Shown: positions 1 through 64,000 of the stretch, piece after piece
How positions within the stretch are numbered: the stretch's first letter is position 1
Layout: each line of letters starts with the position of its first letter
Source: Diplonema papillatum
Taxonomy: Eukaryota; Euglenozoa; Diplonemea; Diplonemida; Diplonemidae
Direction of reading: 5' to 3'
Assembly (NCBI GenBank): GCA_030068145.1
Contig: JAPJBO010000871.1
Location: 1-64,000 of the forward strand
DNA: 64,000 nt
Translations under genes and position numbers: made by a program
Notes under the pieces: model-generated
What the model was told of the DNA's origin: nothing
Databases searched by the model: none
What the model saw: the letters and a program-made list of their open reading frames with translations, nothing else

Positions 1-511
1 AAGGGGAAACAAATTGAAGTTTCTGGGTGGCATTTCGGGGTGCAATTGGACCATTGGACAATTGGGTGATTTTGCGACATGCCTCACGTTCTGCTGCGCT
101 TTTGCGGCGGCTCTTCTCCTGAGTCTGATTCGGATGGATGCCAGAGTTGAGTCTCTGTCAGAGTCGTCGTCTTCGTCACATTCATCATCATTTCGAGACC
201 GCAAGACCTCATCCGGAAGGTCTTGGTCGTCGTCATGAGAAATTAGCCTTTTTAGAAGATGTCGCGGGTTCTTCACCTTTAGGCCTCGGGATAGCGCCTG
301 TTGCTCAAGCTCACGAGCCGACAAGTTTTCATCGGCTTCTCTGATGTGCTTGACAAGCTTAGCCTTCGTCCAAGATTGGTACGACTTTGTGCCCCGTGCT
401 TGAGCCTGTTCAACCAGCAGCAGCTTCGTCCAAAGACTGACTTCGCAGTCGAATCTCCTTGGCAATCCGAGATCGCTTCCCTGCAAGCAACCTTCCTCAT
501 CGGATCAGTCC

Positions 512-1777
512 TCACAGATGGTGCGACCCGTAGCAGGTGCCGTACAGCTTGCCGATGCGCAGGCCGACCTTCCACGCGGCGTAGGTCACGGTCACTTGGT
601 CCTGCCAGTTGCCGCAGGTCTGCTCCCACCAGATGTCGAAGAACTCGCGGGTCCGGGGGCGGGTCAGGTCGGCCGCTACAATCGCCGTGTGGTGGGTGCC
701 GGCGCCCGCGTACGCGTCGGGGGCGTTGACGAACCCCGAAAACTCGTACAGAGACGCGACGCGGCACGTCGGGGGCCGGAGGAACGCGTCCATGATCTGC
801 GAAGCGACCTCGTCGGCATCGGCCTTCGCGTTCCCAGACCGACAGTCGCCGCAAGCCTCGCACCTCGCGAGAACGGCCTCCCGCAAGCTGTCCTCGAAGG
901 TACCGTCCTCCAGGCCAACAGGACCCAGTCCGCCGTGGTATGTGTTAGTGGAGGGCACCTTGCCAGCATAGCTGCAATTTAGCGGAATCGGCACCGTCAC
1001 CTCCCTCTCCGGTTCCACGTCCGGCGGAAACGGGCGGGACACGTTGTATCCGGGATCTGCCCGCCACGCCAAGTCGCAGTACCCTTCGGTCACCGCGCCG
1101 AGGACCATGGCTGTGAGGTTGTTCATCACGCCCATCGCCCCGTACCTGGGGATGGACGCGCGGAACTCGCCCATGATGCCCAGCCCGCCGTGGACAAGCG
1201 TCATCACCGACGCGTGCGTCTTCAGCCGGTGCTGCGCGTACACCAGCCCCTGCGGCTCGAAAAAGTGGGACGTCGCGTCGGTCCAGAAGAAGTACTTCAC
1301 GTGCGGCGGCAGCAAGCGGTGCCCCTGCAGCTTGTAGTACTTCGCCCGCGCGAACGGGATCGGCTGCATGCACGGGTCGTGCAGGTGGTAGGTGTCCGTC
1401 CGAATCTCGAAGTGGTTCGCCTTCGCCGAAGCCGCCAGCTCCGGCGTGACCGGCTCCTCGGTGAAGACGAACGCGCGGCAGTTCGGGGCTGCGGCGAGGG
1501 CGGGGCCCCAGCTCTTCACGGTTCTGTCCTGGTCGCCGAAGACGGCGGAGAAGACGACGCAGTCGATGTACGCGGGCACGTCCAGCGGGTTCGGCACGGC
1601 GACCAGTTCGGACACCACGTGGCGGGGGAACAAGCACTTCGAAACCAGAGCGGCGGGGTCGGGGATCGACTTCCAAGCGGAGAAACTCTTCTTCCACCGG
1701 GCGGGCTCCCCTCGCCAGAACAGGTCGGCGGCGACGAGAAAGATGAGCATCGCGATGCCCAGGTTTCTCAAATGCAT
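512..1777 (-). CDS. DUF616/TOD1-like type II membrane glycosyltransferase-like protein
   Basis: A 421-residue protein. I start it at the ATG at 1777 because a membrane anchor follows at once; the open frame extends 70 codons further upstream, but those codons run through a poly(A) tract that gives poly-Lys and look like 5' UTR. Residues about 8-22 are a hydrophobic signal anchor, then a short stem. From about residue 71 the text IDCVVFSAVFG, a cluster near C100 (CRAFVFTEEP), FARAKYYKLQGHRLLP and YFFWTDATSHFF resembles the DUF616 (TOD1/MUCI70) glycosyltransferase-like family, in which an Asp in a W-x-D context is conserved. The later half has a Cys cluster (CEACGDC). The likely location is the Golgi or ER lumen, which is inference. 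Substrate unknown. A deleted fragment of this gene lies at 5945-6045. Confidence 0.6.
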   Translation of the reverse strand: MHLRNLGIAMLIFLVAADLFWRGEPARWKKSFSAWKSIPDPAALVSKCLFPRHVVSELVAVPNPLDVPAYIDCVVFSAVFGDQDRTVKSWGPALAAAPNCRAFVFTEEPVTPELAASAKANHFEIRTDTYHLHDPCMQPIPFARAKYYKLQGHRLLPPHVKYFFWTDATSHFFEPQGLVYAQHRLKTHASVMTLVHGGLGIMGEFRASIPRYGAMGVMNNLTAMVLGAVTEGYCDLAWRADPGYNVSRPFPPDVEPEREVTVPIPLNCSYAGKVPSTNTYHGGLGPVGLEDGTFEDSLREAVLARCEACGDCRSGNAKADADEVASQIMDAFLRPPTCRVASLYEFSGFVNAPDAYAGAGTHHTAIVAADLTRPRTREFFDIWWEQTCGNWQDQVTVTYAAWKVGLRIGKLYGTCYGSHHL

Positions 1778-1880
1778 CGGCAAAGCGGAGGGTGGGAGGT
1801 GCGGGGGGATAGAGTTTGGGGGGGAGAGACTGCCCGTAAATGGGGATGAAGGGGCGGTTCTGAAAGACCGCGTCGCCTTG

Positions 1881-1903
1881 TTTTTTTTTTTTTTTTTTTT
1901 TTT
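1881..1903. repeat. Poly(T) tract, 23 nt
   Basis: Uninterrupted T run just upstream of the gene at 512-1777; on the sense strand of that gene it is a poly(A) run in the putative 5' UTR. A retroposed tail or simple slippage are both possible. Confidence 0.9.
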
Positions 1904-1979
1904 GCGTATCCTGTGCAGGGATTTATATAGCTTTTCCTCCTCTGTAGAAAAGTCCTTTTCGCCCTCGGGGTCCTGTGGC

Positions 1980-2335
1980 GGATCCAAAATTAATTAGAAT
2001 TGGCAGTCAAGAGGCAAGCGCTACTGTGCCAGCCTAGCCCAACCTCAATGTTGGTAATAATCGGACAAAATGGTTGAGCTAATTTCCAGTCTGGGGGGCA
2101 GCGCCCCCCAGCGCACGGTACAGTACAGCGAAGAATTCCCGTGCCTAGTATTGAATCCAAATTTAATTAGAATCGGCCAAATCCCGAATCTAACTAGAAT
2201 TGGTAGTCAACGTCTACTGTCGGATCCAAATGTAATTAGACTTGCTAGTCAACGTCTAATGTCGGATCCAAATTTAATTGGAATTGGTCCAATTTTGGAT
2301 CTCAAATTTAATTAGACCTGGTAGTCAACGTCTCG
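1980..2335. repeat. Degenerate 42-bp tandem repeat
   Basis: Units beginning GGATCCAAATTTAATTAGA and ending in TAGTCAACGTCTA recur with a 42-bp step (clear starts at 2222 and 2264) and decay outwards. The array is interrupted by the G/C hairpin repeat at 2091-2127. It is AT-richer than the flanking gene. No coding potential seen. Confidence 0.65.
2091..2127 (+). repeat. G/C hairpin plus ACGGTACGGTACA repeat, copy 1
   Basis: A near-perfect hairpin (CTGGGGGGC, 3-nt loop, GCCCCCCAG) at 2091-2111 is followed at 2115 by ACGGTACAGTACA. The same two-part structure occurs at 30664-30699, 46697-46749 and 46854-46890. Confidence 0.75.
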
Positions 2336-2340
2336 CCACC

Positions 2341-2952
2341 CACCACCCTTTGGCCCTCCCGCCCCTGACCCTCCTCCCTCCTCTTCTCTCTCCTCCTTTT
2401 TACTCATCCTGCCCCCGTGGCTTCGCCATGGCTTCGCCCACCCCAAAACTAATTCAATTCTTTTTTCGCGCTCAGGGTGGCCAGGGTATTAGCGTGACCC
2501 TCAAAATCGTGTACAACCTGAAGATAATGTGAGGGATAGCCATTTTCTGGTGGAGGAAGCAGCAGCTGAAACGTGTTAATTGAAACACCCCGGATCTGAA
2601 GCTATGAAACATTAACACGTTTCGTATTAAAAACTGCACTTCCATAGGGGTTTTGAGGGGTTTTGTACTTAGAGTAAACTGGGGGCTCGACATTAAAAAA
2701 AGGACGCAGGAAAATTGATAGAAAATCTGAACCCGTCAAAAAAGAAATAGGCACCAATTTCTTCGCCCGCGTCAGCCCTTCACCCCAGCGAAGCAGATTC
2801 GACAATCCGGGCGAGTTTCGTGGTGACCGGGTTGAGTGACGCAAATTTACTGGTCGTCCTCATCCGCTTGCTTCCCGTTCGCTTCCCATTTGCTTGATTT
2901 TTATTTACTTATGGTGTTCTGTGTCCCTACCTGCCTTGTCTCTCGAGAGCCC

Positions 2953-2987
<35 letters not shown>

Positions 2988-3084
2988 GTTGGCGGTGGCT
3001 CCCAGCTCTTGGGAGCTGGTTCTTCTGGCTCTTTGGGAGCCAGCGGGAGCTGGGTTTCTGGTGAAAATTTTGCTCGTGCGTGCA
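2341..3084. other. No gene recognised; poly(A) tract at 2957-2985
   Basis: Pyrimidine-rich stretch near 2341-2410, then AT-rich sequence with no convincing reading frame. A 29-nt poly(A) run at 2957-2985 precedes a dispersed-repeat copy. The phrase ACACGTTTCGTATTAAA occurs at about 2617 and again near 4029, so part of this is a dispersed repeat. Confidence 0.5.
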
Positions 3085-3540
3085 GCAGACCTTTTTTGAC
3101 GATTTTTAGCTCGCGACAAGCTCCGATGAAGAGAACCGTGAAGAATAGACCCGGGACCAAGAAGTATGCGTGGTTCGCGGGTCTTTACGAGATGCAGGGC
3201 ACCGGACATGGAAACCACCAGGGTTTTGACGGGAAGGACGGGAATCGATCCCCTGGGTGGTGCCGTTTTTTTTTTTCGCTGTCCACGGAGCAGACCTTTT
3301 TCGACGAATTTACGCTCGCGATCAGCTCCGATGAAGAGATCCGTGAAAATTAGACCCGGGGATTACAAAACATGTGCGTGGTTTGTGAATCTTTGTAAAT
3401 GACAGGGCCCCGCCGCGGAAACCACCGGTGTGCATCGAGAAGGACGGGAATCAATCCCCCGAGTGGTGACATATTTTTGCTGGTCCACGTAGCAGACCTT
3501 TTTCGGCGATTTTTGCGCGATCGGCTTACCCTGCCATCAC
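3085..3540 (+). repeat. Dispersed repeat family with GCAGACCTTTTTCG core, three tandem copies
   Basis: Three diverged copies start near 3085, 3291 and 3489. Each has GCAGACCTTTTTCGACGA, then AGCTCCGATGAAGAG, then a GACCCGGG-type block and an ACCACCGG tail. Further copies lie at 9640-9775 (+) and 9965-10115 (-). The family is 130-150 bp, has no open frame, and is repeated in both orientations, like a short non-autonomous element. Confidence 0.65.
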
Positions 3541-4582
3541 TGACACGTGCCCGCCTAATGAACACCTTCGTGAACACTAGCGTGTCAGGAACTCGTGGTT
3601 GGCACTGGATGCTTGTAACAACTGACCGGTCGCTCCGAAGATGCGTTGTATCTTGCTCGCTTTCTGACTTTTGCGGAAGCAAGATAGTCAGCCACCTTGC
3701 AACGGTCTTTTCCGCCGACACCGACTCTTGGTTCATAGAGACGGACGCTCGAGGATGTCAACATGACGATTGGAGCTGCGGTTACCATTCCTCGCATCCC
3801 AGAGCCCGCCCACGCCTGTCGTCTTCATGCACAAGTGCCAGAACGCTCTTGTCGCTAATACTCTGACCGCGATACGTTTTTCCAGCTCAAAGGCTCGAAT
3901 AAAAATGGGGGATAATCATGGGGTTTCAACAGTTTTCAAATTTCACTAAGTACGTCAGACCCCATGTTTTTAGTACGAAACGTGATAATTAAGAACACTT
4001 TGGCCAAAAAAGTAGCTAAGAGACATTTACACGTTTCGTATTAAACCCGCATACGGTGGTCCAACGGTCAATGGAAAAAACGTGATGTTCAAACGGGGGC
4101 AAGAAAGGGCCAAAACAGCGCCTTCGAGGCCCGGAACGGTGCTGGAAACATGTTGGAGGGTATCAAACACCGGGGGGTGTGCGGTATTCCCTCTCAGCAG
4201 ATGCGTAAACATGGATTTCAGGCCGTTTTGGCGTGTTTCCCGCAGCCCAAATAAATCACCAAAACCTTCTTTCGACTCTTCAGCGGTCGTTTGCGGCAGA
4301 ACTGACCCACGCTTCCTGCAAAATCCATATTTGTGGACCCGTCTGAGAATTGACTTACGTGATTCCCACTTCATCTCCTGTCGTAAAACTCGTGTTTTCG
4401 ACTTCGAGCTCACGTCCCAGTTGCGGCACTGTTCGACGGCAATACCCAGGTTTTGCTGCGGAGGTCAACTTTTGAAGATGGAACGTCGGTTCGAGCCTGT
4501 TTCCAGCGTTGCCAAGTTCCCAAAACACTCAAGCGGCAGTTGTTGGTAACTCAAGTTGCCTTTGGGGCTTGCTAGCCCGGAT
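3541..4582. other. No gene recognised
   Basis: About 1 kb of mixed sequence. Reading frames of up to 155 codons exist on both strands but show no family, membrane segment or repeat that would support a gene. Confidence 0.4.
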
Positions 4583-4927
4583 TCATTGGTGTTCTGAAGT
4601 ATCTTTCCAAGCAGCTGACCGAGCTTCCAAAGTTCTTAATTGCCGCATTTCGTATGCAATGAAGAGCGCGAGAGAGACGACGAGGATGAAGAGTGTTGAG
4701 GGCAGAAGGCAGCTATTCAGTGAGATTTGGAGCATTTGGGTCAAACAGGTGCGGATTCCATAAGTCTGCGTGTTGAAACTACATGCACCGCACGTCATGA
4801 CGGTGCGAACTGATGTCTCAACCGCAGACGACAGAGCAGGCTCACAGTCGACGTCTGGAAGCAGTTCAAAGTCAAACAAAACCACTTTCACCGCTGTCTG
4901 CTCCAGGCCGGCACCTCTGAGCGTCAT
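4583..4927 (-). CDS. Hypothetical small membrane protein
   Basis: A 114-residue frame starting at the ATG at 4927. It ends with a strong hydrophobic segment (LPSTLFILVVSLALFIAY) followed by a charged tail, as in a small C-terminally anchored protein. Its start codon overlaps the stop codon of the next upstream frame (4924-5211) in the form ATGA. The two frames could therefore be one gene broken by a frameshift or joined by splicing. I recognise no family. Coding status rests only on the membrane segment. Confidence 0.3.
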   Translation of the reverse strand: MTLRGAGLEQTAVKVVLFDFELLPDVDCEPALSSAVETSVRTVMTCGACSFNTQTYGIRTCLTQMLQISLNSCLLPSTLFILVVSLALFIAYEMRQLRTLEARSAAWKDTSEHQ

Positions 4928-5211
4928 TGCCAGCTGCACTGTTGTTGGGGACCACCCGCGACCCGACTTAACGCTTCTCGGCGTTCGAAACTCCTCGAGC
5001 TCTTCTCACGCTTTTTGCCTTTCTGTTTCGCCTGCGCACAGTATCCTGTAAGGCGGTGTTCTGACTGTCGGAACCATAAAAAGTGGCCAACGAGCCGTAC
5101 AAACGAGCCTGCCTGGGCTGCCAACCTTCCGAGCAGGCCAGAAGGGTCCACCAATCCCAGTCTGCTCAGAATTTCAGCTCGTTCGCGGTCCGACTGTCTC
5201 GTCGGCAACAT
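4924..5211 (-). CDS. Hypothetical protein, ATGA overlap with 4583-4927
   Basis: A 95-residue frame with an ATG at 5211. The first half has Arg/Leu-rich helix-like sequence (RERAEILSRLGLVDPSGLLGRL) and a short hydrophobic stretch (VRLVGHFLWF). The second half is Lys/Arg-rich. No family recognised. It may be the N-terminal part of the same gene as 4583-4927. Confidence 0.25.
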   Translation of the reverse strand: MLPTRQSDRERAEILSRLGLVDPSGLLGRLAAQAGSFVRLVGHFLWFRQSEHRLTGYCAQAKQKGKKREKSSRSFERREALSRVAGGPQQQCSWQ

Positions 5212-5353
5212 TGAGTCGCATTTCGCTCGTCAGGGGGGCGCATTCAGCCTTTTGCTCACGTTTTAAGTTCACTCCGCTAGTGTTTGGGCGCACCCCCGAG
5301 CTCGTATTTCCTTCTTAACCGCCCCGAAAGTCTGGAAAAAACAAAGTTGCTTA

Positions 5354-5430
5354 CCGTGTACACACCGTGTACACACCGTGTACACACCGTGTACAGACCG
5401 TGTACACACCGTGTACACACCGTGTACACA
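5354..5430. repeat. 11-bp tandem repeat CCGTGTACACA, 7 copies
   Basis: Seven head-to-tail copies with one substitution. Each unit contains the palindrome TGTACA. Flanking sequence to the next feature holds nothing I recognise. Confidence 0.95.
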
Positions 5431-5944
5431 TCAATCCATGAGGTTTAGTGGTCAAAAAATGCCCTGCTGTTGACCGACTGACCCTGCTGTTGACACTGTG
5501 GTACAGTCACAGGCCGAGGTCTGCACAGTTTGCGTCAGTTCAAGAGCTCTCTGCGGTCGGTAAGTTGTAGCATTTCGGCTGGTCCTACCTTTTTTACGCG
5601 AGGCTGCACAGTCTCTGAACGCTTCTGGAGTCCAAAATGCACCCGGATACATCTTTTAGCGTTCTTTGTGGCAACATGACCCGCAAGATGGTATGCTTGG
5701 CTGAAATTCAGCTCGGAGTCGCACTTTATTGTCGCCGGCGGCTGAAGGAGAGAATTGTGCAAAATGTCCACACTTTGTCCACACTTTCAAAACCCCTAAA
5801 AAAGAGATTTTGCGACCAAACGCGGGCGGTAGGTTAGGAAGGCGCCGGGGGTGGTGCCCCATGCAGTCAACAGACTTTGCCGCCAGAGCTCGAAAAACTG
5901 CAAAACACGTTTTTTTGGCTTGCCATTGGACGCTCCTACCTTCC

Positions 5945-6045
5945 CCGCCAGCTCCGGCGTGACCGGCTCCTCGGTGAAGACGAACGCGCGGCAGTCGCAG
6001 GAACAGGTTGGCGACGACGAGAACCATGAGCAGACGGCAGTGAAC
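5945..6045 (-). pseudogene. Deleted fragment of the DUF616-like gene
   Basis: A 50-nt block at 5945-5994 matches 1432-1481 of the gene at 512-1777 exactly (the part coding for C-R-A-F-V-F-T-E-E-P-V-T-P-E-L-A). It is joined directly to a diverged match (5997-6038) of the signal-anchor region at about 1714-1752. The roughly 230 nt that separate these blocks in the parent gene are missing. The fragment sits in unrelated sequence and cannot encode a working protein. Confidence 0.75.
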
Positions 6046-6858
6046 TGAAAGGTCGCATAACAGTGGCGCTCTTGTGCTACCCGGGCTTAGAAGCACATGC
6101 TGCGTATGGATCGGACTGATGAAACTCTCGAACCGATGCGGTGAAACGAGGTTTCGTGCTGCAAGGGGACGAACGCTAGCTTGTCGTCCAAGTCCTCGGT
6201 GAGGTACTTAATGACTCTTTGGCGCCGCGGTGCCCAGGTTTGCGAAACGCATCTTCCCACGAAAGTGGAGGCGGGGGGGTGTCGTTGTCATTGGTGCTGG
6301 TTTTGAGGGATAACTAAATTGCCTCCTTGGAGAGAGGCACTCGGAGCCGTTGTTCCTTCTCCATCCGCCAATTTAACATCCGTTTAATTCACGTCACACC
6401 AATCAAAGGATCATTCACGGTTAGCTCTCCTTAGCTGGCTTGCTGGTACCTTGGGAACGAGCTGACCGGCGAAGTTGGCTGGGGAGATCGGTCCCCCTGG
6501 CTACCGAATCAGTCAGCCAAGACTCCAGCTCAACTGGCGAAGGCCCGAGTTGGCTTCAATCTAACACAACTGGCTGCGGCGGGCCGGCTCACGATGCCTG
6601 GCTGTTCGCATTCGCGTCGCGGGACTCTGGGATTTTCCCAATGGCTCTATCCCAATGGACCGACGCAAAAGAGAAGAGAAGCCAAAGATCAGCGCGCAAG
6701 AATCAGCCGCCTACGGCACGGATGTGCACTGGAGGGTACCCGGGACCAAGAAATCTGCCACCGCCTCATCAATCGTCTGAAGGCTAGGCACTAACCGGGC
6801 ACCGCCCACGGAACACTGGCCCAGGAGTGGGCGAGGCGGCTCGGAAGGTCCTCGATGT
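6046..6858. other. No gene recognised
   Basis: Sequence between the gene fragment and the RT relic. Short frames only; nothing supports a gene. It may include the 3' part of the retroelement relic at 6859-7590. Confidence 0.35.
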
Positions 6859-7590
6859 TCATCTCGCTTGAAACTCTCTCAAACCATACGCGAGCCTTCG
6901 CCCTTGCCACAACCTGTGGACAGGGGCAAGCAGCATCCCAGCCCTGGACTGGCCCTGGACAACGCCCGTCATCTCTTTGAACCACAGACCGAACGCCACC
7001 GACACGGCTGCGAACTCCAAAGCGTGAATCGGCAGCCCGGACGCCCTGGCAGGAACCGGGCAAGAGTAGGACTCGACAGACGACACCACGCCGTCCGTAA
7101 AAACAACAAGGACGGCGCCCAGCCCCTTTGGGCAGGCATCCGTGAACAGGACGCACTTGGTCCCCGTATCCGGACTCACCGGGGCGAGGGGAACCGACTT
7201 TTCAAAGACACGGACCTCACTCCTCAGGACGTCAGCCCACCACGGGAGCGATACGCAAAGCTCGCGACCCAGCTTGAAGTCCCGGTACGTGGACGACGCA
7301 TTGGCGCGCCTGAATAGAGGGTGGAGAGGTACCCTACCCACCTTGCCGAATAGGGAGACCCTAGTTTCCCGGCGCGACGCCGCCTCCCGGTGCGAGCGAG
7401 TCGCGAGCGAGAATGCCCTCCAGAACGAACACCAGTTTCTCCTTCCGTGGTTCCGTCAGGGAAACGAGCACACCCTCCCCATCTATCGAGAAAATCAAGC
7501 CCAGGTGCCGAAAGCTGTTGCCCTGTGAGGTCTTTTCGTCGTTGAAAGAGGTGCGCAAAATGCCGCCCAGCAGCAATGACAATTCCGGGT
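6859..7590 (-). pseudogene. Reverse transcriptase/RNase H relic of a retroelement
   Basis: Two frames in register order show the end of an RT followed by an RNase H-like domain. At 7361-7582 the text FNDEKTSQG followed by FRHLGLIFSIDG is the RT thumb-side N-x-x-K-T / h-L-G motif. At 6859-7341 LFTDACPKGLGAVL and IHALEFAAVSVAF are the first two acidic RNase H motifs. A stop codon just upstream of the RT part and the frame change between the parts show that it is broken. The RT and RNase H arrangement resembles the element at 35881-37426, but the sequence is only distantly alike. Confidence 0.6.
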
Positions 7591-8347
7591 CCCCAGGCTC
7601 GTGCTATACAGGGACTGTATCCCACCTGGCCGGACATCGGACAACCCTCCCTGAGATTCGCCAAGAGGCCGTCGGGCTCGGCGATCCCCAGCTCGACAAG
7701 CACTTCGCCGAGAAGGGCCGCGTGGCAGGCATCCCCTTCACGGTCCCCCGCCCTGCGCCTCCAGCGGTTCAAAAATACTCTGCGACTGCGCTGAGCCTCC
7801 AACACCGGGGACAGGGCGCTGGAGCCGATCGCCTCCCGGAGTTCCTTATCCACTTGGGGCATGTCCCTGACTTCCGGTACCCCAGAGCCCGTTCCAAGAA
7901 CGCGTACCTGCAGGCCGCCCGCGGGGTCGCTGCGCCCCGCTTCTTCGTCTTGATGATAGGGGTCTGATAAGACCACGATGAGAGAGTCGATGATTATGAT
8001 GACCAGCCTGATACGCTGGCGGGAAAACGGGAAGCTCGGGCGACAGCGCCCTGCCGCCCTCGGTTCCACTTCCTGCCGGAGTCGACAAAGGCTTGTAGTC
8101 GTCTCAAGCCCTTCCTTGCCGGCCCGCTGTCAACTCTGTTCCTAAACCCACCGACCTGCGGCCAGCCGGTGGGAGAGAACACCGGACCCTTCGACGCCAC
8201 AACTAGGGTGAGCTGGAGCTCGCCGAGGACATCGGTGTCCAGCTTCAGCAGGCGGTCACACGCGGCCCCTAGTGTCACCGGACCATCAAGCCAACCTCGG
8301 CACGACCATCTCAATACTGAGCGAGCGTCATGTCATCTTCCCCCTTT

Positions 8348-8426
8348 GTCTCCCGTTTCAAGCTGAAGACGAGAGGTTGAAGGCCGTCTCCCGTTTCAAG
8401 CTGAAGACGAGAGGTTGAAGGCCGTC
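8348..8426. repeat. 38-bp direct tandem duplication
   Basis: Two identical units beginning GTCTCCCGTTTCAAGC at 8348 and 8386. They lie between the RT relic and the 84-bp repeat. Confidence 0.9.
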
Positions 8427-8546
8427 CCAGCACCCAGATAAAACAAGTACACACGTCCGCGACGGGCGCCCACCCGCCTGAGCGATCTGACGCGTCCGCG
8501 ATCGGGCGCATGCCATGCGCCCGGTCGCGGACGCGTCTCCTGGACA

Positions 8547-8817
8547 GATCTCAAACCAAGCGAGCTGCACGCCGTGCACATGGCACGGCGGATCTCAGCT
8601 AAGCGAGCTGCACGTCATCGAGGCCAGATGGATCTCAAACCAAGCGAGCTGCAGGCCGTACACATGACACGGCGGATCTCAGCCAAAGCGAGCTGCGCGT
8701 CATCGAGGCCAGACGGATCTCAAACCAAGCGAGCTGCACGCCGTGCACATGGCACGGCGGATCTCAGCCAAGCGAGCTGCACGTCATCGAGGCCAGACAG
8801 ATCTCAAACCAAGCGAA
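8547..8817. repeat. 84/85-bp tandem repeat, about 3.2 copies
   Basis: Units beginning GATCTCAAACCAAGCGAGC at 8547, 8631, 8716 and 8800. The last copy is truncated where the unique part of the reading frame at 8749-9294 begins. Within a unit the half GATCTCAGC-AAGCGAGCTGCA is a diverged echo of the other half, so the array has an older 40-odd-bp subunit. Confidence 0.9.
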
Positions 8818-9294
8818 GGCTCCCCCACGCTCCTCTCCCCCGGGCCAGAGCTCCTCGACCCCCAGCTCTGGGTCGGCCTCAGCCCCATCGAGAAGTCGCT
8901 GGCCCTAGTGCACATCCGCGACATTTTCGCCGACATCCTCGATGCCATCCCGAGCGTCGCCAACGACGCCCAACATCTCACCAACCACGTCACCACCATC
9001 ATGCGGCTAATGGACGACACCACCGACCCAGATGCCCTCGTCCAGCTGGGAAGGGACACCATTCACCGGATGATGGTCCTGAAGACAGCTCTGAAAGCCG
9101 GTTGGTCTCTTGCAGGCAGCCTCCAGCACCGGCATCAGCACGAGGCCGGGTTTCCTCCGTTTCTACGGAGCGTTTTCCAAGCTCTACAGAAAGCCGAGGA
9201 GCAGCCCACCTCGAAGCCGCCCAGGAAGCGCAGCCCGAGGCCCCGCAGTCCCTCGAGTATTTCCCTTCCAAAAGGTATGCGGGTGGCAGAGTGA
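8749..9294 (+). CDS. Helical gag-like hypothetical protein
   Basis: A 181-residue frame from the ATG at 8749. The first 22 residues are encoded by the 84-bp repeat. The rest is strongly helical (LSPIEKSLALVHIRDIFADI, then HVTTIMRLMDDTTDP, LGRDTIHRMMVLKTALKAG) and ends in a Pro/Arg/Ser-rich basic tail (KPPRKRSPRPRSP). A helical core plus basic tail beside a retroelement relic suggests a gag-like or ORF1 protein; this is inference. The stop codon lies inside a tRNA-like stretch. Confidence 0.4.
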   Translation: MARRISAKRAARHRGQTDLKPSEGSPTLLSPGPELLDPQLWVGLSPIEKSLALVHIRDIFADILDAIPSVANDAQHLTNHVTTIMRLMDDTTDPDALVQLGRDTIHRMMVLKTALKAGWSLAGSLQHRHQHEAGFPPFLRSVFQALQKAEEQPTSKPPRKRSPRPRSPSSISLPKGMRVAE

Positions 9295-9524
9295 CCGGGC
9301 GTCGGCCTTCAGGCCGGTAGGCCCGGGTTCGGACCCCGCCCATGACACTTTTCGGTCGAAGATTGGTTTCGAGGTTTGTTGTGTTTCGGGGTCCAATGTG
9401 CCTGAAAATTGCGTTTTTTGCGGAGTTCCTCAGTATCTCGCGGTATTTAGGTCACCACGGGCCCGAACTTTGCTTCGCCCGAACATTACTGTTCCCGAAC
9501 TTTAACAGCTGCCTCCAGTCAGTG

Positions 9525-10235
9525 TGGGCCGCACCGACCTCCGCACCGGTGCGGGCGCACCGGTGCGCACCGGTGCGCTGTTCGGTGCGCCGGTGCGCTA
9601 CACAATTCCTTTGTTGGGGAGATTTTGTCGCTGGTCCAAGTAGCAGACCTTTTTCGTCGATTTTATGCTCACGTTCAGCTCCGATGAAGAGATTTGTGAA
9701 AAATGGACCCAGGGAACAAATGGTTCGTGGGTCTTTCTTGTGTTCAGGGCAGCCGGGCACGGAGACTACACCGCGGTTTGACAAAAGTTTGCACCATAGA
9801 TTCACGCCAAAACGGTCAAAACTACCAGCGCAATAGTGTTGTTTCGTCGGGGTCAAATGTCAAAAAACGTGCCCTGCGGGAATTGATAGTTTCGCGTGCA
9901 CAGGCATTTGAACCAGGAAATCTGAAACGGAAACTTCAATTTCCACGATTTCCATTTTCACGCGGATCCACGTCCCGGTCCCTGGCTCGACGAACCACGT
10001 ACCAACTCTATGGCCTCCAGGTCCATTTTCCACAGATCTCTTCATCGGAGCTGATCTCGAGCAAAACATCGTCGAAAAAGATCTGCAACGTGGACCTGCG
10101 ACTCTGAGCGAAAAACAGTCCAAAAAACGACAACCCAGGGCATCGAACCAGCGCACCGCACCGACCGCACCGGTGCGGTACCCGGTGCAGTGCGCACCGG
10201 TGCGCCGCACCGCACCGGCCCGCCGCCCACACTGC
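9525..10235. repeat. Inverted pair of dispersed-repeat copies with GCACCGGTGC clusters
   Basis: The left arm (9525-9775, plus) and right arm (9965-10235, minus) each contain a cluster of GCACCGGTGC-like palindromes followed by the GCAGACCTTTTTCG / AGCTCCGATGAAGAG dispersed repeat. The arms face each other across about 190 bp. The palindrome clusters are at 9530-9600 and 10155-10225. Confidence 0.7.
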
Positions 10236-10447
10236 TCCAGTCTCGCCCCGCGCCGGCCTTTAGCCGAGCGCACGTACTTCTCTTTGGCTTGCCAAAAAAG
10301 ACCCCTGCGACCGACACCACGAACACATTCGCAATGAATGTGGCCCTCGGCCCCCCACGTGCATACATGTTGAGCATTAAGTTTTGTAAAGTGCAAGTGC
10401 CATCAAGGCAGGCGAGCACTATTCACGGGCCAGACAAAGAACCGAAG

Positions 10448-10682
10448 GGATCCCAAGTGCTGTAACTACCGAACCACGTGTTGAACGGACGTGAGGTCAT
10501 GCGGGTCTACCCCTGCACGACCAATCACACAAACACAACAGTCAAAGTCCTGAGTGAGAAAACAACCCACGGTGGTGTAAGCGAAGAAACAAATCAGATT
10601 GTGTTTTTGTACTGTATTTGCCCCTCTGCCTCTGTATTTCCTCCCTTCCATTCGGAGTCAAAGCAGCTACGTCGAGTATTTC
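10448..10682 (+). repeat. Dispersed duplication, inverted copy at 49503-49708
   Basis: The text from GGGATCCCAAGTGCTG through TCACACAAACACAACAGTC to AGCAGCTACGTCGAG matches 49503-49708 in reverse complement. The later copy lacks about 50 bp in the middle. No reading frame is shared sensibly, so this is noncoding duplicated material. Confidence 0.75.
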
Positions 10683-10972
10683 CCAGCAGATCCATTCCCA
10701 GCCCCAGAGAGCCTCCGCCCAGCGGGGCTGCCGGGGCCCTCCGGGCACCGGCCAGCGTGCCTTCGACGCCGGACACGCCCCTGATCACGAAACAGCCGCG
10801 GCGATTACTGCGCAAACGACGCCGGTTCAAAGACCGAGCGCGTGGAATTCTTGGCCCGCTGGAAAGAGAGGCCATCGCAACTTCCGTCGCATGGGGCTGG
10901 TCCGCGCCACGTGGACCTCCCGGACGAGATGCTGCGGGATCTGCACCCCGGACTTCAGCAGCCATGTACTAT

Positions 10973-11402
10973 GAGGGAGTGCCACTTCCGCATTGAGGGA
11001 GTGCCACTCCCGCATTGAGGGAGTGCCACTTCCGCATTGAGGGAGTGCCACTTCCGCATTGAGGGAGTGCCACTCCCGCATTGAGGGAGTGCCACTCCCG
11101 CATTGAGGGAGTGCCACTTCCGCATTGAGGGAGTGCCACTTCCGCATTGAGGGAGTGCCACTCCCGCATTGAGGGAGTGCCACTTCCGCATTGAGGGAGT
11201 GCCACTTCCGCATTGAGGGAGTGCCACTTCCGCATTGAGGGAGTGCCACTCCCGCATTGAGGGAGTGCCACTTCCGCATTGAGGGAGTGCCACTTCCGCA
11301 TTGAGGGAGTGCCACTTCCGCATTGAGGGAGTGCCACTTCCGCATTGAGGGAGTGCCACTCCCGCATTGAGGGAGTGCCACTTCCGCATTGAGGGAGTGC
11401 CA
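10973..11402. repeat. 22-bp tandem repeat, about 19.5 copies
   Basis: Unit GAGGGAGTGCCACTTCCGCA plus TT, with a single T/C variant (ACTTCC or ACTCCC) scattered through the array. It joins directly to antisense 28S sequence on the right. A second array of the same unit with the same junction is at 35232-35463. Confidence 0.97.
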
Positions 11403-11560
11403 GGACCGACTGACCCATGTCCAGTTGCTGTTGACACGGAAGCCTTCTCCACTTCGGCCTTCAATTGAATATTCGCTACTACAACAAAGATCTGCACTCA
11501 CCCGCACCTGCATCGAGGCTCACGCCAACGACTTCGCGGCGTGGACCACGCACTCCTACG
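11400..11560 (-). rRNA. 28S rRNA fragment, antisense
   Basis: Read on the minus strand this matches the eukaryotic 28S segment that ends GGGTCAGTCGGTCCT; on the plus strand it begins AGGACCGACTGACCCATG, then CCTTCTCCACTTCGGCCTTC and AAGATCTGCAC. Similarity fades by about 11560. An isolated fragment, not an rRNA gene. A near-identical copy is at 35461-35620. Confidence 0.8.
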
Positions 11561-11654
11561 CACGCCTGGCTTTGTTGGAGGCCGACCGTACAAAACGACC
11601 GCAAAACCACTGCCGCAAGAGGAGTCCGGGGTGTGAGTATCCGGAGCCGACGCG

Positions 11655-11870
11655 TGCGTTCTAGCGTTATTTGTGGATTAGAAGGTCTGTATTTTAAGGT
11701 CGCCGGTTGACCGTAGAGGCTTGGGTATGGAGGGGGTTGACAAAAGTGAGAGGGTGCCGCTCGTTTCGGGTGATGTGTCGTTCCGTTGTGAACCCTTGTG
11801 GAGTCCCCGAACGCGTTTAGGGGGCGTTTGGGATTGGGTAGGGTGTGGTCGTCTGCTACGGCGTGAAAAG
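11655..11870 (-). promoter_or_regulatory. Shared upstream module, copy 1
   Basis: The block TAGCGTTATTTGTGGATTAG / TCTGTATTTTAAGG / CGGTTGACCG, followed by CCGAACGCGTTTAGGGGG, occurs here, at 35717-35880, and in diverged form at 19056-19110 and 19500-19695. At 19 kb it lies immediately upstream of a minus-strand gene. On that strand it contains CTTAAAATAC-type AT-rich text. A shared promoter/5' region or the end of a mobile element are both possible. Confidence 0.4.
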
Positions 11871-12997
11871 CCAGGAAGTTTCGACGCTAATCTTCGACTC
11901 TTGATTATGTTCACCGGGTTGCGTGCTCGTCAGGAAGATCCCAGTGCCTGGCTTTTCTTCTGGGTGGTTTCATGGTGCTCGGGCGTTCTCTTCGCGGAAG
12001 GGGAAACCAACAGGGAGCGGGTGTTTGGAGAATCTCTCCCCCCTCCGCAGGAGGAACGTGAAGGCGGGCAAGCAGTGGGGTCCGCAGTCGCTGCGCGCGA
12101 CGCAGCACGGAAAAAGAAGGTCGGGGAATATTATTCTCTCAAATAGGGAACGTGTCAGCTAGACTTTGGCGGACACTTGCCGGCATAGCTGAGAACTCCC
12201 CCCCTCCCCCACCCTTATATTTTTTTGACGGACAGATGACGGCATGGCAAACCATGGCTTTGTGCTATAGGCTACTGTGGCCGACGCCCCTCGTCCCCCC
12301 TCCCCCTCACCCCCTGGGGGCAAACCTTTTTCGACAACTGAAACTTAGTTAAGCCGGCAGCATGCACCCGTGCAGGGACCCTATAGGTCCTCCGGTGACA
12401 GGAAGTTCGATTTCCGGCCTAGTTTCAGCGACTGACGAGGCTTAAAAGATAGGTGAACCCCAATTTTCATGGTTTTGGACCTCGCCACTTACTAAATAGC
12501 TGATAGCACCCTGTTCCTGCAGTTCTGCACTTGTTCCTGCGCTTCTGACCACGGTTCAGTGCTCTTGAACACCGCTCCTGACCGCGGTTCTGCACTCCTG
12601 ACCACGTTCCTGCCCTCCTGGCCATGTTCCTTGGTTTCTGAATCTATCAGGAGTGACTGAGTGCTGGGCACTCGTGTTTGCACAGTGTCTGAAGGATCAC
12701 TTGATTGCATCGGGAGTGGCGGCGTTGGGCAGCTGACAAAGGCGCATCGTCGTCGGTCGCAATCGGTTGCGGAGGTGTGCGAGGTGTCGCGGGTTCGCCT
12801 TACGCACCGAGTGTACGTCCATCCCTCCTATCCCGTTTGCTCCAGCTCTTGCACCCCTTCACTTGTCTGGTGGGCAAATGACCGCACTTCAGACACCGGT
12901 TCATTGTTTCCAGTGACGGTTCATCTGTATTTCTGCACTTCAGGTGGTGAAGCGGAAATTCTGTCATTTCTTCTGGAATTTAAGTAAGTCTGACCAT
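11871..12997. other. No gene recognised; degenerate repeats and a tRNA-like stretch
   Basis: Contains degenerate repeats around TTCCTGC and CTTCTGACCACGGTTC at 12510-12640, a tRNA-like but unfoldable stretch at 12339-12428, and C-rich runs near 12200 and 12300. No coding frame with support. Confidence 0.4.
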
Positions 12998-13080
12998 CTA
13001 TGTAGTGATTCTGATCAGCTATTTAGTGAATCCGACCAGCTATTCACTGAATCTGGCCGGCTATTTAGTGAATCTGGCCA
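12998..13080. repeat. 21-bp tandem repeat, about 4 copies
   Basis: Diverged units of the form CTATTTAGTGAATCTGGCCGG. No coding implication. Confidence 0.85.
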
Positions 13081-13394
13081 TAAAACTGGTGGTTTTGGCC
13101 TGTTCTTCCAACTTTTGACACCGGCCAGTCCCCGGTGAGGGCACTGCTGTGGATTTTGGATCCAGATTGGGATGTTTTCGACAAGATCAGGACCAAAGGT
13201 GCTGCACAGGGCAACTTGTGCCCCATCGAGCCACCGAGGCCTATGAGGGGCTGAAAATGCCTCAAAAAGGCACAAGAGGGCACAATTATGCACCACAGAC
13301 TGCTAAACACCCCCCCACAAAGTCATCATGTACCGAAAAAAGGCCGTTGGTTTTCAAGGATTGCCCTAAAATGCACTATAACGCGAGAAAAAGG

Positions 13395-13611
13395 TTAACC
13401 CCGGCTGGCCAAGGGTGATGCGAAGAACTCACTCGCTAGGAATGTCCCCACGCGTCCAGCTTCTCGGGTTCGTCTCTCCGTGCGAGGTGTGCAAGAACGT
13501 GCTTGGAATCGGATGTGTGCTGCTTGTTTCAGTTCTTTGCAACCTTCGATGTCGGCTCTTCCTCACCCGGTGGCTCGAGAAGCACTGGACCTCTCTCCGT
13601 CAGTAGGGTAA

Positions 13612-13655
<44 letters not shown>

Positions 13656-14044
13656 GTTAGTGGGTGAACAATCCAACCCTTAGACAATTCTGCTTATCTA
13701 GGTTAGGAAGAGCCGACATCAAAGGTTGCAAAGGACTGCAACAAGCAGCACACATCCGATTCCAAGCACGTTCTTGCACACCACCCGCCCTGGTGCCACG
13801 CAGTGAAGGGGGGGTGCAGATATATTCGCGCTCTTTAACCCCGGCTGGCCAAGGGTGATGCGAAGAACTCACTCGCTAAGAATGTCCCCACGCGTCCAGC
13901 TTCTCGGGTTCGTCTCTCCGTGCGAGGTGTGCAAGAACGTGCTTGGAATCTGCTGCTTGTTTCAGTTCTTTGCAACCTTCGATGTCGGCTCTTCCTCACC
14001 CGGTGGCTCGAGAAGCACTGGACCTCTCTCCGTCAGTAGGGTAA

Positions 14045-14088
<44 letters not shown>

Positions 14089-14484
14089 GTTAGTGGGTGA
14101 ACAATCCAACCCTTAGACAATTCTGCTTGTCTAGGTTAGGAAGAGCCGACATCAAAGGTTGCAAAGGACTGCAACAAGCAGCACACATCCGATTCCAAGC
14201 ACATTCTTGCACACCACCCGCCCTGGTGCCACGCAGTGAAGGGGGGGTGCAGATATATTCGCGCTCTTTAACCCCGGCTGGCCAAGGGTGATGCGAAGAA
14301 CTCACTCGCTAAGAATGTCCCCACGCGTCCAGCTTCTCGGGTTCGTCTCTCCGTGCGAGGTGTGCAAGAACGTGCTTGGAATCGGATGTGTGCTGCTTGT
14401 TTCAGTTCTTTGCAACCTTCGATGTCGGCTCTTCCTCACCCGGTGGCTCGAGAAGCACTGGACCTCTCTCCGTCAGTAGGGTAA

Positions 14485-14528
<44 letters not shown>

Positions 14529-14924
14529 GTTAGTGGGTGAACAATCCAACCCTTAGACAATTCTGCTTGTCTAGGTTAGGAAGAGCCGACATCAAAGGTT
14601 GCAAAGGACTGCAACAAGCAGCACACATCCGATTCCAAGCACGTTCTTGCACACCACCCGCCCTGGTGCCACGCAGTGAAGGGGGGGTGCAGATATATTC
14701 GCGCTCTTTAACCCCGGCTGGCCAAGGGTGATGCGAAGAACTCACTCGCTAAGAATGTCCCCACGCGTCCAGCTTCTCGGGTTCGTCTCTCCGTGCGAGG
14801 TGTGCAAGAACGTGCTTGGAATCGGATGTGTGCTGCTTGTTTCAGTTCTTTGCAACCTTCGATGTCGGCTCTTCCTCACCCGGTGGCTCGAGAAGCACTG
14901 GACCTCTCTCCGTCAGTAGGGTAA

Positions 14925-14968
<44 letters not shown>

Positions 14969-15364
14969 GTTAGTGGGTGAACAATCCAACCCTTAGACAA
15001 TTCTGCTTGTCTAGGTTAGGAAGAGCCGACATCAAAGGTTGCAAAGGACTGCAACAAGCAGCACACATCCGATTCCAAGCACGTTCTTGCACACCACCCG
15101 CCCTGGTGCCACGCAGTGAAGGGGGGGTGCAGATATATTCGCGCTCTTTAACCCCGGCTGGCCAAGGGTGATGCGAAGAACTCACTCGCTAAGAATGTCC
15201 CCACGCGTCCAGCTTCTCGGGTTCGTCTCTCCGTGCGAGGTGTGCAAGAACGTGCTTGGAATCGGATGTGTGCTGCTTGTTTCAGTTCTTTGCAACCTTC
15301 GATGTCGGCTCTTCCTCACCCGGTGGCTCGAGAAGCACTGGACCTCTCTCCGTCAGTAGGGTAA

Positions 15365-15408
<44 letters not shown>

Positions 15409-15533
15409 GTTAGTGGGTGAACAATCCAACCCTTAGACAATTCTGCTTGTCTAGGTTAGGAAGAGCCGACATCGAAGGTTGCAAAGAACTGAAACAAGCA
15501 GCACACATCCGATTCCAAGCACGTTCTTGCACA
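13395..15533. repeat. 440-bp tandem array (five units) made of palindromic 28S rRNA pieces
   Basis: Units start at 13395, 13835, 14268, 14708 and 15148 (periods 440, 433, 440, 440; the second unit lacks 7 nt, GGATGTG). Each unit contains a 78-nt inverted repeat: in unit 1 the arms are 13486-13563 and 13705-13782, nearly perfect complements. The left arm ends in sense 28S sequence (CTTCGATGTCGGCTCTTCCT). The loop and right arm carry the same 28S region in antisense. The fifth unit stops at about 15533 and continues into an inverted copy of the unit start. Small frames inside are by-products of the repeat. Confidence 0.95.
13601..13730 (-). rRNA. 28S rRNA fragment, antisense, inside repeat unit 1
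   Basis: Plus-strand text CAGTAGGGTAAAACCAACCT, CTCACGACGGTCTAAACCCA and GCTCACGTTCCCTG is the reverse complement of the conserved 28S region before the sarcin-ricin loop. It continues into AGCCGACATC, the complement of GATGTCGGCT. Equivalent pieces begin at 14034, 14474, 14914 and 15354. Confidence 0.9.
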
Positions 15534-15660
15534 CCTCGCACGGAGAGACGAACCCGAGAAGCTGGACGCGTGGGGACATTCTTAGCGAGTGAGTTCTTCG
15601 CATCACCCTTGGCCAGCCGGGGTTAAAGAGCGCGAATATATCTGCACCCCCCCTTCACTG
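15534..15660 (-). repeat. Inverted end of the 440-bp array
   Basis: Reverse complement of a unit's start, from the text that precedes GGTGTGCAAG back through the TTAACCCCGGCTGG start and the run of seven G. The array therefore ends in a head-to-head junction, about 20 bp before sense 28S begins. Confidence 0.9.
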
Positions 15661-15680
15661 CGTGACACCCGCCCTCATTG

Positions 15681-15990
15681 GTAACCTAGACAAGCAGAAT
15701 TGTCTACGGGTTGGATTGTTCACCCACTAATAGGGAACGTGAGCTGGGTTCAGACCGTCGTGAGACAGGGTGGCTTTACCCTACTGATGGAGAGAGAGCC
15801 CATCGGGCCAGCGCATTCCGACAGCAATACGGGGTAGTACGAGAGGAACTCCCGTTTTTCCCTGGTATCTACGGTTGTTCGATCGGACAGTGCCGTGATG
15901 ATACCACTGGATGGATTATAGCTGAACGCCTCTAAGCAAGAACCAGTCTAGTGGAATGCATGAGTCACTCAGGGCACACCGCGTGAGGAA
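15681..15990 (+). rRNA. 28S rRNA 3' fragment, sense
   Basis: Contains GGATTGTTCACCCACTAATA, GGGAACGTGAGCTGGGTT, GACCGTCGTGAGACAGG, the sarcin-ricin loop AGTACGAGAGGAAC, and GGATTATAGCTGAACGCCTC near the 28S 3' end. Conserved order is kept over about 310 nt. Short replacements (such as the segment after GAGAGGAACTCCCG) may be lineage-specific or show decay. A related copy starting at the loop lies at 33653-33800. Confidence 0.9.
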
Positions 15991-16486
15991 TGGAGAGAGA
16001 GCCCACAGCCACCTAGCCGTGTTGCATTTTCCAAGTACCGACCACCACAACACCGGCGGACAACTCTCCATGCAGTGACATCAGCGGGGACACGACGGTT
16101 CACGAAGAGAGAAGCGAAAAGGGGACAGAAAACAACTCCGGCCGAGTCCGCCAACTGCTGCTTAGAAAAGCAGCAACGGGAAGAGATCCGGTTCTGCCTC
16201 GTGTGTGGAAACCAGATAAGTAAGTGATGGTGTCGCGCTGTAGCTCGGAAGCAAGTCTGCTACTTTCGGCTCGTTTTTCATTGCTTTTGCTTTGTTAGTT
16301 TTAAAGTTTACTGAAGCCCTTATCCGACGACAGCAAACGATAGACTAGCCCACCCACGGGCTGCTTGTTCATGCTGGCGCACTACAGTGCGACACCTGCT
16401 GATGGGTGCTGTGTTTCTGACAATCCCGTGTGGTTATTGTATTGCCGTCGAACCCGAGGGACGATCAGTTTGGTGTCTTTCATTCG
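15991..16486. other. No gene recognised
   Basis: Possible remnant of 28S or its spacer for the first 60 nt, then unique sequence leading into the CAG/CTG minisatellite. Nothing further supported. Confidence 0.35.
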
Positions 16487-16502
16487 AACAGCGAGTCCTC
16501 CA

Positions 16503-16533
<31 letters not shown>

Positions 16534-17290
16534 TTGCTGCTGTCTTTGAGCTCGCAAAGCGGCGTCTTCTTGCGTCTCTGCGACGAGCATGCGTTTGAAC
16601 TCGGTCTGCGGCGGTTCGGAGAACACGGCGTGCAGGGCAGGCGAGCCGGGAGAAGGCGCAGGACCCGCCACATCCGAACAACGTTTTTCATTCCCACAAT
16701 GAGTTATTTAGCCGCTGCTACTGCTGTTGTTGTTGCCGTTGCTGTCTTTTCATTCCCACAGCGAGTCCTCCAGCTGCTGCTGCTGCTGCAGTTGTTGTTG
16801 CTGTTGTTGCTGCTGTTGTTGTTGCTGCTTCTGCTGTTGTTGTCTGTTCATTCCCACAGCGAGTCCTCCAGCTGCTGCTGCTGCTGTTGCTATATTTTCA
16901 TTCCAATGGGTCCTCCAGCTGCTGCTGTTGCTGCTGCTGTTGCTGCTGCTGTTGCTGCTGCTACTGCTGTTGCATTTGTTGCTGCTGGTGGTGTTGCTGT
17001 CTGTTCATTCCCACTGCGAGTCCTCCAGCTGCTGCTGTTGTTGTCTGTTCATTCCCACAATGAGTTCTTTAGCTGCTGCTACTGCTGTTGTTGTTGCTGT
17101 TGCTGTCTTTTCATTCCCACAGCGAGTCCTCCAGCTGCTGCTGCTGCAGTTGTTGCTGCTGTTGTTGCTGCTGTTGTTGTTGCTGTTGCTGCTGCTGCTG
17201 TTGTTGTCTGTTCATTCCCACAGCGAGTCCTCCAGCTGCTGCTGCTGCTGTTGCTATCTTTTCATTCCAATGGGTCCTCCAGCTGCTACT

Positions 17291-17324
<34 letters not shown>

Positions 17325-18070
17325 CATTTGTTGCTGCTGGTGTTGTTGCTGTCTGTTCATTCCCACTGCGAGTCCTCCAGCTGCTGCTGTTGTTGTTGTT
17401 GCAGTTGTTGCTGCTGCTGCTGTTGTTGTCTGTTCATTCCCACAATGAGTTCTTTAGCTGCTGCTACTGCTGTTGTTGTTGCTGTTGCTGTCTTTTCATT
17501 CCCACAGCAAGTCCTCCAGCTGCTGCTGCTGCTGCAGTTGTTGCTGCTGTTGTTGCTGCTGTTGTTGTCTGTTCATTCCCACAGCGAGTCCTCCAGCTGC
17601 TGCTGCTGCTGTTGCTATCTCTTCATTCCAACGGGTCCTCCAGCTGCTGCTGTTGCAGTTGTTGCTGCTGGTGTTGTTGCTGTCTTTTCATTCCCACTGC
17701 GAGTCCTCCAGCTGCTGCTGTTGTTGTTGTTGCAGTTGTTGCTGCTTCTATAGCTGTCTTTTCATGCCCACAGCGAGTCCTCCAGCTGCTGCTGCTGCTG
17801 TTACTATCTCTTCATTCCAACGGGTCCTCCAGCTGCTGCTGTTGCAGTTGTTGCTGCTGGTGTTGTTGCTGTCTTTTCATTCCCACTGCGAGTCCTCCAG
17901 CTGCTGCTGTTGTTGTTGTTGCAGTTGTTGCTGCTTCTATAGCTGTCTTTTCATGCCCACAGCGAGTCCTCCAGCTGCTGCTGCTGCTGTTGCAGTTGTG
18001 GCTGCTGCTGGTTGTTGCAGTTGTTGCAGTTGTTGCAGTTGTTGCTGCTGCTGCTGCTGTTGCTGTCTTT
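16487..18070 (-). repeat. CAG-rich minisatellite made from the 3' end of the adjacent gene
   Basis: About 20 repeats. On the minus strand each has a (CAG)n/(CAA)n run, then CTGGAGGACTCGCTGTGGGA, then TGA and a short linker with AATGAACAGACAA. This is the last exon end of the gene at 18071-18886 (Gln run, then LEDS-x-W-E, stop). Units differ mainly in Gln-run length. The leftmost part (16490-16670) also holds a longer piece of the gene, reading ALHAVFSEPPQTEFKRMLV then AETQEDAALRAQR. Long plus-strand Leu/Cys-rich frames here are artefacts. Confidence 0.9.
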
Positions 18071-18886
18071 TCATTCCCACTGCGAGTCCTCCAGCTGCTG
18101 CTGTTGTTGTTGTTGCAGTTGTTGCTGCTGCTGCTGCTGCTGTCTTTGAGCTCGCAACGCGACTTCTTCTTGCATCTCTGCGACGAGCATGCGCTTGAAC
18201 GCGGTCTGCGGCGGTTCGGAGAACACGGCGCGCAGGGCAGGCGAGTCGCGGATCGCAGCGGACAGCCGGGAGAAGGCGCACGCCCCGCCGCACCCGAACA
18301 GCGGCGCCAGCTCGCTCAAAACGGAGGCCCTCAGCTCCGAGCGCCGGGCCAGCCTCGCCAGCATCGTGTCGACGTCGAAAAGTGTCACGGTGTCGTCGGC
18401 GGCCTTGCCGTACCGGAACAGGTCCCACGCGTCTTTGACGGAGTCGAGGTCTTCGGTGTCGGAATCGGACTCGGCCTGCCCCCCGCCGATGCCCAAGTCG
18501 CGGTTGAGCTTCGTGAAGAACCCCACGTAGGAGACGCTGTAGGCCTGCTCTCCTTTGGAGCAGTACGAATCGTACAGCGCGGATATCTCGCGGTGGAGGA
18601 TGTCGTCGTTGACCTTCCGCGCCGCCGCTGCGCGTTGGACGGACGGGGGCTGCGAGAAGCCGAGTGCATGGCGAAGGATGTCGACGAGGGTCGTCTTCGA
18701 CACGGTGCCGTCCGCCTGCATCCTGCTCCGGAAAGCCTCGCGCAGCGCCTTCGCCGGCGCCGCCCGCAGGTGCAGTGCCAGCCGTGCGGTCGCCCGGAGC
18801 CCGGATTCGAACAGCAGCGTCGCGACCGGCGGCGCGCCGTGGGTCGGCTCCCGCTGCACCACCGCGATGCGCGTCGCGTTCGTCAT
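18071..18886 (-). CDS. Gln-tailed protein with EF-hand-like helical repeats
   Basis: The first in-frame ATG is at 18886, giving 271 residues. The open frame and protein-like text (GCGTCRYVASELSSFDVRRK) continue upstream to about 19020 without an ATG, so a longer or spliced start is possible. Three helix-loop-helix-like stretches resemble degenerate EF-hands: a loop with ADGTVSKTTLVDIL, one around GEQAYSVSYVGFFTKL, and one with ADDTVTLFDVDTML; the canonical Ca ligands are incomplete. The C-terminus is AEMQEEVALRAQR, then two Gln runs and LEDSQWE. Only the last codons and 3' flank are amplified downstream. The shared upstream module lies at 19056-19110. Function unknown. Confidence 0.6.
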   Translation of the reverse strand: MTNATRIAVVQREPTHGAPPVATLLFESGLRATARLALHLRAAPAKALREAFRSRMQADGTVSKTTLVDILRHALGFSQPPSVQRAAAARKVNDDILHREISALYDSYCSKGEQAYSVSYVGFFTKLNRDLGIGGGQAESDSDTEDLDSVKDAWDLFRYGKAADDTVTLFDVDTMLARLARRSELRASVLSELAPLFGCGGACAFSRLSAAIRDSPALRAVFSEPPQTAFKRMLVAEMQEEVALRAQRQQQQQQQQLQQQQQQQLEDSQWE

Positions 18887-19055
18887 CGAAAGGGACGCCC
18901 GGTGCTTGCGCCGGACGTCGAAGCTCGACAGCTCGGACGCAACGTACCGGCACGTGCCGCAGCCGTCCAACGAACCCGCAGATTGCCGTTGTTCCAATCC
19001 TTCCAACCTGCTGTCACTCCGAATCAGAGGTACAACCTGTGTGAGGACAAGGTTT

Positions 19056-19110
19056 CTTAGCGTTATATGGGGATTGGAAGGCCGGTATTTTAAAGTCTCC
19101 GGTTGACCGG
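19056..19110 (-). promoter_or_regulatory. Shared upstream module, copy 2
   Basis: TAGCGTTATATGGGGATTGG / GGCCGGTATTTTAAAGTC / CGGTTGACCG, about 170 bp upstream of the ATG of the gene at 18071-18886. On the gene's strand it reads ACTTTAAAATACCGGCC, a TATA-like AT block. Similar blocks are at 11655, 19500 and 35717. Confidence 0.4.
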
Positions 19111-19144
19111 GGGGCCCGCAAGGATGGTATAATACAAGGGTCAA

Positions 19145-19490
19145 TTAATTAATATGCGAGAAGCCGAGAGCGTGACGGAGAATGTCGATGAGGGTCGTTT
19201 TTGACACGGTGCCGTCCGCAGGTGCAGCGCCGGTCGCCCGGAGCCCGGATTCGAACAGCAGCGTCGCGACCGGCGGCGCGCCGTGGGTCGGCTCCCGCTG
19301 CACCACCGCGATGCGCGTCGCGTTCGTCATCGAAAGGGACGCCCGGTGCTTGCGCCGGACGTCGAAGCTCGACAGCTCGGACGCAACGTACCGGCACGTG
19401 CCGCAGCCGTCCAACGAACCCGCAGATTGCCGTTGTTCCAATCCTTCCAACCTGCTGTCGCTCCGAATCAGAGGTACAACCTGTGTGAGG
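19145..19490 (-). pseudogene. Duplicated 5' part of the Gln-tailed gene
   Basis: 19239-19490 matches 18785-19036 nearly base for base. A deletion of about 60 nt removes the LHLRAAPAKALREAFRSRM segment, and the copy ends shortly after the DGTVSKTTL motif. A further short fragment (GCCGAGCGCGTGGCGCAGGA, then GACACGGTGCCGTC) is at 19778-19840. Each copy is followed upstream by a copy of the shared module. Confidence 0.85.
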
Positions 19491-19499
19491 ACAAGGTTT

Positions 19500-19700
19500 C
19501 TTAGCGCTATATGCGGATTGGAAGGTCGGTATTTTAAAGTCTCTGGAGGCTTGGGTAGGGGAGGAGGGTTGAAAGAGTTGAAAACAGTGAGAAGGTGCAG
19601 CTCCTTGCAGGTGATGCGTCGCTCCGTTGCGAACTCTGGTGAGGTCCCCGAACGCGTTTAGGGGGGTGTTTCGGATCGGGTGGGGTGTGGTCGTTCTGCT
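19500..19700 (-). promoter_or_regulatory. Shared upstream module, copy 3 (long form)
   Basis: Contains both halves seen at 11655-11850: the TAGCGCTATATGCGGATTGG / GGTATTTTAAAGTC part and the CGTCGCTCCGTTGCGAAC ... CCCGAACGCGTTTAGGGG part, ending TGGGGTGTGGTCG. It is about 80% similar to the 11.7-kb copy by eye. It lies upstream of the truncated gene copy at 19145-19490. Confidence 0.4.
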
Positions 19701-20069
19701 TGGCGTGAAAACTGTATTCTTAGCTTTTTCTCACAACCGGGGGCGTCGCATGGATGGTATAATACAAGGGTCAAAGAAGCCGAGCGCGTGGCGCAGGATG
19801 TCAGGTAAGTCGTCTCCGACACGGTGCCGTCTGCCTGCAAAGGTGGAGAACATCTCTGGAGGAAAAATCTCGTCCTACGACAAACGAGAGAGCATATACA
19901 TGTGCCATTACACTTGACAAGACATAACATGTGATCACACGCAAATACAGTTGAAACCCAGCTGATCCCACTTTTAGTCACCCGGTACCAACACTGGCAT
20001 GTAGTATTTATAACAAGTGGGCAGTGTTATACTATATGGAGGGGTAGTGTTCTACTTATAGTGTAGACA

Positions 20070-20545
20070 AAAAGAACAGGGAGGGGTTGAGTTTGTAGAC
20101 GTCACGTATCTCGCTTTCCATACTCCCAGCACTCGCTCGCCGCCGGGGAACCCGGCTCGCGCGGTGCGTCTGTACTGCGGGATCGGGTGCGACCAACACG
20201 TGTCGGGCTGCGGTGTCGAGGGGTCCGGGAACGCTTGCTCCGCGCCGAACGGTTCTTCGTCGGGCAAGACGAGCACGGGCACCCCCCCGCAGCCGCCGGC
20301 GGCGCTGCTGCCGGCGCGGCCGCGGCGGCAGCTCTTCCTGCGCCCGTCGGGCGGCGGCGCGAACGACGCCGCGCGGGGCGGCAGGCGCGCGAGGACGAAC
20401 GCGTCGCTCTTCTTCTTGCGCAGCACGCACCGCGCCTCGGCGGTGAGCCCGTCGTCCGCGTCCGGCCCGGACCGCCGGGCGCCGCCGTCGCGGTGCGCTG
20501 CATCCGCTGCTTCGACACCCGGAAGAACGGCTCGTCGGTGACCCA
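20070..20545 (-). pseudogene. Outer copy 2 of the 3' end of the Cys/Arg-rich gene
   Basis: Starts with AAAGAACAGGGAGGGGTTGA and runs to the codons for DEPFFRVSKQRMQR, matching 21897-22380 of the gene at 21584-23299. Relative to the gene it carries an insertion in the Gly/Ala codon run and single-base indels that change the downstream frame. Followed by TGCCATTACACTTGACAAGA, which also follows the next copy. Confidence 0.85.
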
Positions 20546-20687
20546 AACCGAGCACCCACATGTGCCATTACACTTGACAAGACATAGCATGTGATCACAC
20601 GTAAATAGTAGCACATGTTACCAACATAACATGCAATTTCCGTATGTAACATCGTAACAATTTCGTTGTGTGTATGTTGTATACAAA

Positions 20688-21160
20688 AAGAACAGGGAGG
20701 GGTTGAGTTTGTACGTTGCGTACCTCGCTTTCCATACTCCCAGCACTCCCTCGCCGCCGGGGAACCCGGCTCGCGCGGTGTGTCTGTACTGCGGGATCGG
20801 GTGCGACCAACACGTGTCGGGCTGCGGTATCGAGGGGTTCCGGGAACGCTTGCCCGCGCCGAACGGTTCTTCGTCGGGCAAGACGAGCACGGGCACCCCC
20901 CCGCAGCCGCCGGCTGCGCGGCCGCGGCGGCAGCTCTTCCTGCGCCGGTCGGGCGGCGGCGCGAACGACGCCGTGCGGGGCGGCAGGCGCGCGAGGACGA
21001 ACGCGTCGCTCTTCTTCTTGCGCAGCACGCACCGCGCCTCGGCGGTGAGCCCGTCGTCCGCGTCCGGCCCGGACCGCCGGGCGCCGCCGCCGCCGCCGCC
21101 GCGGTGCGCTGCATCCGCTGCTTCGACACCCGGAAGAACGGCTCGTCGGTGACCCAAACC
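20688..21160 (-). pseudogene. Outer copy 1 of the 3' end of the Cys/Arg-rich gene
   Basis: Second truncated copy with the same start (AAAGAACAGGGAGGGGTTGA) and end (DEPFFRVSKQRMQR codons). It lacks one C in the CGCTTGCCCGCGCC stretch, shifting the frame, and has a longer GCC run. Its flank ATGTGCCATTACACTTGACA is shared with the outer copy, so the duplicated unit is about 600 bp of gene end plus flank. Confidence 0.85.
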
Positions 21161-21339
21161 AAGCACCCACATGTGCCATTACACTTGACAAGACAGAACA
21201 TGTGATCACACGTTAATACAGTTGAAACCCAGCTGATTCCATTTCTAGTAGCATATGTTACCAACATAGCATGTAATTTCCGTAACATCGTAACAATTTG
21301 GTCATGTGTATATTGTATCAGTATAATTCGTTGTCATTT

Positions 21340-21890
21340 ACCCCCCCCCCCAGGCATCTTGTTAAGAACCATCCATCCATCCATCAGCCGGCTGACCCCC
21401 CCCCCCCCCCTCAGGCTATTTTCACTGTGGAGGGGGGAGACGCTACCTGTCACACTCTAAGGTGGTCACCACGGTGGGCGGTCAGAAAAAAAAAAATTTT
21501 TTTTTGCCCCAAATACCCCAAATACCACACTTTGGAAAATTTTTGTGGGCCCACTTTTGGCAGGGAATTTTGACCATTTCACCTTAGAGAATTTGACCAC
21601 CCAGCCTCCAAGGCAACTGCACTGTAGAGGGGGGGGGGGTCTGGTTTATCCGGCCATCCGGCCAAAGTGGCTGATCCTTAACAAGAGCGCTGCCCCCCCC
21701 CCTGAGGCCTAAATTTTGGCCGAGGGGGGTAATTTCCAGGGGGGGGGAAAGGACACTGTCCTGGGGCTCCTGCAGGGTTCCTTTATGATCGCCACCTCTA
21801 ACCAGGAGACGGAGACTACCTGGGGGGCCGGACAGTGTGAAGCTAGGGGCATAAAAGTGGATGCTGGGCCATGGCAAGACCCTGAATCCT
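21340..21890. repeat. Homopolymer-rich interval with imperfect inverted repeat
   Basis: Contains C or G runs of 9-16 at about 21342, 21397, 21631, 21695 and 21740, and an A/T run near 21486. CTTGTTAAG at 21358 and CTTAACAAG at about 21676 face each other, with related text around CATCAGCC and GGCTGATCC. This could be a small inserted element. It separates the genuine gene end from outer copy 1. Confidence 0.5.
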
Positions 21891-23299
21891 ACTGATACAA
21901 AAAGAACAGGGAGGGGTTGAGTTTGTACGTTGCGTACCTCGCTTTCCATACTCCCAGCACTCCCTCGCCGCCGGGGAACCCGGCTCGCGCGGTGCGTCTG
22001 TACTGCGGGATCGGGTGCGACCAACACGTGTCGGGCTGCGGTGTCGAGGGGTTCCGGGAACGCTTGCCCCGCGCCGAACGGTTCTTCGTCGGGCAAGACG
22101 AGCACGGGCACCCCCCCGCAGCCGCCGGCTGCGCGGCCGCGGCGGCAGCTCTTCCTGCGCCGGTCGGGCGGCGGCGCGAACGACGCCGTGCGGGGCGGCA
22201 GGCGCGCGAGGACGAACGCGTCGCTCTTCTTCTTGCGCAGCACGCTCCGCGCCTCGGCGGTGAGCCCGTCGTCCGCATCCGGCCCGGACCGGCGGGCGCC
22301 GCCGCCGCCGCCGCCGCCCGCCGCCGCGGCGCGCTGCATCCGCTGCTTCGACACCCGGAAGAACGGCTCGTCGGTGCGCAGCAGCTCGGCGTAGTCACCA
22401 CACGGGGCCCGCGGCACCGCCCAGACCAAGCACCCCTCCCCGTCGGGCACGCAGCCCGCGTCAAGCCGGCCTTCGGCGGAAGGGCGCGAGCGACTCTTCC
22501 GCGGGTCAAGGGAAGGAGCACCGGCACCCACCGCGCAATCCGACCCTCCGCCCTTCAATGAAGCGGCACGGCCGTCGTTGGGGGAACCTCGGGTGCGACT
22601 CTCCCGCGGATCCGGACAAGGAGTTCCGGAATGCACAGGAAATGCACAATCCGACCCTGCACCCGTGGATGCGGCGACATGGTCGTCGTTGGGGGACCCC
22701 CGGGAGCGACTCTCCGGCGGATCCGGACAACGAGTTCCGGAATGCACAGGAAATGCACAATCCGACCCTCCACCCGTGGATGCGGCGGGATGGTCGTCGT
22801 TGGGGGAACCCCGGGCGCGAGCTCCGGAATCCACAGGAAATGCGCAATTTGAACAACCGCCCTTAGATGCGGCGACATGGTCGTCGTCGTTGGGGGACCC
22901 CCGGGAGCGTCTCTCCCGCGGATCCGGACAAGAGGCCGCTAGGACCTGCTGTCGATTCATGCACTCCGCGCCGGGGGCAATAGGGCCCACGGGCTCCGCT
23001 TTTGCAGCGGTTGGAAGCCGCTGGCCAGCAGGCACGCCCTGCACCTCCAGCGCCTGGCCCTCCGCCCGCTGGATTCCGGACGGAGGAGGGGCGGCGGGGC
23101 CGAGCGTCCGAGCCGTCGCGGGCCTTTGGTGGAACCGGTTCCGGACCAGCGCCTGCCGCCAGGCGGCCGGCGTGCCGTCAGCGAAGAAGAACGTTGGCTG
23201 CTGGAAGCTGCACGTGCCCCAAGCACGGCAACGCGCGCTCTGCGGGCGCCCGCGTTGGCTGAAGCCAGGCGGTCTGGGCATCGCAGCTTCGAGAGCCAT
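21584..23299 (-). CDS. Cys/Arg-rich repeat protein, ends multiplied in cis
   Basis: Starts at the ATG at 23299 (MALEAAMPRPPGFSQRG). The middle has four imperfect 36-residue repeats of the type CPDPRESRSRGSPNDDHVAA then GGGSDCAFPVHSG, encoded by a roughly 110-bp DNA repeat. Then follow RTDEPFFRVSKQRMQR, a Gly/Ala run, a basic stretch (LRKKKSDAFVLARLPPR), and RRRKSCRRGRAAGGCGGV. Beyond about 21900 the frame runs into homopolymer-rich DNA, so the true C-terminus is uncertain; related 3' copies disagree in frame there. Pairs of Cys and many Arg suggest a nucleic-acid or metal-binding protein, but I recognise no family. Confidence 0.5.
   Translation of the reverse strand: MALEAAMPRPPGFSQRGRPQSARCRAWGTCSFQQPTFFFADGTPAAWRQALVRNRFHQRPATARTLGPAAPPPSGIQRAEGQALEVQGVPAGQRLPTAAKAEPVGPIAPGAECMNRQQVLAASCPDPRERRSRGSPNDDDHVAASKGGCSNCAFPVDSGARARGSPNDDHPAASTGGGSDCAFPVHSGTRCPDPPESRSRGSPNDDHVAASTGAGSDCAFPVHSGTPCPDPRESRTRGSPNDGRAASLKGGGSDCAVGAGAPSLDPRKSRSRPSAEGRLDAGCVPDGEGCLVWAVPRAPCGDYAELLRTDEPFFRVSKQRMQRAAAAGGGGGGGARRSGPDADDGLTAEARSVLRKKKSDAFVLARLPPRTASFAPPPDRRRKSCRRGRAAGGCGGVPVLVLPDEEPFGAGQAFPEPLDTAARHVLVAPDPAVQTHRASRVPRRRGSAGSMESEVRNVQTQPLPVLFVSVGFRVLPWPSIHFYAPSFTLSGPPGSLRLLVRGGDHKGTLQEPQDSVLSPPLEITPLGQNLGLRGGGSALVKDQPLWPDGRINQTPPPSTVQLPWRLGGQIL
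22555..22930. repeat. Coding tandem repeat, about 110 bp, 3-4 copies
   Basis: Units contain GTCGTCGTTGGGGGA, CGACTCTCC, GGATCCGGACAA and GAATGCACAGGAAATGC. Copies differ by deletions; the third lacks the GGATCC part. Encodes the 36-residue repeats of the gene above. Confidence 0.85.
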
Positions 23300-23475
23300 T
23301 CGCGATGAGAGAGCTCCTTTCTGTTGCCCCCCCTTATGCGAGGACAGTGTGCGGGTGGGTGGTCAAGTTCCAAACCTGGTGGAGGGTGGTTGTGGGATTG
23401 GGTGGCTTTGGTTCTGCGGTTCGTGTCTCTTGCTGTGTGGTGTGCTGGTGTTTGCTACGACTTTCGTGCGCGAAC

Positions 23476-23710
23476 CGGGCCCGGACCAGCGCCTGCCGCC
23501 AGGCGGACGGCGTGCCGTCGGCGAAGAAGAACTGTGAAAACGGGGGTTTGCCTAGAGGCTTTTCGTGTTATTCTGCATATGCTTTTGAGCTATCTTTGTG
23601 TCTATGCTTTCGAACGTTGTGCACGTGCCCCAAGCACGGCAACGCGCGCTCTGCGGGCGCCCGCGTTGGCTGAAGCCAGGCGGTCTGGGCATCGCAGCTT
23701 CGAGAGCCAT
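23476..23710 (-). pseudogene. First extra copy of the 5' end of the Cys/Arg-rich gene
   Basis: Repeats the gene's first 30 or so codons with its 5' flank. The start ATG is intact at 23710, but about 80 nt (23533-23612) is inserted between the TTFFFADG codons and the codons for RCRAWGTC. Flank text TCCTTTCTGTTGCCCCCCTT is shared with the functional copy. Confidence 0.85.
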
Positions 23711-23949
23711 TCGCGATGAGAGAGCTCCTTTCTGTTGCCCCCCCTTATGCGAGGACAGTGTGCGGGTGGGTGGACTCAAGTTCCAAAACCTGGTGGAGGG
23801 ATTGGGTGGTTTTGGTTCTGCGGTTCGTGTCTCTTGCTGTGTGGTGGTGCTGGTGTTTGTTACGACTTTCGTGCGCTTCGGCCAGTGTGTGACTTTTCTT
23901 GTAAGGCAGCCTTCGTTAGCGAAGCCGTAGGCGGTGTCCTTGCAGTCGC

Positions 23950-24116
23950 CGGAACCGGGCCCGGACCAGCGCCTGCCGCCAGGCGGCCGGCGTGCCGTCG
24001 GCGAAGAAGAACGTTGTGCACGTGCCCCAAGCACGGCAACGCGCGCTCTGCGGGCGCCCGCGTTGGCTGAAGCCAGGCGGTCTGGGCATCGCAGCTTCGA
24101 GAGCTATTCGCGATGA
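23950..24116 (-). pseudogene. Second extra copy of the 5' end, start codon lost
   Basis: Same N-terminal segment without the insertion. The start is changed from ATG to ATA (CTATTCGCG on the plus strand at about 24106). A final scrap of the same region (GGAACCGGGCCCGGACCAGC) is at 24346-24366. Confidence 0.85.
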
Positions 24117-24372
24117 GAGAGCTCCTTTCTGTTGCCCCCCTTGTGCGAGGACAGTGTGCGGGTGGGTGGACTCAAGTTCCAAAACCTGGTGGAGGGTGGT
24201 TGTGGGATTGGGTGGCTTTGGTTCTGCGGTTCGTGTGTGGTGTGCTGGTGTTTGTTACGACTTTCGTGCGCTTCGGCCAGTGTGTGACTTTTCTTGTAAG
24301 GCAGCCTTCGTTAGCGAAGCCGTAGGCGGTGTCCTTGCAGTCGCCGGAACCGGGCCCGGACCAGCGCCCTGC

Positions 24373-24943
24373 CAACATGTGAGAGTGTGCTCGTCTTCGA
24401 AACAGCCCTCAGCGCATCTCAACAGCAACAGGGTAAGTTCGGGCAAGAGTAATCCCCTGAGAATCCTCTGGTAATCAGGGATTTGCCCACCCCCTGCACA
24501 ACCCTGTGACAACCATCTTCACCATCTCTGCCAACGCGACCTTCACCATCTCTGCCAACGCGACCTTTTTTCGGAGACAACGAGTGAGAGAGAGAGAGAG
24601 AAGCGGAAATAAAAAACAATAGTGAAACGATGTAAAAGAAAAGAATCCCAGAAACATAGAAGGAGAGAAGGGGCGAAACAGCTTGAAGAAGGAAAAAGGG
24701 AACGAAGAAGACCCTGTAAAAAAGAAAAGATACGCGGAAACAAAAAGGCAAGGAAAAAGAGTTCGCCCCAGGGAGTGCAAAACGGTTCTCCGCAGCCTGC
24801 AAAAAGCTTGAGTCGGAGTGTCGCTCAGTATCTCGCGCAGTGACTCCCGTCCGTTCTGCGCTGTGGTGGACCGTCTCGACGGGCTCGCGTTTAGTCGTCG
24901 AAAAGAAAAGAAAGGCAGGCTGAAAGCGACACTTGGCGGCCGA
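24373..24943. other. No gene recognised; purine-rich interval
   Basis: Contains a doubled TCACCATCTCTGCCAACGCG, a GA run at 24586-24600 and a long purine-rich stretch. CTTGAGTCGGAGTGTCG near 24808 is a diverged relative of 49280-49340. No coding evidence. Confidence 0.45.
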
Positions 24944-24947
24944 TCGT

Positions 24948-25250
24948 CTATGCGAAGAGCATGAGGAAGGCAATCATGAGGGCGAAGAGGCCGATGGCCT
25001 CAGTCAGAGCGAAGCCGAGGATGGCGTAGTTGAACAGCGCTCGGACCATGTTCGGCTGCCTGGCGGCGGCCAGCAGGAAGCTGCCGAAGACGTTACCGAT
25101 ACCGACGCCGACGCCGGCCAGGGCAATCGCCGACAGACCGGTGCCGACGTAGTTCAGCCCGGAGATGGTCACCTGCAGCGAGCTGCTGTTGCGGACCTGC
25201 ACGGCGGACTGCCTGGCGACAAGCGCAGCCGATCTCGAGACTCTCATCAT
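24948..25250 (-). CDS. Mitochondrial ATP synthase subunit c (F0 proteolipid), copy A
   Basis: 100 residues from the tandem ATGATG at 25250. Residues 1 to about 24 ([20 protein letters not shown]) are Arg/Ser/Ala-rich and lack acids, as in a mitochondrial presequence. The mature part is the two-helix hairpin of the c-ring: a first Gly/Ala-rich helix ([20 protein letters not shown]), a polar loop with ARQPN, and a second helix with the proton-carrying Glu in [16 protein letters not shown]. Length and motifs match the family fully. An upstream in-frame extension is probably 5' UTR. The gene is intronless. An identical protein is encoded at 28314-28616. Confidence 0.93.
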
Positions 25251-25544
25251 CTTGGCGGAGGGGGGTGAGCTTTTGGGGTTAAGACTGAGAGCCTGCAGGG
25301 TTTTTAGAGTTGAAGTCCGCTTGAAATTCCAGAGTTTTAGGGTCTCCGTGTGACCGTTCATGAAAGGGTTCTCTTAGAGCAAGAAAGGGCTATATGGTTA
25401 CGGGTTGTATATTTGGTGCACGCTTATGTTACGGCTTATGGCTAGCAATGTCCGGGACTGTTTGTGACCGACACTTTCTTGATTTCATTCGATTTCGATG
25501 ATGATGTTTAGTCTCGGGAACCGACATTTACCCTTTTCCGGAAA

Positions 25545-25640
25545 CAGCTGATCTCGAGACTCTCATCATCTTGGCGGAGGGGGGTGAGTTTTTGGGGTTA
25601 AGACTGAGAGCCTGCAGGGTTTTTTAATTCATTCGGTTTC
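25545..25640 (-). pseudogene. Start-region fragment of the subunit c gene
   Basis: Repeats GATCTCGAGACTCTCATCAT, CTTGGCGGAGGGGGGTGAG and the following 5' flank of the gene, with the first few codons only. It lies about 300 bp upstream of copy A; the equivalent fragment upstream of copy B is at 28913-29000. Confidence 0.85.
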
Positions 25641-26339
25641 GGTAATGATGTTTAGTCTTCGAGACAGACATTTCAACCGGGTTGGCCACAACACGGCACG
25701 CTGCAATGGAACGGTCGCCCGCTGATCACTGCATCTCAGTATTTTATACGGCACTGGATATCTTGTATTGAGCAGAATTTAACCCTATGGTCTGCGCAAG
25801 ATTCTTGTCCTCGCTGAGCTTGCCTTCGGACACCTGCGTTAACGTGGAACAGATGTGCCAGCCAAACCTATTCAGCCCTTCAGTTGCGGGCGGGGGTGTT
25901 GTGGCAGGCTTGCTCTTGTCGGGCGCTACTGCTCGGCAGTGGGCGACGCGTATCGCAGCCGTTGGTTCCCAAGCCAGCTTCGGTACTGCTGCCGTAGGTT
26001 CCCCCACCTCTGCGGTCATGCGTGTATGAGCCGGTCCGTCCCTATCTTTTGAAACTGCATCGAAGTGCCTGCCGCTGTTTATCACAGTGAATCACGGTGC
26101 ATCCAAACGAGGATTCGCGAGCCGACACCCGTTTGTCGCCGGAAAAGGATGAGCTACGGATCTGAAGACCCTAACCCTACAAAGGGAGCAGGATAAGGTA
26201 AGCGCACAACAAGAGAGTAGTGGTGTTCCATTGTTGCGGCTTCCCGCCTATTCTACACGCTCTCGTCTTCTTGTGCCACGAGAGCCGTGGCGGGCCGCAC
26301 GGCGGAAAGAGCAAGCGAAGATTCCGATGCCTACTCTGA
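25641..26339. other. No gene recognised
   Basis: Moderate-GC unique sequence. Frames of 80-113 codons exist but none shows motifs. Confidence 0.35.
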
Positions 26340-26530
26340 TTACGAACTTGTCACTAGCTCACAGCAACAGTTGCAACCGACAAAGGTTGCACCACAACGA
26401 AAGCGCGGAAAAAGTGACCCTTCAGGAGTCACGTTGTGAGAAGCTGGCATAGTGTGGCACTCGTGTACATGCAAATGACTCCCCACTAACGCAACAACTG
26501 CCGAAGAAGGAGTCCAAAAGCGAAGCAACA
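26300..26530 (+). repeat. Dispersed gene-like fragment, inverted copy at 34020-34250
   Basis: One frame reads SEDSDAYSDYELVTSSQQQ then LQPTKVAPQRKRGKSD, an acidic-then-basic stretch like a nuclear protein. The same DNA occurs in reverse complement at 34020-34250 with stops. Shorter pieces (CCACTAACGCAAC with flanks) recur near 26775 and 55743. Probably a fragment of a gene or element dispersed several times. Confidence 0.55.
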
Positions 26531-28309
26531 ACACCAACACGGAGACGCAAACCGAAGGCAGCCAAGCAGACCTCCCAGGGCAGGGGGGAACCTGCGGCGG
26601 TGAAGTAACGAAGCTCATCCGAGTGTCCGATGAAACCCCTTGTCAATACCACCCAACGACTGCGACGCGCGTGCGAAATGTCGGACGCTAGCGTCTGTCA
26701 AGAGCATGCGTGACTCAGCCGTGTTTTAAAGGTGAGATGAGAGGCATCGGCTCACTCTGTCAAAGGACCATACCACTAACGCAACAACTGCACGTCAGAC
26801 TAGAGTCAAGCTCAACAGGGACTTCTTTCTCCGCTGACGACAGCTTCAAGTCGCTCTCAACCAAGTCAACAACATTCTTTTGTCGACCGTCAAACAAGAA
26901 CGGTAGTGGTTGTGGCTCGTATGGTACTACTAGTCGGTTAACCCCTAGGGACGGACGGAGTCTGTACGGAGTGTTGTAGAGGGCAACCTGCTCGCGCTCC
27001 TTGTAGTCAGGGTGCGCCAGCATCCGAGAGCCACTACCTGCCGCCAGCTACCCTCTTCATCCACCGGCACGTCCAATTGGTATCAAATAGGCCCTCATCC
27101 GGGTGCCTCACTCTCCCGCGGCTCCCCAAACCACTGCCATGAGTCCCGGTTGGGGTCCAGCTGTTGTGCGTCGCATTTCTGGGCGGAAGCCTGTGCAATG
27201 CAGAAATCACTGCCCAGCGAGGCCCAGTTCGAGCGTTTCGCTTCATGTTTGTTCCTGCTCATAAACCCGCAAAGAAAAGGACGGTGAAGGCTCAAACTCC
27301 GTGCCCAGAGGGAAACGAAAAAAGAAGATACACTGAACCAGAAGAAACAAAAGCAAAAAAAAAATAAGAAAAAAATAGAAAAATCAAGTCCCCTCCTGAA
27401 AAAGACGCGAAAGACCTGCGCCAAGGACCAAGCAGCAATGCTCCCCGCCTTGACTGTCCTCCGCTTCGCTTTCGCTGTCGCGTGACGCTCGAGGACGCAA
27501 CACAAGTGCAGAAAAGGCGATAGCGCGGCCTGTCTGTTTCGCTCAGTCAGTTGCCTGTGACGGCGTTCCTTTGTTTGGAGCTCAAAGCATTGGGGTTGCG
27601 TGCACATGATCTGCTGCGATTTTCTCTTCTAGCCCGCCTCGGCTTCTCTCTTGGGTGGTGATACTGAGCGATGACAAAGCGGGTGGTGTGACTCCAGCTT
27701 CTGAGAGGGTAGACTTCACCACCTTCACCACCCCTCCTTTCCTACGCAACGAGGACAAGTATGCAAGGGGCGCCCGTTTGACCCTGTTCCAGTGGCAGTG
27801 CTTACGGAGGCACCGCGGGTCCGATCGCTCCCCTTTCGGCGCGCACGCGCACAGTTCCTACTGGATATATACGTACGAGTTTTTGCGCCGCCTAACCGTC
27901 TCTCCTTCAATAATGACAAACGCGTTTGGACTACCATAAAAAAAGGGGGAGAGAGAGAGAGAGAGACGAGTTAGAGTGCAGGGACCATCTCTCCGAGGAG
28001 TATTCGGTCGCCCGACTACTTTCCCGTACTACTACGGCGGGCGTAAGTCGTGGGCGCGGAGCGAGCCGCGGCCCAGTCAAAGATGATTGTTGCACCGATG
28101 GTGGCGCAGCCGGGGGGCGTTCTGACTGACGGACGAGACCGCTTGGCAGGCGTGTGTTGACACGTTGTTTCGCGGGCTCTCCTCCTTTTGGCAAAAAGAT
28201 GAAAACTCCCTGTCAAAAAAAAAAAGAGAAAAAAAAAAACGAAGAAAACGCAAGAGTCCCGCACGAGAATATACAGCCGGGGAGCAGACGGAGGTGTGCA
28301 CGAGTGCGC
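26531..28309. other. No gene recognised
   Basis: Contains an A-rich stretch near 27352-27385, a GA run at 27948-27966, an A run near 28214-28240 and a short piece of the dispersed fragment near 26775. Several frames of 90-170 codons lack support. Confidence 0.4.
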
Positions 28310-28313
28310 TCGT

Positions 28314-28616
28314 CTATGCGAAGAGCATGAGGAAGGCAATCATGAGGGCGAAGAGGCCGATGGCCTCAGTCAGAGCGAAGCCGAGGATGGCGTAGTTGAA
28401 CAGCGCTCGGACCATGTTCGGCTGCCTGGCGGCGGCCAGCAGGAAGCTGCCGAAGACGTTACCGATACCGACGCCGACGCCGGCCAGGGCAATCGCCGAC
28501 AGACCGGTGCCGACGTAGTTCAGCCCGGAGATGGTCACCTGCAGCGAGCTGCTGTTGCGGACCTGCACGGCGGACTGCCTGGCGACAAGCGCAGCCGATC
28601 TCGAGACTCTCATCAT
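28314..28616 (-). CDS. Mitochondrial ATP synthase subunit c, copy B
   Basis: Encodes the same 100 residues as 24948-25250, with the same ATGATG start and the essential Glu in the second helix. The duplicated block runs from TCGTCTATGCGAAG just past the stop codon through about 600 bp of 5' flank. The 3' flanks beyond the stop differ completely. No coding differences were seen between the copies, pointing to recent duplication or gene conversion. Confidence 0.92.
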
Positions 28617-28912
28617 CTTGGCGGAGGGGGGTGAGTTTTTGGGGTTAAGACTGAGAGCCTGCAGGGTTTTTAGAGTTGAAGTCCGCTTGAAATTCCAGAG
28701 TTTTAGGGTCTCCGTGTGACCGTTCATGAAAGGGTTCTCTTAGAGCAAGAAAGGGCTATATGGTTACGGGTTGTATATTTGGTGCACGCTTATGTTACGG
28801 CTTATGGCTAGCAATGTCCGGGACTGTTTGTGACCGACACTTTCTTGATTTCATTCGATTTCGATGATGATGTTTAGTCTTGGGAACCGACATTTACCCT
28901 TTTCCGGAAAAA

Positions 28913-29000
28913 GCTGATCTCGAGACTCTCATCATCTTGGCGGGGGAATAAGTTTTTTGTGCTTGAGACTGAGAGCCTGTAGGATTTTTGATTTCATTCG
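28913..29000 (-). pseudogene. Start-region fragment of subunit c, upstream of copy B
   Basis: Diverged equivalent of 25545-25640 (GATCTCGAGACTCTCATCAT then CTTGGCGGGGGAATAAG). A third weaker echo of the 5' flank follows to about 29075. Confidence 0.75.
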
Positions 29001-29196
29001 GTTTCGATGATGATGTTTAGTCTTGGGGGGGGGACCGACGTTTACCATTTCCCGGAAAAAGTCGATCAGACGATGGGGGTTCCGCATGCTGCTTAATGGC
29101 TGGCGGAAAATTCACAAAGGGGTCCCTAAGGCTGAGCGGAGCAGCGGGTCCTTGATTTTTTTTGGAAAAACAGGTCGTTCGAATGAAACTCTCACC

Positions 29197-29440
29197 GACC
29201 TGAGCTGTTTGAAGATCTACACGCTGAACTTAAGCATGCCACTCAGCGCAGGAAAAGAAAGCAACAGCGATGCTCCTAGTAACGGCGAGCGAACAGGGCA
29301 GAGCCCAAGTCTGAACCGGTGTTCTACGGACATCCGGAATGTGGCGCAAGCTGCTTGGGGGCACAACTGGCATCGAGGTAAGTCTCCTGGGGTATCCACA
29401 GAGGGTGAGAGTCCCGTATTTCCTCGCGGGCCATGTTGGT
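29197..29440 (+). rRNA. 28S rRNA 5' fragment, sense
   Basis: GACCTGAGCTG leads into ACGCTGAACTTAAGCATGCC, ACTCAGCGCAGGAAAAGAAA, CTAGTAACGGCGAGCGAACA and GGGCAGAGCCCAAG, the conserved start of eukaryotic 28S. ACAGAGGGTGAGAGTCCCGT follows about 180 nt later as expected. Similarity stops at about 29440. No 5.8S or ITS is seen upstream. Confidence 0.93.
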
Positions 29441-29692
29441 TAACTCCTTGCTAGCTTCCTCGGAACAGTTGGAGACTAAACTTCCGAAGGCCTCGGAACA
29501 GTTGAAGACTAAACTTCCGAAGGCTTTGCTGGAGGCCGGGGTTGAGCGGTACTAGATGAGGTTTGAACCGGGTTGGACATAACATGGCAAAACCCGTATC
29601 CTTCTGCTGCATTTCGCATCCCCAGTCGCGTCCACGCAGAGTGGGCGAGAGGGAGCGCGAACAAGCAACGAAACTGATGCCAACGTCTGGCC

Positions 29693-30020
29693 TGGTCGTA
29701 TCGCAGAACACTGTACGGGTTATTGCCGTCAATTCAGTTCTTTGGCAATCGGACCCGGCTACTAGTTCAGCCTAAACGAGCATCTAACCAGTTATTTTGC
29801 CGAGCATTTTAGGACCACCTGAGGGGTAGGTTTTGGGTTTTGGGTTGCTGGGGGCCCCTCTTTTTCTGGCAAATAAGGGTCCTTTTAGGGTCCCGGCGGT
29901 TTAGCGACACGTTTTGCGGGCGTTTTCTCAACCCACACCGGTGTGGATCCAACTTCCGTAGGGGTTCCGAATGTTTTTGGTTTCCCTGTGCGGTTGTGTC
30001 CCAGTCGGGCGGTTTTTTGT
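29693..30020 (+). repeat. Segmental duplication, partner at 33177-33510
   Basis: From GTCGTATCGCAGAACACTGT through GGTTTTGGGTTTTGGGT, GCGGGCGTTTT and CCACACCGGTGTGGAT to CCCAGTCGGGC. The two copies are about 90% alike. The start contains TTGCCGTCAATTCA, reminiscent of antisense 18S, but neighbouring bases do not fit well. Confidence 0.85.
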
Positions 30021-30290
30021 GGCTTCAGGGAAAGCCTGCTACACGGGAGCCAAGCTTCACGTGATCGGCGGTACTGCAGGCCACGGGCCTACGGGTCAAG
30101 TGGCTACCGATTTCCCAACTAAAGCATCGAGGCGTGGCGCACCTTGGGGCTTGGCGCTTGCGCTGAACACAAGCTCGTCGAGACGGTCAGCCGCAGGGCA
30201 GAGCGGGCGGGGGTTGTGGCACTGTGCTTGCCTCCGGCTCAAGCTTTGCAAGCTGTGGTTGACCGTCACGTTCCTGGACCAGGAGCGGCC
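29995..30290 (+). repeat. Dispersed duplication, inverted copy at 49215-49490
   Basis: AAAGCCTGCTACACGGGAGC, CGGGTCAAGTGGCTACCGAT, AAAGCATCGAGGCGTGGCGC and TTGACCGTCACGTTCCTGGA all recur in reverse complement at 49215-49490. Confidence 0.8.
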
Positions 30291-30309
30291 TTTTACTTTT
30301 GAGCAATTT

Positions 30310-30468
30310 ACCTTATAGCCAGCAGGTACAATTGAAATTCCCTAACAGCCAGCAAAACAAATTCTATTCCCTTCGAGCCAGCAGAAACAAATATTTTTCC
30401 CTTCGAGCCAGCAAAACAAATTTAATTCCCTTCGAGCCAGCAAAAACAAATTTATTTCCCTTCGAGCC
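30310..30468 (+). repeat. 30-bp tandem array, part 1 (left of the hAT-like element)
   Basis: Units of the form TTCCCTTCGAGCCAGCAAAA plus ACAAATTTAA. CGAG varies to ATAG or ACAG. The array is interrupted by the element at 30469-31121 and resumes at 31122. Confidence 0.9.
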
Positions 30469-31121
30469 CAGTGCTCCCGCTAACCTCACTTTTGGTGAGG
30501 AAATCCCAAACCTGCTTTTGGACTTTTTTTTTTCGTGCCCCCCAAATTTTTTTCCCCTGTGCTGCGCAGGTTATTAGCTTCGTTTCTGCCTCGGTTTCTC
30601 GACCAACTTTCTGAGACTGAGAAGTTTTTCTCCAGGGGAGCACCAGAATCTTTCAAGGGGGGTCCGGGGGGTCTGCCCCCCGGCGAACGGTACGGTACAG
30701 GTGGAGAAAGTTTACACTTCTCAGTCTGTTTGTCACCATAAACACTGCACATTCCTGAAGGCAACAGCCCATTTCAAATTCAACCACCACTCGATACTGT
30801 GTGCTGGTAAATCATTGCCACGAGTAGATGCAGACCAGAGATCACATGGAACAAGGCACTTGTGTCGACTCGGAGAGAATCTGTCAAGAAATCCGGGGCT
30901 GCTTCTGAGCCTCGACTCTCTTTCTCAGCTTCAGCCGCCAACTTCTACCCGCCAGCCCAACATGCCCAGCAGAGAGTAGACCGTGATGCAGTGCTTTGGC
31001 TACACGATACCACCAATCGGAAAAAGGTGAGGAATTCCTCATGAGGAATTCCTCACCCTCTTTTTTCGAGCCTCTTTTTTTTTGAGGAATTCCTCGCACT
31101 TTTTCGTTAGCGGGAGCACTG
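30469..31121. mobile_element. Non-autonomous hAT-like transposon (MITE), 653 bp
   Basis: Perfect 16-bp terminal inverted repeats: CAGTGCTCCCGCTAAC at 30469-30484 and GTTAGCGGGAGCACTG at 31106-31121. Perfect 8-bp target duplication TTCGAGCC at 30461-30468 and 31122-31129. Removing the element and one target copy restores an exact unit of the 30-bp array. An 8-bp duplication and termini starting CAG are typical of hAT elements. No transposase frame is present. Inside are hairpin repeat copy 2 (30664-30699), a flanking 10-bp inverted pair ACTGAGAAGT/ACTTCTCAGT, and three GAGGAATTCCTC palindromes at 31029, 31043 and 31084. Confidence 0.9.
30664..30699 (+). repeat. G/C hairpin plus ACGGTACGGTACA repeat, copy 2
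   Basis: Hairpin CCGGGGGG, loop TCTG, CCCCCCGG-type arms at 30664-30683, then ACGGTACGGTACA at 30687-30699. Lies within the hAT-like element. Confidence 0.8.
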
Positions 31122-31345
31122 TTCGAGCCAGCAAAACAAATTTAATTCCCTTCGAGCCACCAGAACAAATTTAATTCCCTTACAGCCAGCAAAAACAAAT
31201 TTAATTCCCTTCGAGCCAGGAAAAACAAATTTAATTCCCTTCGAGCCAGCAAAACAAATTTAATTCCCTTCGAGCCAGCAAAAACAAATTTAATTCCCTT
31301 CGAGCCAGCAAAAACAAATTTAATTCCCTTATAGCCAGCAACAGC
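31122..31345 (+). repeat. 30-bp tandem array, part 2
   Basis: Seven or so units of the same repeat as 30310-30468, ending with TTATAGCCAGCAACAGCAC. Confidence 0.9.
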
Positions 31346-32157
31346 ACTTTTTTTTGGAATCTTCACATTTTCCGGATGTAGGCCTATTTTGGCCATTTTT
31401 TGCCATTTTGGCCGATTTGCCCATAGTTTGGCCTATTTTGGCCTCTGTTGCCGGGTTTAGACTTTGGCCATTGCCTCCAGTTTTTGCTCATAATTTGCAA
31501 AGTGCATTTCCCTGACAACATTGAAGAAAACAATTTCCGACATTGCCGTTGACAGGCACTGGTCCCCTACAGCACTGATCACTCCCCAGGAGCAATCAGT
31601 ATTCTTACTTCATCAATTCCAGCACCATAATCAAACTCACTGTACATCAATTCCAGCACCATAATCAAACTCACTGTATAATCAAGGCGCTTCCTTTTGA
31701 TTCAGAAAGGATTCATGTCCGCGCGAACCCCCTACGGCACTGTAAAATGTAGGGGGGCCCTACTCCTATTGCATGTTCGCGTGTTTCACAATAACCCGGT
31801 CGGTTCCTCCATATGTACAGGCTTGCTTTTGCACGCATGTGTATCCTTTTTCAGGGTGTGCTTATCCCTTCCATCCCTTTGCTTAGTTCGTGAGCCATGA
31901 TTGTTTCGTCAAAGGCATGCATCCTGGCAGGTATCCCCTTTTTTTTTTGGGAGGACAAAGCGGGAAGGGGGGGGTTAATATTGCATCATCCTGCGTAAAG
32001 TCATCTGCTCTACGATCAACAGAATTCGCTCTCTAAGTACGGAGTCAAGTCTCGTCTGTATACGCGATGCGGTTTACCGAAGCCATCGAGCGCCACGGCC
32101 AGGGATGGATACGTTTACTCGCTGATCGATGCTACGGCAGTACAGCAAACCCACTAT
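31346..32157. other. No gene recognised
   Basis: Starts with T/G-rich text repeating TTTTGGCC. ACATCAATTCCAGCACCATA is doubled at 31610-31675. Nothing coding. Confidence 0.4.
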
Positions 32158-32555
32158 GCAGCCTGAGTTCAGCCCCGCGCACCTAGCGCTCACAAGGCAA
32201 CCCATGATCACTTCGGTGTGAGGGATCAGTCCTGACCGAGCCTAATGCCTGCCGGGCGCCTGCTCCGTTGCGGTGTTTGCTTTCTGACCAATGCGTTCCA
32301 CGTCTGAAGGGTCCTTGCGTTAAGTTCGCGCCTTCTGTGGGTATACAGACTTGATCACGACTTTTGGAAACGAAGCTTACTCTTGAGATCTGGTGTGGAG
32401 GGCCATCGTTACCTGACAAAACCCACTCATGCAGCCTGAGTTCAGCCCCGCGCATCTAGCGCTCACAAGGCAACCCGTGATCACTTCGGTGTGAGGGATC
32501 AGTCCTGACCGAGCCTAATGCCTGCCGGGCGCCTGCTCCGTTGCGGTGTTTTGAA
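32153..32555. repeat. Direct duplication of about 120 bp
   Basis: AGCCTGAGTTCAGCCCCGCG through CCTGCCGGGCGCCTGCTCCG at 32158-32271 recurs at 32431-32545 almost exactly, with about 150 bp of unique text between. Structured and rRNA-like in feel, but I could not assign it to an rRNA region. Confidence 0.85.
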
Positions 32556-32569
32556 AACTAGGTAACTTT

Positions 32570-32680
32570 GTGCTCAGCGGTCCTACGAATCATGTTCCAC
32601 GTCCTGTGATTCGTACTTTCAAACTTAATGCCATGAATCATGTTCTACCTCCTGTGATTCGTGTGACTTTTAACAATCTT
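32570..32680. repeat. Pair of small hairpin units
   Basis: GAATCATGTTCCACGTCCTG then TGATTC, repeated as GAATCATGTTCTACCTCCTG then TGATTC. Each half begins GAATCA and ends TGATTC. Confidence 0.6.
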
Positions 32681-32834
32681 GTCATTTCGCCCCCACTCCT
32701 TCCTACAGCAGGACAGGTCCTGCTCTGTGGGCAACCAATGTTTTCTCACCCAGGCTGGTAGAACTGGTCATCCTGTCCAGGCGTCCAGACTGGTGGGACT
32801 GGTGTCCAGGCTGGTGGACTGTTCTGGTCAAGTG

Positions 32835-33090
32835 CTATGAGGGAATTAAACTTGTTTTGCTGCTGGCTATAAGGGAATTAAATTTGTTTTGCTGGCTGTA
32901 AGGGAATGCAATTGTTTTTTGCTGGCTGTTAGGGAATTAAATTTGTTTTTGCTGGCTGTTAGGGAATTAAATTTGTTTTGCTGGCTGTTAGGTAATTAAA
33001 TTTGTTTTGCTGGCTCGAAGGAAAATAAATTTGTTTTTGCTGCCTGTTAGGGAATTAAATTTGTTTTGATGGCTCGAAGGGAAATACCCC
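32835..33090 (-). repeat. 30-bp tandem array, part 3, opposite orientation
   Basis: Reverse complement of the arrays at 30310 and 31122: units GGGAATTAAATTTGTTTT then GCTGGCTGTTA. With parts 1 and 2 it brackets 31.3-32.8 kb in inverted orientation. Confidence 0.9.
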
Positions 33091-33176
33091 TTTACTTTTT
33101 CGTTTTTTCTTTCTTTGCTTCTTCTTTTCTTTCTGAAGGAAGCCCGGTTGTTGGCTACTTGGCAGTTGTGTAGGCC

Positions 33177-33510
33177 CTGTCGTATCGCAGAACACTGTAC
33201 GGGGTTATTGCCGTCAATTCAATTCTTTGTCAATCGGGCCCAGCTATTAGTTCAGCCTAAACGAGCATCCAACCAGCTATTTTGGATTTCCCGAGCATTT
33301 TAGGACCACCTGAGTGGTAGGTTTTGGGTTTTGGGTGGCTGGGGGCCCCTCTTTTTCCGGCAAATCAGGGTCCTTTCAGGGTCCCGGCGGTTTGGCGACA
33401 CATTTTGCGGGCGTTTTATCAACCCACACCGGTGTGGATTCAACTTTCCTGGGGGCTCCGAATGTTTTTGGGTTCCCTGTGTGGTTGTGTCCCAGTCGGG
33501 CTGTTCTTTG
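33177..33510 (+). repeat. Segmental duplication, partner of 29693-30020
   Basis: Second copy, again close to a 28S fragment. It ends at CCCAGTCGGGC, after which the two copies part. Confidence 0.85.
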
Positions 33511-33652
33511 AGGCTGTGGTTTGGGGTTTTGATGATTTTCCTTAAGGAATCGCCCGGTTCTTGGCAGTTGTGTAAGCCCTGAGTACAGTCTGAACTCCTC
33601 CCTTTGCCGGACCAAAGTCAGCCCACGTTTGCGTCGCGTCGGCGCCTAGCTC

Positions 33653-33800
33653 GGTAGTACGAGAGGAACTCCCGTTTCTAGTCCCTGGTATCTACGGTTG
33701 TTCGATCGGACAGTGCCGTGATGCTACCACTGGGTGGATTATGGCTGAACGCCTCTAAGCCAGAACCCAGTCTAGAGGAATGCGTGAGTTACTCAGGGCA
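33653..33800 (+). rRNA. 28S rRNA 3' fragment with sarcin-ricin loop, sense
   Basis: Contains AGTACGAGAGGAACTCCCG, CTACGGTTGTTCGATCGGAC and GGATTATGGCTGAACGCCTC. About 95% like 15838-15980 but truncated just before the loop. Confidence 0.9.
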
Positions 33801-34019
33801 CATCGGATTTTTCGGGCCACGACTAGCTTCGGCGAACGGCAACTTCCAAATTCACATCCAGATCCCTCCCAGCAGCCTGTTCTAGTTCTCACTTCAGCCT
33901 GCAGTTCCTGGCAAAGGCCGGACACTTGGCGGAGTGCGCTCCACTGGCCCCGTTTTTCCGGCTCATGTACAGGTGTCGCATACCATTTTTCTGGCTCAGA
34001 CTTGCGGGCTTCACGGAAA

Positions 34020-34250
34020 ACACCTGGAAACCGTCTTCTTGTTGCGTTAGAGGGGCATTTGCAGGCAAATGAGTACCACACCGTGCTAGCTTTTCGCTAC
34101 GTGACTCCAGAAGGGTCCCTTTTTCCGCGCTTTCGTCGTGGTGCAACCTTTGTCGGTTGCAAATGTTGCTGTGAGCTAGACAAGTTCGTAATCAGAGGAG
34201 GCATCGGAATCTTCGCTTGCTCTTTTCCGCCGTGCGGCACGCCGAGAGGC
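34020..34250 (-). repeat. Inverted copy of the dispersed gene-like fragment of 26.3 kb
   Basis: Reverse complement match to 26300-26530, with GATTACGAACTTGTC and CAACCGACAAAGGTTGCACC on the minus strand and an early stop after SDYELV. Confidence 0.55.
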
Positions 34251-34531
34251 GGAAGTCGTGGGAGGCCGGGTCAGTCCGGCAGGAAGACGTGATCGTTGCG
34301 CGGCCCGCCGAGGGCGCCAGCAACCTTGCCGAAATGCCGACCTTCCCGCTTTGGTGGTCCCAGTCCACCCGCAGCGGAAAACACCTGGAAATCGAAACGG
34401 GAGAAGCAAGACAACCGAGTAGGAGTGAATCTAACCTTCTCTAAGTCTAACACTCAAGGGACTAACACATCGCGCGATAGAGAACGGAAGCATCAATTTG
34501 GAACCGGGCATCTTCGAAAGAGAGAGAGAGA

Positions 34532-34669
34532 GAGTTTGAATAGAGCATCTATTTGGTATCGGAAAGTAGGTGCGAGATCAGGCAAACCTTGTGCGCTAGC
34601 TTCGTTTAACCGTGAATCTAATAATCAGGGCTTACCCCACATTCTCGCTTTCATTTTATTTCCATTCTC
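34532..34669. repeat. 138-bp direct repeat, left copy, flanking the RT region
   Basis: Starts GAGTTTGAATAGAGCATCTA and ends at TCCATTCTC. One mismatch to 37702-37839. The pair is 3,170 bp apart and brackets the retroelement fragment like long terminal or split direct repeats. Both copies are followed shortly by an ATGCC start (34700, 37877). A GA run lies just upstream of the left copy. Confidence 0.85.
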
Positions 34670-34699
34670 CTCCTAATCATACACTACCCTCCGGGAAAA

Positions 34700-34897
34700 A
34701 TGCCGGTACACACGGGTAGCACGCGCCGCCGGGCCGCACGGACCAGCCGTCGGCTGATGGATCCTGACTGGGCGGCGGCTGAGGAAGCTGCCGACAAGGC
34801 CACCCGGGAGTGGCGGGTATGGAACCCTTGCGAGCCCGGGGAGTCGGCGGCCCCCCGTTCGCCGGCGGGAAAGGGGGAGAAAGCCGGTCGGAGCTGA
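34700..34897 (+). CDS. Possible N-terminal gag-like frame of the retroelement
   Basis: 65 residues (MPVHTGSTRRRAARTSRRL...), basic then Ala/Glu-rich, starting 31 bp after the direct repeat. An overlapping plus-strand frame at 34810-35235 is Pro/Gly/Arg-rich and ends inside the 22-bp repeat. A frameshifted former ORF1 is possible. No family recognised. Confidence 0.25.
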   Translation: MPVHTGSTRRRAARTSRRLMDPDWAAAEEAADKATREWRVWNPCEPGESAAPRSPAGKGEKAGRS

Positions 34898-35231
34898 AGA
34901 CCGGCATGGAACGGTCGTCTGGGGACTGGTCCCCCCTGGCCGACTGCAGACTTGAAGGACCTGGCGGGAGTACGACGGAGGCTCTACTCCCGCCTCCGGC
35001 TGGCAACGCCGCACAACGCGAAGACCCGGGAAGCGCTTCCACGAATGCACCCGGGCACTCGGAATTAGCTCATCCTACCCTTTGCGACAGCCGTTTCCCG
35101 ACACGACAGAAACAACCCTTGCCCGACGCCGGCTTCTCGCCTCGGCAGGTCAGGGGGTTGAAGTCGCGAAGGTCCAGGTTGCTCAGGGGGGAGGAGGCTT
35201 TTCCTCCGGCTCCACCCCCATTTCTACGACC

Positions 35232-35463
35232 CTGAGGGAGTGCCACTTCCGCATTGAGGGAGTGCCACTCCCGCATTGAGGGAGTGCCACTTCCGCATTG
35301 AGGGAGTGCCACTTCCGCATTGAGGGAGTGCCACTTCCGCATTGAGGGAGTGCCACTTCCGCATTGAGGGAGTGCCACTTCCGCATTGAGGGAGTGCCAC
35401 TTCCGCATTGAGGGAGTGCCACTCCCGCATTGAGGGAGTGCCACTTCCGCATTGAGGGAGTGC
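35232..35463. repeat. 22-bp tandem repeat, about 10.5 copies
   Basis: Same unit and variants as 10973-11402, about half the copy number, with the same junction into antisense 28S. Confidence 0.97.
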
Positions 35464-35620
35464 CAGGACCGACTGACCCATGTCCAGTTGCTGTTGACAC
35501 GGAAGCCTTCTCCACTTCGGCCTTCAATTGAATATTCGCTACTACAACAAAGATCTGCACTCACCCGCACCTGCATCGAGGCTCACGCCAACGACTTCGC
35601 GGCGTGGACCACGCACTCCT
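35461..35620 (-). rRNA. 28S rRNA fragment, antisense, second copy
   Basis: Nearly identical to 11400-11560 apart from a 9-nt deletion after ACGCACTCCTA. The two copies are one segmental duplication that includes the 22-bp array on the left and the shared module on the right. Confidence 0.8.
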
Positions 35621-35716
35621 AGGCTTTGTTGGAGGCCGACCGTACAAAACGACCGCAAAACCACTGCCGCAAGAGGAGTCCGGGGTGTGAGTATCCGGAG
35701 CCGACGCGTGCGTTCT

Positions 35717-35880
35717 AGCGTTATTTGTGGATTAGAAGGTCTGTATTTTAAGGTCGCCGGTTGACCGTAGAGGCTTGGGTATGGAGGGGGTTGAGAAAAG
35801 TGAGAGGGTGCCGCTCGTTTCGGGTGATGTGTCGTTCCGTTGTGAACCCTTGTGGAGTCCCCGAACGCGTTTAGGGGGCG
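35717..35880 (-). promoter_or_regulatory. Shared upstream module, copy 4, truncated at 35880
   Basis: Matches 11655-11828 with a couple of substitutions up to CGCGTTTAGGGGGCG. There the duplication stops and the RT reading frame begins. It gives the RT frame a non-ATG extension. Confidence 0.45.
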
Positions 35881-37426
35881 ACCAGAAACGAGAGGTCTCA
35901 TTCCGGGCATCGGTGCCCCGAGATCTGCGAGGCCGCTAGACGTCACGGCAGTGCCGCCGATCGATCTCCGCAAGCTCCGGAGCCTCGCCGGCCCCGGGGC
36001 CCGCTTGCACGGCTTGCTTGACCTCCTAACGGACGGGCACTCCTTCCGACGGAAGTTGTTGGGCCCTCCTCTCGTGCCGGGTCGGAAGAGCGACGCGTTT
36101 GCCCGCCATGCGCAGACGCTGGAAAGCGTTGGGTTTGTGGAGCGCGTCCCCCGTTCGGAGCCGCTGAAGTGCGTCCTTCCGGCTTTTGCTGTTGAAAAGG
36201 GCGAACAGCACTCGCGGGCCATCGTTGACGGCCGCCCGCTGAACGAGCTGATGGAGCCCCCGCCGAAGTTCAGCCTCTTGCGTGTCGACGAGGTCATCGC
36301 CAAGATGATGTCGAAGTCGTACGCAGTCGTCGTTGACCTGAAGTCCTACTTCTTCCAGTTCCCAGTAGGACGGTCGACGTCAGCTTTCTTCGGGCTCCGC
36401 ACAAGGAAGCTCGACGGGGGCGTGGCTCTGTATAGGTGGCGCCGGCTGACGATGGGCTGGTCTTTCTCGCCCGTGATTGCGCAGGACTCGGCGCTTGTCA
36501 TCACGGAGCCTGCCGGGGACGATAAGATAGTCTGGTACGACGACTGGGCCCTCGTTGAAGACTGTCCGGATGCGCTTCGCGCCGTGCGCGACCGAGTTTT
36601 GCGGCGTGCCCGCAAGGTGCGCATGACAGTCAACGACGAGAAGTCCGTCCTCGAGCCCAGCTCGAAACCAGTCGTCCTCGGGGTAGAATTCGACCTCGCG
36701 GCGAAGACGTACAGGCTGAAACAGGAGTGGGCGAGAAAAGCGCACCTGCTGTTTTGCTCAGCTGAGTCGGCACAGATGACCGTGCGCGGGATCTGGAAGG
36801 TCGTCGGGACCGCCATCTGGGCGTGGACGGTGTGGGGCACGCCGCTTTGCAGAGTGAGCCCGGTGCTTGCGTGGATGGGGACACTGGCGCATCAGGTCCT
36901 AACAGGCACCCTGGGCTGGGAGTCGCTGGTTCGAGTGAGCGACGACGTCCTTCCTTTCCTTGCTGGGGTGAGGCGGCGTCTGTCGGGGAACCGGTGGGTC
37001 ACGTTCGACATGCAGCAGCGGGATACCCTCGTCGAGGCATGGTCCGACGCCAGCATGCAGGGATGGGCCTGGCTAGTGGATTCCATGGCAATGTGGGGAC
37101 CGTGGAGAGATATCCCGCAGCATATCTTCTTTGCCGAATTAACGGCGGCAAAGTTTGCTATTGCGTACGCGGCTTCGCGCTCTCCGCTATCGACAATAAG
37201 AATCTTTGTCGACAACTTGCCCGCCGTGAACTGTCTGAGGAATTGGAAGTCGAAGACCCAACTCGGGAACTTCATCCTCTGCCAGGTCCGCGACGTGTTG
37301 GAAGAACACCAATGTGTTCTCGAGACTGTGTGGGTTCCGACCGCTGAGCAATTAGCGGACGTATGGACACGAGACCCATACAGGCAAGGCATTCCGCCTC
37401 CTCGCGTCCCTTTCTGCATTGCGTGA
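35881..37426 (+). CDS. Retroelement reverse transcriptase-RNase H, 5'-truncated
   Basis: Open for over 510 codons from the junction at 35880, with no ATG until MEPPPKFSLL. The RT domain shows FAVEKGEQHSRAIVDGRPLN, the first catalytic Asp in YAVVVDLKSYFFQF, the substrate-side text WRRLTMGWSFSPVIAQ, and the catalytic pair in KIVWYDDWALVED. NDEKSVLEPSS and VVLGVEFDL follow. The RNase H domain keeps its acidic residues in WSDASMQGWAW, FFAELTAAKFA, FVDNLPAVN and LADVWTRDP. This order without protease or integrase resembles the DIRS/VIPER style of element, but no tyrosine recombinase is visible. Truncation at the junction with antisense-28S/module DNA shows rearrangement. Confidence 0.85.
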
Positions 37427-37701
37427 TGTCGGCCTATTTCTATTTTCTCACGTCTGAGGACGTTGCTAGAGGATTACGGGAAGTGCGTCCAGCCACCCTG
37501 TCGTCCATCTCAGTGTTAGCGCTCCGCGCAGCACCATTGTTTTGTGAGCACGCCCGAGGGCGCTGTTTATCTGTTTTGAGCTAGCCGGATGTCAGCTCCT
37601 TTAGTTTCACGTCCAGGGATTCTATTCCACATTCTCGCTTTCATTTCACCAACCCTGTGACAATTATCATCTTCACCGTTTCTGCCAACGCGACCTTTTC
37701 C

Positions 37702-37839
37702 GAGTTTGAATAGAGCATCTATTTGGTATCGGAAAGTAGGTGCGAGATCAGGCAAACCTTGTGCGCTAGCTTCGTTTAACCGTGAATCTAATAATCAGGG
37801 CTTACCCCACATTCTCGCTTTCATTTCATTTCCATTCTC
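37702..37839. repeat. 138-bp direct repeat, right copy
   Basis: Second copy of 34532-34669. A partial third piece (CACATTCTCGCTTTCATTTC) is at 37628-37648, so the right end is itself partly duplicated. Confidence 0.85.
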
Positions 37840-37876
37840 TTTTTATTCCATACACAACTCACACCCCCTCTTCCCA

Positions 37877-38053
37877 ATGCCTGATTGCGAACACTGTGGA
37901 GGAACCTTCGATGCGAAAGGTCTTACCGGGCATCAAAAAGCATGCAAGAAAAGGCAACGAGATGAGGAAGAGGAGGAAAGAGAGGAGAAAGAAGAAGAAG
38001 AAGAACACACCGAGGGGGTAGAGCCCGGCTATCTCGGGAGTCCGTCGTGGTAA
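37877..38053 (+). CDS. 58-residue C2HC zinc-finger-like acidic protein
   Basis: Starts at the ATG at 37877. The N-terminus MPDCEHCGGTFDAKGLTGHQ then KAC has the spacing C-x2-C-x11-H-x3-C, a C2HC finger-like knuckle. It is followed by KKRQRDEEEEE and further Glu/Lys runs. It sits directly after the right direct repeat and may be the start of another copy of the element whose left counterpart is at 34700. It could also be a truncated N-terminus of a longer protein. Confidence 0.4.
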   Translation: MPDCEHCGGTFDAKGLTGHQKACKKRQRDEEEEEREEKEEEEEHTEGVEPGYLGSPSW

Positions 38054-38639
38054 CAAATACCGCCACCGCGTGTGTTTCAACACCGCTTGGCACGCACTCA
38101 GCGAACAAAGGCGTTTAGTGGCATGCGGTGTGCATATTTCGCGGGGCGCGCCTTTTCTCGCAGTTGGCCGCGGGCAGTGGGCAAGTGAGCAGGGCAGAGC
38201 CCCAGCCTGAACCGCAGGGACCACCGCGCTTGTGTCCTCAAAGAGCAGAAGAGCCGAAGGAACTGGTCGATCCAGTTTGCCGGCGAATGGCTTTCTAACA
38301 CACTGTGCTAAAAATCTAAAGAAACAAAAAAAAAAACCCAAAAGAGTGGGAGAAAGAGACACCTCCCTCCCCTCATACAATTCGCAAGGTTTGCGGGTTC
38401 GCATCTAATCTAACACGCGCGCGTGGTTACGCGCAATTATGTTGTCACTGCCAAGAGATGGCTCTACGGGGGTGGCGGAGGAAAAGGTGAAAATTGCAAG
38501 AAACGTGCTTGGAATGGTATGCGGGTTGCTGTATCGCTACACCGTGTTTTGGTCGTTTGAGCCACGGACTATCATCGGCGATATACGGTGAACTTCAGCC
38601 TCAGAAAGCTGGAGATGGGGGGGAAAGGTAGGCGAGGTG
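38054..38639. other. No gene recognised; 28S-like scrap
   Basis: GAGCAGGGCAGAGCCCCAGC then CTGAACC at 38188-38214 resembles the 28S text at 29291-29318 (GAACAGGGCAGAGCCCAAGT). It is too short and altered to call firmly. Confidence 0.3.
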
Positions 38640-38945
38640 CGTCGAAATGCAGGTTGTGTCTCCTTGTTGCATGCACCACACATCCGACAATGTGGTAAAG
38701 GAAGCCCAGGAATCGATTTGTTGTCGCAATCAGAATCGGGTTGCGCCTTCTTGTTTCATGCGTCGCACGGCCGATAATGTGTTGCAGGAAACACAGGAAT
38801 CGCGCAGTGCGCAATCAAAATCAGGCTGCCCCTTCTTGTGTCAAGTGCCACACGTTCAATAATGTGGTAAAGGAAGCACACACAGGAATCGATTATTAAT
38901 CGGGTTGCATCTTCGTGTTCATGATGTGTTGCGGAAAGAAAATCG
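38640..38945. repeat. Degenerate tandem repeat, about 95-105 bp, three units
   Basis: Units share GGTTGCGCCTTCTTGTTTCA-like text, then CACACNNNCGATAATGTGGTA and AGGAAGCACAGGAATCG. Strong divergence; no coding. Confidence 0.7.
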
Positions 38946-39029
38946 ATTATCCTGCCTCTTTTTGTCGGTCTCTTAACCCGAGAAGATATAATCAAAACGA
39001 AGTTCTTGGCGGTTCTCTTTTGAGTTTCG

Positions 39030-39108
39030 TCTGAGGCCTCGTTGCGCGGGATCAATAGGGACTGCCGGGGTCGTACGTACTCCTACGTCAGAGATGAAAT
39101 TCTTAGAT
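39030..39108 (+). rRNA. 18S rRNA fragment, unit 1
   Basis: CTGAGGCCTCGTTGC, GGGATCAATAGGGACTGCCG, GTACTCCTACG and GAGATGAAATTCTTAGATCG correspond to the conserved 18S stretch ending GGTGAAATTCTTGGA in most eukaryotes. Confidence 0.88.
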
Positions 39109-39199
39109 CGTGTGCCAGGTGGCAGCAACGGGTTCCACCGATTCCGAACAGGAAGGTGGGGAGGGGTGTGCTGCTGCGGCGGTTCTCTTTTGAGTTCCG

Positions 39200-39278
39200 T
39201 CTGAGGCCTCGTTGCGCGGGATCAATAGGGACTGCCGGGGTCGTTCGTACTCCTACGTCAGAGATGAAATTCTTAGAT
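39200..39278 (+). rRNA. 18S rRNA fragment, unit 2
   Basis: Same 18S segment as unit 1 with a few substitutions (GGTCGTTCGTACTCC). Antisense to, and about 70 bp beyond, the stop of the lectin gene. Confidence 0.88.
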
Positions 39279-39348
39279 CGTGAGCCAGGTGGCAGCAACG
39301 GGTTCCGCCGCCACCGATTCCGAACAGGAAGGTAGGGAGGGGGGGCTG

Positions 39349-40292
39349 CTACGGCGGTTCGACGGGTGTTGGGAAGTACATCCCGTCGTCGGGCGCACTC
39401 GGCCTGCGGTCGGGTGCGCGCTGGTACCGCGCGCCGCAGAAGGCGCAGTAGGTGCCCCCGTAGTAGGGCTGGGCGCAGTGGCTGCACGAAGAGTAAGAAA
39501 CAGCCGCCGGGTGCGCCGCGCGCAGGGAAGCCACGCTCGCGTTGCCCGACGGCAACGGGCCGGGCGCCGGCGTGTGCAGCGCGCCTGTCTTCGGGGGGAC
39601 GGGGGGCGGGTGCTGCAGCTGCTGGTGCTGATACTGCTGGTGCTGCTGCTGGTACTGCTGTTGGTACTGCTGCTGCTGGTGCTGCTGCTGGGGGTGGGGC
39701 CAAGAGCCGGGGTCTGGCCCATTGAAGATGGGCTGGTGATACGACGCGAGCGCCGCGGCATCATCTCCGGCATGGAACCAAGCCGGGATGCCGTCATCCT
39801 CAGCCAACCCCCGCGGCGCCCGCGGACGGCCGCCGTCCCACCGGCTCCGCACCGCCGCCCAGTCAGCCCCGCTGTTCCCCCAGCTTCCGTCCATTCCCCC
39901 GTACTCACCCCTCTCTTCCAACACCCCTACCGACGACACTTCCCGGCGGCGATCGTCGAACACATCGGTTGTGGGTGCAGTGGGACACGTCTGCATAGTG
40001 GGGTGGTACCTGACGGCAAACCCGTCGAACTCCCCTTGGCTCTCCCCGTGCCTGGACGGATCGGGGGACAACCCGTACGACGACGAAGCGCCGCGCGGAA
40101 GGGGTTCGCAGTGCAGAGTCTGCTCGCTCGGTTCGCTGCCGAGGCACGGCGCGTCGTCGAGACTCGCGTGCAGGCTGGGCAGACTTCCCCGCCGCGCCGC
40201 GGCGTGCCGGCCGCATTCAACGGCATCCCCGGTTGACGGGGTGCAACGCTTCCCGTCCCGCGTCGCCGGAGACAGCTCTCTGCAACCGCCGA

Positions 40293-40328
<36 letters not shown>

Positions 40329-43300
40329 CGCCCAACGCTGGCACTGCGACGACGGACTCGTGCTCCGCCACCGCCCCGCCGGCGATAGGGCTAGGGGCAC
40401 CCCCGGCCTGCTTCCCTGCCGGCAGCCGCTTGTTGCGGCGGCGTAGCGCAGCGACCGCTGCTGCGGCTGCGGCTAAGAAGCAGCACCCCGCCGCGGCCAA
40501 CCCGATGAGGGCCACCTGGGTCCAGCGGTCGTCGAACCAGGATGGGGCTGTGGGTGGCGCACCGCCGCCCGCGCCCGGTGCGACCGTGAGCGAGCGGACT
40601 TCCCAGGGAAACCACGCGCCGGCCGCTCCTGCTGCTGCTGCGAGGACAGACTCGGTGACGGTGTGTTCCGAGGACAGGCTGCACCGCACGCTGAACACGA
40701 CGGCCGCAACAGCAGACGGCTCTTCCCGCACACTCTCCACCCGCACGTCGTCTGGCAGCACCCGCGCGCCGCAGCCTACCGCGGCCCGCAGCGATTCCGG
40801 GGAGAAGACCGCCACGGCGACGCTGAACGCTGCCGCAAACCGCACCGACCCATCTTTTACACACTCCCCCGAGACATCGGCCTCGCCCCCGAGGGTGGTC
40901 TGCACGCAGGCTGGGTACCCAGCCGGCAGGGCCGGGGCGCGGGTACCACCGAACCCCGGAAAGCACGTGGAGCAGACGCGCAGCGCCGCCGCTGCGGCGC
41001 CGGCGCAGGGCGGCGGCGGGGGGGTCGCCTCGGGGACCGAGAACGCGGCAGCGGACACGAGGGTGCCGGCGAACGAGCCGCAAGCCACGCCGGTGAATCC
41101 TCCGGTGCCGGTGGCGTTGCCGGATGATGCAGCGGTCACGGTGACTTCCCAGGTAGGGGGTGCATCGCCAACCGGCGCGGCACCGAGAACGACTAGACGC
41201 TGCGGCGCGCCAGGACCCACACCTCCCGTGGACAGGGCGGTCGTGCACAGCTGCGCCGCCGGCAGCAGCCCGCTGGGCTGGTCGCTCAGCCAGAAGGATA
41301 CCCGCGGCGCCGGGGCCGCGGGAGGTGGTTTGTCGTCGCCGGTGAAGGTTTGCGCCTCGCGACTCCCGTCACCAGTCACGGCCAGCACGGGGTTGTTCGA
41401 GCCCCCCGCGGCTGCCACCCCCGCCAGCGCCGGCGCGTCGAACAACTCAACCTGCCACACCTCCGCGGGCACCGCCACCGGCGGGAACACCACCCGCCGA
41501 CCCGCGTCCACGACGCCCCAACACAGCCCGAACACAACAGACCCGCCCAACCCGTCTGCTCCTACCAGCGTTTCCCACGACAACTCAACCACAGGCGCGC
41601 CGCCAGGGGTATCCACCACCAGCGGCAGCTCCGCTGCCGTGCAGCCCCCTCCCCGCGATAGGTAAAAGGCGGCGAGCGCAGCGCCGCCGTCCCAGTTAAC
41701 CCCGTCGGCGGGGGAATTCTGCCCATCGGGCCCCTGGACGAGAGGCAGGGCGACGGCCACAGTCGAATCGCCGTGAAGTTCGGCCATGGGCAAGCGGGTC
41801 CTCGCGCCGGCGGGGAGGAACACCGGCCGGGTCGGAAGGTGCGCGCGCACGGTGGTTTCGAAGGAGCGGGGGCTGTCGGGGGAAGCCCGCCAGCAGAGCT
41901 TGAAGAGGGGCGGTGGGTCGGCCGCGAACAGCGCGGCGGACGGCAGCAGCACGAGCCCGGAATCGTTGTACTCGTAGACGCCGCCGGCGGCGGGGACCGC
42001 GCCGCAGGGCTCGGCCGCCGCGTGGAATGACAGCCATATCGGCGGCGACACCACCGCTCCGCCGCCCGCGAACACCGCGCCGGGCGGCACCGTGGCTCCG
42101 GCGAGCGCGCTGACCAGCGAGATTTCGACCGTTTTCGCTGCCGACACGTTTTCGAACACCGGCGGGCGCTGGAACTGCACGGACACCCCGGTTGCGACGC
42201 GCCAGCCGCCGACGCCGCCGTCTGCCTTCCAGCACAGCTGCAGGAGCTCCCCCGCTGGGTACCCGCTCCCGGCCACGTCGATCCCTTTGACCCAGAACCA
42301 CGCTTGCCCCGGGACTTCCCCTTCGCCCAGCCCCCCCGCCGCGGCCCCAACCACCGGCACCCCGCCGGCCCCGCAGAGCACCGCGGTGATCCCTGGCGTG
42401 AGGTTCACCCCGGAGAGTGCGACCCGCGCGCCGGTGCCCGCGGCCCGCCCGTTCTCGACGGCTCGCATCGTCACGTACACGTCGGCCGCCGCGAACGCCG
42501 GGGCACCGATCCACGAAAATTGGACGCCGGTGGCGACGACGGAGTCCAGCGGGGCCGACCCACCGGCGAAGACAAACACCGCACACCAGTAGAGCGCGGG
42601 GCCACCACCGCCGGGCGGCTCTACCCCGGATAGGTTCGGGGCGAAGGTGACGGCATTCGGCTCGGGCAGCGAAGCCTCGCCGCTGAGGGGCGTGGCGGCG
42701 GTTGGCACCGGGCAGGCTGCCGCGGCGCTGAGGAAGAAGCGCAGGCGGCGGTCCAGGCGCGCGCCGGTGAGGACGACGGTGGCCGTAGATCGCCCGAAGG
42801 ATCGGGTGGGGATGGAAAGGGGGTCGAACGACGGCGGGCGGGGTTGGACGACCGCAACCCCGGTCGGCTTCAAGTCATGCTCCGCCTCCGACGGCAGCTT
42901 GTAGCACAGGTTCGACGCCGCTGCACCCGGCAGAGCATCAGTCTCCGCCTTCCGCAGAGTGACACGGCCGCCTGTCAAGTCAAACACCCCCCCGCACGCC
43001 CCGCAGCCGTGTGCACACAGCCGGCCTTCCAGCGGCTGCCACAAGTGCATACCCGCCGCGGCCACCTCGAGGCTCCGGTTGCCCGGGGGGGCCTCGGCCG
43101 CGAAAAAGTCGGCGAACGCCGGCGCCAGCCGCGCGGGGCTGAACACCGGCAGTGGGACTTGCACCATCACCCCGGGAACGGGTTCCGACGGCGCGCCGGG
43201 GGCGGCGGCCCAGCACAGGAAGAACCTGCGCTCCTCGACGCCTTGCGACAGACGGGGGTCGCGCGCGGAGAAGGTCAGGGTGTGGGGGGCGGCGTCTGCG

Positions 43301-46300
43301 CCTCCCAGGCGCGAGGCGGCGGCTGCGGGCGCCGCGGCGCAACTGGTGGGTGTGTCGGGTGCGACGAAGACGAGGGTCCCCGCGAGGTTTCTCCCGGAGA
43401 GGGGCAGGGAGAAGCCGCCGACGTACATCGGCCGTGATATGACGACGGTCCCGATCGGATCGAACACCGGCTTCGCGAGGACCCGCACCGAGAACAGCGC
43501 ATGCACGTCGCAGGTCCAATCGCAGCCGGCGCCCGCCCACACGGCGAAGTGCGGAAACTGGAAGCTCGCTTCGCCGCACGAGTACGCAGACAGCCGCGTG
43601 GCACACGCCAGTCGGACTTCGAACGGGCCAACGCTCTCCGGGCACCCAGCGGGATCCGACGCGGAGCACTCCACCGCCAGCGGGGTGTCCTCGCGGATGT
43701 ACGATCCGGACACCGCGACGGCGGCGTCGGGCCCTCCGGCGGTCAGCTGGTGATACGTCAGCGTCCGGTAGAACGGCTGCGTCACGTTCACCGGCGGTAT
43801 GCTGAACGTGGACGGTGGAAGCACGCGGAAAACGACGCCCGTGGCGGAGTACCCGGGGGGCGACGGGCCGCCGGGTTCGTCGGCGGACGAGTGCCAGCAC
43901 AGCGAGAGCCGCAGCGGTTGTTGTTGTTGGTGGCTGTCGCTGTCTTCGCTGGTTTCGCGGTGGAGCGAGGCGGCGCGGCGGAGGACGGACGCGTCGAGCA
44001 GCACCGCGGTGCGCGGGTCCGGCCCGCCGGGCGGCGCCCCCGCCGTCACCAGGCTGCCCGACACCTTCATGAAAGTAACCCCGGCAGCTCCCCCCGAGCA
44101 GGCGCTGCTGCTGCTGCTGCTGCTGGTAATGCTGGTGCTGCCGATGTTGCTGGTACTGCTGGTGCTGCCGATGTTGCTAGTACTGCTGGTGCTGCCGATG
44201 TTGCTGGTACTGCTGCTGCTTCCGCTGTTGCTGGGGCTGATGCTGCTGCCGCCGTTGCTGGTAATGCTGCCGCCGTTGCTGGTAATGCTGCTGCTGCCGC
44301 TGCTGCCGGTACTGCCGCCGCTGTTGCTGGTGCTGCTGCTGCTGCCGCTGGTGCCGGCACCGCTGCCGCCATCGCCCGCCTCCTCCGCCGCGACGGCGAA
44401 CCAAACGTCCTTCCCCGGGGCGAGCTGCCCTCCGGTGACCGCGAACCACTTCGCCCCCGCCGCCGCCGGCAGGTCCTCCCAGTACACGACACGCTCCCCA
44501 CTCGCTTCGTCGTCTATCTCCCCCAGCAGCACGAACCCCGCGGGAGGGAAGGACTGCACGGGCAAAGCCGGAAACGCGTCGAACACAGGCGCCCCCATGA
44601 ACACCACGGACACCCGGGTATCGACGATGTCCAGCCAGTCACCGGGACCCTCCGGCCTGGTTAGGCTTGCGGCGAGGCACAACGTGTACGTAGCGGGGAG
44701 CGAGGAAGAGTTTGCCGCCGGTGCGATGGCGCGGATGCTTGCGGAGAGCGGGGAGCTGGAGACGATCTCGGCCGTGGTATCTACCAAGGCATCGTCCGAG
44801 CACCCGGAAGCGCCGAACGCCGTCCAAAGCATGGTTGCGGCTCTCGACGCTGTGTACAAGTACCGCCCGGTGATCAGCAAGTCGCTGGCCGCCGCCGCCC
44901 GCGCATGCGACACGACGAACTCCCGCGGGGTGGCTCCCTCCTCGCTGTCGAAGACCGGCCTTGGGTTCGCCGTCCATGTCGCACCCGTCGTCGCCCATGG
45001 GCCGCTCTCACGCCACCCCCAGCACGCTGCCACCGGCACGCCGCGCGGGAGGTTTTCGGGCAGAAAAACGACCGCCGCGCCGCCGGACGTGTCGTCCCCC
45101 TCTTCCACTCCGGCGGGGGGTGTGCTGCCAAGGGGCAGCAGGCGGGCCGCCGGCGCGAGAGCCCCGGCGCCGCGGCCGCACACGCCGGAGGCGAAGAACG
45201 CAACATACACGGCTTGCGAGAGGAGATGCCGCCCGGAGAACACCGCGGGAGGCCCGCCGGGCGCGAGCGATTGAGCGTAGGTGAGGGTCTCTTCCCTCGC
45301 GACGAACGACGGGGGCGGCAGCAGGGTGGCGGTGGCGGGGGTCAACGCCGGGGTGCCGGGAGCCCCGGCGGAGAGGCACAGCGGGAGAGGCAAGCTCAAA
45401 GGGAGCGCGGAGAAGGCCGCGGTGAAGTTGACGGCCGCTGATGCGTGCCACTCGGTGGCATTCGGCCCGGAGTGCACGGCGTCGAAGGCCGGTGCCGGGC
45501 GCACCTCGATGAAAGGAGCCTCGCAATTTACACTCACGTAAACCGCGCCCGTCAACCCAGAGCCGTGCAGCACGACAATCGGCTCCCCCATCGACACGAC
45601 GAGCGCCGCCTCCCGCAGCACCGGCAGCGGAGGAGCATACACCACGACGTTCGTCGGCGCCGCCCGCACCGCGCCCGCAACGTCGGCCGCCCTCATGTGG
45701 GGACCCGTCCAGCAAAATGTGTACAGCACCCCCGGTAGCAACCGGAATTCGCCGTCACCAGCGACAATCGAGAACCCGCTGCCGCCAGACTCCTCCAGGA
45801 GGGGTTGGAATGCGGCCAGCGGCTGGGACACCGTTTCGCACGCGATTCCCGCGTTTTCGACGGAATTCGACGGCACCGGCACCGGGTAGGTGTAGATGTC
45901 GGAGCCCAGCCCGGCGCCGCTGACGGGGAATGCGGGCGGGTCTGCCGTCGCGAGGGAGTGGTGGGAGGGTGCGAAGGTGGCGGGGGCCACGGCCACGACA
46001 CGCTTCGCGCAGAGGAACACCATGGCGCCGTCGCAGCTCCAAGGGTACACGAGCCCGTCGTGCGACAGAAACGCGCAGAGTCTGTCGGGTCTGCTCGCGG
46101 CTTCCGGCTGCCCAGGTGCCCAGATGCTCTGGGCCACGGGGGCGCCGCTGGCGGTCCAGCGCCAGGCTGTGCCGTTCGGGTCACGGCGGGCGCCGATCCA
46201 CACGTACTGCTGCTGGAAGGCGACGGTTGCGGCCAGCTCCTTCGCGTCCGCCGGAGCGTGCGCCTCGGCCAGCGCGCCGCCGTCCAGCCGGCAGGTCGAC

Positions 46301-46524
46301 GACGCGGACGCGAACGCCGCCGCCGCCCAGAACAACCGGTGGCACCGCTGAACCACCGCCCCGTCCTCCCCAGCCACAGGCCGCTCTACATACGACGCGA
46401 GGTCTGCCTCCCCGCACCGGTGCATGCACGGGCACCGCGAAGCTACAGCCGCAGCCGCCGCCCCGCAGCGGCAGCAGCACCACAGGAGCAGGAACGAGAG
46501 GAGACCGGCCCTCCCTGAACCCAT
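39349..46524 (-). CDS. Giant C-type-lectin receptor-like membrane protein
   Basis: 2,391 residues, intronless, ATG at 46524. Residues 1 to about 28 are a signal peptide. About 30-175 form a C-type lectin domain (YVWIGARRDPNGTAWRW, then WAPGQPEA, CAFLSHDG, and WSCDGAMVFLCAKR). Next come around eleven diverged 100-170-residue repeats: each starts P-x-F, has an L/V-x-L-x-G-x-x-L strand, a Cys, and F/L-x-L-C-W near its end; an IPT/TIG-like or similar beta-sandwich is my guess. A Ser/Gly/Thr/Asn-rich linker occupies about 718-811. After a Cys-containing juxtamembrane part, one transmembrane helix is at about 2003-2025 (VALIGLAAAGCCFLAAAAAA). The cytoplasmic tail has a Ser run, a Gln/Tyr/His-rich stretch (about 2278-2308) and a C-terminal zinc ribbon (CSHC ... 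CAFC). Likely a cell-surface adhesin or receptor. Ligand unknown. Confidence 0.8.
39598..39692. repeat. CAG/CTG-rich coding tract in the lectin gene
   Basis: Encodes the Gln-rich part of the cytoplasmic tail (QQQHQQQQYQQQYQQQ). A second trinucleotide-like coding repeat at 44097-44370 encodes the GSTSSTSNI repeats. Confidence 0.85.
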
Positions 46525-46685
46525 CCTGCAAAATCCTCCGCCACCCCGCGTTCTACGCGCTCCCTCCCTCCAGCGGCCACTTTTTTTCCTTTCAGTCTGT
46601 TTATTTTTATTTTTTATTGTGTTCGTTCAGGACCTTATGCAGCCCATTGTCTCCTTCCGCCTAGACACCAAGCCCATTTTCTCTG

Positions 46686-46790
46686 GTGAGTCTTACTGCA
46701 GGGGGGTCCGGGGGCACCGCCCTGCACCCCCGGGAGACGGTACGGTACATGAACTTCAGATTCTGTCTTGTTCGGACCCTCTAACAGGAA
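46686..46790 (+). repeat. Intron-like hairpin repeat, copy 3
   Basis: Begins GTGAGTCTTACTGCAG and ends CCCTCTAACAG, resembling a 5' splice site, branch-point-like CTAAC and 3' AG. The hairpin (GGGGGGTCCGGGGGCACCGC onward) at 46701-46734 and ACGGTACGGTACA at 46737-46749 lie inside. No exons are recognised on either side, so the intron reading is tentative. Confidence 0.45.
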
Positions 46791-46847
46791 ACTGATGCCT
46801 GGTTACAGGCCTCTGGCGAAAATTCGAAATCTTGTAGATAGTTTATG

Positions 46848-46905
46848 GGGGGTCCAGGGGGCACCGCCCCCTGGGAGACGGTATGGTACATGGTGCCTCA
46901 GAATC
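46848..46905 (+). repeat. G/C hairpin repeat, copy 4
   Basis: Hairpin CCAGGGGGC, ACC, GCCCCCTGG at 46854-46874 and ACGGTATGGTACA at 46878-46890. GCCTCAGAATCTGATG follows, as ACTTCAGATTCTGTC follows copy 3. Confidence 0.8.
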
Positions 46906-48548
46906 TGATGTCCTGCCTCGGGGGGGGCAGGGCCTTCTGCAGCCAGTGTTCTCCTCTGAAAGGTCTCACCCTTCTTCTGGAGCACAGCCAGAATAGGAGA
47001 AATAATTCCCACTACAGGCACCCAAAACCTCTGCCCAACCCAAGATTACAGACACCAAACTCCTGTCCAACCCAATCCGAGGTAGTGTAAATCAACCCAA
47101 CCTCCCACCCGATTTTCGATTTTTTTTTTTTTGGGTGAGTTACCTCACCCAACCGCTGCAGTGCATAACCCCCTGTGTTCGTTACGAAAAAGTCGGTGCT
47201 ATAATTTAATGTGAGTTGAAGCACGTGTAAACACCTGTCGTTTCGCCTGAGCTTGTTGTGACAACGTTGTTTCCACATGGTTGGCGTAGGCCAGCTGCCA
47301 TGCGTTACTTGCAAAGACTGCCATTCCGCTAAGCTTGTTGCAGCAACGTAGGTTCCACATGGTCCATGTAGCCAGCCCACCGTGCAATACTTGCCAGGAG
47401 TTGCATTTCGACTGAGCTTACTGCAAAGTAAAGGTTCTCAAGGGCAAAAAGAACATCGGGTGCTGAGAGTCTACGATCTATAGTTAGGAAGGCGGGGGTG
47501 TGCTTATCATCGAAGGGGAACATTTCTGTTGATCGTTTTCCCACTTGTATTTACCCTGTGTCATTTTCAGGTAAGGAATTCTGATCAACCACCAAAACAC
47601 GCTGTTTACGTATTTTTAGCCTGCACAATGCATTGAAGGGCAACCCGCAAGATTGTTAGTACTAAAAACGAAACAATAGACGGTCGGCTCGATGGATCAA
47701 TGCTTGTGGGGATGATAAGGTAAAATAATCTTGTTCCTCGCGCGTACAAGAATGTTTCGGCAGAACGCTGCCTTTCATGCTGTTTGATGCTTAGCATCAA
47801 GTCTTCTTCGAAGACGATGTTACATCGAAAGAAATGAAAATACGATAAGGGTGTAAGACTCCGCAAGGGGGGTCGTGTATTAGCATTTTTGGTTGGTTTC
47901 GCTCAACTTCTTCACGTGTGCGATGCCCCTCTAGTCTACAGTACTACTACGAGAGTAGACATGGCGGGGACAGGACGCCTGCTGGTACAAGTGCAGGGCA
48001 AACTCTCTCCCAGCTAAGCTAGATTGAGCCAGCAAGATGCGCGGCAGAGACTAGGACGTGTTGGACTACGACGGTGCCTGATTTGGATCCCGGCGAGGCC
48101 GTCAGACGGAAAAGGGCGGAAGACTCAAAGGCAGAAGACTCAAAGGCGGCCGAGACGGCACCACAGAGATGCCTTCCCCCCATCTTCTACCCAGAGGGGG
48201 ATTCCACGGGAGTCACAGACCCCGCCCCGGCGTCCCCCCCCTCCTCGCACATGGCTGTTGACGAAGAGGGGACACCGAGGAACCCGTGCTCGCACGCTCT
48301 CGCTTGAGAGCTTGATTAATGAAGACATTCTTGTCGAATGCTTTCGCAAAAGTGCTGCTTCAGCACACTTTTTTACCCGGCATCTTGGAACTCTGGTGGC
48401 TATTGTATCGAGTGCTGGGTTCCTTTGCACGGATTTCATGAACAACTCATAAAAGTTCGCTGGCAAAAAAAAAAAAAAAAAACCCCACAAGATCCAATAC
48501 AAAAATCCCGGCCTTTCATCCTTGGGGGCACCGCCATTGGCTGGCTCC
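46906..48548. other. No gene recognised; duplicated block at 47558-47660
   Basis: GTGTCATTTTCAGGTA, CTGATCAACCACCAAAACAC, GCCTGCACAAT and TTGAAGGGC at 47558-47640 recur at 48872-48940, just upstream of the ubiquitin-like gene. An A run is at 48465-48482. Otherwise unremarkable. Confidence 0.5.
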
Positions 48549-48908
48549 TCACGCGGAAGGGAACACAACGTGGACAATGCCGTGGGATCGGAGCCCCACC
48601 TTTTCGAGGGTGACGCTGTCTTCCCAAGACTGGCCACCGTGCACCACGCGCACGCTGTCCGCCGCGCAGCCCCACTCAGCCGAGACGCGTTGCTTCAGCA
48701 CGGCGACCGTATCGGAGCCGACGACATTGCGGATTGTCATCGACTTCCCGTCGAGTGAGCGGATCTCCAACGTCCACCAAGGCTGGCCGAAGGCCGGCTC
48801 GTCGTCGCTGTCGACACCTGTGCAGGGGGTTGTTGGTTCGTAATTATCGAAGTCCAAAAACGAGGTCGTCGTGTCATTTTCAGGTACTCTGATCAACCAC
48901 CAAAACAC
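48549..48908 (-). CDS. Ubiquitin-like domain protein, start unresolved
   Basis: The open frame of 119 codons has no ATG; upstream it meets a stop near 48926. The last 75 residues form a ubiquitin-like fold: WTLEIRSLDGKSMTIRNVVG, then SDTVAVLKQRVSAEWG, SVRVVHGGQSWED, VTLEKVGLRSHGIVHVVF. These align with ubiquitin's TLTGKTI, TIENVKAKI, QQRLIFAGKQLED and LHLVL segments. It ends FPSA, so it lacks the Gly-Gly needed for conjugation and would act as a non-conjugated ubiquitin-like protein. The first 44 residues are acidic. A missing 5' exon or a start within the duplicated block at 48872-48940 may explain the missing ATG. Confidence 0.6.
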   Translation of the reverse strand: MFWWLIRVPENDTTTSFLDFDNYEPTTPCTGVDSDDEPAFGQPWWTLEIRSLDGKSMTIRNVVGSDTVAVLKQRVSAEWGCAADSVRVVHGGQSWEDSVTLEKVGLRSHGIVHVVFPSA

Positions 48909-49214
48909 GCTGTCTGGGTCTTCTCAGCCTGCACAATCATTGAAGGGCTCCCCGTAGGATTGTTAGTGCTAGAAATGTTCGAGGGACTGCCTCGTGCTCA
49001 TTTCGACGGAGACACAAAGAAGAAGAAATGCGTAGTTTTGTTTTATTCTTTTACTTGCTTGTTGTCGACAAAATATTGTGGTTGAGGTGTCATTCAGATG
49101 TAGATCTAAAGCCGCCCACGTCAAATTTTGTTAAGCATTGAGTTCTTTTAAGTACATGAACCACGTGGATTAGCATGCACGTTGTTAAGCAGCGGCTGCC
49201 AAAACTTGCCGGAA

Positions 49215-49490
49215 AAGAAAAGAAACAGAAAAGGGCTGCTTCTGGTCCAGGAACGTGACGGTCAACCACAGCTTGCAAGGCTTGAGTCGGAGGCAGCACA
49301 GTGCTACAACCCCGTCCGCTCTGCCCGTGTGGCTGACCGTCTCGACGCAAGCGCCAAGCCCCAAGGTGCGCCACGCCTTGATGCTTTAGTTTGGGAAATC
49401 GGTAGCCACTTGACCCGTAGGCCCGTATCTCTGCAGTACCGCCGAACGACACGTGAAGCTTGGCTCCCGTGTAGCAGGCTTTCCCTGGTA
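49215..49490 (-). repeat. Inverted copy of 29995-30290
   Basis: Contiguous on the right with the inverted copy of 10448-10682, so two dispersed blocks that are separate elsewhere are joined here. Confidence 0.8.
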
Positions 49491-49502
49491 CCTGGTTGGT
49501 GC

Positions 49503-49708
49503 TTGTACAAAAATACTCGACGTAGCTGCTTCGACTCCGAATGGAAGGGAGGATATAGAGGTAGAGGGGCAAAGTACAATATAAACGTGTGTTGCTTTCT
49601 CACTCAGGACTTTGACCTGTTGTGTTTGTGTGATTTGTCGTTGAGGGGTAGACCCTCACGTCCGTTCAACACGTGGTTCGGTAGTTACAGCACTTGGGAT
49701 CCCTTCTG
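49503..49708 (-). repeat. Inverted copy of 10448-10682
   Basis: TACTCGACGTAGCTGCTTCG, GACTTTGACCTGTTGTGTTT and CACGTGGTTCGGTAGTTACA are reverse complements of the 10.5-kb block. Confidence 0.8.
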
Positions 49709-49839
49709 TTCTTTGTCAGGCAGCATCGTCGAGCATTGCCTTTCAAGCTGGCACTTATGTAAAAGAAAAGAGAAAGAGAGACGAGTTAGAGAGCAGGGAC
49801 CATCTCTCCGGGGGGTATCCGGTCGCCGCTACTGAAGTG

Positions 49840-50055
49840 AAGAAATGCTCGAGGGGCTGCCTTGTGCTTACTTCGAAGGAGGGAGAAAACAATACAACTA
49901 CCAAGTGGGTCCTTTTTTGTTGAGCGCTTACGCCCGCCACGGAACCCAGATTCACCTGTGTTTCGCGTGGGCTACAGCACATTTACCTCCTTTGTTCTTC
50001 TGCAGCTGGCAGCCTCCTCAAGCATTTCCTACAAAGCAGGTGCTTATACAAAAAA
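49840..50055 (+). repeat. Dispersed 5'-flank element, plus copy
   Basis: TGCTCGAGGGGCTGCCTTGT, GTGGGTCCTTTTTTGTTGAG, CGCTTACGCCCGCCACGG and TTCACCTGTGTTTCG occur here. Minus-strand relatives lie at 53690-53850, 54295-54480 and 61078-61290, and a short plus copy at 58018-58130. It faces the repeat-protein gene from its 3' side. Confidence 0.75.
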
Positions 50056-53000
50056 TGAAAGTCGGACGCAAACCTTGAGGAGCTGGATCAGCCGGTTTCC
50101 CGGGCGCGGGGGACGGTGCGGCCGCCGCCTTCGCAGCCGCAGCCGGCCTGGCGGAGGAGCGGCCGCGCCGGGACGGCGCCACCCGGCCGCCGCCGTCGGC
50201 GGACGGCGGCACGGGCACGGCTTCCGCGGCTGGCGGCTTCGATTCGGGCCTCGGCGAGGACGACCTTCTCCGCCTGCCCGCGGAGCGGCCGGCATGGTGG
50301 TGCCCGCGCACCCTCGAGTCTTGCGCTCGGTTGTCGGCAGACGCGGACGGCGGGCGCTGCGAGGTCACCCTCGAGTCTTGCACTCGGTTGTCGGCAGACG
50401 CGGACGGCGGGCGCTGCGAGGTCACCCTCGAGTCTTGCACTCGGTTGTCGGCAGACGCGGACGGCGGGCGCTGCGAGGTCACCCTCGAGTCTTGCACTCG
50501 GTTGTCGGCAGACGCGGACGGCGGGCGCTGCGAGGTCACCCTCGAGTCCGCCGCCGGGTACGGCCTGGCTTCCGCCGCTGGCTGCCCGCCGTCCCTTGAG
50601 CCTTGTGCTGGGGTTTTGTCTCTTGAGTCTTGTGCTGGGTAGTTGGCCCTTGGGTCTTGTGCTGGATTCTTGACCCTTGAGTCTTGTGTCGGGTAGTTGG
50701 CCCTTGAGTCTTGTGCTGGGTTGCTGCCCCTTGAATCTTGTGCGAGATTCTTGACCCTTGAGTCTTGCGCTGAATTCTTGACCCTTGAGTCCGCCGCCGG
50801 GTACGGTCTGGCTGCCGGTGTCTGAGCCGCCGCCGCTGGCTGCTGCGTGCCGGCAGCCGACGGAGCACCGGGCGAAGGCATCCTTGAGTCCGCCGCTGGG
50901 TACGGTTTGGCTTCCGCCGCTGGCTGTCCGCCGGCATGGTGCGAAGTCACCCTCGAGTCTTGAGCTGGGTTGATCAGCCTCGAGTCCGCCGCCGGGTACG
51001 GCCGAGCCGCCAGCGCCACAGGTTGCGTGCCGGCGGCGGAAGGCCCGCTGTGCGAACTCTCGCTCGAGTCCGCCGCTGAACACGGCTTGTTGTGCGCAGG
51101 CGTTTGCACCGCCACCGGTTGCTCCGCGTCGGCGGCACCGTGCGAAGCCACCCTTGAGTCCGCCGCCGGGAACGGCGTGGCTGCTTGCAGCTGGGGTTGC
51201 TGCGTGTCGGCGGCGGGCCCTGCACTGTGCGAAGCCACTCTCGAGTCTGCCGCTGAAGACGGCTTGTTGTGCGCGGGCGTTTGCACCGCCATCGCTTGCT
51301 CCGCATCGGCGGCGCTGTGCGAAGCCACCCTCGAGTCCGCCGCTGGGAACGGCGTGGCTGCTTGCAGCTGGGGTTGCTGCGTGTCGGCGGCGGGCCCCGC
51401 GCTGTGCGAAGCACCCCTCAAGTCTGCCCCCGAATACGGCTTGTCGTGCGCAGGCGTTTGCACCGCCGTCGGTTGCTCCGCGTCGGCGGCGGGCCCCGCG
51501 CTGTGCGGACTGTCCCTTGAGTCCTCTTTTGGGCGCGGCCCCGCTGGCTGCCACGCCCCGCCAGCGGACGGCGTGCTGAGCAACGGCACCGTCGAATCTG
51601 CCTCCGGGACCGGCGCGGCAGCCTGCGGCGCCGGTTGCCGCGTGTCCGAACCCCTAAGGTCCTCCGCCGGCGGCGTGCTCAGCGACGCCGCCCCCGAACC
51701 TGTCGGCGCTAGCGCAGCCGCCACCGGCCGCGGATCCACCCGCGCGGTGTTCGGATTCGCGGTTGAAGGGGCGGCCGCCCCTTGCGGCCCCGCGGCGCCA
51801 GCATCAAAGGGTGATGCGGCATCGGGGGTCCGCAGCGGGTTGCCCGCAGCCAGCGAGCCCTGCGCCCGGTCGGGTCTGCCGTGGGAGGGACCGCCTGCCT
51901 GAGGAGTTGTCCTCGACGGCGCGGGTGGTTTCGGCTTGTCGTCCGCGGGAGGGCTGTTTGCGGCCGCTTGAGGGGCCGGCTTCCGCTGGACCCAGCAGGT
52001 GCGACCGGCGCCGGCGCCGTGCGTCCAGCCCTCGCCAACCGGCTTGCGGTCGAAGACGAGCGAGGCGGCGGCCTCAGCGCTGGTGAAGAACGGCGCCTGC
52101 TCTCCGCCTCCCTTGCGGTTCATATCATACACGGGGACCATGTCGCGTACCCGCGGGGAGCACACGCGGGCACACCGGCCTTTCGCCGCCCCTTCCGCGT
52201 GGAGACACGCCAAGTTATTCGTCGCCGAGCGGCCAGGCGGCGGCGGCGATCTCCGGGCCCGCACCGTCCGGCGCCCGTCGCCCCCCGCCGCGTACTTCGC
52301 GCAGGCCGTGCAGACGGCCAGCTTCCCGGCGGTCCCTGTCAGCCTCGCGCCCGCAACCAGCGCAGCGCCGCACAGGCACGACGGCCTGGCTTCTCCGACG
52401 CCGGACTCCGCGGCTCCACGGCGGCCAGGATCCGCAAAACTGGGCAGCGGCTGTCCCCCCACACGGCCATGCCTGTAGTCCTGGTGTTTGGCCTCTTCGA
52501 AGCCGTACTGCCCCGGCGGTGCGTCGTGGAAACAGTCGGTTGCGGGGCTCTGACGACCAGGATCCGCGAAACTGGGCACCGGCTGTACCACACGCACATG
52601 TCTGTAGTCCTGGTGCTTGGCTTCTTCGAAGCCGTACTGCCCGAGTGGTGTTTCATGGAACCCGTCGGTTGCGGGGCTCTGGCGACCAGGATGCGCGAAA
52701 CTGGGCCCCGGCTGTCCCACACGCCCTTGTCTGTAGTCCTGGTGTTCGGCTTCATCGAAGCCGTACAGCCCGAGTGGTGTTTCTTGGAAACAGTCAGTTG
52801 CGGGGCTCTGGCGACCAGGATGCGCGAAACTGGGCCCCGGCTGTCCCACACGCCCTTGTCTGTAGTCCTGGTGTTCGGCTTCATCGAAGCCGTACAGCCC
52901 GAGTGGTGTTTCTTGGAAACAGTCGGTTGCGGGGCTCTGGCGACCAGGATGCGCGAAACTGGGCCCCGGCTGTCCCACGCGGCCTTGTCGGTAGTCCTGG

Positions 53001-53611
53001 TGTTTGGCCTCTTCGAAGCCGCACTGTCCGGGCGTTGCGTCCGGGAAATAGTCAGCTGCGGGGCTCCGGGCGAAACTGGGCACCGGTTGTTCGGTGGCCA
53101 GTTTGGTGGGGTGCTGCCTGCGGCCGGCACTCGGCTCGGCTGTCGCCCACTGCGGGCCAGCGGGGTGCCGAGCGTTGTGGCGGTCGGCTTCGAAGCCGGC
53201 GTGTTCTTCCGGTGCGGAGTTGGTCGCCGGGCTGTGGCGGGTGAAACTGGGCGTTGGGGTGAATGGTTTCGTGTAGGGGAGCGGGCGGCTGACGTTGATG
53301 GGGATGGGGGCGAGTGGGGAGGGGGGGTCTGGGTACAAAGGGGCAGCGTGCGCCGTTGGCTGGCGGCGGAAGGCGCGGTCGACGGAGTCGTGGAACTCCT
53401 CGGCGGTGATTCCAGGGCACTGGGTCAGTGCGGAGCGCGCCTGGCTCTGCCCCAGCCGGATCTGGTGCGTGACGGAATCGACGCCTTGCAGCTTTGCCCT
53501 GGCCTGTGCTTTGGGGTCCGCCCAGTGCAGGTCAGTCACCACCGCGTCGAACTCCGCCCACAGCCGTGCAAACGCACGGCCGAAGTTGTGGACCAGCTCA
53601 CGCTCACCCAT
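50018..53611 (-). CDS. Large repeat protein with Cys-rich centre, 5' end multiplied
   Basis: 1,197 residues from the ATG at 53611; the longer open frame upstream runs through a dispersed element. Residues 1 to about 85 are a helical head (ELVHNFGRAFARLWAEFDAV, then VTDLHWADPKAQARAKLQG, ITAEEFHDSVDRAF). About 185-395 contain five 43-residue repeats (PSFAHPGRQSPATDCFQETP then GFDEAEHQDYRQGRVGQP). About 410-490 is a Cys-rich, possibly zinc-binding region (CLCGAAL ... CTAC ... CLHAEG ... CARVC). The C-terminal half is disordered and Pro/Ala/Ser-rich with dozens of DSR motifs, including 19-residue repeats. The last codons read into a dispersed element, so the natural stop may differ. No family recognised. 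Confidence 0.6.
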   Translation of the reverse strand: MGERELVHNFGRAFARLWAEFDAVVTDLHWADPKAQARAKLQGVDSVTHQIRLGQSQARSALTQCPGITAEEFHDSVDRAFRRQPTAHAAPLYPDPPSPLAPIPINVSRPLPYTKPFTPTPSFTRHSPATNSAPEEHAGFEADRHNARHPAGPQWATAEPSAGRRQHPTKLATEQPVPSFARSPAADYFPDATPGQCGFEEAKHQDYRQGRVGQPGPSFAHPGRQSPATDCFQETPLGLYGFDEAEHQDYRQGRVGQPGPSFAHPGRQSPATDCFQETPLGLYGFDEAEHQDYRQGRVGQPGPSFAHPGRQSPATDGFHETPLGQYGFEEAKHQDYRHVRVVQPVPSFADPGRQSPATDCFHDAPPGQYGFEEAKHQDYRHGRVGGQPLPSFADPGRRGAAESGVGEARPSCLCGAALVAGARLTGTAGKLAVCTACAKYAAGGDGRRTVRARRSPPPPGRSATNNLACLHAEGAAKGRCARVCSPRVRDMVPVYDMNRKGGGEQAPFFTSAEAAASLVFDRKPVGEGWTHGAGAGRTCWVQRKPAPQAAANSPPADDKPKPPAPSRTTPQAGGPSHGRPDRAQGSLAAGNPLRTPDAASPFDAGAAGPQGAAAPSTANPNTARVDPRPVAAALAPTGSGAASLSTPPAEDLRGSDTRQPAPQAAAPVPEADSTVPLLSTPSAGGAWQPAGPRPKEDSRDSPHSAGPAADAEQPTAVQTPAHDKPYSGADLRGASHSAGPAADTQQPQLQAATPFPAADSRVASHSAADAEQAMAVQTPAHNKPSSAADSRVASHSAGPAADTQQPQLQAATPFPAADSRVASHGAADAEQPVAVQTPAHNKPCSAADSSESSHSGPSAAGTQPVALAARPYPAADSRLINPAQDSRVTSHHAGGQPAAEAKPYPAADSRMPSPGAPSAAGTQQPAAAAQTPAARPYPAADSRVKNSAQDSRVKNLAQDSRGSNPAQDSRANYPTQDSRVKNPAQDPRANYPAQDSRDKTPAQGSRDGGQPAAEARPYPAADSRVTSQRPPSASADNRVQDSRVTSQRPPSASADNRVQDSRVTSQRPPSASADNRVQDSRVTSQRPPSASADNRAQDSRVRGHHHAGRSAGRRRRSSSPRPESKPPAAEAVPVPPSADGGGRVAPSRRGRSSARPAAAAKAAAAPSPAPGKPADPAPQGLRPTFIFCISTCFVGNA
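50312..50552. repeat. 57-bp coding tandem repeat, about 4 copies
   Basis: Units beginning GAGGTCACCCTCGAGTCTTG at 50361, 50418, 50475 and 50532, with a partial before them. Encodes DSRVTSQRPPSASADNRVQ. Confidence 0.95.
52424..53060. repeat. 129-bp coding tandem repeat, about 5 copies
   Basis: Units with CGCGAAACTGGG and GTCCTGGTG repeat every 129 bp (for example GCGACCAGGATGCGCGAAAC at 52681, 52810 and 52939). Length divisible by three, preserving the 43-residue protein repeat. The central copies are almost identical. Confidence 0.95.
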
Positions 53612-53689
53612 TACGATCAACTCGCCCTCATGAAAGGCACGCGGGCATGCGAGAGGCTCCCTAATATTATTTATTTTTTGTAGCACCTG

Positions 53690-53850
53690 CTCGGTTGTAG
53701 GAAATACTTGAGAACGAAAGAAGGAGGTTAATGTGCTGTTAGCCCACACGAAACACAGGTAAATCTGGGGATAGTGGCGGCGTAAGCGTTTCACAAAAAT
53801 AGACCCAGTTTGCTGTAGTTTGCGCCCTGGGGGAAAACATGCGTACGGGC
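53690..53850 (-). repeat. Dispersed 5'-flank element upstream of the gene
   Basis: On the minus strand: GGGCGCAAACTACAGCAAAC, GTGAAACGCTTACGCCGCCA, ACCTGTGTTTCGTGTGGGC. It ends about 80 bp before the ATG at 53611. Confidence 0.75.
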
Positions 53851-53879
53851 ACCGGGCGCTGGCGGGTGAAACTGGACGT

Positions 53880-54240
53880 TCGGGGAATCGTTTCGTGTAG
53901 GGGGGCGGGCGGCTGACGTTGATGGGGATGGGGGCGAGTGGGGAGGGGGGGTCTGGGTACAAAGGGGCAGCGTGCGCCGTCGGCTGGCGGCGGAAGGCGC
54001 GGTCGATGGAGTCGTGGAACTCCTCGGCGGTGATTCCAGGGCACTGGGTCAGTGCGGAGCGCGCCTGGCTCTGCCCCAGCCGGATCTGGTGCGTAACGGA
54101 ATCGACGCCTTGCAGCTTTGCCCTGCCTGCGCTTCGGGGTCCCCCCAGTGCAGGTCAGTCACCACCGCGTCGAACTCCGCCCACAGCCGCGCAAACGCAC
54201 GGCCGAAGTTGTGGACCAGTTCACGCTCACCCATTACGAT
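53880..54240 (-). pseudogene. First extra copy of the 5' end of the repeat-protein gene
   Basis: Repeats the start codon (54240), the helical head and the PLYPDPPSPLAPIPINVSRP segment of the gene, then breaks into the dispersed element. It contains small indels near ALPALRGPP, which disrupt the frame after about 40 codons. Confidence 0.85.
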
Positions 54241-54294
54241 CAACTCGCCCTCATGAAAGGCACGCGGGCATGCGAGAGGCTCCCCAATTTTATT

Positions 54295-54480
54295 TTTTGT
54301 AGCACCTGCTCGGTTGTAGAAAATACTTGGGAACGCCGCCAGTTGCGAAAGATCAAAAGAAGGAGGTAAACGTGCTGTTAGCCCATACGAAACACAGGTA
54401 AATCTGGGATAGTGGCGGCGTAAGCGTTTCACAAAAAAAGACCGAGTTTGTTGTAGCTTGCGCCCTGGGGGAAAACATGT
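54295..54480 (-). repeat. Dispersed 5'-flank element, copy between gene fragments
   Basis: Same element as 53690-53850, longer by a few bases (GCCGCCAGTTGCG insert). Confidence 0.75.
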
Positions 54481-54529
54481 GTACGGGCACCGGTTGTCGT
54501 GGGGGCGCTGGCGGGTGCAACTGGACGTT

Positions 54530-54881
54530 CGGGGAATGGTTTCGTGTAGGGGGGCGGGCGGCTGACGTTGATGGGGATGGGGGCGAGTGGGGAGGGGGGG
54601 TCTGGGTACAAAGGGGCAGCGGGCTGGCGGAAGGCGCGGTCGACGGAGACGTGGAACTCCTCGGCGGTGATTCCAGGGCACTGGGTCAGTGCGGAGCGCG
54701 CCTGGCTCTGCCCCAGCCGGATCTGGTGCGTGACGGAATCGACGCCTTGCAGCTTTGCCCTGGCCTGTGCTTCGGGGTCCGCCCAGTGCAGATCAGTCAC
54801 CACCGCGTCGAACTCCGCCCACAGCCGTGCAAACGCACGGCCGAAGTTGTGGACCAGCTCACGCTCACCCATTACGATCAA
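54530..54881 (-). pseudogene. Second extra copy of the 5' end of the repeat-protein gene
   Basis: Start codon context intact at about 54871 and the helical head in frame through DRAFRQP, then the proline-rich segment, then the flank element. About 10 residues (RQPTAHA part) are shortened relative to the gene. Upstream it ends at 54931, where the duplication described next begins. Confidence 0.85.
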
Positions 54882-54930
54882 CTCGCCCTAATGAAAGGCA
54901 CGCGGGCATGCGAGAGGCTCCCCAATTTTA

Positions 54931-55105
54931 TTATCGGGGTCAACTCCACACGTTGGCGAGTGAGCTGGTCTGGACCGCTCATCTGCGATGGGTTGAATCG
55001 GGTTACGCGCGCTCCGATACTGAGTAGTCCAGGGACGACAGAGTTTTGTTACGCGCGTTCCGATACTGAGTAGTCCAGGGACGACAGAGTTTTGAATTCC
55101 CCATC
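54931..55105. repeat. Direct duplication, partner at 55993-56158
   Basis: TATCGGGGTCAACTCCACAC, GGCGAGTGAGCTGGTCTGGA, then a doubled GTTCCGATACTGAGTAGTCC / AGGGACGACAG unit, ending GTTTTGAATTCCCCA. The second copy has a 7-bp deletion. Confidence 0.9.
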
Positions 55106-55849
55106 GTATCCCGTCACTCGCTTTCATCCTGACTGTCTGCACCAGTATATCGAACGAAGGAGAATGCCAGCGTATACGCGCTGGCCATCATAGAACTGAC
55201 GATTGATCGTGAATTGTGTATGGCAGCAAGAGACGATTTGGTTCGTAACGTGCCGATACGGCGGAGGGTGCGCGTTCTCTCGAAAAGGTACAAAGGTACG
55301 TGAGAATCGACACACCCATCCGGAGCCCGCCAAGCTCTGTTTTCCTGTTTCAAAACAAGCTCTTTATTGCCCTTCGAGCGCGCAAAATTTCGCTGCAGGG
55401 TATTGTCCTGTCATGAGGGTACGTGTCGGCAAGTGACCGTGAAAACGGGCTGGCGCCCTTTATGTCCAGTACACTGCTAGTGGCCGCACATAAGGGACAC
55501 GTGGCGCCAGGCTGCTTCATCAGAGACACCTCATAGCAAGCATGCTCTCGACGGTAAGGCCAAAGCAAACAGACACCGATGATCGGGTGGGCTTCCGCTG
55601 CGCCGGAAATAAGCGACTTCAACCTCGATCTGGGCTTTCTCTTACTAGCCGGAAACTGGAAGCTGAAGACGTTCACGGAAAATATAGAGCCAAACTAGAA
55701 AGGAATGGCGTAGAGAAGTTGTGTTCGCATGCAAATGAGTCCCCACTAACGCAACGAGAGCATTGTGTTCGATTGTGACTCGGCGTGTCAGCGATGATCA
55801 GGATATTCTGTCGCTGTTGCCAACTGTTCCACGGGTGGGTGGGCGGGGG
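55106..55849. other. No gene recognised
   Basis: Lower-GC sequence. The dispersed-fragment scrap CATGCAAATGAGTCCCCAC, then TAACGCAAC, is at 55729-55756. A 79-codon minus-strand frame at 55114-55353 has no motif. Confidence 0.35.
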
Positions 55850-55990
55850 AACCTTTTGTACGTGAGTACAAACCTTCTTTCCGAAGGTGTTCCTGAACGG
55901 TTGTAGAGGTTGACTAATCGATAATAAAAGAATCTTCATTTTCTTTTCACTTGCTGTAACAGTTAGTGTGTGAAAATGAAGACCTCCTTT
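55848..55990. repeat. Direct duplication, partner at 60938-61075
   Basis: AACCTTTTGTACGTGAGTAC, CTTCTTTCCGAAGGTGTTCC, TGACTAATCGATAATAAAAG and GAAAATGAAGACCTCCTTTA. Here it joins the TATCGGGGTC block, and at 61 kb it joins the dispersed 5'-flank element. Confidence 0.9.
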
Positions 55991-55992
55991 AT

Positions 55993-56158
55993 TATCGGGG
56001 TCAACTCCACACGTTGGCGAGTGAGCTGGTCTGGACCGCTCATCTGCGATGGGTTGTATCGGGTTACGCGCGCTCCGATACTGAGTAGTCCAGGGACGAC
56101 AGTTTTGCTACGCGCGTTCCGATACTGAGTAGTCCAGGGACGACAGAGTTTTGAATTC
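55993..56158. repeat. Second copy of the 54931-55105 block
   Basis: Same text, with TTGTATCGGG in place of TTGAATCGGG and a short deletion after ACGACAG. Confidence 0.9.
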
Positions 56159-58017
56159 CCCACGCAGCTCTGTCTACCTAATCCCATCGCAGTCGAGGAC
56201 GAGGCGCAAATACGCAAGAGGAAAATGAAGGCGATTGGTAACGAGGACGAGCTAGGTTTGTGCAGACAGGTTTTCGAGTCGGGACGCCGGCGAATTGTGG
56301 ATATCAATTGTGTCTTATTTGCAGCAACTTGTGGTCTCATTGTTTCAGTAAGTGTGCTGTTGGCGATGACATGCGGTCGTATTTGTTGTTGGAACTGTGT
56401 CGGCTTCAGCGAGTGTCATCGTATTTTGGTGACTGCTCGAGGATGCCTTCGAGGCAGATGAAGTGGAAACAACAAGGTGTCTCTGGCGATTGGACATGTT
56501 GTGAGCCGTTTCGATTCTCTCGAGTCATATCCGTGGATCCAGGGAGGTCAGACAGCCTCTTGCTAAATTGGCATGGCCGTCTGTTGAAGAGGTTGTTCCT
56601 TACTTTGACAAGAGTTGTCAGAGTGTCCACGTTTTCTTGGAGCATACGGCCTTGGTTGGCGACGTCAAAACGTTCGGAATGAGGCTGCCTTTCAAGGAAC
56701 ATGCATGATACCAAAGTAAACAATCAGCCCGAGAAGAGTAGCCAGCGCCGAGCTGCCCTGAACCTGCCGGACATTCCGGAGGTTGATAGTGGGCGAATGG
56801 AACCCGCGTTCCACTCGACTTCTCCGCCAAAGAATCTCCCTCTATCCACCTTTCGGGGCCGCATGCTTGTTGGTATTTCGTCACCAGGCGGCGTTGCCGA
56901 AACAGCAGACAATTTGCTGGGAGTGTTATCCAAGCTGGACAAAAGAAGTGTTGTCGTCAGTCGTCCAATGCGATGTCATCGCTCTCTTGATCTTTGAAGC
57001 GATAGCAAGAATACCTTGCTCGGGATGACATCCAGGGTCGCAGCGCATGTGTTCACGAAGGGATGCCACACGACAGGGATTGAGTACGGAGCACGCCTAT
57101 GAAACCCACGAACGTATCCCTGTAGCAGACACGACCTCGTCGCTTGGAACAATCGATACGCGAAGGCTCTAAGGACCGGCATCGACAACGCTCGCGAGCA
57201 GGCAAGACGAAACACGCCACCATCACGCAACCCGTCCGACAGACAACCGCTCATGCCTGCAGAAGTCGGGGCGCACTTGAAGTGTGGCCACACGGGTATC
57301 GTGGCTAAGGTTCCCACCTGGCACGGTTGTCTGTGGTTCGGCTCGGGTCCTTGTTGTGATCCGGGTGAAGTCTTGGGCTGAGCTAGAGAGCGTCCCTTGT
57401 GACTGGTGTTTGTGTGCACCGCCTGAAAGTGGAACGCACCGGCGCCGAGACCGGCAGTGCGTTCAGCCCGGCCGCCGCCGCGGCCTCCGGCCTCCCAGTC
57501 CATTCGGATGCAACTGCCTGCTCGAGGTGCCAACCTGGCCAACACAGTCTGACCTCTACGAAAACACGGTATTGAAACAGACGTGCAGCATCAATGGAAG
57601 AACGCGTACAACTGTCTTCATTCATAAAACGATCTGCTATGGGGCGGAAGGACTGGAACCTGGCTTAACAGAATGTCTGCGCGTGCGCCAGTAACTCGAC
57701 AGCCAACATTTTCCGCAGCACCTGTTGAAAGTCATAGCACAAACGCAGCAACAGAATCCGAAATGTGTGGGTACTTTCATTCGTACTACGACAAGAACCA
57801 CGCGCGCAAAAGCGACGATGCTCAACCTCGCGGGGTCGTTGGAGCAGCAATGTCCGGAGTCAACGGATTTGTGCGCAGACTTGGCTTTGGGGTTCCCATC
57901 GGCAATAAACTGAGCGAGGATGCGGTTTGCTATGCTATGCGTCGGAACAGAAGTGGCAAGAGTATCTGCATCTCGACGAAGGGGAGAGGCATTGTGGATG
58001 ATCATTGATGGTCGAAA
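56159..58017. other. No gene confidently recognised
   Basis: Moderate-GC sequence with several 90-190-codon frames on both strands. A plus frame at 56701-56997 (NLPDIPEVDSGRMEPAFHST) reads somewhat like protein, but no family, homolog or repeat supports it. Confidence 0.3.
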
Positions 58018-58130
58018 GAAATACTCGAGGGGCTGCCTTGTGCTTACTTCGAAGGAGGCTAGAGGGGGAGAAACAATACAACTACAAAATGGGTCTTTTT
58101 TGTTGAACGCTTACGCGGGAAACTTCAGCC
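58018..58130 (+). repeat. Short copy of the dispersed 5'-flank element
   Basis: ATACTCGAGGGGCTGCCTTG, TGCTTACTTCGAAGGAGG, AATGGGTC and TTTTTTGTTGAACGCTTACG match 49845-49945. Confidence 0.75.
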
Positions 58131-58659
58131 GTACTATTATTATTAGTTAGACGCAAACAAGTCACTGGGACAAAGCGCTTGAACTGGAGTTCTACCTCAG
58201 CAACGTCCTGTGGTTTTGCACGGAGTCAGCCGCGAGAGACTACAACTGTCTATCGAAGTTCGGTATCGTCGCGGCGCGACGCATCTAAGGAATCCAGTCT
58301 GTGAAGGAGACCGGACAGGGCTTCCTTCCACCACGTCAAAGCACATTAAGTCGTTCGCGTAGCTTTCGACGTTCATCTTCGTGTATGTCGGTCCAAGATA
58401 GGACAAGGCTCGTCCTGTTCCGTTCTTCTTGCCCAGAGTACCTCTTCATGGAAGATATGCGTGGGATGTCTGCTCCCTATCAAATGGAAGTCGTCGAAAT
58501 AGCCGTGTTCTCTGCACTCCAAACATCATCTACGCCGATGAGACTGTGGGTCATAGGCTTCTGCTTGTCATACAAGGACCCCCGCAAGAGATTATACGGC
58601 TGCTGCTGAGAGACTCCTCTGCACAGGTAATGCAAGCTGAAAAGATCTATGCAGGTGAT
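58131..58659. other. No gene recognised
   Basis: Frames of 70-100 codons on both strands without motifs. The minisatellite begins gradually at the right. Confidence 0.3.
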
Positions 58660-60850
58660 GTCCTCTGAAGGGACTTACCAATTTGATGCCTTCAATAGTT
58701 GATGCTCGAAGAGGGGACTTCCAGTGAAGAGACCTACCATTCGATGCTTGATGCAAAGAGTTGTAGTCGATGCTCGATGAAGAGTCTTACACAGGCGATG
58801 CCCGCTGATGTGACTTACGCGATTGATGCTCGATGAAGAGGCTTGCGTAGTTGATGCTCGACGAAGACACCGTTGATGCTCGATGTAGCGGTCTGCTAGG
58901 TAACGCGCTTTGAGGAAGCTTTGAGGGGTCTACTGACTTGTTGCCCGGTTAGGCCTTTACAGTTGACTGACGGGACCAACCACTGGAGGGATGATGCTCG
59001 ATGTTGAGACTTACTAAGTCGGTGTCCGCTGAAGAGACTTGAAGAAGATGCTTACACGGGTAGTGTCCCGACTCGACTTGGTTGTTTGGTTGCACGATCG
59101 AGACGTCAACAGTTGATGTCCTCTGAAGGGTAATCAGTTGATGCTCACTGAAGAGATTTACACCTTTGCCGTTCAAGGACCTTGCACGTTTGATGCTCAA
59201 TGAAGAGTCATTCCTGCTCAATGCACGTTTGATGCTCGATGAAGAGACTTACACCATTAATGATCGATGAAGACGTATACCGTCGTTGTCCGATGAAGAT
59301 ACTTAGACAGCTGATGCTTGATGAAGAGACTTACGCAGGCGATACTCGATGGAGAGACTTGCACATCATCAATGAAGAGACGTACACAGTCGTTGCCCGC
59401 TGAACACGTGATGCCCGCTGAAGGGACTACACGTGCTGCTCGATGAAGAGACTCGCACAGTCGATGTACTTACATGTTTGATGCTCGATGAAGAGACTTA
59501 CACAGCAATGCCCGCTGAAGGGACTTACACAGACGATGCTCGATGAAGAGACGCACACAGTTGAAGCTTGATGAAGAGACTTACACAGCGATGCCCGCTG
59601 AAGGGACTTACACGTTTGATGCTCGATGAAGAGACTTACACAAGCGATGCCCGCTGAAGGGACTTGCTGAAGGGACTCACACGTTTGATGCTCGATGAAG
59701 AGACTTACACAGTTGAAGCTCTATGACGAGGCTTACACAAGCGATGCCCGCTGAAGGGCTTACACGGAACGATGTCCGCTGAAGGGACTGACGCGTTTGA
59801 AGCTCGATGAAGAGACTTACACAAGCGGTGCCCGCTGAAGGGACTTACACGGAACGATGCCCGCTGAAGGGACTGACACGTTTGATGCTCGATGAAGAGA
59901 CTTACACAGTTGAAGCTCGATGAAGAGACTTACACAAGCGATGCCCGCTGAAGGGACTTACACATGCCCGCTGAAGGGACTGAAGGGACTGACACGTTTG
60001 ATGCTCGATGAAGAGACTTACACAGTTGAAGCTCGATGAAGAGACTTACACAAGCGATGCCCGCTGGAGGGACTTACACGGAACGATGCCTGCTGAAGGG
60101 ACTGACGCGTTTTGATGCTCGATGAAGAGACTTACACAAACAATGCCCGCTGAAGGGACTTACACGGAACGATGCCCGCTGAAGGGACTTACACGTTTGA
60201 TGCTCGATGAAGAGACTTACACAAGCGATGTCCGCTGAAGGGACTGACACGTTTGATGCTCGATGAAGAGACTTACACGGAACGATGCCCGCTGAAGGGA
60301 CTGACACGTTGGATGCTCGATAAGAGACTTACACAGTTGAAGCTCGATGAAGAGACTTACACAATCGATGCCCGCTGAAGGGACTTACACGGAACGATGC
60401 CCGCTGAAGGGACTGACACGTTGGATGCTCGATGAAGAGACTTACACAGTTGAAGCTCGATGAAGAGACTTACACAAGCGATGCCCGCTGAAGGGACTTA
60501 CACGGAACGATGCCCGCTGAAGGGACTGACACGTTGGATGCTCGATGAAGAGACTTACACAATCGATGCCCGCTGAAGGGACTTACACGGAACGATGCCC
60601 GCTGAAGGGACTGACACGTTGGATGCTCGATGAAGAGACTTACACAGTTGAAGCTCGATGAAGAGACTTACACAATCGATGCCCGCTGAAGGGACTTACA
60701 CGTTTGATGCTCGATGACGAGACTTACACAGTTGATGTTCGATGCTCGATGACGAGACTTACACAGTTGATGTTCGATGAAGAGGCTTGCACAGACGAGA
60801 CCTGCTCAGGTGTTTTTCGATGAAGAGATTCGTACGATGTTTGCTCGCTG
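58660..60850. repeat. Minisatellite of two 26-bp variants in higher-order order
   Basis: About 80 units of 26 bp. Type A reads TGATGCTCGATGAAGAGACT then TACACA; type B reads CGATGCCCGCTGAAGGGACT then TACACG. The differences co-vary (CTCGATGAAGAG against CCCGCTGAAGGG), so these are two discrete variants. In the core (about 59400-60700) a set of roughly B, B', A, A' recurs as a 105-110-bp higher-order unit. The edges (58660-59300 and 60720-60850) are degenerate. No long open frame. Confidence 0.93.
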
Positions 60851-60937
60851 AGGCGACCTACAAATGAATTGCTGTTGAAGGGAACGCAGGGTGTGAATAT
60901 AGTTTTCTTTGTGCGATTAGCCTCCAGAACCAGGAAC

Positions 60938-61290
60938 CTTTTGTACGTGAGTACAAACCTTCTTTCCGAAGGTGTTCCTGAACGGTTGTAGAGGTTGACT
61001 AATCGATAATAAAAGAATCTTCATTTTCTTTTCACTTGCTGTAACAGCAAGTGTGTGAAAATGAAGACCTCCTTTATTTTTTTGTAGCACCTGCTCGGTT
61101 GTAGGAAATACTTGGGAACGCCGCCAGTGTCGCGAAAGATCAAAAGAAGGAGGTAAATGTGCTGTTAGCCCACACGAAACACAGGTAAATGTGGGTTTAG
61201 TGGCGGGCGTAAGCGTCCAAGAAAAGACCCACTTTGTACATTGTTTCTCCTTTGCTTGCGCCCTGGGGGAAAACATGTGTACGGTGTCGC
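60938..61290 (-). repeat. Joined copies of two dispersed blocks
   Basis: 60938-61075 repeats 55848-55990. 61078-61290 is another minus copy of the dispersed 5'-flank element (TGTAGCACCTGCTCGGTTGT and TGCGCCCTGGGGGAAAACAT on the plus strand). The join shows they move or are duplicated as a set. Confidence 0.8.
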
Positions 61291-61529
61291 TCGCGTTTTA
61301 TAGAGGTTGTAAGTTCGCTTAGAGATCCGGGGTTTCGAAGTCGCTGGGTGACCATTGTCGTAAAGGTTCCTCGTATACTAGTGCGCGTATCGTATCTGCG
61401 GTAGTGGTAGTACGTGTGTTTGTGTGTGTGATCTCAGTAATGGGTAACCCCTGAGCGGAGTCTAGCCCAGTTGCGCAATGCACCTACGATACTGCCGATG
61501 CACCAGCCGGCCGCTCGCGGTACACGGAA

Positions 61530-62081
61530 ATGCAGCCTCGACTGGCATTGGTTTCCTTCTTCGTGATTTGCATGTTGCTGGCTACAGCAGGTGTCCGGGG
61601 GTATTCGCCTTCTCGTACACGTGGTGCAGCGCGGGGCAACATGCTTTGTACATCTAAAGGTCGCATTGACATTCCGTCTCGTTGGCGGGTGAGATGGTTG
61701 ACTGGGAGGGTTTTCTCGTCCTCTCCCCTTCCACTCTGCTGTTTCCTTCCAGGTCGCCTCGTAGTATCGCTCGGGTTGGATACTGGCTGCCCACCTTGTG
61801 TTTGTGTGTGTATCGAGCGCACTGCATCTTCCTTCTTCAAGCCAACGCTGGTTTTTCAGGCGCACTGTATCAATTCCTCTTCACGAAATTGGCAAGCGCG
61901 CTGCATCCTTGTGATACCGGTTCTTCACAACTCCTTGGGCACTGCATTAGCACATTTCGAACCTGTCGGATTCATCATTCGCATTACTGCCTACCGTTGT
62001 CTCAAGGACGGCAGTAGTGCTTCTTCTGCATTGATCCAACAGCATGTCTCTCCAGGCACGTTCCCGCTTGCCGCTTACTGA
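61530..62081 (+). CDS. Possible secreted protein with signal peptide
   Basis: 183-codon frame from the ATG at 61530. Residues 1 to about 25 (MQPRLALVSFFVICMLLATA) look like a signal peptide: basic start, hydrophobic core, small residues before VRGYS. The rest is Cys-, Ser- and Arg-rich with no family. An intron-like interval (GTGAGATGG ... TTTCCTTCCAG, about 61688-61752) lies inside; removing it would bring an early stop, so the gene structure is uncertain. Confidence 0.35.
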   Translation: MQPRLALVSFFVICMLLATAGVRGYSPSRTRGAARGNMLCTSKGRIDIPSRWRVRWLTGRVFSSSPLPLCCFLPGRLVVSLGLDTGCPPCVCVCIERTASSFFKPTLVFQAHCINSSSRNWQARCILVIPVLHNSLGTALAHFEPVGFIIRITAYRCLKDGSSASSALIQQHVSPGTFPLAAY

Positions 62082-62689
62082 GCGATTGACGGTCAGACGA
62101 AAACGAGACGAATGTGGTGGCAAAAGTTCTTGGAAAGGCTTTGCACATGAACAGCTCTAGGAGAAAAATCTAAGAAGGAGCGGGCGGGGATTTGGGCTCA
62201 AGGAAAGGGGGGAGTGGGCTAATCTTCTTTTCCACACTTTTCACCTCCATCTCTCGTTCTGTGGCTGGCGTTCGACGTGTGGTTAGACCCCAGGGCTGGC
62301 TTGTATCCGAGGCAGCGGTCTTCGTTCCCATTGAACTTCGCTGCACGGCATGTGATTCGTGTGTCGGTGCGGTAACCGCGTCCGCTCACGCCACATCTGT
62401 GCACCTATCGTCGGAGAAGAACTTAGTGGGGGGTTGGCTGAAGCATGCACTAGCTGCAACAGGACGAATAAGCACAACACAGCCTGTTGAAGGAGCCATC
62501 GCACGCAGAGGGATGCTGGCCACGCAGGTGCCTCCTTCGCCTGGGATTCCCAAGCTATTGCGCCAGCGTGGGTTCAGCGCACCACCATGATGTGCGTTGT
62601 TAAGTTTGTACGTTTGTAAAGGGGGACAAGTCACCCTCCTGTAAGCCGTGAGCACAAGGGGCCAGTGAGCCACCCTGTCAAAGGGCAGG
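62082..62689. other. No gene recognised
   Basis: Short unsupported frames only, followed by the duplicated 3' end of the gene at the right edge. Confidence 0.3.
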
Positions 62690-63231
62690 GATCGCAGTAG
62701 CTTGCACACCGGCGAGGAAGCGAAAGGACGCACAGCGACCGCGCGAAGACGATGACTCGAACGTGTGCAAGCGCCTGAATCAGGACACGGTACATCAACC
62801 TGGAGCGACTAACGAGGCCATCGCTACAGATACTTGGTGTATCAAACTATCAGAGGCTATCGAGAGCTATCGAGTCTATCAATCATTCTCAAGGCTTCGA
62901 GATGCTAGTCCGCGCGCTCGACTGCCGCGAAAGCGCCGAAGCGAGCAGGTCTGCGTAGTGCTGGTGCGACTCTCGAAGCGACGACAGCGCGGTCTGGTGC
63001 CGCTCCTCTTCGAAGCGCGACCGCAAGCGCTCCGGCGGCCGCCGGGCTTGGCTTCCGCCCGCCGCGCCGCCGCCCGGAGGGGCGAGTCCCGGCACCGCGG
63101 CCGAGCCGAGGATGCGGCTCAAAAACGCGACGTTCCCCGGGATTGTCGCCGGGTGTGGCGTGGCCGGCGTGCGACGACAACCGACGACCGCCGGCGCGAC
63201 AAAAACACCCCCCCAGCAGCCAGTCTATCAG
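62690..63231 (-). pseudogene. Duplicated 3' end of the right-edge gene
   Basis: Repeats the last 75 or so codons (LSRILGSAAVPGLAP, then RRPPERLRSRFEEERHQTAL and SSLRESHQHYADLLASALSR) and about 200 bp of 3' flank. Upstream of the LSRILG codons an internal stretch is deleted and the sequence jumps to the GDNPG/SSHAG region. The whole tandem unit is about 550 bp. Confidence 0.85.
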
Positions 63232-63404
63232 AGGCGGCAGGGATCGCAGTAGCATGCACACCGGCGAGGAAGCGAAAGGACGCACAGCGACCGCGTGAAG
63301 ACGATGACTCGAACGTGTGCAAGCGCCTGAAGCAGGACACGGTACATCAACCTGGAGCGACTAACGAGGCCATCGCTACAGATACTTGGTGTATCAAACT
63401 ATCA

Positions 63405-63462
63405 GAGGCTATCGAGAGGCTATCGAGAGGCTATCGAGAGGCTATCGAGAGGCTATCGAGTC
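63405..63462. repeat. 11-bp tandem repeat GAGGCTATCGA
   Basis: Five copies in the 3' flank of the right-edge gene; the duplicated flank at 62850-62880 has fewer copies, showing expansion after or before the duplication. Confidence 0.9.
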
Positions 63463-63474
63463 TATCAATCATTC

Positions 63475-64000
63475 TCAAGGCTTCGAGATGCTAGTCCGCG
63501 CGCTCGACTGCCGCGAAAGCGCCGAAGCGAGCAGGTCTGCGTAGTGCTGGTGCGACTCTCGAAGCGACGACAGCGCGGTCTGGTGCCGCTCCTCTTCGAA
63601 GCGCGACCGCAAGCGCTCCGGCGGCCGCCGGGCTTGGCTTCCGCCCGCCGCGCCGCCAGGGGCGAGTCCCGGCACCGCGGCCGAGCCGAGGATGCGGCTC
63701 AAAAAGGCGGCGTTCCCCAAGGCGTCGTCGTCGTGCGCGTCCGCCCCGCCGGCCGCAGCCGGCACCCGGGAGGGGGGCCAGCTCCCCGTGTCTCCGGCGG
63801 GATTGTCGCCGGGTGCGGCGTCACCGGCATGCGACGACAAACGACGACCGCCGGCGCTGCTCGCGTCGTTCAGCCGCACAGACTCCCGGCGGCGGATGGG
63901 GTCCGAGGCCGTGTGCAACAGGGAAAGCCGACGTGCAACGTCTGCGTTGCTATGTTGCACTCTGCATCCGAAAGGTTCACCTTCAGCAGCACCACCCCAG
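63475..64000 (-). CDS. Hypothetical protein, partial at the window edge
   Basis: Open to the end of the window, so the N-terminus is missing; at least 174 codons. There is no ATG in the visible part. The text is Ala/Arg/Ser-rich with an early acidic stretch (AHDDDALGNAAFLSRILGSA) and a C-terminal helix that looks amphipathic or coiled (LRSRFEEERHQTALSSLRES, HQHYADLLASALSRQ). Ends RTSISKP. No family recognised. Its 3' end is duplicated downstream at 62690-63231. Confidence 0.5.
   Translation of the reverse strand, partial: WGGAAEGEPFGCRVQHSNADVARRLSLLHTASDPIRRRESVRLNDASSAGGRRLSSHAGDAAPGDNPAGDTGSWPPSRVPAAAGGADAHDDDALGNAAFLSRILGSAAVPGLAPGGAAGGSQARRPPERLRSRFEEERHQTALSSLRESHQHYADLLASALSRQSSARTSISKP

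What the first reader, a model, noticed from the sequence alone, without database searches (positions are those of the whole stretch)
13395..15660. Array of foldback units carrying antisense 28S rRNA
Five 440-bp units each contain a 78-nt nearly perfect inverted repeat whose loop and right arm are antisense to a conserved 28S region. Transcripts from the + strand would fold into hairpins and could pair with rRNA. The array ends in a head-to-head junction and abuts a sense copy of the same 28S region. Near-identical units imply recent amplification. This could be a source of double-stranded or small RNA against rRNA, or simply a rearranged rDNA pseudogene.
Basis: partly seen in the sequence, partly recalled or inferred. 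Interest (0 to 1): 0.8.

Follow-up and report, generated by a model that had tools for sequence, protein, structure and literature searches.

The report
Foldback array of 28S rDNA fragments
A scrap of ribosomal RNA gene in what is almost certainly the genome of the marine protist Diplonema papillatum was copied into hairpin-forming tandem repeats, most likely as neutral genome debris, although any transcript could in principle feed the cell's RNA-interference machinery.

Summary
Window 13395-15535 holds five direct units (440 bp; one of 433; the last partial) with 82-nt arms, mostly 95% complementary, around a 133-nt loop. Four units carry 121-126 nt perfectly antisense to 28S; the fifth differs by one base. 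The array ends head-to-head beside a sense 28S piece. Correction: only about 25 nt of the right arm is 28S; most antisense 28S lies in the loop. The host is almost certainly Diplonema papillatum, where about 3600 scattered 28S pieces are published. The non-28S segment was found only here and on contig C639 (plus 25 nt at the end of C2596). C639 and the window look like two halves of one array cut at the same unit position. Inner units are homogenised, the outer joins fall inside dispersed repeats, and the left flank is a recent segmental duplication. Arm differences are uncompensated. An unrelated foldback-tandem array lies in a small sample. Best reading: a neutral 28S-fragment satellite made by inverted duplication and tandem amplification, then broken. 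The small-RNA idea is unproven but testable: the genome has eight Piwi-domain matches, and in the related Trypanosoma brucei seven of seven long inverted repeats gave small RNAs.

The parts
13395..15535 (+). Tandem array: five direct foldback units U1-U5 (U2 is 433 bp, U5 partial, 388 bp)
   Evidence: TRF 440 x 4.9, 98%; spacing
14268..14707 (+). Representative unit U3 (440 bp)
14359..14440 (+). Left arm of U3 hairpin, 82 nt; 21 nt near its inner end (14416-14436) are sense 28S
14464..14598 (-). 28S piece (Rfam LSU 2875-2984 over 14489-14598; peptidyl-transferase region by recall), antisense on the + strand; most of the loop plus the first 25 nt of the right arm
14574..14655 (+). Right arm of U3 hairpin, 82 nt
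15454..15669 (-). Inverted terminal copy of the non-28S segment (head-to-head end), 216 nt, 99% complementary to upstream units
   Evidence: I1-I3
15682..15981 (+). Sense 28S piece, 94.7% to the genome's 28S, joined at CATTGGT|AACCTAG
13394..13395 (.). Breakpoint: array begins inside a dispersed repeat; 8 of 9 other fetched copies continue CTAAGTGG, while the ninth, contig C2596, shows the same join as the window; complementary within 1 nt to the end of the C639 array
1..13394 (+). Left flank: segmental duplication of C639 (99.9% over 1-9799; 99.3% over 10001-13075; 100% over 11700-13394; 9800-10000 not compared with C639)

Best explanation
A 28S rDNA fragment, one of thousands scattered in this genome, was joined to a non-ribosomal segment A. 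Replication or repair template switching then produced a foldback (inverted duplication); its full form survives on contig C639 as 220-nt arms around an 18-nt centre. Deletion of the centre left the shorter partial palindrome that became the 440-bp unit. Unequal exchange amplified that unit in direct orientation to some seven or eight units. The array was later cut at one unit position and its halves now lie on C639 and C871 (the window). It has no demonstrated function; it is a neutral rDNA-derived satellite. Shown: unit anatomy, the two places found, junctions, homogenised inner units. Inferred: single origin, order of events, mechanism, neutrality, and that the split is biological.
For: A 116-nt piece of segment A has 9 matches from 9 candidates in the 271-Mb assembly, and the reversed-A plus linker part 15 matches from 10, all on C871 or C639; C2596 ends with 25 nt of A. 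C639's array has only a left outer flank and ends ...CGCTCTT; the window's starts TTAACC... and has only a right outer flank. The intact unit reads CGCTCTTTAACC, so the cuts agree within 1 nt. At 28S column 12 edge units V0 (C639) and U5 (window) keep the native base, while inner V1, V2, U1-U4 share a derived T; of nine A copies only V2 and U1, the two beside the cut, share G at column 67. The unit junction CTTCCT|CACCCGG and right-end junction CATTGGT|AACCTAG use the same two breakpoints. Joins lie inside dispersed repeats. Of four recurrent arm differences three break pairs and one is G-U; no pair changed on both sides. C507 holds an unrelated foldback plus tandem array; an 18S piece in the window is partly tandem. 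Published: about 3600 28S pieces, nearly 2% of NUMTs in tandem.
Against: No reads are held, so neither unit number nor split can be confirmed. Mirrored variant order (V1 deletion, V2 G, then U1 G, U2 deletion) is not explained by a simple cut. V0 also has changes at 28S columns 62 and 92. The variant shared by the two outer sense 28S copies is one site only. The tool warns that skipped common words mean no match does not prove rarity. Junction homology, judged by eye, is 0-1 nt, which does not identify a repair route. Lack of compensatory change is weak because the units are young.
Confidence: 0.78

Rival explanations
1. The array is transcribed and its hairpins are cut into siRNAs, a minority antisense to the 28S peptidyl-transferase region; these may act on rRNA or simply silence the array.
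For: Very stable hairpins. A transcript reading through the right end could form a 115-bp, 95% complementary 28S duplex, and C639 holds 220-nt arms that include the 28S piece. 8 Piwi-domain matches; published two Dicer-like, five Piwi, three Argonaute, one RdRP. In T. brucei 7 of 7 long inverted repeats give small RNAs (PMC3447711, passages). Antisense ribosomal siRNAs silence rRNA in C. elegans (PMC8450093, abstract).
Against: No transcription evidence. About 57 of 82 right-arm positions are not rRNA. In T. brucei, reads on rRNA lacked the siRNA size distribution, and its repeats are 422-10,011 bp, far longer than 82-nt arms. Arm differences are not compensated. My RdRP and RNase III searches did not complete.
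Confidence: 0.15
2. The array, or its split between two contigs, is an assembly artefact (chimeric or palindromic long reads, repeat collapse).
For: The left flank is a recent segmental duplication, which assemblers may misjoin. The published assembly merges contigs of two assemblers.
Against: Two contigs show the same unit with private variants. A third contig, C2596, crosses the left join by 25 nt, 100% identical over window 11700-13419; it may be the same locus assembled again, so it is not fully independent. Most arms are diverged by several per cent and short, unlike a whole-read palindrome. One chimera would not make two complementary broken ends.
Confidence: 0.07
3. The unit is a mobile foldback or SINE-like element carrying 28S sequence.
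For: The genome's authors compare the scattered 28S pieces to TRIMs and SINEs; two genomic places.
Against: Segment A was not found elsewhere. The ends are complementary halves with no matching outer flanks. I saw no target-site duplication by eye.
Confidence: 0.04

Closest known systems
Scattered 28S rRNA gene pieces of Diplonema papillatum (PMC10161547; passages and section 8 seen)
   Same: 28S fragment of under 10% of gene length, outside the rDNA unit, in what is almost certainly the same genome
   Different: They are described as scattered pieces; this one is a foldback amplified in tandem. The main text has no word beginning 'palindrom' or 'antisense'; supplements not seen
Tandem NUMT arrays of D. 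papillatum (same paper)
   Same: A captured gene scrap amplified in tandem in nuclear DNA
   Different: Mitochondrial source; no inverted arms mentioned in the section read
Foldback inversions and inverted amplification in yeast (PMC7467729, search listing; PMC10766183, abstract)
   Same: Inverted duplication by hairpin or template switch at short inverted repeats
   Different: Here the final array is of direct repeats of a partial palindrome; the mechanism is inferred from the end product
siRNA-producing inverted repeats of Trypanosoma brucei (PMC3447711, passages)
   Same: Inverted repeat in a euglenozoan whose genome encodes Piwi-domain proteins
   Different: Those are 422-10,011 bp, near-identical and with sequenced small RNAs; none shown here
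Antisense ribosomal siRNAs (risiRNAs) of C. elegans (PMC8450093, abstract)
   Same: Antisense to rRNA
   Different: They arise in response to erroneous rRNA, not from a genomic hairpin array

Membership tests
Dispersed 28S rDNA piece (D. papillatum) | Near-identical to the genome's own 28S, outside the 7.6-kb rDNA unit | tested here: met
   96.5-97.9% over 142 columns in five units; rDNA unit 7628 bp on C217
Dispersed 28S rDNA piece (D. papillatum) | Length up to 10% of the gene | tested here: met
   142 and 304 columns against 3477 nt
Tandem satellite | Head-to-tail units with homogenised interior | tested here: met
rRNA-derived SINE / foldback transposon | Many dispersed copies with common ends | tested here: not met
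   9 matches from 9 candidates to segment A at two places only; plus 25 nt at the end of C2596
rRNA-derived SINE / foldback transposon | Target-site duplication around the insertion | tested here: inconclusive
   None seen by eye at outer ends; halves have different flanks
siRNA-producing inverted repeat locus | Predicted foldback RNA | tested here: met
   0 of 200 shuffles, 0 of 100
siRNA-producing inverted repeat locus | Size-specific small RNAs from the locus | not testable with these tools
   No reads held
siRNA-producing inverted repeat locus | RNAi machinery in the genome | tested here: inconclusive
   Piwi domain found, 8 matches; RdRP and RNase III searches unanswered, published as present

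The most novel reading that the evidence does not exclude
Hairpin transcripts of this array, and the longer 28S duplexes at its two ends, supply siRNAs antisense to the peptidyl-transferase region of 28S that tune or police rRNA in a diplonemid: a genome-encoded counterpart of C. elegans risiRNAs born from rDNA debris.
Probability: 0.04. Interest if true: 0.85.

Novelty: new member of a known kind. Interest (0 to 1): 0.33.

Why it matters
It shows in one place how scattered rDNA scraps can turn into a foldback satellite and then break up, with junctions clean enough to propose an order of events. If small RNAs came from it, it would be a genomic source of antisense rRNA siRNA in Euglenozoa and would make the question of how antisense rRNA siRNAs arise directly testable.

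Tried and rejected
Rejected: a dispersed mobile family; chance; bacterial-type promoter and terminator scan, uninformative in a eukaryote. Pfam on six frames of the window named only a reverse transcriptase (35846-37423) and a C-type lectin domain (39349-46623), in 2 of 6, nothing bearing on the array. I did not search for the original join that a reciprocal translocation would need. A wider sample (about 380 kb asked) for the density of rDNA pieces could not be taken; I used 22 records (window, 17 kb of C639, two 10-kb samples, 18 loci fetched because they matched two repeats or a 28S piece), which are not a random sample. My first print of the left join mis-sliced L045 and did not turn the minus-strand copies; one search corrects it and revealed the C2596 join, for which I lowered the artefact rival from 0.08 to 0.07. 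Papers: searches; none of the listings showed this array, which is not proof that it is unpublished.

Full report
What is there. Five direct units start at 13395, 13835, 14268, 14708 and 15148. Read on the + strand, U3 and its lead-in consist of: segment A (non-ribosomal, about 168 nt, 14248-14415); 21 nt of sense 28S; a jump to the opposite strand; 27 nt of a non-ribosomal segment B reversed; 135 nt of 28S reversed (antisense, 14464-14598); 57 nt of A reversed; then a 32-nt linker back to A. The 82-nt arms are therefore mostly A, and only 25 nt of the right arm is 28S. This corrects the finding as written. The 28S part covers positions 2875-2984 of Rfam's eukaryotic LSU model; from recalled knowledge that is the peptidyl-transferase region. 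U2 to U4 each carry 121 nt perfectly antisense to the genome's own 28S, U5 126 nt, and U1 96 and 24 nt split by one base. Unit 3 folds to -188.3 kcal/mol, 0 of 200 shuffles as stable.

Whose genome. The assembly holding the window has 271,365,524 bases in 2910 contigs and a 7628-bp rDNA repeat with 18S, 5.8S and 28S. The published Diplonema papillatum assembly has 280,293,864 bp in 6181 contigs, a ~7.6-kb rDNA unit, about 3600 scattered 28S pieces, five Piwi and three Argonaute proteins (PMC10161547, passages and section 8). I found eight Piwi-domain matches from eight candidates, five in tandem on C924 and three elsewhere. The species is thus inferred, not named by a tool; the taxonomy entry exists.

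How many places. The whole unit gave 68 matches; only 40 of 922 candidates were scored, so that is a lower bound; 40 of the 68 lie on other contigs and cover the 28S part only. A 116-nt piece of segment A gave 9 matches from 9 candidates, all on C871 or C639. The reversed-A and linker part gave 15 matches from 10 candidates, again only there. C2596 ends with 25 nt of A, which those searches did not list.

Two halves of one array. C639 has A, sense 28S, B, an 18-nt centre, then the full reverse copy (arms 220 nt, 11 positions not Watson-Crick), two direct units V1 and V2, and an end at CGCTCTT. The window starts at TTAACC. An intact unit reads CGCTCTTTAACC. C639 keeps only the left outer flank, the window only the right. 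Variants agree in part: the edge unit V0 keeps the native base at columns 12 and 134 of the 28S piece, and U5 at column 12, while the inner units share derived bases; V2 and U1, next to the cut, alone of nine A copies share a G. Against a simple cut: the 7-bp deletion sits in V1 and U2, a mirrored order that I cannot explain; V0 also has changes at columns 62 and 92. The two outer sense 28S copies share one variant, which is weak.

What surrounds it. The left join falls inside a dispersed repeat: in 8 of the 9 other fetched copies the sequence continues CTAAGTGG where the window switches to the array; the ninth, C2596, makes the same switch as the window and then ends. C2596 is 100% identical to window 11700-13419, and has no mismatch but three gaps over 9855-13075, so it may be the same locus assembled twice. 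The right join on C639 falls inside another repeat, 795 first-look candidates: 9 of 9 other fetched copies read on to the left of it with a common sequence. The window's left flank is a recent segmental duplication: C639:12491-22299 matches window 1-9799 at 99.9%; window 10001-13075 matches two places on C639 at 99.3%, and window 10001-12884 one on C545 at 99.2%; window 11700-13394 is identical to two places on C639.

Junctions and mechanism. The unit's inner junction (CTTCCT|CACCCGG) and the right-end junction (CATTGGT|AACCTAG) use the same two breakpoints, as a deletion and its reciprocal would. Homology at them, judged by eye, is 0-1 nt. I infer foldback by template switching or hairpin repair, loss of the centre, then unequal exchange. 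Yeast work on foldback inversions (PMC7467729, listing only) and template switching (PMC10766183, abstract) shows that inverted duplications arise in such ways; nothing here proves that route.

Is it special here? In 22 records, which are not a random sample, five had inverted arms of 40 nt or more at 85% or more within 1 kb: the window (one of 19 pairs lies outside the array), C639 (8 pairs, all in the array), L066, L049 and L062. L062 (C507) is an unrelated foldback with tandem units of 79-169 bp. rDNA matches appeared in 8 of the 22; two of these (L053, L054) are only 22-25 nt and may be chance, and two others (L035, L039) were fetched because of such a match.

Function. No expression data are held. 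Stem positions that differ between arms are T-C, C-A, C-T and one G-U pair; they recur in U1, U3, U4 and V2, and U5 has only the C-T; no pair changed on both sides to stay paired (U2 and V1 have a 7-nt deletion in the left arm and were left out of the count). This gives no support for selection on pairing, though the units are young. A transcript through the right end could form a 115-bp 28S duplex (-269.8 kcal/mol, 0 of 100 shuffles). In T. brucei seven of seven long inverted repeats gave small RNAs, while rRNA reads lacked the siRNA size distribution. I therefore keep the small-RNA reading as a rival at 0.15 and a regulatory role at 0.04.

Noticed in passing
window 10972-11402 + 11402-11575 and 35233-35465 + 35465-35621: Two copies (98%) of a 22-bp tandem repeat (TGAGGGAGTGCCACTTCCGCAT) directly joined to a 28S piece, also on C639 (x2), C2596 and C545; in the second copy a frame with a reverse transcriptase domain follows (35846-37423). 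A 28S piece may be part of a retroelement.
   Followed up: partly
window 1-13394: Segmental duplication; two copies about 15.46 kb apart on contig C639 (spacing of matches), part also on C2596 and C545.
   Followed up: partly
window 38942-39281: 18S rDNA piece, partly duplicated in tandem (170-bp period, 39008-39360).
   Followed up: no
window 25749-26852: Four diverged 28S pieces (82-90%) in gene order but interrupted by other sequence: perhaps an old broken 28S insertion.
   Followed up: no
window 29159-29455 and 33653-33866: 28S 5'-end piece (94%) and a piece of the 28S 3' part (98.6%).
   Followed up: no
L062 2314-3190 (C507): Foldback followed by 79-169-bp tandem units, not rDNA: same architecture, other sequence.
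   Followed up: partly
G000 C924:13568-37564: Five identical-scoring Piwi-domain matches in a 5.78-kb tandem array.
   Followed up: no
window 39349-46626: 2425-codon minus-strand frame (stop to stop) with a C-type lectin domain near its start, in GC-rich DNA.
   Followed up: no
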